From positions 1 to 34,859 of the forward strand of contig JAADFL010000077.1 of the NCBI GenBank assembly GCA_013152945.1: a stretch of DNA of 34,859 nt, read 5' to 3'. Numbering within the stretch: position 1 is the first letter of the stretch; the number at the start of each line of letters is the position of its first letter. The translations under genes were made by a program, and so were the position numbers. Shown one piece after another: positions 1 through 34,859 of the stretch. Below the pieces are notes generated by a model. The model did no database searches, was not told where the DNA came from, and saw only the letters and a list, made by a program, of their open reading frames with translations. Origin of the DNA: Deltaproteobacteria bacterium (GTDB taxonomy: Bacteria; Myxococcota_A; JAADFL01).

Positions 1-251
1 CCAAGTGGGGCCGGGCCGAGCTTCACTGATAGGTTTCCAGGATACAGAGCCGAAAGCTCCTCAACCGGATCCGAACATGTTTGCAAATAACGAGAAATTT
101 CGGGGAGAAATTTCGGGGACGGAGGTTTGGCCCGGCAAGCCGGCACTCGATAGATTCCAGCGCCATTTCAAGCAGTTGAGCCCGATCCCCATCGGAAACG
201 GGAGCAAGCTCCGTCCCCATGACCTCCCATGACCTAATCAGGCCCTGGGCC
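1..251. other. Left-edge noncoding stretch
   Basis: No convincing gene is seen here. Reading frames over this stretch are on both strands, lack ribosome binding sites and run through the repeat at 115-218. The only structure is that repeat and a tandem duplication of a 13-bp unit (92-104 and 105-117) on its left edge. Confidence 0.6.
115..218 (+). repeat. 104-bp dispersed repeat with 10-bp terminal inverted repeats, copy A
   Basis: The ends are GGGGACGGAG (115-124) and CTCCGTCCCC (209-218), a perfect 10-bp inverted repeat. Inside are two more short palindromes, CCGGCAAGCCGG and CCGATCCCCATCGG, so a transcript could fold into a closed stem carrying two hairpins. Copy B at 1665-1768 differs at about 7 positions. 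Together they bracket the ATPase gene in the same orientation. The architecture resembles REP- or MITE-like elements that are moved in trans; no transposase is present in the window. Confidence 0.85.
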
Positions 252-1550
252 CTATACTCCTTCCAGCAAAAACTTCCAAACAGGAACAACGTTCACCGGG
301 CCGGGCCCGGTCTCGATGCTCTCCTGCTCGCTTCTGGTGACCATGGTCCCATGTCGTAACCCGAGCTCCTCCATGGCCTCCACCAAGGCCAAGACTTCCC
401 TCTTGCGGGTCTGCTCCTGTGACAGTGTCTCCGAAACCTGCACGAGACGTTTCTCGCCTTCCATCACCACCAAGAAATCCACCTCCTTGCCAGTATGCGT
501 CTTGTAGTAGTGAACATCGGCACTGCTGCGTTTTAGATGCATGAGCACGATGTTCTCCAAGAGATGGCCGCTGTTCAGTAGCACTCCGGGCGACACCGAC
601 CGTACGAACGCATGGTCTATGCAGTAAATCTTCTTCGGGTTCACCTTGCTGCGCCGGATCGACGTTGAGTACAGCCTAACCGAGAACAGGAAGTACGCGT
701 CCTCGAACCATTCCACGATCTCCCCAACCTCGGCCTTGCTTATCTTGTGTCCCAGCGCTCTGAGGTACCCATGCAGGCGATTTACCGAGTACAGTGAGGC
801 CACGTTATCGAGCAGGAAGTGGGCAAGGTCCTTTACCGCCCGCGGATGCGATGTGTCGTAGCGCTCCACCACGTCCCGGAACAAAATAGCGTTGAAGTAC
901 TCCTGATGCACCTCGACCCTCAACCGTGCGTCCAGGCCCTGGACCTCTGGGAAACCGCCATTACGCCAGTAATCTTCAAACGCCTTCTGCACCATCAGCC
1001 TGCGCTTCGTGGACAGCGGCAAGCCGGCGTCGACGCCCTTGTAGTCGAGGAGCTCCAGGAACGAGAAAGGAAATATCTCCCACGACAGGGCCCGCCCCCG
1101 CATCTGGGTGGCGATCTCCCGTGACAGCAGGTGCGCGGACGAGCCGGTAAGATACACCTCGCACTTCTCGGTACGCATCACACGATCAACGAACGCCTCC
1201 CACCCAGGCGCCGCCTGTATCTCGTCGAAGAAGCAGTACACCGTCTCTGTGCCCTTCTTCTCTGGGTAAATGGAGTAATACGCCTCGGTTACGAGCCCCA
1301 GGTTCCCCGCCTCTAGCCGGTGGAGCCGGTCGTCGAAGAAGTTGACGTACAGGATGCTCTTGCGATCTATGCCCTGCTCTTGGAGCCGCTTCATGAGCTG
1401 GAACATGAAGGTGGACTTCCCCGCCCTTCTCACGCCGATGCACACCGTTGCCTTGCCCGGCACGGTGGAGACCTCGAGCCTTCGCGGCACTCCAGTGAAC
1501 GGCTGCGATTCCTGGAAGTCGAGAATCATCGTTCTGAGCGTGTCGAGCAT
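252..1550 (-). CDS. AAA-family ATPase with DUF4143-type C-terminal region
   Basis: This is a 432-residue stand-alone P-loop ATPase of the AAA_14/DUF4143 kind, a family common in mobile and accessory DNA whose cellular role is mostly unknown. Visible motifs, numbered from the chosen start, are Walker A GVRRAGKST (about 39-47), Walker B with a DE pair (about 109-110), a TGSSAHLLSRE sensor-like segment (about 135-145) and an NGGFPEV segment. Near the C-terminus, GKEVDFLV matches the degenerate nuclease-like fold usual in this family. A GTG start at 1607 would add 19 residues. I prefer the ATG at 1550 because the protein then starts just before the conserved region, but its GGAG is very close to the ATG, so the start is uncertain. 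The gene stands alone between two direct repeats, which suggests it may have moved as a unit. Function is not inferred beyond ATP binding. Confidence 0.85.
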   Translation of the reverse strand: MLDTLRTMILDFQESQPFTGVPRRLEVSTVPGKATVCIGVRRAGKSTFMFQLMKRLQEQGIDRKSILYVNFFDDRLHRLEAGNLGLVTEAYYSIYPEKKGTETVYCFFDEIQAAPGWEAFVDRVMRTEKCEVYLTGSSAHLLSREIATQMRGRALSWEIFPFSFLELLDYKGVDAGLPLSTKRRLMVQKAFEDYWRNGGFPEVQGLDARLRVEVHQEYFNAILFRDVVERYDTSHPRAVKDLAHFLLDNVASLYSVNRLHGYLRALGHKISKAEVGEIVEWFEDAYFLFSVRLYSTSIRRSKVNPKKIYCIDHAFVRSVSPGVLLNSGHLLENIVLMHLKRSSADVHYYKTHTGKEVDFLVVMEGEKRLVQVSETLSQEQTRKREVLALVEAMEELGLRHGTMVTRSEQESIETGPGPVNVVPVWKFLLEGV

Positions 1551-1664
1551 CTCCAAGCCTTTTTTTCGTGGCCGACATCGGCCCAACTTGGTCAGAATTC
1601 TAACCACTTAACCCCGTACTTGTCAAGAAATCAGACCGATTTGGGAAAATCTCGGGAAAATCTC

Positions 1665-1768
1665 GGGGACGGAGGTTGGGCCCGGCAAGCCGGCACCCGC
1701 TAGATTCCATCGCCATTTCAAGCAGTTGAGCCCGATCCCCATCGGAAACGGGAGCAACTTCCGTCCCT
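1665..1768 (+). repeat. 104-bp dispersed repeat, copy B
   Basis: It aligns without gaps to copy A (115-218), with about 7 differences in 104 positions. The left end GGGGACGGAG is intact, while the right end reads CTTCCGTCCCT, so the terminal inverted repeat has decayed slightly. The two internal palindromes are preserved. Confidence 0.85.
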
Positions 1769-1826
1769 AGGGTCCTCCGCCGCCAGGCATGATTTCTGTA
1801 TGACAATCGTTCCACTTATGGATAAT

Positions 1827-1898
1827 AGGGTACAGGCTGTCATCCAGGGTACAGTAGACGCCGGCAGCTTGACAGGTGAATGGAAACGAGGCTACTCG
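1827..1898 (+). promoter_or_regulatory. Putative promoter/operator region of the glycosidase gene
   Basis: AGGGTACAG occurs twice in direct orientation, beginning at 1827 and 1846, a 19-bp spacing that puts both copies on nearly the same face of the helix. A TTGACA -35-like box lies at 1869-1874, but the -10 match 17-18 bp downstream (TACTCG at 1893) is poor. The start codon at 1916 is preceded by AGGAGA at a normal distance. The repeats could be activator sites; this is inference only. Confidence 0.3.
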
Positions 1899-1915
1899 AT
1901 TGTAGGAGATAGGCC

Positions 1916-3799
1916 ATGAAAAACCAGACTTTGCTCTTTGCTTTGTTCTTTCTGACAATGATATCGCTATCCAGTTTCGCTTGTGGCTCCAGCACGTCTT
2001 CAGGAGACAGCGACATAGATACAGACACAGATACAGACGTAGATACGGACACGGATACGGACACAGACACGGACGTAGATACGGACACGGATACGGACAC
2101 AGACACGGACGCTGATACGGACGTAGATACGGATGCAGACACGGACGTAGATACGGACGCAGATACGGACGCTGACACGGATGTAGATACCGACTCTGAT
2201 GTGGATACAGATGCCGACACGGACTCCGATACAGACACCGACGCCGACTCGGATACGGATGCTGATACAGACTCGGACAGCGACGTAGACACAGACACGG
2301 ATACGGATACAGGCGTTGGCCTGCCCTACCCTGCCCGGGGAGACTTCCAGATAAAAGGCCTGCAACCCGACTTCTGGCCGGACAAGAATCAACTAGTAAA
2401 TGCCGGCATGGCAGACGTGTCCATGAACCTGATCTGGGCGTCTTGGGAGGCGACGCCGAAGAGCCCTCCTTGCAACCCTTCCTCGGAACAGGAGTACGAA
2501 GGCCACTGCTTCAAGATCGACAAGGCCGTGGATGAGGCGATCAAAGACTGGACCGACAAGGGTGTCATCGTGGCCGCAATTATTTACGGTGTCCCCGCAT
2601 GGGCCAGGAAGGGTAATACGGGTTGTTCGCCCGTCACAGACGGGTTCGATATATTCTGCACGCCGGACGATCCCGACGACTATGCAAGGTTTGCAGGAAT
2701 GCTGGCCGAGAGGTATAACGGCCGAAACGGCCACGGCAGGATAGCGGACTTCGTGATACACAACGAGGTCAACTCCAATACCTGGTTCGACATAGGATGC
2801 GGCCAGGGTGTGCCGTGCGCCAAGGACAAGTGGATAAAGACGTACGCCGACAACTATGCGGCTGCGTACGACCAGATAAAAAAACACCAGTCGGCTGCAA
2901 AGGTCCTATTCTCGTTCGAGCATCATTTCGACACGGTATTCGACAAGCCCAATGACAAGGATGCAACGCTGTCGGTCAAGACATTCGTTCGAGGGCTGGC
3001 AAAGCTGCTCGGAGACAGGCAATGGATGCTCGCTTACCACCCGTACGCACCGGACTTGTTGTCCCCCGACTTCTCCGTAAACGATCTTCCAAAGGTCACC
3101 TACGGTAACATTGGTGTCTTGTTGGGCTGGCTTCGCCAGGAGTTTCCGGACAAGCCCCACGCATGGGAAGTAGAACTGACAGAGAGCGGCGTGAACTCCG
3201 CTCCTCCCAAGTCTGACGAGACACGCCAGGCAAAGGCCATCTGTGATGGGTTCAGGAACATACTGGGCACACCTGGAATCATCAACTACATCTACCACAG
3301 GCTGCGGGACAACCCTGCCGAGGGTGGCTTGCAACTGGGCCTTATACGAAGCGACGACTCTTTCAAACCCTCTTGGGACGTATGGTCCAAGTGCAGCCAG
3401 CAAGGAAGCCTTGATTGCGGTTTCGAGAACCTGCCCTACACCAAGCTCACGAGGTACCACAAGACGTTTGCCGGGCACTGGACAAGCACTAGGCTGCCGC
3501 CTGACGGGTTCGATGCAGAGCAATCCTGGTTCCTGTTCAGGCACGAGCAACCCGGAACCAAGCTATTGTTCGAGTGCAAGGTATACACCAACAACCTACT
3601 GACCGACGATCCTAACTGCGAGGGTCAGCAGAACATGGGACCAGTGGGTTACATCTGGACAAAGGAGCACGATAACACCGTGCCCTTGTACAGGTGCAAG
3701 GTAGGCCAGTCAGGGCTGGATCACTTTGTCTCCACTGATCCGAACTGCGAGGGGCAGATACAGGAATCGCTGTTGGGCTATGCCATACCTACGAATTAG
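1916..3799 (+). CDS. Secreted lipoprotein: Asp-Thr linker, clan A-like glycoside hydrolase domain, DUF5648-like C-terminus
   Basis: This 627-residue exported protein is probably a carbohydrate-active enzyme. Residues 1-22 form a signal peptide, with Cys23 in SSFACG as a likely lipid-anchored cysteine, although the lipobox is not ideal. Residues 31-132 are an almost pure Asp-Thr/Asp-Val/Asp-Ala/Asp-Ser linker, extremely acidic and probably extended or calcium-binding. A TIM-barrel-like region of about 140-500 follows. HNEVN places a candidate acid/base at Glu284, and ELTESG a candidate nucleophile at Glu423, the pattern of clan A hydrolases such as families 5 and 39. Residues from about 515 carry repeated VPLYRC and STDPNCEG motifs resembling DUF5648 modules. 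Substrate cannot be read from sequence. The gene is monocistronic, with an AGGAGA ribosome binding site 8 nt before ATG. A fragment of an unrelated methyltransferase gene lies just after its stop. Confidence 0.8.
   Translation: MKNQTLLFALFFLTMISLSSFACGSSTSSGDSDIDTDTDTDVDTDTDTDTDTDVDTDTDTDTDTDADTDVDTDADTDVDTDADTDADTDVDTDSDVDTDADTDSDTDTDADSDTDADTDSDSDVDTDTDTDTGVGLPYPARGDFQIKGLQPDFWPDKNQLVNAGMADVSMNLIWASWEATPKSPPCNPSSEQEYEGHCFKIDKAVDEAIKDWTDKGVIVAAIIYGVPAWARKGNTGCSPVTDGFDIFCTPDDPDDYARFAGMLAERYNGRNGHGRIADFVIHNEVNSNTWFDIGCGQGVPCAKDKWIKTYADNYAAAYDQIKKHQSAAKVLFSFEHHFDTVFDKPNDKDATLSVKTFVRGLAKLLGDRQWMLAYHPYAPDLLSPDFSVNDLPKVTYGNIGVLLGWLRQEFPDKPHAWEVELTESGVNSAPPKSDETRQAKAICDGFRNILGTPGIINYIYHRLRDNPAEGGLQLGLIRSDDSFKPSWDVWSKCSQQGSLDCGFENLPYTKLTRYHKTFAGHWTSTRLPPDGFDAEQSWFLFRHEQPGTKLLFECKVYTNNLLTDDPNCEGQQNMGPVGYIWTKEHDNTVPLYRCKVGQSGLDHFVSTDPNCEGQIQESLLGYAIPTN
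2012..2311 (+). repeat. In-frame tandem repeat encoding the Asp-X linker
   Basis: About 300 bp of imperfect GAY-ACN hexamer repeats (Asp-Thr) with occasional Val, Ala and Ser codons at the second position. Higher-order duplication is visible: a block containing GACGTAGATACGGACACGG recurs at about 2036 and 2072. Such tracts expand and contract by slippage and keep the frame because the unit is six bases. Confidence 0.9.
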
Positions 3800-3811
3800 A
3801 GCCTGGTAAAA

Positions 3812-3857
3812 TCACCTCGAAAGTGCCTTGCCGTACATGAGATGCAGGCCCGGCCCG
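3812..3857 (-). pseudogene. Fragment of the RNA methyltransferase 3' end
   Basis: These 46 bp match 8907-8952 at 44 of 46 positions, in the same orientation. At 8907-8952 the sequence is the last 14 codons and the stop of the methyltransferase gene. Read on the minus strand, this copy would encode PGLHLMYGKALSR and a stop, against LGLHLMYGKVLSR in the intact gene. Nothing of the rest of the gene is present. It is immediately followed by the truncated repeat at 3861, while the intact gene end is itself next to a repeat remnant. Confidence 0.85.
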
Positions 3858-3860
3858 GCA

Positions 3861-3898
3861 AGCGAAAATCCGGGGACGAGCGAAAACCCGGGGACGGA
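3861..3898 (+). repeat. Truncated left end of the dispersed repeat with 18-bp tandem duplication
   Basis: Two 18-bp units, AGCGAAAATCCGGGGACG (3861-3878) and AGCGAAAACCCGGGGACG (3879-3896), are followed by GA. They resemble the left flank and left end (GAAAtttCGGGGACGGA) of copies A and B, but the body of the element is missing. Confidence 0.6.
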
Positions 3899-4099
3899 CT
3901 TCCCATCTGTACTTATTTATAATTCTATTGTTTTTTTACAACCCTGCTCTCTCTCGAATATCCCATATTCTTATCCTTTCCACATTTCAAACTGGTACAG
4001 GAGGTTGGACCCGACCAACTGGCGATCATTCAATTTTACCATTATTTCTATGAGTCGAGTTCACTTCGCGTCGAAAACAAGAGCAACCTCAAGCTCTAT

Positions 4100-4140
4100 C
4101 TAGCCCGAGTTTACCGCCTTCGGCGGCAAACTCGGGCTAG
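4100..4140. other. Long near-perfect palindrome (19-bp arms)
   Basis: Arms 4100-4118 and 4122-4140 pair at 18 of 19 positions around a TTC loop; the single mismatch is at 4113/4127. The outer part is CTAGCCCGAGTTT and the inner stem CCGCC/GGCGG. No T-run follows on either strand and the nearest genes end hundreds of bases away, so it is not a convincing terminator. It could be a solitary palindromic element or a cruciform-forming site. Confidence 0.75.
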
Positions 4141-4445
4141 GGCTTGTCAAACTGAAACCCGAAAGGCATCACCCCAGGTGGCCGGGCCGAACGATCAAGC
4201 AGCTAAGCCAATCCCGGGTTGACGATTAGCATTACCGTGCATCAGCTCGGTTCACCCCTCCCATAACAGGTCAAGTGACCTTCCGAATAAAAAGCGACGA
4301 ATCCGTCCCCGAGGAAGGACCCGGCCTTGAGTATCGGTGAGAGTCCACCCGCATGGCACCAGTAACCACCATTTTCGTGTACCCGCCTTCACTCTTCCCC
4401 AGTGTAAGTTGCCTTGTTGCAACGAGGGTGAACAAAACCAGGAAC

Positions 4446-4546
4446 GGACGGAGGTTGATCCCGGCAAGCTGGTGCTCGCTAAAATTTGGTGCCCTTTCAA
4501 GTAGTTGGGTCCGCTACCAGTCAAAAATGGGGGCAATCTCCGTCCC
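4446..4546 (+). repeat. Diverged copy C of the dispersed repeat
   Basis: The ends are GGACGGAG (4446-4453) and CTCCGTCC (4538-4545). The body shares CCCGGCAAGC, the GCTCGCTA segment, TTTCAAG.AGTTG and GGGGCAA with copies A and B but is clearly older. The first internal hairpin survives as CCGGC/GCTGG through a possible G-U pair. It lies about 50 bp beyond the end of the protease gene. Confidence 0.7.
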
Positions 4547-4597
4547 TATGGTTTGCTGGTTCGGTGGTGGTGCTGCGTGGTTCTCTGCGATACGGGA

Positions 4598-7141
4598 CTA
4601 GCCCACAAAAGTCTCCACTGGTAGGCCTACCTGGACAGCAATCGGTGTATAGATATCCGTCTCAATGTCTTCAGTCTCGATTGAAACGATCAACGCATAG
4701 CGGGTTCCGTATTCACTGCGGTCCTGTTTTTTCTGCTCCTTCCACCACCCGGTTACCGGATAAACAGCCACTACGCCACGTTCCGCTATGTCTGCGGCAA
4801 GGCCTTCAAGAATGTCAGAGTGAAGAGAGCCGTGATTGCGAGCCTGTTCGCCAAGATACCAGTCCTTTGAATCGCCGCTTGTGGACGGTTTCTCTTCTTC
4901 CTCGTCGAGGGCTTTTTTATTTAGCCGTTTGCGGAATTCATCTAGGGACTCCGTGGGCCCCTTAACGTCAAACCGCAGGCCATGAGACTGATAGCGATGT
5001 CGCTTTTTCCAACCGCGTCGTCCTGGATTGGGCTCGATGAAATATGAAAGGGTGACGCGAACCCGAACATTGGCATCTCCCAGTGATGCGAGAACTTCTC
5101 GTGGCCAGGGAAGCTCGTAGAAATGCATTTCACGCAGCTTCCCGTCTTCAAACGGCCGGATACTCCCTTGAACTAACAGTGTTGCCGAGTTGTCCGCGCT
5201 CCGCAGAGCCCTGTCGAGACTGGGCACGCCGAAACCGTAACGCCGAACGAGCCGTGCACGGGCTCGCTTCCTGTCATTGGTTGCGTCCAGATTTTTCTTC
5301 ATCACTGGAGTCCATTCTGCAGAGTGTACAACCAGTCCGCGTATCATCTCTGGCCATAGGTCGGGATAAGCGGCTGCTATGGAAGCGGCTATCCTAGCGG
5401 CCTGTGCTGTCGCCGGGCTCGTGGCCCAGGAAAGAACAAACGGTTTTTCTGTAGGCTTGAAGTACGTGGTAAGCAGACTCAAATCTTCACACGGAAAATC
5501 CACCGTTCCTTTGTCATCACGAACGATGTTTCCTCCTTCCATGACAATGTCGGGTTTGAACGGCCACTGCTTCTCGAAGGTAACCGAAGTCGTACTCCAG
5601 GGAGAAAGGTCTCCGCGTTGCGCGACCGGCTCCCAATCATTCCATGCCAGATCCTGAATGATGACCTTATCGGTATATGCTCCAACCGTAAGAGCGTTCC
5701 ATGCCTGGGCAGGATCATGAATGGGCTCGGTATCGCTCCTAGCCAAGTGATCTGGCTCCATTTCGTCGACATTCCCTGCACAGACAATGAAAAGACGGCG
5801 ATGAGGTTCATCGTCATCCAGGTAGACAAGACCTTTGGTAGATGGATCGAAAGAACGCCCGGCTGCCAGCGCATCAATGGCAGAGGACCAGGAGGTTGGC
5901 TTACCGCGGTCTCTTGTGTCCCTCGATGTAATTGCCATTGAGAACACCCGCCGTCGTGTCGGAGACTGAACCTCTACCCGGCCCGCTGCTTCTGCAGTGA
6001 CGGCACCATAAAGCTCCGGATCGTTCTGGCCGGTAGGCGGGAGTATCTTGACCGACTCCAGACCATGCCCGAGCCGGACTGGTTCCTTGCCCGCGAGCAG
6101 GGGAACAAGGTCGCCATAGAGGGCGAGCCCCGCCATTTCAGTGCCATGCCCGTCGTGGTCATTGCTCCCCCAATTGGGATCGACGGTGTGGCAGTCCTGC
6201 GGGGCAAGGGCGTGCTCTAGCAGTGGATGCCCTCGATTTACACCAGTGTCCAATATGCAGACTGAAGGAGATTCACCCGACGGCGGTGTCATGCGTTCCA
6301 ACAGGTCCTTCACCCAGTCGGCTTGCTCTTTGGGACTCTGCTCGACAAAGAAACTGGCAGTCTCCTTTGCCCGCTGAAGCTCCGCGAGATCGTTAATTAC
6401 ATCCAGCGACGCCGCAAGCTGCCGTGCCGTTCCATGGACAAGGGTAACGATCCGCTCATCGAACTGGATACGTCGGGGGCTGACCTTCAGCCTTGTTTGA
6501 GATGCAAATTCCAAAAATCTCTGTAGCTCTTCTCCGTCTGTTCTCCGAAGCCAGACTTCCCACCAAATTGACTCGTCTTCTGAAGATGGATAGACATCCC
6601 TTGCGTCTGTCCACAGAGATCGAAGTGCTGCTAATCTAACCTTCGAAACGCGGTCGTACACGCTTTCATGGCGCCGCTCACGGGGTTTCTTTGGTGTCGT
6701 TCGTGCATATCGCTCGAGCTGCGAGAGAAAATGCCCAACTTGCCCATCCGGAACAATAACAGCAGCGTATTGGATTTCTTCAGCGTCTGCGCCTTGGCCA
6801 ACGACTTCCGTCGACACAGCAACAACCTCAATATGCTTGCGTGGATCCTTGGCACGCCGATTCTCGAAGCTACCGATGGCGAGCTCCCATCCCTGGAATG
6901 ATTCAAATTCCAGGTAGACTCCTGGTTTTGCGCCGATTACCTCGATGGATGTAAGCCCCCTTCGTGCTCTTGCCTCATCTACCGCTCTATTGATCGATGC
7001 CTGTAGATAGACTCCGTGTGAATGCCTCCCTACAGAGGGCGGTTCAGTCTTCGTCTTTCTACCGCTGGAGTACGACTGGTAGCTCTCGGTCTTTGCTTGC
7101 CAAGGAACGATGATGTGGGGATGTTTGCGCGTCGTATCCAT
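4598..7141 (-). CDS. ietS: Subtilisin-like serine protease, probable IetS component of an anti-phage pair
   Basis: This 847-residue cytosolic S8-family protease has no signal peptide or membrane segment. The triad is visible as Asp298 (ILDTGVN), His332 (DGHGTEMAG) and Ser575 (ATSPATAQ, where most subtilases have GTSMA); the oxyanion asparagine is probably N457 in CAGN. About 290 residues precede the protease domain and about 250 follow it, as expected for the large subtilases paired with AAA ATPases. The start ATG has GGAG 8 nt upstream and lies 27 bp after the stop of the ATPase gene on the same strand, so the two are co-transcribed. An AAA+ ATPase followed by a subtilase is the composition of the IetAS defence system. 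Which protein it cleaves and what triggers it cannot be told from sequence. Catalytic calls are certain; the defence role rests on gene pairing. Confidence 0.85.
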   Translation of the reverse strand: MDTTRKHPHIIVPWQAKTESYQSYSSGRKTKTEPPSVGRHSHGVYLQASINRAVDEARARRGLTSIEVIGAKPGVYLEFESFQGWELAIGSFENRRAKDPRKHIEVVAVSTEVVGQGADAEEIQYAAVIVPDGQVGHFLSQLERYARTTPKKPRERRHESVYDRVSKVRLAALRSLWTDARDVYPSSEDESIWWEVWLRRTDGEELQRFLEFASQTRLKVSPRRIQFDERIVTLVHGTARQLAASLDVINDLAELQRAKETASFFVEQSPKEQADWVKDLLERMTPPSGESPSVCILDTGVNRGHPLLEHALAPQDCHTVDPNWGSNDHDGHGTEMAGLALYGDLVPLLAGKEPVRLGHGLESVKILPPTGQNDPELYGAVTAEAAGRVEVQSPTRRRVFSMAITSRDTRDRGKPTSWSSAIDALAAGRSFDPSTKGLVYLDDDEPHRRLFIVCAGNVDEMEPDHLARSDTEPIHDPAQAWNALTVGAYTDKVIIQDLAWNDWEPVAQRGDLSPWSTTSVTFEKQWPFKPDIVMEGGNIVRDDKGTVDFPCEDLSLLTTYFKPTEKPFVLSWATSPATAQAARIAASIAAAYPDLWPEMIRGLVVHSAEWTPVMKKNLDATNDRKRARARLVRRYGFGVPSLDRALRSADNSATLLVQGSIRPFEDGKLREMHFYELPWPREVLASLGDANVRVRVTLSYFIEPNPGRRGWKKRHRYQSHGLRFDVKGPTESLDEFRKRLNKKALDEEEEKPSTSGDSKDWYLGEQARNHGSLHSDILEGLAADIAERGVVAVYPVTGWWKEQKKQDRSEYGTRYALIVSIETEDIETDIYTPIAVQVGLPVETFVG

Positions 7142-7168
7142 GACGCCACTCCAAACTTCGAGGCGAGG

Positions 7169-8155
7169 CTACGGACGCATTATACGACGTTCATCCAGGG
7201 CAGCGACCAAATCCTCGGTCTTTATAGTCGCCATTTCCTTGAGCAGGACAGATTTGGCAGCCTGCTCGCAGGCCCTTGTCAGCTCGCCGTGGCTAAGCCC
7301 CTTGGCAGCGTCAGCAGCCTTCGACCAGTCGATCTTGCTTGTGTCGAGCAAGGCAAGACGCCCCTCCATTACACGAACGGCAATGTCTGCCGAGGGGATC
7401 TCGTACTCGAACACAGCATCGAAGCGTCTGAAAAGAGCCCGGTCTAGTAACCCGACATGGTTCGTTGCACCGATAATCAAGCTGTCGGACTCATCCTGAT
7501 CGAGAAGCTGGAGGAAAGAATTAAGGACCCGACGAATCTCACCGACGTCATTGGCCGTTCCCCGTTCACCGCCGAGAGCGTCAAACTCGTCGAAAAGGTA
7601 GACACCACGCCTGTTTCCAATGGACTCGAAAACAAGCCTTAGCTTTGCCGCCGTCTCTCCCATGAACTTTGTTATCAAACCATCGAGCTGGATCATGAAC
7701 AGGGGCAGGCCAAGTTCTCCTGAGATCGCGGCAGCCGTCATGGTCTTCCCAGTGCCTGGTGGGCCAATGAGAAGAAGCTTTCGCAGCGGAGTAAAACCGT
7801 GTGAACGCAAGGTCTCGCGTTTGCGCTGTTCGAGAATTACACTTTGCAACCGCTCGTGGAGTTTCTCTCCGAGAGCCATTTCGGCTAGGCGCGTCTTGGG
7901 GTAGGTGAAAGTTAGAATACCAGCAAGCTCACCCCGGGGCTGAGCCAACGGAACAGGACGACTGTCACGCACAGATTTCCCAGAGCCGGCCTTCTCCCTG
8001 GCCCTGTCGACCAGGTCCCGCAGCTCCTGGGCGAAGTTCCCGTGGCCACTGCGCGCAGCCTGTGCGGCAACCTGCATTGCGACAGCGTAAAAACGCGTAT
8101 CGTCACCTTCTGCATGACTGCGAATCAGCGCCTTTATTTGATCTGCCTTGGCCAT
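7169..8155 (-). CDS. ietA: AAA+ ATPase, probable IetA component
   Basis: This 328-residue classical AAA+ protein has Walker A GPPGTGKT (131-138), Walker B YLFDEFDAL (185-193), sensor-1 GATN (228-231), an FRRFD arginine-finger segment (241-245) and a helical lid with the sensor-2-like SHGEL. An N-terminal region of about 110 residues contains a short helical repeat (QALxRxH-like) and may bind a partner or trigger. It belongs with FtsH/spastin-like unfoldases but lacks a membrane anchor and its own protease domain, so the neighbouring subtilase may be the proteolytic partner it feeds or controls. The start ATG has AAGGA upstream at normal spacing. A 45-codon frame on the same strand lies 221 bp upstream. 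Assignment to IetA rests on the pair; a general protein-quality role cannot be excluded. Confidence 0.85.
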   Translation of the reverse strand: MAKADQIKALIRSHAEGDDTRFYAVAMQVAAQAARSGHGNFAQELRDLVDRAREKAGSGKSVRDSRPVPLAQPRGELAGILTFTYPKTRLAEMALGEKLHERLQSVILEQRKRETLRSHGFTPLRKLLLIGPPGTGKTMTAAAISGELGLPLFMIQLDGLITKFMGETAAKLRLVFESIGNRRGVYLFDEFDALGGERGTANDVGEIRRVLNSFLQLLDQDESDSLIIGATNHVGLLDRALFRRFDAVFEYEIPSADIAVRVMEGRLALLDTSKIDWSKAADAAKGLSHGELTRACEQAAKSVLLKEMATIKTEDLVAALDERRIMRP

Positions 8156-8376
8156 GACGATCCTTCAGTCAACTTCTCCCCTGTCCTCGAGACCAGTCAA
8201 GTTGAACATCCTGCCCAAGCACATCTACACCATAATCGTGCCATAAGCGCGTTCGCCGGTCAATTTTGTATCGATTCGACTCGTTAGACGCGCCTCACGC
8301 TTGTTTATTATTAGATCACAACCGGTCTCCAAGGTCACGCATTTTTTATCGGTTGACTTTTATTATGGATAACAGC

Positions 8377-8514
8377 TTAGTTCATAGCCGATTGATTGAA
8401 CTTGTCATTCCACAGCTTCGCGGCTTCCTGTAACGTCATTTTGTGCAATCTGCAATATCGACAATGTAGCTGGTACTGCGTTAATTCGCTATCTTTCCTC
8501 TCACTTACCGGCAT
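8377..8514 (-). CDS. Small 45-residue protein with HC-x2-C-x2-H motif
   Basis: This short frame opens with ATG at 8514 and ends with TAA at 8377. GGAGG sits 4 nt before the ATG, stronger than the sites of the neighbouring protease and ATPase. The product has a charged N-terminus, a cluster His17, Cys18, Cys21, His24 that could bind one metal ion, and a predicted amphipathic helix (TLQEAAKLWNDKF). I do not recognise the family. It lies on the same strand 221 bp upstream of the AAA ATPase and could be an accessory or regulator of that pair, or an independent gene. It was found by direct reading; there is no homology support. Confidence 0.5.
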   Translation of the reverse strand: MPVSERKDSELTQYQLHCRYCRLHKMTLQEAAKLWNDKFNQSAMN

Positions 8515-8906
8515 TTTCCCTCCAACCGTGTTATGGTTTAGTACGAATCATTAATTGAAGCCTGGTTGCGCGAATGATGCCCCTCCTGCGCTCGTTCGGG
8601 GCCGTGCACCCGACAAGTGAAGCATACCCCTTCCCTATCTCCATAATCCCGGAACCGCTCACCCTCTTTTGTAACTTGTTCTACGAAACTGAATTTATTT
8701 GGCCGACCCAGGCTTGTCAAACGAAAACCAGGAGGCTGTCATACCGGACAGGAACGTAGCAGGTGCGCAGCAGGGTGATGGAGGTTACCTCTGTCGATTG
8801 GTCACTGTTAAAAAAAGGCTGTGATATCATGGCGATAATTTCGATGTGCCTGTGGCGGAGGGCCGGCCTCCGTCCCCACCGGTCACCCACCGGTCACCCC
8901 CACCGG
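8515..8906. other. Intergenic region between the small gene and the methyltransferase
   Basis: Holds a right-end remnant of the dispersed repeat (8856-8877) and a tandem repeat (8876-8910). A 60-codon frame on the minus strand (8538-8720, TTG start) has no ribosome binding site and no recognisable product. The promoter of the small gene should lie just above 8514, but no clear boxes were found. Confidence 0.5.
8856..8877 (+). repeat. Right-end remnant of the dispersed repeat
   Basis: CTCCGTCCCC at 8868-8877 is identical to the right end of copy A. It is preceded by CGGAGGGCCGG, so CGGAGG and CCTCCG form a 6-bp stem. The body of the element is missing. It touches the tandem repeat that runs into the stop codon of the methyltransferase gene. 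Confidence 0.5.
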
Positions 8907-8910
8907 TCAC
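8876..8910. repeat. Three copies of an 11-bp unit overlapping the methyltransferase stop codon
   Basis: CCACCGGTCAC occurs at 8876-8886, 8887-8897 and 8900-8910. The third copy includes the TGA stop codon of the methyltransferase gene (complement of TCA at 8907-8909). The unit contains the palindrome ACCGGT. Confidence 0.8.
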
Positions 8911-10127
8911 CTCGAAAGTACCTTGCCGTACATGAGATGCAGGCCCAGCCCGCCCTGTATTACAGGCAGATCCTTGATCAACTTTAATTCATAGTTACCC
9001 TTTGAATTCACTGCCTTGAAAACCTCGGGATTAGTAGTGACGATTCCGAACTTCCAACCCTTGTAATACTTTCCCAAGGCGCCAGTAATATCTTCTGCCA
9101 GGGCACTTGCAGCCGGCCTGCCGCCGATACGTTTTCCCAGGGGCGGATTCATGGCCAAAAGGCCGGCACCGGTGACACCAATGTCTTTTCGCAGCTTGTT
9201 TTTGAAAAAATCAGCCCTTGCAAAAATAATGTCTTCCAGGGTCCCTGCCCTTTTTGCATTGGCCTTTGCAACCTCGACCGAACCCGCCTTTATATCATTG
9301 GCCAAGATCAAGGCCGATATCTGCTTGGACTCACTTCGGGACATTGAGAATTTCAGGTTTTCAAACATCTTCTTCCTGTGAAAGGGAAGCTGCTCCACCG
9401 CAAAGTTCCTCTTTACCCCCGGGGCCTTGTTCCGTGCTATCATGGCAGCTTCTATCGCCACAGTACCCGAGCCGCACATCGGGTCGAACAGGGGTTTTTC
9501 TTTGTTGTACTCACAAAGTAATAACAATCCTGCTGCAATGGTCTCACGAAGAGGTGCAGGCCCTGTGGCCAAGCGATATCCCCGCTTGTGCATGGGATTG
9601 CCCGTAAGATCGAGAAATAACCTGGTCAAATCCTTGTCAAGCCGCAAAACCATGTCCTTGCCATGCTTGTTTTCATTGAATGCAGGGGGTTCGAGTTCGA
9701 GGTGCTCAAACCTGGAACAAACTATGCGTTGAATCGTGTCACCGGCTCTTGCGCCTGCTCCCTTACCCATCCCGGAGAATGTAATCAATGATACTCGTTG
9801 CCCCTGGTTCAAATAGACTTCCCATGGAACTCTTCGAGCAGCCCTCCGGAACCTTTCGAAGCCTGGTTTTACGGACAGGATTTCAAGTGAAACCCGTTCT
9901 GCTGTACGCAAGCCCAACAGGGCCTTGTACGCCCCATCCAATTTCGAGGCAAAGGATACGCCATATTCAAGGATAACAGCCGGACCCAGCCCCATGGAAT
10001 CGAGTTCCTTTGCACAAATCGATTCCAGGCCCGGTTCGGTCGAAGCGACAAGAGAAAGCTTTTTTGACCAGATATGTTTCTTTACCCTTCTTCGGATATT
10101 TACTACTGTTGTTGATGTATTTATCAC
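8907..10127 (-). CDS. rlmL: THUMP-domain class I SAM-dependent rRNA methyltransferase (RlmL-like)
   Basis: This 406-residue enzyme probably modifies guanine in 23S rRNA or tRNA. The N-terminal part (about 25-165) is a ferredoxin-like/THUMP RNA-binding region, followed by HKRGYR and APLRETIAAGL, diagnostic of the RlmL/Trm14 group, and the SAM-binding motif DPMCGSGT (215-222). The catalytic motif is NPPLGKR (327-333), whereas relatives have an aromatic residue after NPP, so Leu330 is unusual. The start is GTG at 10127 with GGGAG about 11 nt upstream. The RlmK half found in enterobacterial RlmKL is absent, as in most other bacteria. The gene stands alone. The last 46 bp are duplicated downstream of the glycosidase gene at 3812-3857. 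The symbol is by family and the exact target base is not certain. Confidence 0.85.
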   Translation of the reverse strand: MINTSTTVVNIRRRVKKHIWSKKLSLVASTEPGLESICAKELDSMGLGPAVILEYGVSFASKLDGAYKALLGLRTAERVSLEILSVKPGFERFRRAARRVPWEVYLNQGQRVSLITFSGMGKGAGARAGDTIQRIVCSRFEHLELEPPAFNENKHGKDMVLRLDKDLTRLFLDLTGNPMHKRGYRLATGPAPLRETIAAGLLLLCEYNKEKPLFDPMCGSGTVAIEAAMIARNKAPGVKRNFAVEQLPFHRKKMFENLKFSMSRSESKQISALILANDIKAGSVEVAKANAKRAGTLEDIIFARADFFKNKLRKDIGVTGAGLLAMNPPLGKRIGGRPAASALAEDITGALGKYYKGWKFGIVTTNPEVFKAVNSKGNYELKLIKDLPVIQGGLGLHLMYGKVLSR

Positions 10128-10188
10128 CTTGTTATGACTCCCTTCCGGTTACTGATAGCATCATACTTGCACATTTGACAGCAACAAT

Positions 10189-10318
10189 TCCTGGGGCAAC
10201 GCCCCAGGAGTTATTGGTAGCAAAAGATCCCCCTCGCCCGCTCTGCGGGAGAGGGGGACAAAAGGGGGTGAAGGCGGTGGAAAGCCGACCTGGTTCAGGA
10301 GATAAAAAAACAAGTTGT
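10189..10318 (+). repeat. About 130-bp dispersed repeat, copy 1 (inverted partner at 34674-34796)
   Basis: It begins with the hairpin TCCTGGGGC-AAC-GCCCCAGGA (10189-10209). A second hairpin at 10229-10257 (CCCCCTC...GAGGGGG around CCGC/GCGG) follows, then AAAGGGGGTGAAGGCGGTGG and a purine-rich end. The reverse complement of 34674-34796 matches it over its full length with scattered changes and one small indel. Confidence 0.85.
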
Positions 10319-10350
10319 TTGGCTTTTTTTCATGCCTTGAAAATCAACCT

Positions 10351-10403
10351 GGGTGAGGAGGGCCTGACTGGGGTGAGGAGGGCCTGACTGGGAGGGCCTG
10401 ACT
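10351..10403 (+). repeat. 20-bp tandem repeat, about 2.6 copies
   Basis: GGGTGAGGAGGGCCTGACTG occurs at 10351-10370 and 10371-10390, and its inner GGAGGGCCTGACT again at 10391-10403. No function is evident; it lies about 200 bp before the oxidoreductase operon. Confidence 0.9.
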
Positions 10404-10598
10404 CCAACCAAAGGTATGTGGCATGAACCATTACCCCAACGACATTTTCACTCGGCACTTTACTGATATATTGACTCGGCTTCGACACAAGTTTTTCTCT
10501 TATCTTTTCACTGGACGCAAGAGCCTCAAATACGTTATCAATAGCGGCCGCCGCCCATTACAAGGCAAGGAAAAGGGCGGTTTTGAGAGGATGGAATC

Positions 10599-11729
10599 GT
10601 GACGGCTCCCTTGAAAAAGCAAACACAATACCTCATGGGCAACATCGCTGCGGCCGAGGGCGCACTTGCCGCAGGTTGCAGGTTCTTCGGCGGTTATCCT
10701 ATTACACCATCAAGCGAAATCATGGAGCACATGGCGAAGGTATTGCCGGGAAAAGGCGGCGTCTTCATGCAGATGGAAGACGAACTGGGTTCCATAGCTG
10801 CTGTTGTCGGCGCATCGTGGGCCGGCGCCAAGGCAATGACCGCGACTTCCGGTCCCGGATTTTCTCTCATGCAGGAGACAATCGGTTACGCGGCCATTAC
10901 CGAAACACCGTGCGTAATAATAGATGTTCAACGCGCCGGGCCTGCAACCGGGCAGGCGACCAGGCCCGGGAGCGGAGATATCATACAGGCCAAGCACGGA
11001 TCACACGGTGACTATGAAATAATCGCCCTTGCACCATCCTCGGTCCAGGAAATGTACGATTTGACGATAAGGGCGTTCAACCTATCCGAGAAGTTCAGGG
11101 TTCCCACGTTCGTAATGACCGACGAAGGGATCGGCCACCTGCGGGAAGGCGCGGTACTCCACAAGGACTTTGAAACCATTAATCGCAGGAAAGAGCCGGG
11201 CACAATGCCCTTTGACACGGACGATCCTCTTTTTGTGCCTCCTATGCCGATATTTGGTGATGGAGAGAACCTGCTCGTTACCGGTTCCACTCATGACGGG
11301 TGGGGCTACAGAAAGGTCGAGCAACCCGAGGTCCACGAGCGACTTGTAAAAAGGCTTAGACAAAAGATATTGGATCACCGGGACGAAATAATAGAAACCA
11401 GTGAAGACTTTACAAAGGATGCGGAACTCCTGGTAATTGCATACGGATTCGTGGCCCGAAGCGCGCGTAAGGCAGTCAAGGTGTTGCGGGAAAAGGGCTA
11501 CAAGGCGGGGCTCCTGCGGCTTAAGACACTATGGCCTTTCCCGAAAGATATCGTGGCACGCCTGACATCCGTGGCACACAAGGTAATCGTGCCTGAAATG
11601 AATTATGGCCAGGTAGCAGGAGAAGTCGCAAAGGTGTCGAAGAGCGAGGTCATTCCCTATTGCCGCGTCAACGGCGAGGTCATCTCCTCGATTGAATTAA
11701 TCCGGGAGCTTGAGAGGCACGTAAGTTGA
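10599..11729 (+). CDS. korA: 2-oxoacid (2-oxoglutarate):ferredoxin oxidoreductase, alpha subunit
   Basis: This is the subunit that, with beta, forms the catalytic core converting 2-oxoglutarate and CoA to succinyl-CoA, CO2 and reduced ferredoxin, or the reverse reaction in reductive carbon fixation. The 376-residue length equals that of the Helicobacter OorA type. The signature GGYPITPSSE (31-40) marks the pyrimidine-binding domain of the PFOR superfamily; GPGFSLMQE follows, and the second half holds the domain II fold (from about 265, ELLVIAYGFVARSA). The start is GTG at 10599 with GAGAGG 8 nt upstream. It is the first gene of a five-gene operon and its stop overlaps the beta-subunit start (TTGA). 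2-oxoglutarate is preferred over other 2-oxoacids on subunit lengths and the gene set only; branched-chain 2-oxoacids cannot be excluded. Confidence 0.9.
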   Translation: MTAPLKKQTQYLMGNIAAAEGALAAGCRFFGGYPITPSSEIMEHMAKVLPGKGGVFMQMEDELGSIAAVVGASWAGAKAMTATSGPGFSLMQETIGYAAITETPCVIIDVQRAGPATGQATRPGSGDIIQAKHGSHGDYEIIALAPSSVQEMYDLTIRAFNLSEKFRVPTFVMTDEGIGHLREGAVLHKDFETINRRKEPGTMPFDTDDPLFVPPMPIFGDGENLLVTGSTHDGWGYRKVEQPEVHERLVKRLRQKILDHRDEIIETSEDFTKDAELLVIAYGFVARSARKAVKVLREKGYKAGLLRLKTLWPFPKDIVARLTSVAHKVIVPEMNYGQVAGEVAKVSKSEVIPYCRVNGEVISSIELIRELERHVS

Positions 11730-12499
11730 GCAGAGTTCACGAGCAATGGATAAGGCCTGGAATTGCCAAGACCACGTTTTGCGCAGGTTGCGGACATGGG
11801 ATACTCATGAACGCCGTCCTACGTGCTGTAGAAACCCTCAAGATACCGCCAAGGGAGTTGCTCTTTGTATCCGGAATAGGCTGTGCCGCATGGATTCCAA
11901 GTCCAAATTTCAATGCTGATACATTGCACACCCTGCATGGAAGGGCGGTCGCCTTTGCCGTAGGCGCGAAATCCTTCAACCCCAAGTTGAACGTTATCGT
12001 GATCAGCGGTGATGGAGATATCGCATCCATCGGGGGTAACCACCTCATTCATGCTGCAAGGAGAAATGACGATATAACCGTAATCTGCGCAAGCAATGAA
12101 AATTATGGAATGACGGGAGGCCAAACAGGGCCCACGACAAGGTTGGGCGGACTGACCGCCACCCATCCTGCCGGGAATCCATACAAGCCGTTCGACCTGG
12201 TTCACCTGGTGCTTGCCGCAGGTGCACAATATGCGGCAAGGTACACGGTCACCCAGCCGAGGGCCCTTTCGAATGCAATAGAAAGAGCTGTTTCGACAAA
12301 GGGCTTTTGTTTTATCGAGACCATTTCCCCGTGTCCCACCCAGTTCGGCCGAAGAAACAGGTTCGACCAAATCGACAAGCTGTACGATGACTTGGTGTCC
12401 AGGTACATCACAAGGCAAGAGGCTCACAAGATGGATCCGAAAGACACGGTTGAAAAAATAGTCACAGGCGAATGGTTCCGGGGAGAAGTAATGCCGTGA
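11726..12499 (+). CDS. korB: 2-oxoacid:ferredoxin oxidoreductase, beta (TPP-binding) subunit
   Basis: This 257-residue subunit binds thiamine diphosphate and a [4Fe-4S] cluster. The TPP/Mg motif is GDGDIAS with NHLIHAARRN (about 95-115), and NENYGMTGGQ follows. All four cluster cysteines of the OFOR type are present: Cys19 and Cys22 (FCAGCGHG), Cys53 (GIGCAAW) and Cys203 (SPCPTQFGRRN). Its TTG start overlaps the alpha stop by 4 bp, so it is translationally coupled. It acts in the cytosol and passes electrons to the ferredoxin encoded at the end of the operon or to a free ferredoxin. Confidence 0.9.
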   Translation: MSRVHEQWIRPGIAKTTFCAGCGHGILMNAVLRAVETLKIPPRELLFVSGIGCAAWIPSPNFNADTLHTLHGRAVAFAVGAKSFNPKLNVIVISGDGDIASIGGNHLIHAARRNDDITVICASNENYGMTGGQTGPTTRLGGLTATHPAGNPYKPFDLVHLVLAAGAQYAARYTVTQPRALSNAIERAVSTKGFCFIETISPCPTQFGRRNRFDQIDKLYDDLVSRYITRQEAHKMDPKDTVEKIVTGEWFRGEVMP

Positions 12500-13053
12500 A
12501 AGACCTGCAGATCCGCATAGCCGGAATCGGCGGCCAGGGGGTAGTCACCGCTGCTGACCTCATCGGCCGGACAGCCCTTGACATGGGTATGTTTGTCACG
12601 GGTTCCAGCCGGTACGGATCCGCTGCCAGAGGGACTCCGGTTCGCGCCGACTTGGTCCTTTCCAGTGAACCCATAGACGACCCACACGTGCATGAACCAC
12701 ATTGGTTGATTGCCATGAGCCAAGAGGCTTACGATGAGTACAACAAGAAGGTCTTCAAAGGGGATGCCAGGATACTGTATGACCCGGACCTTGTCGAACC
12801 GGCCAATAATCAGGAAACCATGCAGATCCCAATCGAGGCCCTCAAGACTGCTTTGCACAAGTTGGGAAACCGGCAATCTGCAAACATGGTAATGGTGGGG
12901 GCTTTCCTTGCTCAAAGCGGCCTTTTCTCACTGGACGATATCAAGAAGGCGGTTCATGAATACGTTCCCGAGCGTTTTCAAGACATCAATATAAAGGCGT
13001 TGAATATCGGCTTCGAACTCGGCGCTTCCTATAAGGGCGGGAGTAAGGTATGA
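12496..13053 (+). CDS. korC: 2-oxoacid:ferredoxin oxidoreductase, gamma subunit
   Basis: This 185-residue gamma domain of the OFOR family has the characteristic AGIGGQGVVTAADLIG near the N-terminus, and GSSRYGSAARG follows. I chose the GTG at 12496, which overlaps the beta stop as GTGA and has GGGGAG about 10 nt upstream; an ATG at 12472 would add eight residues but overlap the beta gene by 28 bp. The length equals that of Helicobacter OorC. The stop overlaps the next start as ATGA. Confidence 0.88.
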   Translation: MKDLQIRIAGIGGQGVVTAADLIGRTALDMGMFVTGSSRYGSAARGTPVRADLVLSSEPIDDPHVHEPHWLIAMSQEAYDEYNKKVFKGDARILYDPDLVEPANNQETMQIPIEALKTALHKLGNRQSANMVMVGAFLAQSGLFSLDDIKKAVHEYVPERFQDINIKALNIGFELGASYKGGSKV

Positions 13054-14399
13054 GTCACACCATTTCTCCAGTGCCTGAACACAACGATGATAAATGCAGG
13101 GTTTGCCGCATCTGCTGGAACCAATGCCCTGCGGAAGTGCTCCCGGAACTTAGAGAAGAAAAAGACACCTTGAGGGGTATTGTATATTCAACAGGGCACA
13201 AGAAGGGCTCCGGGCCGAGGGCCGCCTCTCCTTGCCAGGCTGCATGTCCTTTGAAACAAGACGTATCCGCGTACATTGCGGCAATCGTGAAACGCGACTA
13301 CGAAGAAGCCTTGCGGATAATACGGCTGACAAACCCCTTGCCCAGGGTACTCGGCGACATTTGCGAGCATCCGTGCACAAAGGCATGCACAAGAGGCTCG
13401 TATGACAACCATATCGACATACGGGGTTTGAAGCGATTCGCCGCCCGAATGGGGACATCCGTATCCAAGGAACCCCCTCCGTTCAGGCCGGATTCCACGG
13501 GCATGAAAATAGCCGTTGTCGGGGCAGGGCCTGCCGGCCTTGCCGCGTCGTACAACCTTGCATTGAAGGGTCACGACGTGACTATTTTCGATTCAGAGGC
13601 CGAGCCGGGAGGACTCCTGCGATATGCAGTGCCCGGGTTCTTGCTATCACGTGAAGACTTATCATCCGACATCGAATACATCATGGAGCTTGGTGTCAAT
13701 TTCAAACCATCCACAAAGGTGGGTAGAGATATCATTCTGGATAGCCTCATGTCTGAATATGATGCCGTACTCCTGTCCACTGGAGCAGGAATACAAGGAC
13801 CGACCAGGCTTTACTCACATGATACGGCGGATGGTATCGTTTCAGGATTGGAACTTTCCAGGCAACTGGCGGCAGGAAAAAGGCCTGATCTCGGCTCCAA
13901 CGTTGCCGTGGTAGGCGGGTTTCCGGAAGGACTTGCCTGTGCCAGGTCGGCCTTGAGGCTCGGAGCAAGAGAAGTGAGGCTGGTCACATCGGGTAAGTTG
14001 AATAAAATTCCATTGCAGGAATTGATCTTGGCAGACGAGGAAGGGGTAATTATTTGCGCCGAACACATTGTTCAAGGACTGGAATACGATAATGGCCTTG
14101 TCCTGAACCTGAACAGGTCCGGTCCTGATTCAGACGAGGCACTGAGTATACTCTGCGATACGGTTGTGATTGCCCAAGGCCGCACAAAAGACCTTTCCTG
14201 CCTTTCAGGCCTAAATGGCAATAAAGGTTGGCCGACGCCGTTGAGCTTGGATTTGAATAAAAAGAACATGGCGCTTTCCAACAAAGGACTCTTTGCAGCA
14301 GGAGAGGCTGTTACAGGTCCGAAGAGCACTGTCAGGGCCGTTGCCTCAGGGCTCAAGGCTGCCGCCGGAATAGATTCCTTCCTTTCAGGACAGCGGTGA
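13050..14399 (+). CDS. GltD/NfnL-like FAD flavoprotein with N-terminal Fe-S cysteines
   Basis: This 449-residue protein is related to the small subunit of glutamate synthase and to NfnL, which move electrons between NAD(P)H, flavin and iron-sulfur centres. A cysteine group C16-C19-C22-C26 lies at the N-terminus, ahead of the GltD-type cysteines C62, C66, C105, C109 and C113. FAD binding is shown by VVGAGPAGLAA (157-167) with EPGGLLRYAVPGF. The second Rossmann motif reads VVGGFPEGLACA (287-298), where relatives have GGGNxAMD; the third glycine is replaced by Phe, so NAD(P) binding may be altered or lost. The C-terminal GLFAAGEAV is a normal FAD-contact motif. It is the fourth gene of the operon (ATGA overlap) and probably links the oxidoreductase to a second electron partner. 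Enzyme identity is not assigned. Confidence 0.85.
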   Translation: MSHTISPVPEHNDDKCRVCRICWNQCPAEVLPELREEKDTLRGIVYSTGHKKGSGPRAASPCQAACPLKQDVSAYIAAIVKRDYEEALRIIRLTNPLPRVLGDICEHPCTKACTRGSYDNHIDIRGLKRFAARMGTSVSKEPPPFRPDSTGMKIAVVGAGPAGLAASYNLALKGHDVTIFDSEAEPGGLLRYAVPGFLLSREDLSSDIEYIMELGVNFKPSTKVGRDIILDSLMSEYDAVLLSTGAGIQGPTRLYSHDTADGIVSGLELSRQLAAGKRPDLGSNVAVVGGFPEGLACARSALRLGAREVRLVTSGKLNKIPLQELILADEEGVIICAEHIVQGLEYDNGLVLNLNRSGPDSDEALSILCDTVVIAQGRTKDLSCLSGLNGNKGWPTPLSLDLNKKNMALSNKGLFAAGEAVTGPKSTVRAVASGLKAAAGIDSFLSGQR

Positions 14400-14403
14400 A
14401 GAG

Positions 14404-14721
14404 ATGAAGACCGGGGATTGCAAATTCGAGGTGAAAAAACGAACTCCCTCCAGGCTGCGTCCTGTGGAAGAAAGGATCAAAGATTTCGAACCGGCTGATC
14501 TCGGATTCGACGAGGAGGCTGCCATTGCAGAGGCAAATCGTTGCCAATCCACGGTCACATGCGAGGCATGCGACGTTTGTATACTCATCTGCCCCGACAT
14601 GTGTATTTCCAGGAATAGTAAGACCGGAAAAATCGAGATTGATCTCGACTACTGCAAGGGCTGCGGCCTGTGCGCAAAATTCTGTCCCAGGTCGGCTATA
14701 ACGATGGTGGAGCAGGTCTGA
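14404..14721 (+). CDS. korD: Di-[4Fe-4S] ferredoxin, delta-like subunit
   Basis: This 105-residue protein has two complete cluster motifs: C53-x2-C56-x2-C59-x3-C63 and C84-x2-C87-x2-C90-x3-C94. The preceding segment (about 20-50: RPVEERIKDFEPADLGFDEEAA..EANRC) resembles the linker that joins ferredoxin domains to GltD-like flavoproteins in other proteins, so this may be a detached domain of the upstream protein as well as an OorD-like subunit. It starts 4 nt after the flavoprotein stop, with a weak GAAGAG site, and is the last gene of the operon. Electron transfer from the KorB cluster is the expected role. Confidence 0.88.
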   Translation: MKTGDCKFEVKKRTPSRLRPVEERIKDFEPADLGFDEEAAIAEANRCQSTVTCEACDVCILICPDMCISRNSKTGKIEIDLDYCKGCGLCAKFCPRSAITMVEQV

Positions 14722-14847
14722 GCCTGTCTGCGCTTTCCAAGATTGCATCCCAAAGACTTGTGAAACAGGTTATTGAAAAGCAATGAGAGTACATCCTGTC
14801 TGAGTATTCCCGGGTACCATGACAATATCTCCTCTTGTAGCCCCTGA

Positions 14848-15804
14848 TTAATGGACACCCGGCCCATTTTCAGGAAATTTGCCGGTTTTGTTGTACTCTT
14901 TTACAGCCGGACAAAGAAATTGGGGCCAATCGGTTTGTAAAAGGTTCACTCCCTTATCTATGTAATCCTTCCATGCAGAGTAATCACCTGTTTCGGCCTG
15001 GTCATCTCCGTACCCGAGCACATCCTGTTGTATCTTCAAACCAGCGGCCTTCAATGCCTGGTTCATGGCAGGCCAGGGCCCGTCATGGCTCACTTCCACG
15101 ATGCAGAGTCCCGGCAGATCCTCTTTCAGCTTGTCGATACCCAGACTGCTGCCTATTGAAGGCATGACCATCAGCCGCGGTTCCTTGGCCGACATTTCCC
15201 CCAGCACGCTCGAGCTGCTATCCCTTACCAAGGCCTGGTCGAAGTAATCCCCCTTTTTTATCTCCGCTAATACCAGGTCCCATCTTTCGGTCTTTTTGTC
15301 CACGTACAACATGATGGAATATTCACGTGCAAGCGCCAGTGCCTGTGAAAACAACGGCACATGCTGTGTTTCAGGATTATTTGGATCAGCTCCCTTGAGC
15401 GTTAATTTTTGAATCTCTTCCAGGGTCAAATCACTCACTTCGCCCGTCCCGTCAGTCGTGGCATCCACGGACGAGTTGTGCATGAGCACCAGGTGGTCAT
15501 CCGCGGTATGCCGGACATCCACCTCTATCAGGTCCACTCCCAGCTCGGCTGCCGCACGAAATGCCGCTAACGAGTTTTCCGGAAAGCTTCCGGTATGGTA
15601 ACCGCGATGAGCTGCAACCATCACCCTTTTACAACCGGGATCCCGCAAGCACCCGGCCGGAGTCATGCTACTTTTACCGGAATCTTTTGTCCCGGCACAG
15701 CTCAATACCATGGGCACGATGGGTATCAAGAATAAAACAAGCAACCTTTTCAACAGGAAACCAGGCGGCTGCGCCGGAATCGGATTCGATATTTCCCCTG
15801 CCAT
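14848..15804 (-). CDS. Glycerophosphodiester phosphodiesterase, lipoprotein
   Basis: This 318-residue envelope enzyme splits glycerophosphodiesters into sn-glycerol 3-phosphate and an alcohol. The catalytic pattern is complete: His66-Arg67 (AAHRGYH), Glu76 (FPENS), Glu94 and Asp96 (IEVDVR), and His109 (LVLMHNS). A hydrophobic stretch (17-35) ends in VLSC with Cys36 as the lipidation site, so the enzyme is anchored in the cytoplasmic or outer membrane. The start lies 1 nt after the stop of the upstream glycosyltransferase; GGAGG 7 nt upstream lies inside that gene's end. It is convergent with the oxidoreductase operon, with a 126-bp gap and no clear hairpin terminator seen. A link to lipid or teichoic-like polymer turnover is plausible but not shown. 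Confidence 0.88.
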   Translation of the reverse strand: MAGEISNPIPAQPPGFLLKRLLVLFLIPIVPMVLSCAGTKDSGKSSMTPAGCLRDPGCKRVMVAAHRGYHTGSFPENSLAAFRAAAELGVDLIEVDVRHTADDHLVLMHNSSVDATTDGTGEVSDLTLEEIQKLTLKGADPNNPETQHVPLFSQALALAREYSIMLYVDKKTERWDLVLAEIKKGDYFDQALVRDSSSSVLGEMSAKEPRLMVMPSIGSSLGIDKLKEDLPGLCIVEVSHDGPWPAMNQALKAAGLKIQQDVLGYGDDQAETGDYSAWKDYIDKGVNLLQTDWPQFLCPAVKEYNKTGKFPENGPGVH

Positions 15805-15805
15805 G

Positions 15806-17314
15806 TTATTTCCTCCGTTGCTCCAAAGCGCTGCGCAAGTAAATATCGTATGATGTAAGGAGCGTTCCCTTGTCCCTTCTGGTCAAGTGGCCGATCCTCT
15901 TCAGTCTCCCCGGCTGTGACAGGCCCAAAGGGACATGGATTCCCGTCTCCCAGAGTATCAATGCAGCATCATCTTCACTCACCGGGTCCGGGTACAGGTC
16001 GAACTGGCTCTTTCTCCAGCCCGGTCCGAAAGCCCTTGGAGGGGAATGCTTTCGGTCATAGAAGGCCAGTATGGAAGCTTCCTGGTACCGCCGGGTGTAG
16101 AGTGGTAGATGCCCACCTTCAATTGTATCTCTTGCGTTCGAAACATCTCTTGCCAGCTCGTGCCAACCACGCAGCCTCGCGGTGGGATCTCTTTTTGGAG
16201 GTGTTGGTAGAAAAGGGCTCGCACTATGCACGTAGGCAATTGCCACCATGGTAAGTCCCATGGCAACGCCGAGCCATGCCGCCATCCTGGCGGTTCTGGC
16301 AAGCGATGGAGTCCTCAACCCCCACTTATACAACCCGATTACCAACACCATGGCTGCAGGCCACGCGACTGCCGGCCAGTTTGCTTCCAACTTCTTTGCA
16401 CAACCTGCGGCAAGGAAAAGCAGGAACGGTATCGCGAAGAAGTACCTGAAGAAGGCAGCGGGCTCGCCGGCTGCCCTGGCGAACCTTCTACTCGAAAAGG
16501 CGAACAGTGCGGTAAAAAAGATCAGCGGGTTCACCAAGAGGGCCTGCCCTGCCAGGAACTCGCCCAGGTTTTGGAAAAACCCGGAACCGGAGCCGCGTAT
16601 GATGTGCGCCGTCTGAAACCCCATGGAGACAAAGCCATGCTCTGCATTCCAGACAAGGTTCGGCAGAAAGACGACAAAGGCAGCGAGCAACCCAAGGTAT
16701 GGTCCGGGTTTCTTCAGGTGTTTCATTCTCTTTTTCGAAGACAACAGGTACGCCACCGCGGTTATACCCAGCAGGCCCGCGGTGTACTTTGAAAGGAGAG
16801 CGAGCCCTGCAAAAATACCGGCACTTAGCCATAGAGTCGTTCCGTCATGGTCCAAAGCTCTTGCAAGTAAATACAAAGAAGCCAGCCAAAAGAAGATCAA
16901 AGGCGCATCAGGAGTCGAAAGACATGCACCCGCAGAGAACAGCACGGTAGAATTAATCGCGATCACCACTGCCAGTCCCCACCTGGCAGAGCCCCACAGG
17001 TCTGTACATAGCTTGTATAACAGCAACTGACTTGAAGCACCGAGCAACAAGGCAGGCAGCCTGACTCCAAGCTCGCCCGGAACCATTCCGGAGAATAAGC
17101 CGACCAACCATGCGAGCATTGGAGGATGATCCAGGTAACCCCAGGCAGGCGATAAGGACCAGAACCAGTAGTAGGCTTCGTCAGGAGACAAATCAACACG
17201 AGCCGACCAAAAGGCTCTCAAAACCGTGGAAACGGCAACCAGCGCAAGCGCTGCATTGAGATAGGGCTTTTGTGACCCCTTCCATACACGATTCATATCG
17301 GCGGCTTCAATCAT
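15806..17314 (-). CDS. Multi-pass membrane glycosyltransferase of the GT39/GT83 (PMT/ArnT-like) type
   Basis: This 502-residue integral membrane protein has about 10-11 predicted hydrophobic helices in the first 370 residues and a soluble tail. The lumen/periplasm-facing acidic motif PDEAYYW (Asp45-Glu46) and GYLDHPP (59-65) are characteristic of polyprenyl-phosphate-sugar-dependent transferases of the protein O-mannosyltransferase/ArnT family. Acceptor and sugar cannot be told. The start is uncertain: ATG at 17314 lacks a good ribosome site and ATG at 17296 is an alternative. It lies 52 bp after the giant surface-protein gene on the same strand and 1 nt before the phosphodiesterase, so all three may be one operon. 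Modification of the giant protein's serine/threonine-rich modules is a testable idea. Confidence 0.85.
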   Translation of the reverse strand: MIEAADMNRVWKGSQKPYLNAALALVAVSTVLRAFWSARVDLSPDEAYYWFWSLSPAWGYLDHPPMLAWLVGLFSGMVPGELGVRLPALLLGASSQLLLYKLCTDLWGSARWGLAVVIAINSTVLFSAGACLSTPDAPLIFFWLASLYLLARALDHDGTTLWLSAGIFAGLALLSKYTAGLLGITAVAYLLSSKKRMKHLKKPGPYLGLLAAFVVFLPNLVWNAEHGFVSMGFQTAHIIRGSGSGFFQNLGEFLAGQALLVNPLIFFTALFAFSSRRFARAAGEPAAFFRYFFAIPFLLFLAAGCAKKLEANWPAVAWPAAMVLVIGLYKWGLRTPSLARTARMAAWLGVAMGLTMVAIAYVHSASPFLPTPPKRDPTARLRGWHELARDVSNARDTIEGGHLPLYTRRYQEASILAFYDRKHSPPRAFGPGWRKSQFDLYPDPVSEDDAALILWETGIHVPLGLSQPGRLKRIGHLTRRDKGTLLTSYDIYLRSALEQRRK

Positions 17315-17366
17315 TGAAATGAATGATCACGGTAGATTCAGGAACAGTCAACCAGTATTTGCCGGC

Positions 17367-20300
17367 CTACCTGGTGATCTGCCAAAGTGAAAGGCCCTGC
17401 TCGAAACCGCTTATATAAAGATTCGATCCCATTTGGCTGATTCCCTGCACGAAATCTATCTGGTCATCCTGAATTATCTTTTGTGGATTAGCCGGATCCG
17501 AAACATCCCAGACACGCAGGGTATTTCCCGTAAAGAGATATTTTCCCGAGCCGTAACACCTGTACACGTTGACACCGGTCACGGACTTAACCAGGACCGG
17601 AGCGGTAATAACGGAAATGTCATAGACCTTGAAACCAGAGCTGCCAAGTGCCAGGTAGGCATAGTCACCGTTTACATAGACTGATGTAACAGTGCCGCCG
17701 GGACTCACCGTTGCAGCAATTGAAAGGCTTGTTGGATTAGTCAAATTTACGATTTGATAATAACCAGGCATCCCAACATGGGCATAGCCACCGGAAACGT
17801 AGATATCACGGGCATTACTGTTGTTGAGCTGGACATAATCCAAATATTGTCCCGATGCCTGGCTGGCCGTCCTGTCACGCACATCCCAAATCTCGAGCCA
17901 TGAACGAAACACCGAGTTGTTATTGCGCAAAATCAAAAGGTAGTTGCCCCAGGCTTCGACATCATAGATCGTTCCTCCAGTAGTTACTGTACCAGTGTGC
18001 ACTGGAGAAAAATTATTTCCAATATTCATTATCCAAACCTGGTTGCTCGGCTGATTGAAAAAGGCATATTCTCCCTGGTTGTCCAATGCCAGCACGTTCG
18101 TGGAGTTTGCCGTATCACTAAATGCCGCCTCTTGGCTGATATCGTCCGGGTTCATCACATTTATCACGCGCAGGCGCGTGTCCTGCGACGATCCTCCTCC
18201 TGTGACTATATAGTTGCCATAGGCGGTGTTGGACCTGGTATCCTCCATTATTCCACTCGAGTACTCAACCCGTTCAGCCGTGGCTACCCTGAAGACATAT
18301 ATCGAGCTGCCGGACAAAGCGTACACGTATCCGCCGGAAAGCGCCACCTGGCTGAATGCGACACCACGGTACTGACCGACAAGCTCTACATGGGTTGGAT
18401 CCCGTATATCTAGGATATTCAATCCCTGCTTGCCCGGATAGTTGGTAACACAATACACATAGTTGCCGCCAACTTCGAAATCGGTACACCCGTCAAAAGC
18501 ACCACCTTCCAGAGTACCATAATAATATTCGTACATCTTGGTGTCGTCGCCGATAAACATGTAACGCCGGTACCTCTTGACTCTCTGGCCGCCTTTCTCG
18601 GTGTACTGAGTTTTACCGGTCAAATCAACGCCGGAATAACGCCAAATATTGTAATTGGTAGCCACGAACACGTACCCGTCCGCAGCCCAAATATCATTTG
18701 GCACACCTTCGTCAAAGGCGACTTCCAATTCTGTTGTCAAATAAGGCCCAGTGGTACTGTTAAATGAGAATTTGCCAATTTTCCATCCAGGACTGGAGTT
18801 ATCCCAGTACACTCCATAGGCATAGTTACCCTGCGGATAGAAACCTTTAAACGCCTTATTCGGTTCGTCATTGTAATCCCATGAATACAAATTACGTGGC
18901 GTACTCCGTAAGGCCTGTATACCGGCGTCAGAATAATCAATGGCGTAAATGTAGCGCCCCCACGGAATCAGCCGTCCTCCCTTTCCATTTGTCGACCATG
19001 TATGTGAACTCAACTGTTTCAATGAAGTGGGATCGGAAGCATCTATGGCGACCGCCTCGGTTCCATTTGATACATACAGGTATTCACCCTGCACTGTGAT
19101 GGAACTTGCATTTGCAATCGTAGTGAAAACTGATTCCAGTTCCGGAGAAACCCGGTTGGGTCGCGCCTCGACCGATCCACCAAGGGCAGAGGCATTAGGC
19201 CCTGGATCGCTCGTGTCGTCATAGGCATCGATGGACACGTAGAATCCTATTCCATTGGACAACCCGGTAAGCGTAAAAGAAGTGAGGTTACCCACATCAA
19301 TCGGGCTCTGGCCTTCGTTTGCAAACGTCCCGGTGTACAATGATTTGTCGGTCCCATTGTATTCATAATCATAGTATATGCGATAACCTTGCACATCACT
19401 GGCGGATGATGAAGCCCATTTCAAGGTAACTGCGTGATCCCTGTTTATCACCTCGTTTATCACCATTGAAGGCGGCGCAGTAGAATCCTCCTTGATGGTC
19501 ACCCAACCTGGATCACTGGCGTTCAGGGCATTGTCGACCGCACGTATCTGCAAGACGTTGTCCATATCCTGCGTAAGGTTGAAACTGAAAATCGTGTTCG
19601 TCTCCAAAGTTGAACAAGACGTCCAACTTGGGTATGAGCTTCCTCCCTTGCATTCCCAACGAAGGAAGTGGGTGTCAACATCCGGAACATTGGTGCGGGT
19701 CACAGAAATGCTTGCGCGATTCACCTTTTGAGATGGAGTAATTACCTGCGGCGCATCAGGAGGTGTCATATCCAGTACCAGGCTTACCGAGTCGGTATTA
19801 CTCAAATTTCCCGCCTGATCTCTGCACACCGCACTGACCGTGTAACTATTGTCAACGGCCGGCAGCGAATATGACTTGTAGTAAGAGTAGGGTTCCCATG
19901 GTTCCGTATCACAATTTCCGTCATGGGTCAGACACACTTCATAGCAGCCAGTCGAATCTATTCTTAGGGACAGCAGGGATTCGGCGCAATATTCCGTGCC
20001 TGCATACAAATTGCATCCATCCAGGTAGAGTTGCGTAATGCTCGGAGCCTGGGTATCCAGAACAATAGTATCCGATACGATACCACTCTGGTTACCGGCC
20101 TGGTCCAGGAACATTACATAAACCGTCTTCTGCCCGTCGCCGAAAGTGAGTTGCCAGTTTGAATAGGATCCGAGGTTGGTGGTCTGGGTGTACGAGCTGA
20201 AATTCGGATAATTGGATATCCGTGCCACATACGCATCGCCCTGATAACCATACGTGAGATCGACGCGTCTTTGAGAATCGTTCGTGTAGCCCGCCCCACC

Positions 20301-23300
20301 GTCGATTGATACAAAGCTGGCTGACGGCGGCGTCTGATCCAGTGTAATCTCAGTGGTGTTCGTCCCCAGTGCCTCGTTTCCGGCCTCGTCTCTGCATTTG
20401 ATGTACACTCTCTTGTTGCCGTCGTTGGAACTCAATACCCAATCCTGATTGTTGACAGCAGGTTGCCAACTCGCGCCTCCGAAGTTGGGATCCTCGGATA
20501 ATATGATATCGGCAACCGCAGTCGTATCGTCTGCATAGGCTATGGCCAACGCCTTTACACGTTCGTTGGTAGGCGTTGTCAGGTCATTGAATTCAACGGA
20601 GCAGGTACTTGGCCCGAGCGTATCCAGAATGATATCGTCTGAAAAGCCCGGACTCACGTTTCCTGCACGGTCCCTGTAACGAACATAGGTCTTTACCTTT
20701 CCATCAGGCTGGCTCAACGAATACGTCAATGTGTCCACCGCATCTTGGAACACACCGTAACTGTTGAATGTTTCGCCCAATTTCATATCCAGTATTCCAC
20801 TGACATCATCACTATAGGACATGGACAGGCTTACAATGTTGTTATTTGTAAATTCATCATTCTGGTTGATTGTTATACCACCTGCAGGCGCTTCGACGTC
20901 CAAAACAATACTTGAAGAAGCTGTGCTCACATTTCCTGCATAGTCACGAACAGTCACGTACACAGGCCTGCTTCCCTGTATATCCGTGCAATCAACTCCG
21001 GGTACAAGCCCACAAGCATCAATGTTGACACTACCGAGTGTAGACACCTGATTACACCAATCGGAAGAAAGGTCCCGGTCAAAACCATTGCTGTTCCTGC
21101 CACAGGTCGTGGCATCACATAGGAGTTGCTTGTCCGCGGTCCATCCAGTACCCACGGGAGGAGCAGGCGGCGAAGTTCCAAAGGCGATATAATCCACTAC
21201 TTCGCCTTCACCATTCCTTAATACGCCGTATCCATTTCCGGTCTGCCACAAACAGTTGGCGCCGAAATACAGGTGATCTTGCGTGTTGACACCAGTCCCT
21301 TCATCCAGGATGACATACTGTTGCGGTTGCAAAGTAAAATCGGGCAGAGACCATACAACCGAATTGGTGGTAATAGCGCATTCAAACGTCCAACCTGTAA
21401 GATCGACCGGGTATCCCGTTTCATTTAACAATTCAGCCTGGTCGGGGTTATCAGTGAAAATCTCGTTTATTATCACACCGCTTGTCCTGCAAGTAGGTGT
21501 AACAGGGTCCACCAAGTCAAAGGCGGGAACTGTTCCTGCAAACGGGGCCCAAGTCCCGGAGAAACTCCCGGTCCGGCTCAGCTCCATTTTTTCGGCTCCG
21601 CTACCTCCAAGATCGTTTACATTTATTGCCAGATCCACGATCCGTTCCTTCGTATAATTCGAATCGGCGCCGTCAGGCCCTGTGCCGGTAATAGTCATGT
21701 CCACTATTGGAGGCAGCGTGTCCAGGGTTATCTGGCCTGAAGGATTGGGCGCTGCGTTCACATTGCCGGACCTGTCCCTCACCTTTACATACAAGCTCTT
21801 GACTCCATCGCCGCCGCTCAAGGTCCACGAAAACATGTCCTGGTAGTCCTGCCAGGAAGCACCTGCAAACACGGGCGACTCGGACACCATCATCTGTTTC
21901 AACTGGTCGTCGTCGCTGAAACCGGAAAGACTCACCGTCACACCCCGGTCCCGCGTATAGCTCGTGCTCGGACCCCCTGCGCCAAGACCATTCAAGGTAA
22001 CCGTCCCGGCAACAGGAACCTGCGTATCCACGTGCACTGTCGCCACTTCCGGCGCGGAAAGATTCTGCGCAGCATCAGCAACCGTAACCCTTACATTGTG
22101 AGGACCGTCCCCGCTCGAAAGCTTCAACAATCCACTATGATTCGTCCCATAATCAGACCATACGCCCACGGGCAGGTATCCTGCTCCCCCGTCTATCACA
22201 TCCCCGTCTATCAATATCTTGTCGCAATACGTATCCTGGCAATCAACGTCTATGTTCAAATCATGGCTGTTCGTGTAATAAACTTCACCATCCTTGTTCA
22301 ACCCCGGCAGGCTCAAAGTAACCTTCGGCACCTGCGTGTCCTGGTAAACATCCACGGAACCACACGCATTCTCCTGGCGGTTCCCTGCCTGGTCTTTCAA
22401 CCTCACATATACTGTGTGAACCCCATCCCCGGACGTCAGGTTCACCCGCCCTATCTCGGTAAAGCTCACCCACGAAGCACCCGTAAACCCGGAATTCTCC
22501 GATGCCTCGTAATATTGAACCCCGGATACATTGTCATTCACTCCCATCTGGAAATCCACGAACCCGCTGTTCACATACATCGTCCCATCTACAAGATTGC
22601 CGTTCACTACCGTCAGCGTGCACGGACTGTCAGGGGCCGTCGTATCAAGGTATATGTCGGACGATGTATACAAAAGCGGTGACTGGTTCCCTGCATTGTC
22701 TCGAAGGGCCATAAACACCATCTTTTGGCCGTCCGTGGAATTGTCCAGGAATATCTGCGCTGTCTGTGAATACGGCTGCCAGGACAAGTTGGCCGGGAGT
22801 AATGTTGCATCCTCTGTAAACGCCATGTCGGCGATTCCACTCAGCTCGTCGAACCCGTTTATCGACAGGTCCACCATGGCATCGGACGTGTACATGCTCC
22901 CATCATTTATCGTAAAGTTGCCGGACGATGGCGTCATGTCGATCAGGATGTCGTCCATCCCCGTTTCCTTGTTACCTGCACTGTCCATCACCTGAACGAA
23001 CAATGACTTGTAACCGTTCGGATCAACACAATCGGATTGCAAAAGTCCACAATCACCGACATTGGATGAAGCTATGCTCTCTGCCTGCTGGCACCAGTCA
23101 TCACTACGGTTACGGTCGAATGCAAAACTCGTCCTGCCGCAATCATCGGAACAACTCAAAACTGCGCTCTCGCTCCACCCGCTCGAATCATTGCTAGTTA
23201 CCTGGCTGCCGTTCCAGCGCACGAAATCAACCTCCTGGCCCGCTGCATTCTTGACAACCAGCGCACCGGCATCCGAAGTCGTGCTACCCCAACCACAAGC

Positions 23301-26300
23301 GGAATCCATGTACAGGTAATTATCCGTGCTGCTGCCGCTACCCTCGTCTATCACCATGTACGACCATGCCGGTATCACTGCTGAAGGCAATGTCCAAACC
23401 ACATCGGGAGCTGACGGATTCTGTCCCACCCAGCACTCCAGCTTCCAGCCTTTCAACTGGACATCCATTGACGTCGCATTGTAAAGCTCAACACGATCAG
23501 GCTCCCCAAGATCCACCTCGTTCGCAACCACAAGGGTCCTGCACGTTGATACCGAAGGATCCATTATGTCATAGCCCGGAACTATATCGGCGTAATCCTG
23601 CCACGCTCCACTAAACTCGCTCGTCCTGGACAGCCGCATCTTGTACGGCGCCGACGTCTCGTCCACGGCACCTATATCCAATGTCACTTTCCTGCTCCTG
23701 CTCACGTCGGGATCCTGACCATCGAGCCCTCTCCCATAGATCGTCAACGGTATCTGAGGCCCGCCGGTGTCAAGAACTATCCCGGCCATGGATGCCGCAC
23801 TCTCGTTGCCTGCATTGTCCCTCACAACTCCGCATACAACCTTGTCACCATCTCCACTCGTCAATGAAAAAGACGAACTCGCCTTATACTCCTCCCATGT
23901 CCCGGATGGAACCGGATCACACGTGCCAAAGGCGTCTTCCCAAATAAGCATCTGGCCAAGACCGCTCGGTCCGCTGTCCGACGTACTCTTGAAATTCACC
24001 GTAATGTTGCGGTCACGCGTATACTGCGAAGCAAGACTTGCATCCGCAGCCAATCCCATAAGCTCTATTGAACCTATGCTCGGTGAAGTATCGTCCCTTA
24101 CAACGCTGTCAGACTCGGGCCCGGCCACATTCCCGGCTGAATCCCGGAAATATGCAATAACCGTCTTGCTCCCTTCTCCGTCGCTCAATGTAACAGGCTT
24201 TGAAGAACTCTTGACCTGCCAGCCGGGGCTCGATGCACTCGTGCAGTCAGGACTCGGAGGACTCGCTATATCTCCCGTTATACATACAAACTTGACACCA
24301 ACCGCAGACAGGTGGGCCGTCACACTCGCCCCACTTACGTAATCGCCAGGCTCCAGCGTTATCGATGCATTCTCCGGAGATGTGGTATCCAACACTATGT
24401 CATCCCGACGTATGGTCTCGTTGCCCGCAGCATCCACGAACTTGATGAACACGTCCTTGGTCCCGTCGCCACTCCCTATGTCCCAACTATTGTAGACGTT
24501 CGGATTGGTCCCGGAATCAAAGGCAAGCTCGGTCGGACTCGAAAATGTCCCCTCGTTCGACGCATACACCTTGTCCACACCGTTTTCGTCTGTGCCGAAA
24601 TACCTCAAGGTAACACTGCTGCTCGTGGTAAAAACAGCATCACTATTTATGTTGAACATCGTTACCTGGGGCGCCGTCGTGTCAAGAATTATACTGTCCG
24701 TCACCTTCTCGCTGTTCCCGGCGGAATCCCGCAAACACGCATACACCGTCTTCATTCCGTCCCCGGAGGACAACGTCCATGCCATTCCATCGCTGTACGC
24801 ACCATACAGAGCAGTCGCACAGTTCACGTCCGTGTTCGATACTGACACCTCGCTCACGTCAGCCGCAGCACTGAACGTCAACTGCACGGACGTATCATTC
24901 GTATACGTCGCCCCGGAATCTATGCTCAACGCACCTCCGGTAGGTGACACGTTGTCCAATATTATCGAGTCATTCGCAGAACTCGAATAATTCCCTGCCT
25001 TGTCCTTGTAACGAACATACACCGTCCGGCTCTCGCCATCCACGTTCGTAGGCGAATTCAGCGCCCAGCCGGAAAGCACGGCCGTATAATCGTAAGAAAC
25101 CTCCTCGCCCGAGAATGCTCCCGTGTTGCTCACCTCCACCGTGTCCAGGCCGCTCATGGTGTCGCTCGCACCAAGGTACAAGTCCACCTCCCCATTCGCA
25201 TCATTCGTATACTCGACATCATTGTCGATCATGACATACGGCCCATTGGGTGACGTAACATCGTATATTATGCTGTCGTTCACCACAGAACTCTCGTTCC
25301 CGGCCGCATCCTTGAACTTCACATATATGGTCTTCTCGCCGTCATCCTTGTCCGCAAGGGCATACGTATAACTCGTTACATAGGCTATCCAACCCGTGCC
25401 CGTGGCGAACGTCGGCTCCTCGGAGATACTCATATCAGTCGCATTCAACACGGATAACGTCAGATCAAGCTCTCCCAGCGCATCATTGTTGTACAACGAA
25501 CCTCCTTCTACCACCACGCTCGGAAGCTGAGGCGCTACCGTGTCCACGTGGATGGAGTCGTTTTCGCATGGCGAGGAGATGTTGCCGGCATCGTCCTTGA
25601 ACACCACCGATACGGACTTCGTTACCCAATCACCGCCGTCGTCCAGTACCCAGTCGACATCGCCTGCATAAGCCTGCCAGCTCCCGCCGCTGCAGGCGGC
25701 GCCCTGACTTATCTTCATATAAGTAGCCCCGACAGAGCTTACGGTCAGATGCACCGATGTATCCGCGGTATAGGCATCTCCGTCGTTTATCACCACGCTG
25801 CCGCTGCTTGGCGCAACATTGTCCAAGGTTATCGTGTCACTGTAAATCGCGCTCTCGTTTCCAGCGGCGTCCACGAACTTCACGCTAACGGTCCGCGTAT
25901 CTCCGTCCACATTCGCGGGACTCGAAAGCACCCAATCCACTATCAGGGTCCTGTAGCTCATCTCGCTCCAAGTGCTCCCGTCATTGCTGACCAGAACCTT
26001 GGCAAGTCCGCTTGTGGTATCACTCGCACCAAGCGTAAGGTCCACCTTGCCGTCCGCAGCAGTGCAATAAGTGGCGCCCGAGTCTATGCTGACTATCCCG
26101 TCCGAAGGCGCTGTAACGTCGTGAACAATGGAGTCGCTGACCACCTCGCTCTCGTTCCCAGCAGCGTCCTTGTACCTTACGAAAATCGTCTTGTCTCCTT
26201 CACCCGTATCGACCAACGAGTATGTATACGTAGTGGAGTAGGAGATCCATCCCGTGCCCACGGAAAAATCCTGCTTCTCCGCAATATTCATCTCGCTCGC

Positions 26301-29300
26301 ACCCACTGCACTCAAGGTAAGGACTAGCGCGTGGCCGGGTTCGTTGTTATACGCCGCTCCTCCGTCTATCACTACTGATGGATTCTCCGGTGCATTCGTG
26401 TCCAATACTATGGAGTCGCTCACTGCCGCGCTCTCGTTGCCCGCTCCATCTCTGAACTTCGCATATACCGTCTTGGTCCCGTCTCCTGAAGAAAGACTCC
26501 ACGAAAGCACACTGTTGTACTCCTGCCATACCGCCCCGAGAAATCCCGAATCCTCGCTCACCATCACCTTGGAAACATCACTGCTTACAGCGCTGAAGTT
26601 CAGCACCACGGATCGGCTGGTCGTGCTCGAATCTCCAGTGTTTATAGCCATCGAGCCGCTCGGAGCAGTCGTGTCAAGCACTATGCTGTCACTCACCACT
26701 TCGGTGACATTGCCTGCCTCGTCACGAAATACCGCATATACCGTCTTGCTCCCCTCGCCACTCGACAAGGTCCACGACTTGCTCGATGTATAACTCTCCC
26801 AGTCGACTCCGCTGAACGTACTGTCCTCGGATACCCGCATCTCGCTCGCATCCTGGGCACTCAAATACAACGTCACATTCCGGCTCGTCGCATACTCCGC
26901 TCCAGCATCTATGCTTATGCTCGGACCATAAGGCTCCCCTGTATCCAACGTAACCACCGCGGTCGCAACATCGCTCTCGTTGCCGGCCAAATCCCGAAAC
27001 TGCGCGTATATTACCTTCTGACCGTCACCGCTCGAAAGCGTCCAGCTCTTGCTCGTGCCATACGCCTCCCACGACGCCCCGTCGAATCCAGGACTCTCGG
27101 ACACCCGCATCTCGTCAGCCCCCACCGCTGACAGCGAAAGAGTTATCTCACGGCTGTTCACCTCGCTCCCCTCGTCTACACTCACGCTCACGCTCGTAGG
27201 CGCACCGGTGTCAAGCTCTATGCCGTCACTGACCGCCGCACTCTCGTTACCGGCACTGTCTCTGAACTTCGCATACACCGTCTTCTGCCCGTCCCCGGCG
27301 CTCAGGAGCCAGCTCATCTCCGCCTGGTAACTCTCCCACGATCCTTGGGAGAAACCAGAATCCTCGCTCACCATCACTTGCCTGACGTCGCTGCTCACTC
27401 CGCTGAAACTCAATACCACCTGACGATCCGTGCTATACTGCGCACCGCTGTCTATCACCATGCTCCCGACAGGCACTCCCGTATCAAGCTCTATCGTGTC
27501 GGATAAAACTTTGCTCTCATTCCCTGCTTCATCACGAACCTTGCAATACACTGTCTTCAATCCATCTCCAACGCTCAACACGAACGCCTTATGACTCGAA
27601 TATGTGCTCCAATTAGCCCCACTGAAATCCGATGCCTCGGAAATTATCATCCCGCTCGCCCCGTCCGCATCAATACCAACGTCAACGTTCACACTCCGCG
27701 CATACTCGGCCCCCCCTGCTATGCTCACAACAAACAAACTCGGCGCTGTCTCATCCAGTGTAACCGTGTCACTCGCAACAACACTCTCGTTACCCGCCGC
27801 ATCCCGGAACTTCGCACTCACCGTCTTCAACCCGTCACCGGCTGAAAGGCGAAAACCCTTGCTCGTGGTGTAAGGCTCCCACGACGCACTCTCGAAATCT
27901 CCGTTCTCCGCCACTATCATCTCCACCGGCGCCAACGTCGCGGAAAGACTTAACGTTACATCACGACTCCCCGTCACCTCGCCACCCTGAACCTCCACAA
28001 AAGGACTCCCCGGCCCATGCTGGTCCAACTCTATGTTGTCATTCACTGACGCGCTTACATTGCCCGCCCCGTCCCTGAAACGCACGTACACCGTCTTCAA
28101 ACCATCTCCCGGCTTCAAAAACCACGCACGCTCCGACGCAAACGGCTCCCACGACGCTCCTCCGAAACCGGAATCATTAGACACCTGCATCTGGCTTGGA
28201 TTCTCAAAACCACTCTTGCAATCTCCATCAGGATACCCCGCCAAACACGCATCACGGGCACTGATGCCAAGAGTAACCAATACCGACGACGTGTAAGACG
28301 CATCTCTCTCTATGCTCACGGAACCATCCACCGGCGATAACCTATCCAAATATATGCTGTCGGAAACCGCACTGCTCCGGTTGCCCGCTCGATCCACGAA
28401 CTCCACCCAAACCGTCTTCAAACCGTCACTCGACGCATCCGATACTCGAACAGGTGATATGCCCGTGCTGAAAGCCTGATCCGCCTCACCATCGAATACT
28501 CCGTCGGTAGATATACGCACCTGCGACACTCCGCTCGTCGCATCCTCGGCCGTCAACGTCAACGAAACATCCCCGTCAGGACTCGTACTGTATGAAGCTC
28601 CGTTGTCTATCACCATACTCCCGCTGGGAGCCTCCCGATCCAAGACAACCGTGGATGCAAACACGCTCGACTCGCTCCGGCTCGAATCCCTGAACTTCAC
28701 ATATACCGTTATCGTCCCATCGTTGCCTGTCAGATCGTAGTCCACGCTCATCGCGCCCGTATCAAAGCTTTCCCACGAAGCTCCATCAAAACTCGATTCC
28801 TCGCTCACCATGACGTCCACAGAACCCGGAGGCACATCATTGAATACCAGGCGAACCGCAGGATCGTTGAGATAGTTCCGGTCGCCGCTGGCACGCTCCT
28901 CTATCACAAAATCACCCCGCTGACGCTCAAGTAAAACCTCGCTCGCCGTGACCGTCTTGTCCTCCTCCACCGTCACAACGCCGATACGCCCCGGACTGTA
29001 ACCCTCCTTGCGCGCCGTCAAATCGTACGTGCCCACTGGAACCCCGCCTATCCGGTAATTGCCCTCGGAACCCGTGGAACCTGAATAGGACGTGCCCGAA
29101 ACTTCAACTGTTATTCCACTGTTGTCCGATGCACCTGAAAGCAACGCCTTGCCGATTATAGAGCCCCGGGCCAAACTCATCGAAAGCTCCAATGTATCAG
29201 TATCCTTGCCCGCCTCCACTGTCACAAGCCTCTCAACAGAGCTGTAACCGCTATACGAAGCCTTCAACACGTGTGTGCCCGTTGGAACTCCAGGAATCTC

Positions 29301-31469
29301 GAAACTCCCGTCTCCCCCGCTCACTCCGCTCTTGCCTGCAACCACTATGGTTACTCCGCCAAGATCCGGGGAACTTTTGCCCTCCAAACTCACAGCACCG
29401 ATTACCCGTCCTGGGTTCGAAGCCAACACCAGGTCAGGAACGAGCACCTCCTCCCCGTCCCGAGATACGCTGATATCGCTTTGCTCCGATGACTTGTAAC
29501 CATTGAAGCTTGCCCGAACAGTATACTGACCATAAGGCACGCCGATTATCCGCCATCCCCCGTCACCCACTGTAACCGCGCTGAAATCAGTACCTGAAAC
29601 TTCGACTCTGATTCCGCCGTGACCCCCTGCCTCGGCACCCTCCAAGTAAGCTTTGCCATACAAACTCCCCCGGGCAATCTTCAGCTCGTGTTCTCCTACG
29701 TCAACCACACCGCCGGCTCCAACCTCTACAAAAGCAACACCAGCGCTCACATAACCGTCCTTGCTCCCCTGCAACGAATAACGACCCACAACAACGCTGG
29801 AAAAACTGAAGCTACCATCCTCACCAGTACTCGTGGTATCTACGAGCTCACCACCGGACTGCTTCAAAAGCTCGACTGTTATCCCTGAATGCTGCCCCCC
29901 GGATGCTCCCTCCAACAAGAACTTCCCCTCTATCCCTCCTCGCGTATCCAATGTCACCGTCGCCTCCACTATGTCTGTCTCATTCCCCGCCGGATCCCGA
30001 AATCGCGCATAAACACTCTTGACTCCGTCTCCTCCCGACAAACGCCAGTTCAAGGCAGGTGAATACGGCTGCCACACAGCACCCGAAAGCCCTGAATCAT
30101 TCGATACCTCCATCTCGGAAGCACCCTCGGCACTCAGCCCCAACACCACCTCAACACTCGAAACATAGTTCGCCCCATCCCCTATCGTTATACTCGGATT
30201 CCGCGGCGAAACACTGTCCAGTACTACACTGTCGGACACCACCTCGCTCTCATTCCCTGCTCCATCCCTATACTGAACCAATACCTCCCGCTCCAGTCCG
30301 TCCGGCTCTTCCCCCTCGCCAAGAGGAAGCTCCACAAGCTCCTGACCCTTGAAATCCTCCCAACTCTCATCGTCCATCACACCATCCAGCGATATCCGCA
30401 TCGACGACACTTGTGACAACTCATCCACTGCCGACAACTTCAAGGACACCTGCCTGGACCTCACATATTCAGATCCCCCGGCTATCTCCACACTCCCCGA
30501 TCGCGGAGCCTGCCTGTCCAATACTATCGTGTCATATACAGGTGGCGTCAGGTAACCATCACTGTTCCGAAACCTCCCATACAGCGTCTTTTCTCCATCT
30601 CCGCCAGAAAGCAATACCTCTTTCTCTGCTACAAACGGCTCCCACTCTATGTCTCCAAGCTCTGGATCCTTGAACTCCGGATCCTCGGATAACTCCATCT
30701 CCTCGGTCTCGAACGCCAATACCCGGACCGTTACCTTCCCCTTCTCGTCATTCGTATACACAGACCCCCCGTCAAGCTCGATCACCCCGGTTATCGACCG
30801 CAATACCAACGCCTGCGCTACCGTCGTCTCGTCCTCCCGTATTTCCACCTCCACTGGTGGCGACGGCGCAAAACCCTCCTTGCTACCGTTCAACATGTAC
30901 CGCCCAACTGGCAACCCGGTTATCGTCCAACTACCATCCGGATTCGTCAGCGTACTCTCCCCTGTATCTCCATTCACACCCATCGCCCCCGAAACACCGG
31001 GCCGCGCAAACACCAACGCTCCTCCATTACTCGCAGCTCCCTCGTCAGGCTTAAGCTGCAATACCACCGAACCCGTCAACGAACCCCGCGCCGCAACCAG
31101 CCTCATCACCCCAAGATCCACTTGCTCCCCGGGGGAACAATATATTCCCGCCTGCGTCACCTCTGAATGCCCGGGAGCCGATACCTCCACCGTATACACT
31201 CCGGGACTCAACTCCCTTACCTCGAACCTGCCTTCACTGTCGGGCCTCGTAGACTTGCCCACAGGCTTAACATTCACTACTGCCGTCCCGGCATCCCCCT
31301 GCTCCAATACCACCCGGCCAAACAAACTCGCCTTTGCCTGCTCTCCAACAGGTACATCAGGATCATATGGATTGTTTGCCGGCACATCCGTACTGCACGA
31401 TGCAAAAAACATCCCGAATAACATACAACTTATTAACAACACCTGCTTATTCTTACCATTCACCAACAT
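17367..31469 (-). CDS. Giant 4700-residue surface lipoprotein of Ig-like, carboxypeptidase-regulatory-like, lamin-tail, FN3 and beta-propeller domains
   Basis: Residues 1-24 are a signal peptide with FFASC placing the lipid anchor at Cys25. Modules in order: carboxypeptidase-regulatory-like domains (about 46-225); three Ig-like modules (to about 510); four more regulatory-like domains (about 510-853), each with a GSFxFxxVPxGxYxLxAS core; then about 29 Ig-like modules of roughly 80-100 residues ending in RDxAGNES.V.D.I.LDT.AP (to about 3990). Two of these Ig modules contain inserted lamin-tail-like domains (2643-2807, 3327-3486), each opening with CRT. A fibronectin III-like domain (about 3999-4105) and LVIVD-type beta-propeller repeats (4107-4700) end the protein. 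No enzymatic site was seen. AAGGAG precedes the ATG by 7 nt. It is probably an outer-membrane adhesin or scaffold. The frame is open throughout, without a frameshift or internal stop. Confidence 0.9.
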   Translation of the reverse strand: MLVNGKNKQVLLISCMLFGMFFASCSTDVPANNPYDPDVPVGEQAKASLFGRVVLEQGDAGTAVVNVKPVGKSTRPDSEGRFEVRELSPGVYTVEVSAPGHSEVTQAGIYCSPGEQVDLGVMRLVAARGSLTGSVVLQLKPDEGAASNGGALVFARPGVSGAMGVNGDTGESTLTNPDGSWTITGLPVGRYMLNGSKEGFAPSPPVEVEIREDETTVAQALVLRSITGVIELDGGSVYTNDEKGKVTVRVLAFETEEMELSEDPEFKDPELGDIEWEPFVAEKEVLLSGGDGEKTLYGRFRNSDGYLTPPVYDTIVLDRQAPRSGSVEIAGGSEYVRSRQVSLKLSAVDELSQVSSMRISLDGVMDDESWEDFKGQELVELPLGEGEEPDGLEREVLVQYRDGAGNESEVVSDSVVLDSVSPRNPSITIGDGANYVSSVEVVLGLSAEGASEMEVSNDSGLSGAVWQPYSPALNWRLSGGDGVKSVYARFRDPAGNETDIVEATVTLDTRGGIEGKFLLEGASGGQHSGITVELLKQSGGELVDTTSTGEDGSFSFSSVVVGRYSLQGSKDGYVSAGVAFVEVGAGGVVDVGEHELKIARGSLYGKAYLEGAEAGGHGGIRVEVSGTDFSAVTVGDGGWRIIGVPYGQYTVRASFNGYKSSEQSDISVSRDGEEVLVPDLVLASNPGRVIGAVSLEGKSSPDLGGVTIVVAGKSGVSGGDGSFEIPGVPTGTHVLKASYSGYSSVERLVTVEAGKDTDTLELSMSLARGSIIGKALLSGASDNSGITVEVSGTSYSGSTGSEGNYRIGGVPVGTYDLTARKEGYSPGRIGVVTVEEDKTVTASEVLLERQRGDFVIEERASGDRNYLNDPAVRLVFNDVPPGSVDVMVSEESSFDGASWESFDTGAMSVDYDLTGNDGTITVYVKFRDSSRSESSVFASTVVLDREAPSGSMVIDNGASYSTSPDGDVSLTLTAEDATSGVSQVRISTDGVFDGEADQAFSTGISPVRVSDASSDGLKTVWVEFVDRAGNRSSAVSDSIYLDRLSPVDGSVSIERDASYTSSVLVTLGISARDACLAGYPDGDCKSGFENPSQMQVSNDSGFGGASWEPFASERAWFLKPGDGLKTVYVRFRDGAGNVSASVNDNIELDQHGPGSPFVEVQGGEVTGSRDVTLSLSATLAPVEMIVAENGDFESASWEPYTTSKGFRLSAGDGLKTVSAKFRDAAGNESVVASDTVTLDETAPSLFVVSIAGGAEYARSVNVDVGIDADGASGMIISEASDFSGANWSTYSSHKAFVLSVGDGLKTVYCKVRDEAGNESKVLSDTIELDTGVPVGSMVIDSGAQYSTDRQVVLSFSGVSSDVRQVMVSEDSGFSQGSWESYQAEMSWLLSAGDGQKTVYAKFRDSAGNESAAVSDGIELDTGAPTSVSVSVDEGSEVNSREITLSLSAVGADEMRVSESPGFDGASWEAYGTSKSWTLSSGDGQKVIYAQFRDLAGNESDVATAVVTLDTGEPYGPSISIDAGAEYATSRNVTLYLSAQDASEMRVSEDSTFSGVDWESYTSSKSWTLSSGEGSKTVYAVFRDEAGNVTEVVSDSIVLDTTAPSGSMAINTGDSSTTSRSVVLNFSAVSSDVSKVMVSEDSGFLGAVWQEYNSVLSWSLSSGDGTKTVYAKFRDGAGNESAAVSDSIVLDTNAPENPSVVIDGGAAYNNEPGHALVLTLSAVGASEMNIAEKQDFSVGTGWISYSTTYTYSLVDTGEGDKTIFVRYKDAAGNESEVVSDSIVHDVTAPSDGIVSIDSGATYCTAADGKVDLTLGASDTTSGLAKVLVSNDGSTWSEMSYRTLIVDWVLSSPANVDGDTRTVSVKFVDAAGNESAIYSDTITLDNVAPSSGSVVINDGDAYTADTSVHLTVSSVGATYMKISQGAACSGGSWQAYAGDVDWVLDDGGDWVTKSVSVVFKDDAGNISSPCENDSIHVDTVAPQLPSVVVEGGSLYNNDALGELDLTLSVLNATDMSISEEPTFATGTGWIAYVTSYTYALADKDDGEKTIYVKFKDAAGNESSVVNDSIIYDVTSPNGPYVMIDNDVEYTNDANGEVDLYLGASDTMSGLDTVEVSNTGAFSGEEVSYDYTAVLSGWALNSPTNVDGESRTVYVRYKDKAGNYSSSANDSIILDNVSPTGGALSIDSGATYTNDTSVQLTFSAAADVSEVSVSNTDVNCATALYGAYSDGMAWTLSSGDGMKTVYACLRDSAGNSEKVTDSIILDTTAPQVTMFNINSDAVFTTSSSVTLRYFGTDENGVDKVYASNEGTFSSPTELAFDSGTNPNVYNSWDIGSGDGTKDVFIKFVDAAGNETIRRDDIVLDTTSPENASITLEPGDYVSGASVTAHLSAVGVKFVCITGDIASPPSPDCTSASSPGWQVKSSSKPVTLSDGEGSKTVIAYFRDSAGNVAGPESDSVVRDDTSPSIGSIELMGLAADASLASQYTRDRNITVNFKSTSDSGPSGLGQMLIWEDAFGTCDPVPSGTWEEYKASSSFSLTSGDGDKVVCGVVRDNAGNESAASMAGIVLDTGGPQIPLTIYGRGLDGQDPDVSRSRKVTLDIGAVDETSAPYKMRLSRTSEFSGAWQDYADIVPGYDIMDPSVSTCRTLVVANEVDLGEPDRVELYNATSMDVQLKGWKLECWVGQNPSAPDVVWTLPSAVIPAWSYMVIDEGSGSSTDNYLYMDSACGWGSTTSDAGALVVKNAAGQEVDFVRWNGSQVTSNDSSGWSESAVLSCSDDCGRTSFAFDRNRSDDWCQQAESIASSNVGDCGLLQSDCVDPNGYKSLFVQVMDSAGNKETGMDDILIDMTPSSGNFTINDGSMYTSDAMVDLSINGFDELSGIADMAFTEDATLLPANLSWQPYSQTAQIFLDNSTDGQKMVFMALRDNAGNQSPLLYTSSDIYLDTTAPDSPCTLTVVNGNLVDGTMYVNSGFVDFQMGVNDNVSGVQYYEASENSGFTGASWVSFTEIGRVNLTSGDGVHTVYVRLKDQAGNRQENACGSVDVYQDTQVPKVTLSLPGLNKDGEVYYTNSHDLNIDVDCQDTYCDKILIDGDVIDGGAGYLPVGVWSDYGTNHSGLLKLSSGDGPHNVRVTVADAAQNLSAPEVATVHVDTQVPVAGTVTLNGLGAGGPSTSYTRDRGVTVSLSGFSDDDQLKQMMVSESPVFAGASWQDYQDMFSWTLSGGDGVKSLYVKVRDRSGNVNAAPNPSGQITLDTLPPIVDMTITGTGPDGADSNYTKERIVDLAINVNDLGGSGAEKMELSRTGSFSGTWAPFAGTVPAFDLVDPVTPTCRTSGVIINEIFTDNPDQAELLNETGYPVDLTGWTFECAITTNSVVWSLPDFTLQPQQYVILDEGTGVNTQDHLYFGANCLWQTGNGYGVLRNGEGEVVDYIAFGTSPPAPPVGTGWTADKQLLCDATTCGRNSNGFDRDLSSDWCNQVSTLGSVNIDACGLVPGVDCTDIQGSRPVYVTVRDYAGNVSTASSSIVLDVEAPAGGITINQNDEFTNNNIVSLSMSYSDDVSGILDMKLGETFNSYGVFQDAVDTLTYSLSQPDGKVKTYVRYRDRAGNVSPGFSDDIILDTLGPSTCSVEFNDLTTPTNERVKALAIAYADDTTAVADIILSEDPNFGGASWQPAVNNQDWVLSSNDGNKRVYIKCRDEAGNEALGTNTTEITLDQTPPSASFVSIDGGAGYTNDSQRRVDLTYGYQGDAYVARISNYPNFSSYTQTTNLGSYSNWQLTFGDGQKTVYVMFLDQAGNQSGIVSDTIVLDTQAPSITQLYLDGCNLYAGTEYCAESLLSLRIDSTGCYEVCLTHDGNCDTEPWEPYSYYKSYSLPAVDNSYTVSAVCRDQAGNLSNTDSVSLVLDMTPPDAPQVITPSQKVNRASISVTRTNVPDVDTHFLRWECKGGSSYPSWTSCSTLETNTIFSFNLTQDMDNVLQIRAVDNALNASDPGWVTIKEDSTAPPSMVINEVINRDHAVTLKWASSSASDVQGYRIYYDYEYNGTDKSLYTGTFANEGQSPIDVGNLTSFTLTGLSNGIGFYVSIDAYDDTSDPGPNASALGGSVEARPNRVSPELESVFTTIANASSITVQGEYLYVSNGTEAVAIDASDPTSLKQLSSHTWSTNGKGGRLIPWGRYIYAIDYSDAGIQALRSTPRNLYSWDYNDEPNKAFKGFYPQGNYAYGVYWDNSSPGWKIGKFSFNSTTGPYLTTELEVAFDEGVPNDIWAADGYVFVATNYNIWRYSGVDLTGKTQYTEKGGQRVKRYRRYMFIGDDTKMYEYYYGTLEGGAFDGCTDFEVGGNYVYCVTNYPGKQGLNILDIRDPTHVELVGQYRGVAFSQVALSGGYVYALSGSSIYVFRVATAERVEYSSGIMEDTRSNTAYGNYIVTGGGSSQDTRLRVINVMNPDDISQEAAFSDTANSTNVLALDNQGEYAFFNQPSNQVWIMNIGNNFSPVHTGTVTTGGTIYDVEAWGNYLLILRNNNSVFRSWLEIWDVRDRTASQASGQYLDYVQLNNSNARDIYVSGGYAHVGMPGYYQIVNLTNPTSLSIAATVSPGGTVTSVYVNGDYAYLALGSSGFKVYDISVITAPVLVKSVTGVNVYRCYGSGKYLFTGNTLRVWDVSDPANPQKIIQDDQIDFVQGISQMGSNLYISGFEQGLSLWQITR

Positions 31470-31541
31470 CGCTCTCTCCTTGCTTACCTGCCAAAACTAA
31501 TTGATTTCAAGCACGTTGCTCGAATCAGAATCCAGGCGTAT

Positions 31542-31575
31542 ATTATACATTTATTTTAACAACAATAAAGTGATG
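31542..31575 (-). promoter_or_regulatory. Candidate promoter of the giant surface-protein gene
   Basis: A perfect TATAAT lies on the minus strand at 31547-31542, in an AT-rich stretch about 73 nt upstream of the start codon at 31469. A clean -35 box is not seen 17 bp away (CTTTAT). The leader of about 65 nt has no obvious hairpin. Confidence 0.35.
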
Positions 31576-31602
31576 AAGAACACAAAATTGCGAATAAAGA
31601 TT

Positions 31603-32325
31603 TTACTCCGGTCTTGTACTCCAGTCCAATATAGGCCAGCCCTTTTTTCTCGCAAATATCCGGAGCCTGGGATCAGGATTGACCACCCTTGGATTTCCAA
31701 CTCTTTCCAACATGGGCAAATCCGTTACACTGTCTGAATAAAAAAAACTGTTTTCAAAGCTGATCCCCCTGCTTTGAGCAAAATTTTCCGCAATTTCTAC
31801 CTTTCCCCGGCCATAACACATCGGCCTACACACTTCCCCTGTAAATCTACCGTCCCTCACTTCGTACATCATGGACAAAGCCTTATCAAAACCGAAATGC
31901 TTTCGAGCACATTCGGCTTCATAAGGCGAAGACGAAGTCAGGAGAACGAGCATGTGTCCCCTGGCTCTATGCTCCTGAACGACCTTGAATGCCCCGGGAG
32001 CCGCATGTGGCTTGACATCTTCTTCGTAGAACTTCTCGGTCCTGGACCTGATTACATCCTCCTCAATTCCCTTGATAGTCAATAATGCCTTTCGCATAGC
32101 AATTTCCATATCGATAACACCCAGTTTGTAACCAAAGAAAAATAAAGCAGCAGTCAAAGCCTGGCGATTGCCCAATCTTCCCTTGCGCCTCTCCCGGATT
32201 GTCCAAAGCCTGCCGCTGTTCACGGTCAGCAGGGTCCCATCAAGGTCAAAGAATGCCGCCTGCCTGTGCGCTCCCTCTTCCCTGTTCTTCACGCTTCCTG
32301 CTTTCAGGGTACTTCCCCCAATCAT
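31603..32325 (-). CDS. HAD-superfamily phosphatase (subfamily IB-like)
   Basis: This 240-residue phosphatase is of the SerB-like HAD-IB kind. Motif I FFDLDGTLL puts the nucleophile at Asp27 and the general acid at Asp29; motif II LLTSSSP (128-134), motif III Lys175 (GRGK) and motif IV YSDSVTDLP (Asp198, Asp202) complete the site. A helical cap sits between motifs I and II, as usual for IB. Substrate cannot be named; relatives act on phosphoserine, phosphoglycerol or lipid phosphates. The start at 32325 has no good ribosome site; a GTG at 32292, preceded closely by AGGAAG, would shorten it by 11 residues. It follows the DUF362 gene by 28 bp on the same strand, so is probably co-transcribed with it. 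Confidence 0.85.
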   Translation of the reverse strand: MIGGSTLKAGSVKNREEGAHRQAAFFDLDGTLLTVNSGRLWTIRERRKGRLGNRQALTAALFFFGYKLGVIDMEIAMRKALLTIKGIEEDVIRSRTEKFYEEDVKPHAAPGAFKVVQEHRARGHMLVLLTSSSPYEAECARKHFGFDKALSMMYEVRDGRFTGEVCRPMCYGRGKVEIAENFAQSRGISFENSFFYSDSVTDLPMLERVGNPRVVNPDPRLRIFARKKGWPILDWSTRPE

Positions 32326-32353
32326 GGCACGTATTTCAACTCATCAAGATCGG

Positions 32354-33427
32354 TCAAGTCAAGTCCACGATTTCCGTTTCGTAAATCCTGCTTCCAATTC
32401 CCAGGTTTTCTGCATACCTCGTCTGGACCTCTGCATCGTGCTCCGGATAGCAATAGCTATCGAAACTTTTCCCCGTTTCCTCGCGTACCAAGTTCAAAAG
32501 AGCCTGATCCAAGGCCACGGGATCCATGGATGCCAAGAAGCCCAGGTCTTTCACCACAGGCTCCTGGACCTTGCCGATACAATCGCAATCCTTTGTCATG
32601 GACTGCGCAACGGTTATACACGGGAAAGGCTTACCGCGCCCCTTCATAACTCCTGCCGCGTGCTCCACTATACGTTCCTGGAGTTCAGGCCCCCTGTTAG
32701 CCCAGTCAAACAGAACAGCATCGAACCTGCACGATACAACACACTCACCGCAACCGATGCACTTTTCCTGGTCTATGACCGCAAATTCATCAACTCCTAT
32801 TGCTTCTGCCGGGCACCACCGGGCGCACGTCCCACACGCCGTGCACGCCTCCGGATCGATCGTGGGATTCTGCCCGTGATGTTGCCTCAACTTGGCCTTC
32901 CGGGATACACAACCCATACCGAGATTCTTCAGCGAGGCTCCCAGCCCGCCGGCAAGATGGCCGGTTGCATGCGAGAGCAGCAAGATACTGTCTGCATGTA
33001 GTATTCCCGAAGCAATCGCCACCTTGTCATAGTGTTTCCCGTTCACCTCGACCTCGATCTCCTCGTCGCCGCGCAGGCCGTCGGCCGGGATGAAGGGAGC
33101 ACCCATGGCCTCAAGACCGAATCCATGCTCATGGAAGACCTTGGCGTGTCCCACTGCGTCGCTCCTCGGGCTCTTGTACAGAACCGACGTGTCGGTGAGA
33201 AAGACAGACGCTCCTGTCTTGGAAATCAGGGCGACCAATGTCTTTGCCACGCAAGGCCTCACGTGCGTCACGTTTCCAGGTTCACCGACGTGAAGTTTCA
33301 ATGCGACGAGTTCACCCTTTTCGAACAGGTTCCCGAAACCGGCCCTGTCCCAAAGGGCGGCAAGTTGCCTGGATACCAGGTCATCCGGATCTTTGCTGCT
33401 TCCCCTTACCAAATAGACCTTACCCAT
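32354..33427 (-). CDS. DUF362 domain protein with two [4Fe-4S] clusters
   Basis: This 357-residue cytosolic protein combines a DUF362 domain (about 1-185, with KLHVGEPGNVTHV and LSHATGHLAGGLGASLKNLGMG) with a ferredoxin domain carrying clusters C195-x2-C198-x2-C201-x3-C205 and C223-x2-C226-x2-C229-x3-C233. DUF362/ferredoxin proteins are widespread in anaerobes and their electron partners are unknown. The C-terminal part contains a CDC motif (in TKDCDC) conserved in this group. AAGGAGGT lies 5 nt before the ATG. It precedes the HAD phosphatase and has no other obvious partner. Confidence 0.88.
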   Translation of the reverse strand: MGKVYLVRGSSKDPDDLVSRQLAALWDRAGFGNLFEKGELVALKLHVGEPGNVTHVRPCVAKTLVALISKTGASVFLTDTSVLYKSPRSDAVGHAKVFHEHGFGLEAMGAPFIPADGLRGDEEIEVEVNGKHYDKVAIASGILHADSILLLSHATGHLAGGLGASLKNLGMGCVSRKAKLRQHHGQNPTIDPEACTACGTCARWCPAEAIGVDEFAVIDQEKCIGCGECVVSCRFDAVLFDWANRGPELQERIVEHAAGVMKGRGKPFPCITVAQSMTKDCDCIGKVQEPVVKDLGFLASMDPVALDQALLNLVREETGKSFDSYCYPEHDAEVQTRYAENLGIGSRIYETEIVDLT

Positions 33428-33845
33428 ACAACACCTCCTTGCGAACGCAACAGCGGTTGCCCGACCAGACTTTCAGCATCCATGGGAAAGCCGGCGCCTC
33501 CGATTCCCGCCCCTAAACCCTCATCCAGCCCGGCCCCTCCAGGTTTTACGAAGTCCCGGGCCAGGCCAATCTACCAACAGTACTGCCGCCGGTAAACCCT
33601 TTGTACCGGTCAATACGAAAAAGACCTTGGTTGAACGGTTGCCGGATCGCCGAAGGATAATCAGTCCTTTTCAACAGTGAACCTAAAAAATCAGATAGGG
33701 AAGCGCCTTTGGTCATATCCGTCCGCGGTCCTGGCGGGGCCGTGACAGTGTGGCAAAACCACACCGGTCCAATCAATTCGCGGGGCCTTTGGTGTATTGA
33801 CCGATCACTGTTATGCTATCAATAAGCCGGGTCACGGGAGGCGTC
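33428..33845. other. Intergenic region between divergent DUF362 and arsenate reductase-fusion genes
   Basis: No convincing gene; a 76-codon minus-strand frame (33546-33776) has no ribosome binding site. A short stem GTGTGG/CCACAC (33748-33764) and a TTGACC (33797-33802) with a poor -10 match are the only signals noticed. The plus-strand promoter of the fusion gene may lie here. Confidence 0.4.
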
Positions 33846-34565
33846 ATGGATAACGAGAGGATAAAGATAGAGGTCCTGGTGTTCGAGGGTTGTCCCCATG
33901 CAGAGCAGGCCTTGGACATGGCCAAATCCGTCGCGAACAGTTTCGTCGGCGATGCAACAGTGGAAAGGGTTGAAGTGAACTCGCAGGAAAAAGCTGAAGA
34001 ACTTGCTTTTCTCGGTTCACCTTCAATCCGCGTTAACGGCAAGGACGTGGAAGGCAGGACCATGCCCCACGGCATAATGTGCTGTAGAACCTACGATGGG
34101 GGCACTGGAATTCCCCCAAGCTGGATGGTCGAGGCAGCGGTCTTGAGGGCGGCCGGGCCCAAGGCCAAGGGATTCCTGTTCATGTGCGTTGCCAATTCGG
34201 CGCGCAGCCAGATGGCCGAGGGCATTGGCAGGTCCCTGGCGCCCGAAGATACAAGGATATGGTCAGCAGGTTCACGGCCTGCACTGGTCAGGCCTGAGGC
34301 CATAGCAGTGCTCGAGGAAATAGGCATAGACATATCATCCCACCGTTCCAAAGCCGTCTCAGAGATACCTGCAGAGCACGTGGACACGGTGATTACCCTA
34401 TGCGGGGAGGAGGAATGCCCGGTTTTCCTCGGCAGGGCCACAAGGTTTCACTGGGGCCTGCCCGACCCCGCCGCAGTGCAGGGTGACCGGAAGGCCCGGA
34501 TCGAGGCCTTCCGAAGGACGCGCGACGAGCTCATGCGGCGCCTTGCCGCGGTATTTGCAGGGTAA
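33846..34565 (+). CDS. Thioredoxin-like domain fused to a low-molecular-weight-phosphatase-type arsenate reductase
   Basis: This 239-residue protein has a thioredoxin-like N-terminal half (about 5-105; FEGCPHAEQ with a lone Cys16, FLGSPSIRVNG, and Cys79-Cys80 in GIMCCRTY). It is joined to an ArsC-type domain (109-239) whose P-loop is C114-VANSAR-S (CX5RS), with a second redox pair Cys186 and Cys191 (LCGEEECP) and the acid Asp207 (HWGLPDP). The pattern C114, C186, C191 is that of thioredoxin-coupled arsenate reductases. The start ATG at 33846 has GGGAGG nearby; an upstream ATG at 33813 lacks this. The fusion may supply its own reductant. No ArsR or arsenite pump gene is seen next to it. Confidence 0.85.
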   Translation: MDNERIKIEVLVFEGCPHAEQALDMAKSVANSFVGDATVERVEVNSQEKAEELAFLGSPSIRVNGKDVEGRTMPHGIMCCRTYDGGTGIPPSWMVEAAVLRAAGPKAKGFLFMCVANSARSQMAEGIGRSLAPEDTRIWSAGSRPALVRPEAIAVLEEIGIDISSHRSKAVSEIPAEHVDTVITLCGEEECPVFLGRATRFHWGLPDPAAVQGDRKARIEAFRRTRDELMRRLAAVFAG

Positions 34566-34632
34566 TTTTTTCCCGGCCATCCCTACCCAGGTTGATTTTC
34601 AAGGTACCTAAAATATGCTGTTATTTCTTGAA

Positions 34633-34660
34633 GTAGGGGCGGCTCGCGAACCAACCCTAC
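34633..34660. repeat. Degenerate 28-bp palindrome
   Basis: GTAGGG (34633-34638) and CCCTAC (34655-34660) pair, with a further GG/CC pair inside. A central CGCG lies between. Similar short palindromes are dispersed in many genomes; only one copy is seen here. Confidence 0.35.
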
Positions 34661-34673
34661 GAGATCCAATCCT

Positions 34674-34796
34674 GATAATTTGTATTTTTGTCTCCTGGAC
34701 CAGGCCGGCTTTCCACCGCCCTCACCCCCTTTTGCTCCCGCAGAGCGGGCGATGGGGATCGTTTGGTACCAACAATTCCTGGGGCGTTGCCCCAGG
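34674..34796 (-). repeat. About 125-bp dispersed repeat, copy 2 (inverted relative to 10189-10318)
   Basis: Read on the minus strand it shows the same order as copy 1: the CCTGGGGC-loop-GCCCCAGG hairpin (34778-34796), CGCCCGCTCTGCGGGAG, AAAAGGGGGTGAGGGCGGTGG, and the CAGGAGAC-AAAAAT-ACAA end. It is missing the GAGGGGGAC segment present in copy 1. Confidence 0.85.
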
Positions 34797-34808
34797 CTAT
34801 TTTATTTC

Positions 34809-34825
34809 GCCCCTTTGGGGCTTTT
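34809..34825 (+). terminator. Possible intrinsic terminator hairpin
   Basis: GCCCC-TTT-GGGGC is followed by TTTT. It lies 240 bp beyond the arsenate reductase fusion gene and beyond the repeat, so its use by that gene is uncertain. Confidence 0.3.
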
Positions 34826-34859
34826 GGGGAATTGGTTTTATTTGATTTAATTGGAAATG

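Follow-up and report, generated by a model that had tools for sequence, protein, structure and literature searches.

An IetAS-type ATPase-protease pair between two copies of a gene-end repeat in a deltaproteobacterial genome

Results

The window, meaning the whole stretch of 34,859 nucleotides that was analysed, carries on its reverse strand a gene for an AAA+ ATPase of the classic AAA clade (ietA, 7169–8155, 328 aa), followed after 27 bp by a gene for a subtilase (ietS, 4598–7141, 847 aa). The ATPase matches the PADLOC profile IetA (PDLC02196) with an E-value of 7.9e-71 over residues 2–320 of 328 and the protease matches IetS (PDLC02198) with an E-value of 3.6e-38, which is how the profile search suggested in the original prediction turned out. 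The best NCBIfam matches of the two proteins are likewise IteA and IteS, despite scores far under the equivalog cut-offs, neither of which is reached (192.4 of 510 bits for the ATPase and 55.7 of 900 bits for the protease). What these cut-offs delimit is the close orthologues of the pair that was assayed, and the IetAS family is wider than that; because the scores fall so far beneath them, we regard the pair as a distant member of that family, and anti-phage activity may therefore not carry over from the assayed systems. The anti-phage role of IetAS itself is taken from the defence-screen literature and the PADLOC listing, and reportedly has its basis in the screen of Gao et al. in 2020.

IetA (Pfam AAA, PF00004, E 8.6e-30) has the Walker A motif GPPGTGKT at residues 131–138, a Walker B motif at 187–190 within LFDEFD (187–192), a sensor residue N232 and the arginines R243 and R244, so that both Walker motifs of the predicted ATPase are in place. 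Its relatives are 43–75% identical to it, with the Walker A and B and arginine residues invariant. The AlphaFold model (pLDDT 84) consists of an N-terminal three-helix bundle (4–56) and a classic AAA module, and in structure comparisons lies closest to PAN, FtsH and Vps4 (Z 22–25). IetS belongs to Peptidase_S8 (PF00082, E 1.2e-60), and its Asp298/His332/Ser575 triad, described as complete in the earlier reading of this DNA, is indeed present and is invariant in all 93 aligned IetS proteins. Its model (also pLDDT 84) shows a subtilisin fold and, C-terminally, a beta-rich domain like that of KP-43. The best structural matches, KP-43 and SubHal (Z 25), span mainly residues 264–656, with the N-terminal region 1–260 mostly outside them, and inspection of the N terminus revealed no apparent signal peptide.

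A search with an IetA alignment yielded 80 loci in genomes and another 54 in viral contigs. At most of these loci IetA is directly followed by a relative of IetS, and the same pair recurs in about 100 related loci; the order is as here, and the gap, measured in 92 relatives, is mostly 0–30 bp. Profile matches for both proteins, gene order, spacing, the conserved triad and these related loci together bear out the proposed IetAS-type pairing: judged by sequence, the pair at 4598–8155 is a further example of the known two-gene IetAS anti-phage and toxin-antitoxin system.

Among the IetS loci in viral contigs, IetA is missing in six of 56, and in each of these six the piece of IetS lies at the contig edge or within about 310 bp of it; away from contig edges IetA is present in 50 of 50. 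IetA stands without IetS, on the other hand, at about nine independent loci, at each of which the sequence continues for roughly 2 kb or more downstream. The presence of IetA without IetS, but of no interior IetS without IetA, agrees with the pattern expected of a toxin and its antitoxin. IetA homologues that lack a downstream IetS, and look like orphan antitoxins, are those of loci L057, L058, L064, L075, L134, L137, L138, L149 and L179. The idea that another effector has been swapped in behind IetA was dropped: the genes downstream of IetA-only loci are unrelated, and no common replacement was seen.

The pair is enclosed by a 46-bp direct repeat. The left, att-like copy (3812–3857) begins 12 bp past the stop codon of a DUF5722 gene, and the right copy (8907–8952) comprises the last codons and the stop codon of an RlmL-like THUMP/class I rRNA methyltransferase gene on the reverse strand (8907–10127; PF01170, E 5.8e-36; PF22020, E 2.2e-12). 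The copies are identical at 44 of 46 positions and are exactly two in the 4.84-Mb draft assembly, both edging the pair. The 5.1-kb stretch between them holds only ietA, ietS and short frames. There is no integrase within it, IetAS providing its only long ORFs, and the three genome-wide matches to the integrase family PF00589 all lie on other contigs. Methyltransferases of the same phylum are mostly about 26–42% identical to the RlmL-like one (about 33%), too distant for an empty-site comparison, and a search of the viral contigs with a 24-bp stretch of the repeat found no match. The RlmL-like gene is the likely insertion target, and the arrangement looks as if the pair had come in as a compact mobile island that integrated at a gene's 3' end. 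The DUF5722 protein on the other side (1916–3799) has a lipoprotein-like signal with a long Asp-Thr/Asp-Ala repeat linker behind it; elsewhere in the window a single ORF of 4700 aa occupies 17367–31469 on the reverse strand.

That the flanks are rich in repeats, as originally remarked, was an understatement: besides the 46-bp repeat at both island edges a 110-bp repeat is present three times in the vicinity. Two of its copies, at 108–217 and 1658–1767, bracket an AAA_14/DUF4143 gene (252–1607), and the third, a diverged copy at 4437–4546, sits inside the island just downstream of ietS (identities 94% and, for the diverged copy, 69%). The repeat is absent from the rest of the genome. Its ends carry inverted GGGGACGGAG. 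An integron attC site was considered for this repeat and abandoned, since the GTT-type core stands on its left and AAC on its right, an order opposite to that of an attC. Motifs of the form GGGGACGGA number seven in the window (0.4 expected), six of them clustered in 115–8877, and two of these six, oppositely oriented, lie close to the island edges on the inner side. A 15-mer containing GGGGACGGA has 19 exact or near matches in the genome, some in close pairs. We asked whether the repeats are REP elements that belong to a Y1 transposase; no match to that family (PF01797) was found in the genome. Also inside the island, downstream of ietS, is a hairpin with a near-perfect 19-bp stem (4100–4140; z -7.7), of whose region a 37-bp identical piece recurs near the start of another contig, C88. 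Rfam returned nothing beyond a sub-threshold match that is probably due to chance.

Upstream of ietA, on the same strand, lies a 45-aa ORF (8377–8514), for which a regulatory or sensor role had been proposed. The ORF exists, and GGAGG stands 4 nt ahead of its ATG; its status as a gene is another matter. Its codon score lies under that of 92% of real 45-codon pieces and over that of 64% of spurious ORFs, an ambiguous position, its G+C content is 43% compared with 55–56% for the pair, and it ends 221 bp before ietA. ORFs of 43–81 aa abound in the intergenic stretch around it. Its ribosome site had been called stronger than that of either partner, which holds in so far as IetA is preceded by AAGGA and IetS by GGAG; the match is just slightly longer than theirs, so the distinction is weak. 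The description as zinc-finger-like goes back to the residues H17-C18-x2-C21-x2-H24; the ORF has no PADLOC or NCBIfam match and only a sub-threshold match in Pfam. Relatives were found neither in 188 genomes of the phylum (best non-self match E 0.06) nor in plasmids, and phages gave matches at E 5–6 only. In the 147 homologous loci where the sequence upstream of IetA extends for at least 400 bp, a scan out to 800 bp found no relative (best phmmer E 0.76); co-occurrence with IetA/IetS pairs, suggested as a check, was seen at none of them. Such a lack of conservation beside homologous pairs is the outcome that the original prediction had itself named as refuting it, and it tells against a regulator or sensor in front of the pair. 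Nor does any other small upstream gene recur there, as ORF clustering yielded no family in more than five of the 147 loci. The ORF is probably neither a gene nor a conserved IetAS component, and we discarded it in that role on the strength of its lack of relatives in these loci, in plasmids, in phages and in the 188 genomes.

Flanking repeats of at least 60 bits also occur at other IetAS loci. They are direct in seven of 85 pairs, inverted in one of 85 and absent from all 200 mismatched flanks, the contrast of seven to one being suggestive only. At L174 a direct repeat of 171 bp (98%) lies at a gene 3' end, at L072, which also has an HNH gene, one of 196 bp (86%) does so, and at L119 one of 52 bp (96%) covers the 3' half of a tRNA-Pro. 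Such duplications beside several IetAS loci fit the picture of compact islands that have integrated at the 3' ends of genes. Four of the seven repeats (L087, L116, L054 and L142) may be fragments of genes or belong to dispersed repeats, so that a general claim of this kind is only a lead.

Discussion

What is known of homologous pairs gives the locus its most plausible reading. S026-S025 of the island SGI1 is a toxin-antitoxin pair, with the subtilase as toxin and the AAA ATPase as antitoxin, and its proteins are 50% and 36% identical to IetA and IetS of pTiC58 (PMC5006074). The Mycoplasma mycoides pair TA132/3, an AAA ATPase with a subtilisin-like protease, works as a toxin-antitoxin system as well, and is flanked by direct repeats according to its authors (PMC8562856). 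With the IetAS systems of PADLOC and the IteA/IteS families of NCBIfam the pair has in common both genes, the order of ATPase and protease, the domains and the catalytic residues, and it differs from them as a distant member, far under the equivalog cut-offs. Like pTiC58 ietA/ietS and S026-S025 (PMC5006074), it would be a mobile-element module of an AAA ATPase antitoxin and a subtilase toxin, and SGI1 is itself an island like the carrier proposed here, whereas this carrier is a 5.1-kb stretch without recombinase or transfer genes. TA132/3 is of the same pair type, proven as a toxin-antitoxin system, and has flanking direct repeats, which we take from the report without implying a likeness of kind; it comes from another phylum (PMC8562856).

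By analogy, IetS would be a cytoplasmic subtilisin-like protease able to harm the cell, and IetA, as its ATPase partner, would keep it inactive or direct it. This control might be upset when a phage infects the cell or when the element is lost; the released IetS would then cleave proteins, its substrates being conjectural, and the infected cell would stop growing. We infer that a 5.1-kb unit carrying the pair became part of the chromosome by site-specific integration at the 3' end of the RlmL-like gene, leaving the 46-bp direct repeat behind; the recombinase would have acted in trans or have been lost since. The explanation as a whole, namely an IetAS system with an ATPase-restrained protease, carried on a compact island, in which the 45-aa ORF plays no part, seems to us quite probable.

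Other readings concern different parts of this picture. The pair could serve general protein quality control, and neither defence nor a toxin-antitoxin function; the ATPase does belong to the PAN/FtsH clade, which serves proteolysis, and this member is assigned to IetAS from its sequence rather than from a defence assay. The IetA and IetS profiles are nevertheless the best system-level matches, the distribution is patchy (21 of the 188 genomes from the phylum have IetA matches at E-values of at most 1e-30), and homologues of the pair are found on plasmids and in virus-classed contigs, all of which makes a housekeeping role very improbable. Harder to dismiss is the possibility that the 46-bp repeat is no attachment site and merely records a segmental duplication or recombination event with no role in mobility. 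The island's lack of an integrase speaks for such a scar, as do the other direct repeats of unknown origin at the locus, namely the three 110-bp copies; against it, the genome has just these two copies and the pair lies between them, with one copy starting exactly at the stop codon of a gene, and the same geometry, tRNA 3' end included, is seen around other IetAS pairs. We consider a scar possible, if on balance doubtful.

The 45-aa ORF, finally, could be a real, lineage-specific regulator or trigger sensor that homology searches cannot see. It does lie upstream on the same strand with its GGAGG site, and one promoter-like match at 8720–8692 would precede it, although matches of that kind are at chance level (mean 0.9 in shuffled sequences). 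Such a role is the most improbable of the readings weighed here, given the intermediate coding score, the deviating G+C content, the 221-bp gap and the failure to find relatives near homologous pairs or anywhere else searched.

With the IetAS reading, a defence family gains a distant member and loses the third component that had been proposed for it; according to a 2023 survey, the mechanism of this family had yet to be described (PMC9958689). The unit is bounded exactly by repeats that derive from the end of a neighbouring gene, which hints at how IetAS pairs may move. A bolder conjecture, which we think unlikely as it stands, is that minimal islands are a recurrent vehicle of IetAS pairs: lacking a recombinase of their own, they would be moved in trans and insert at the 3' ends of protein-coding or tRNA genes. 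If that were true, the two-gene defence module would itself be the mobile unit, marked by a duplicated gene end.
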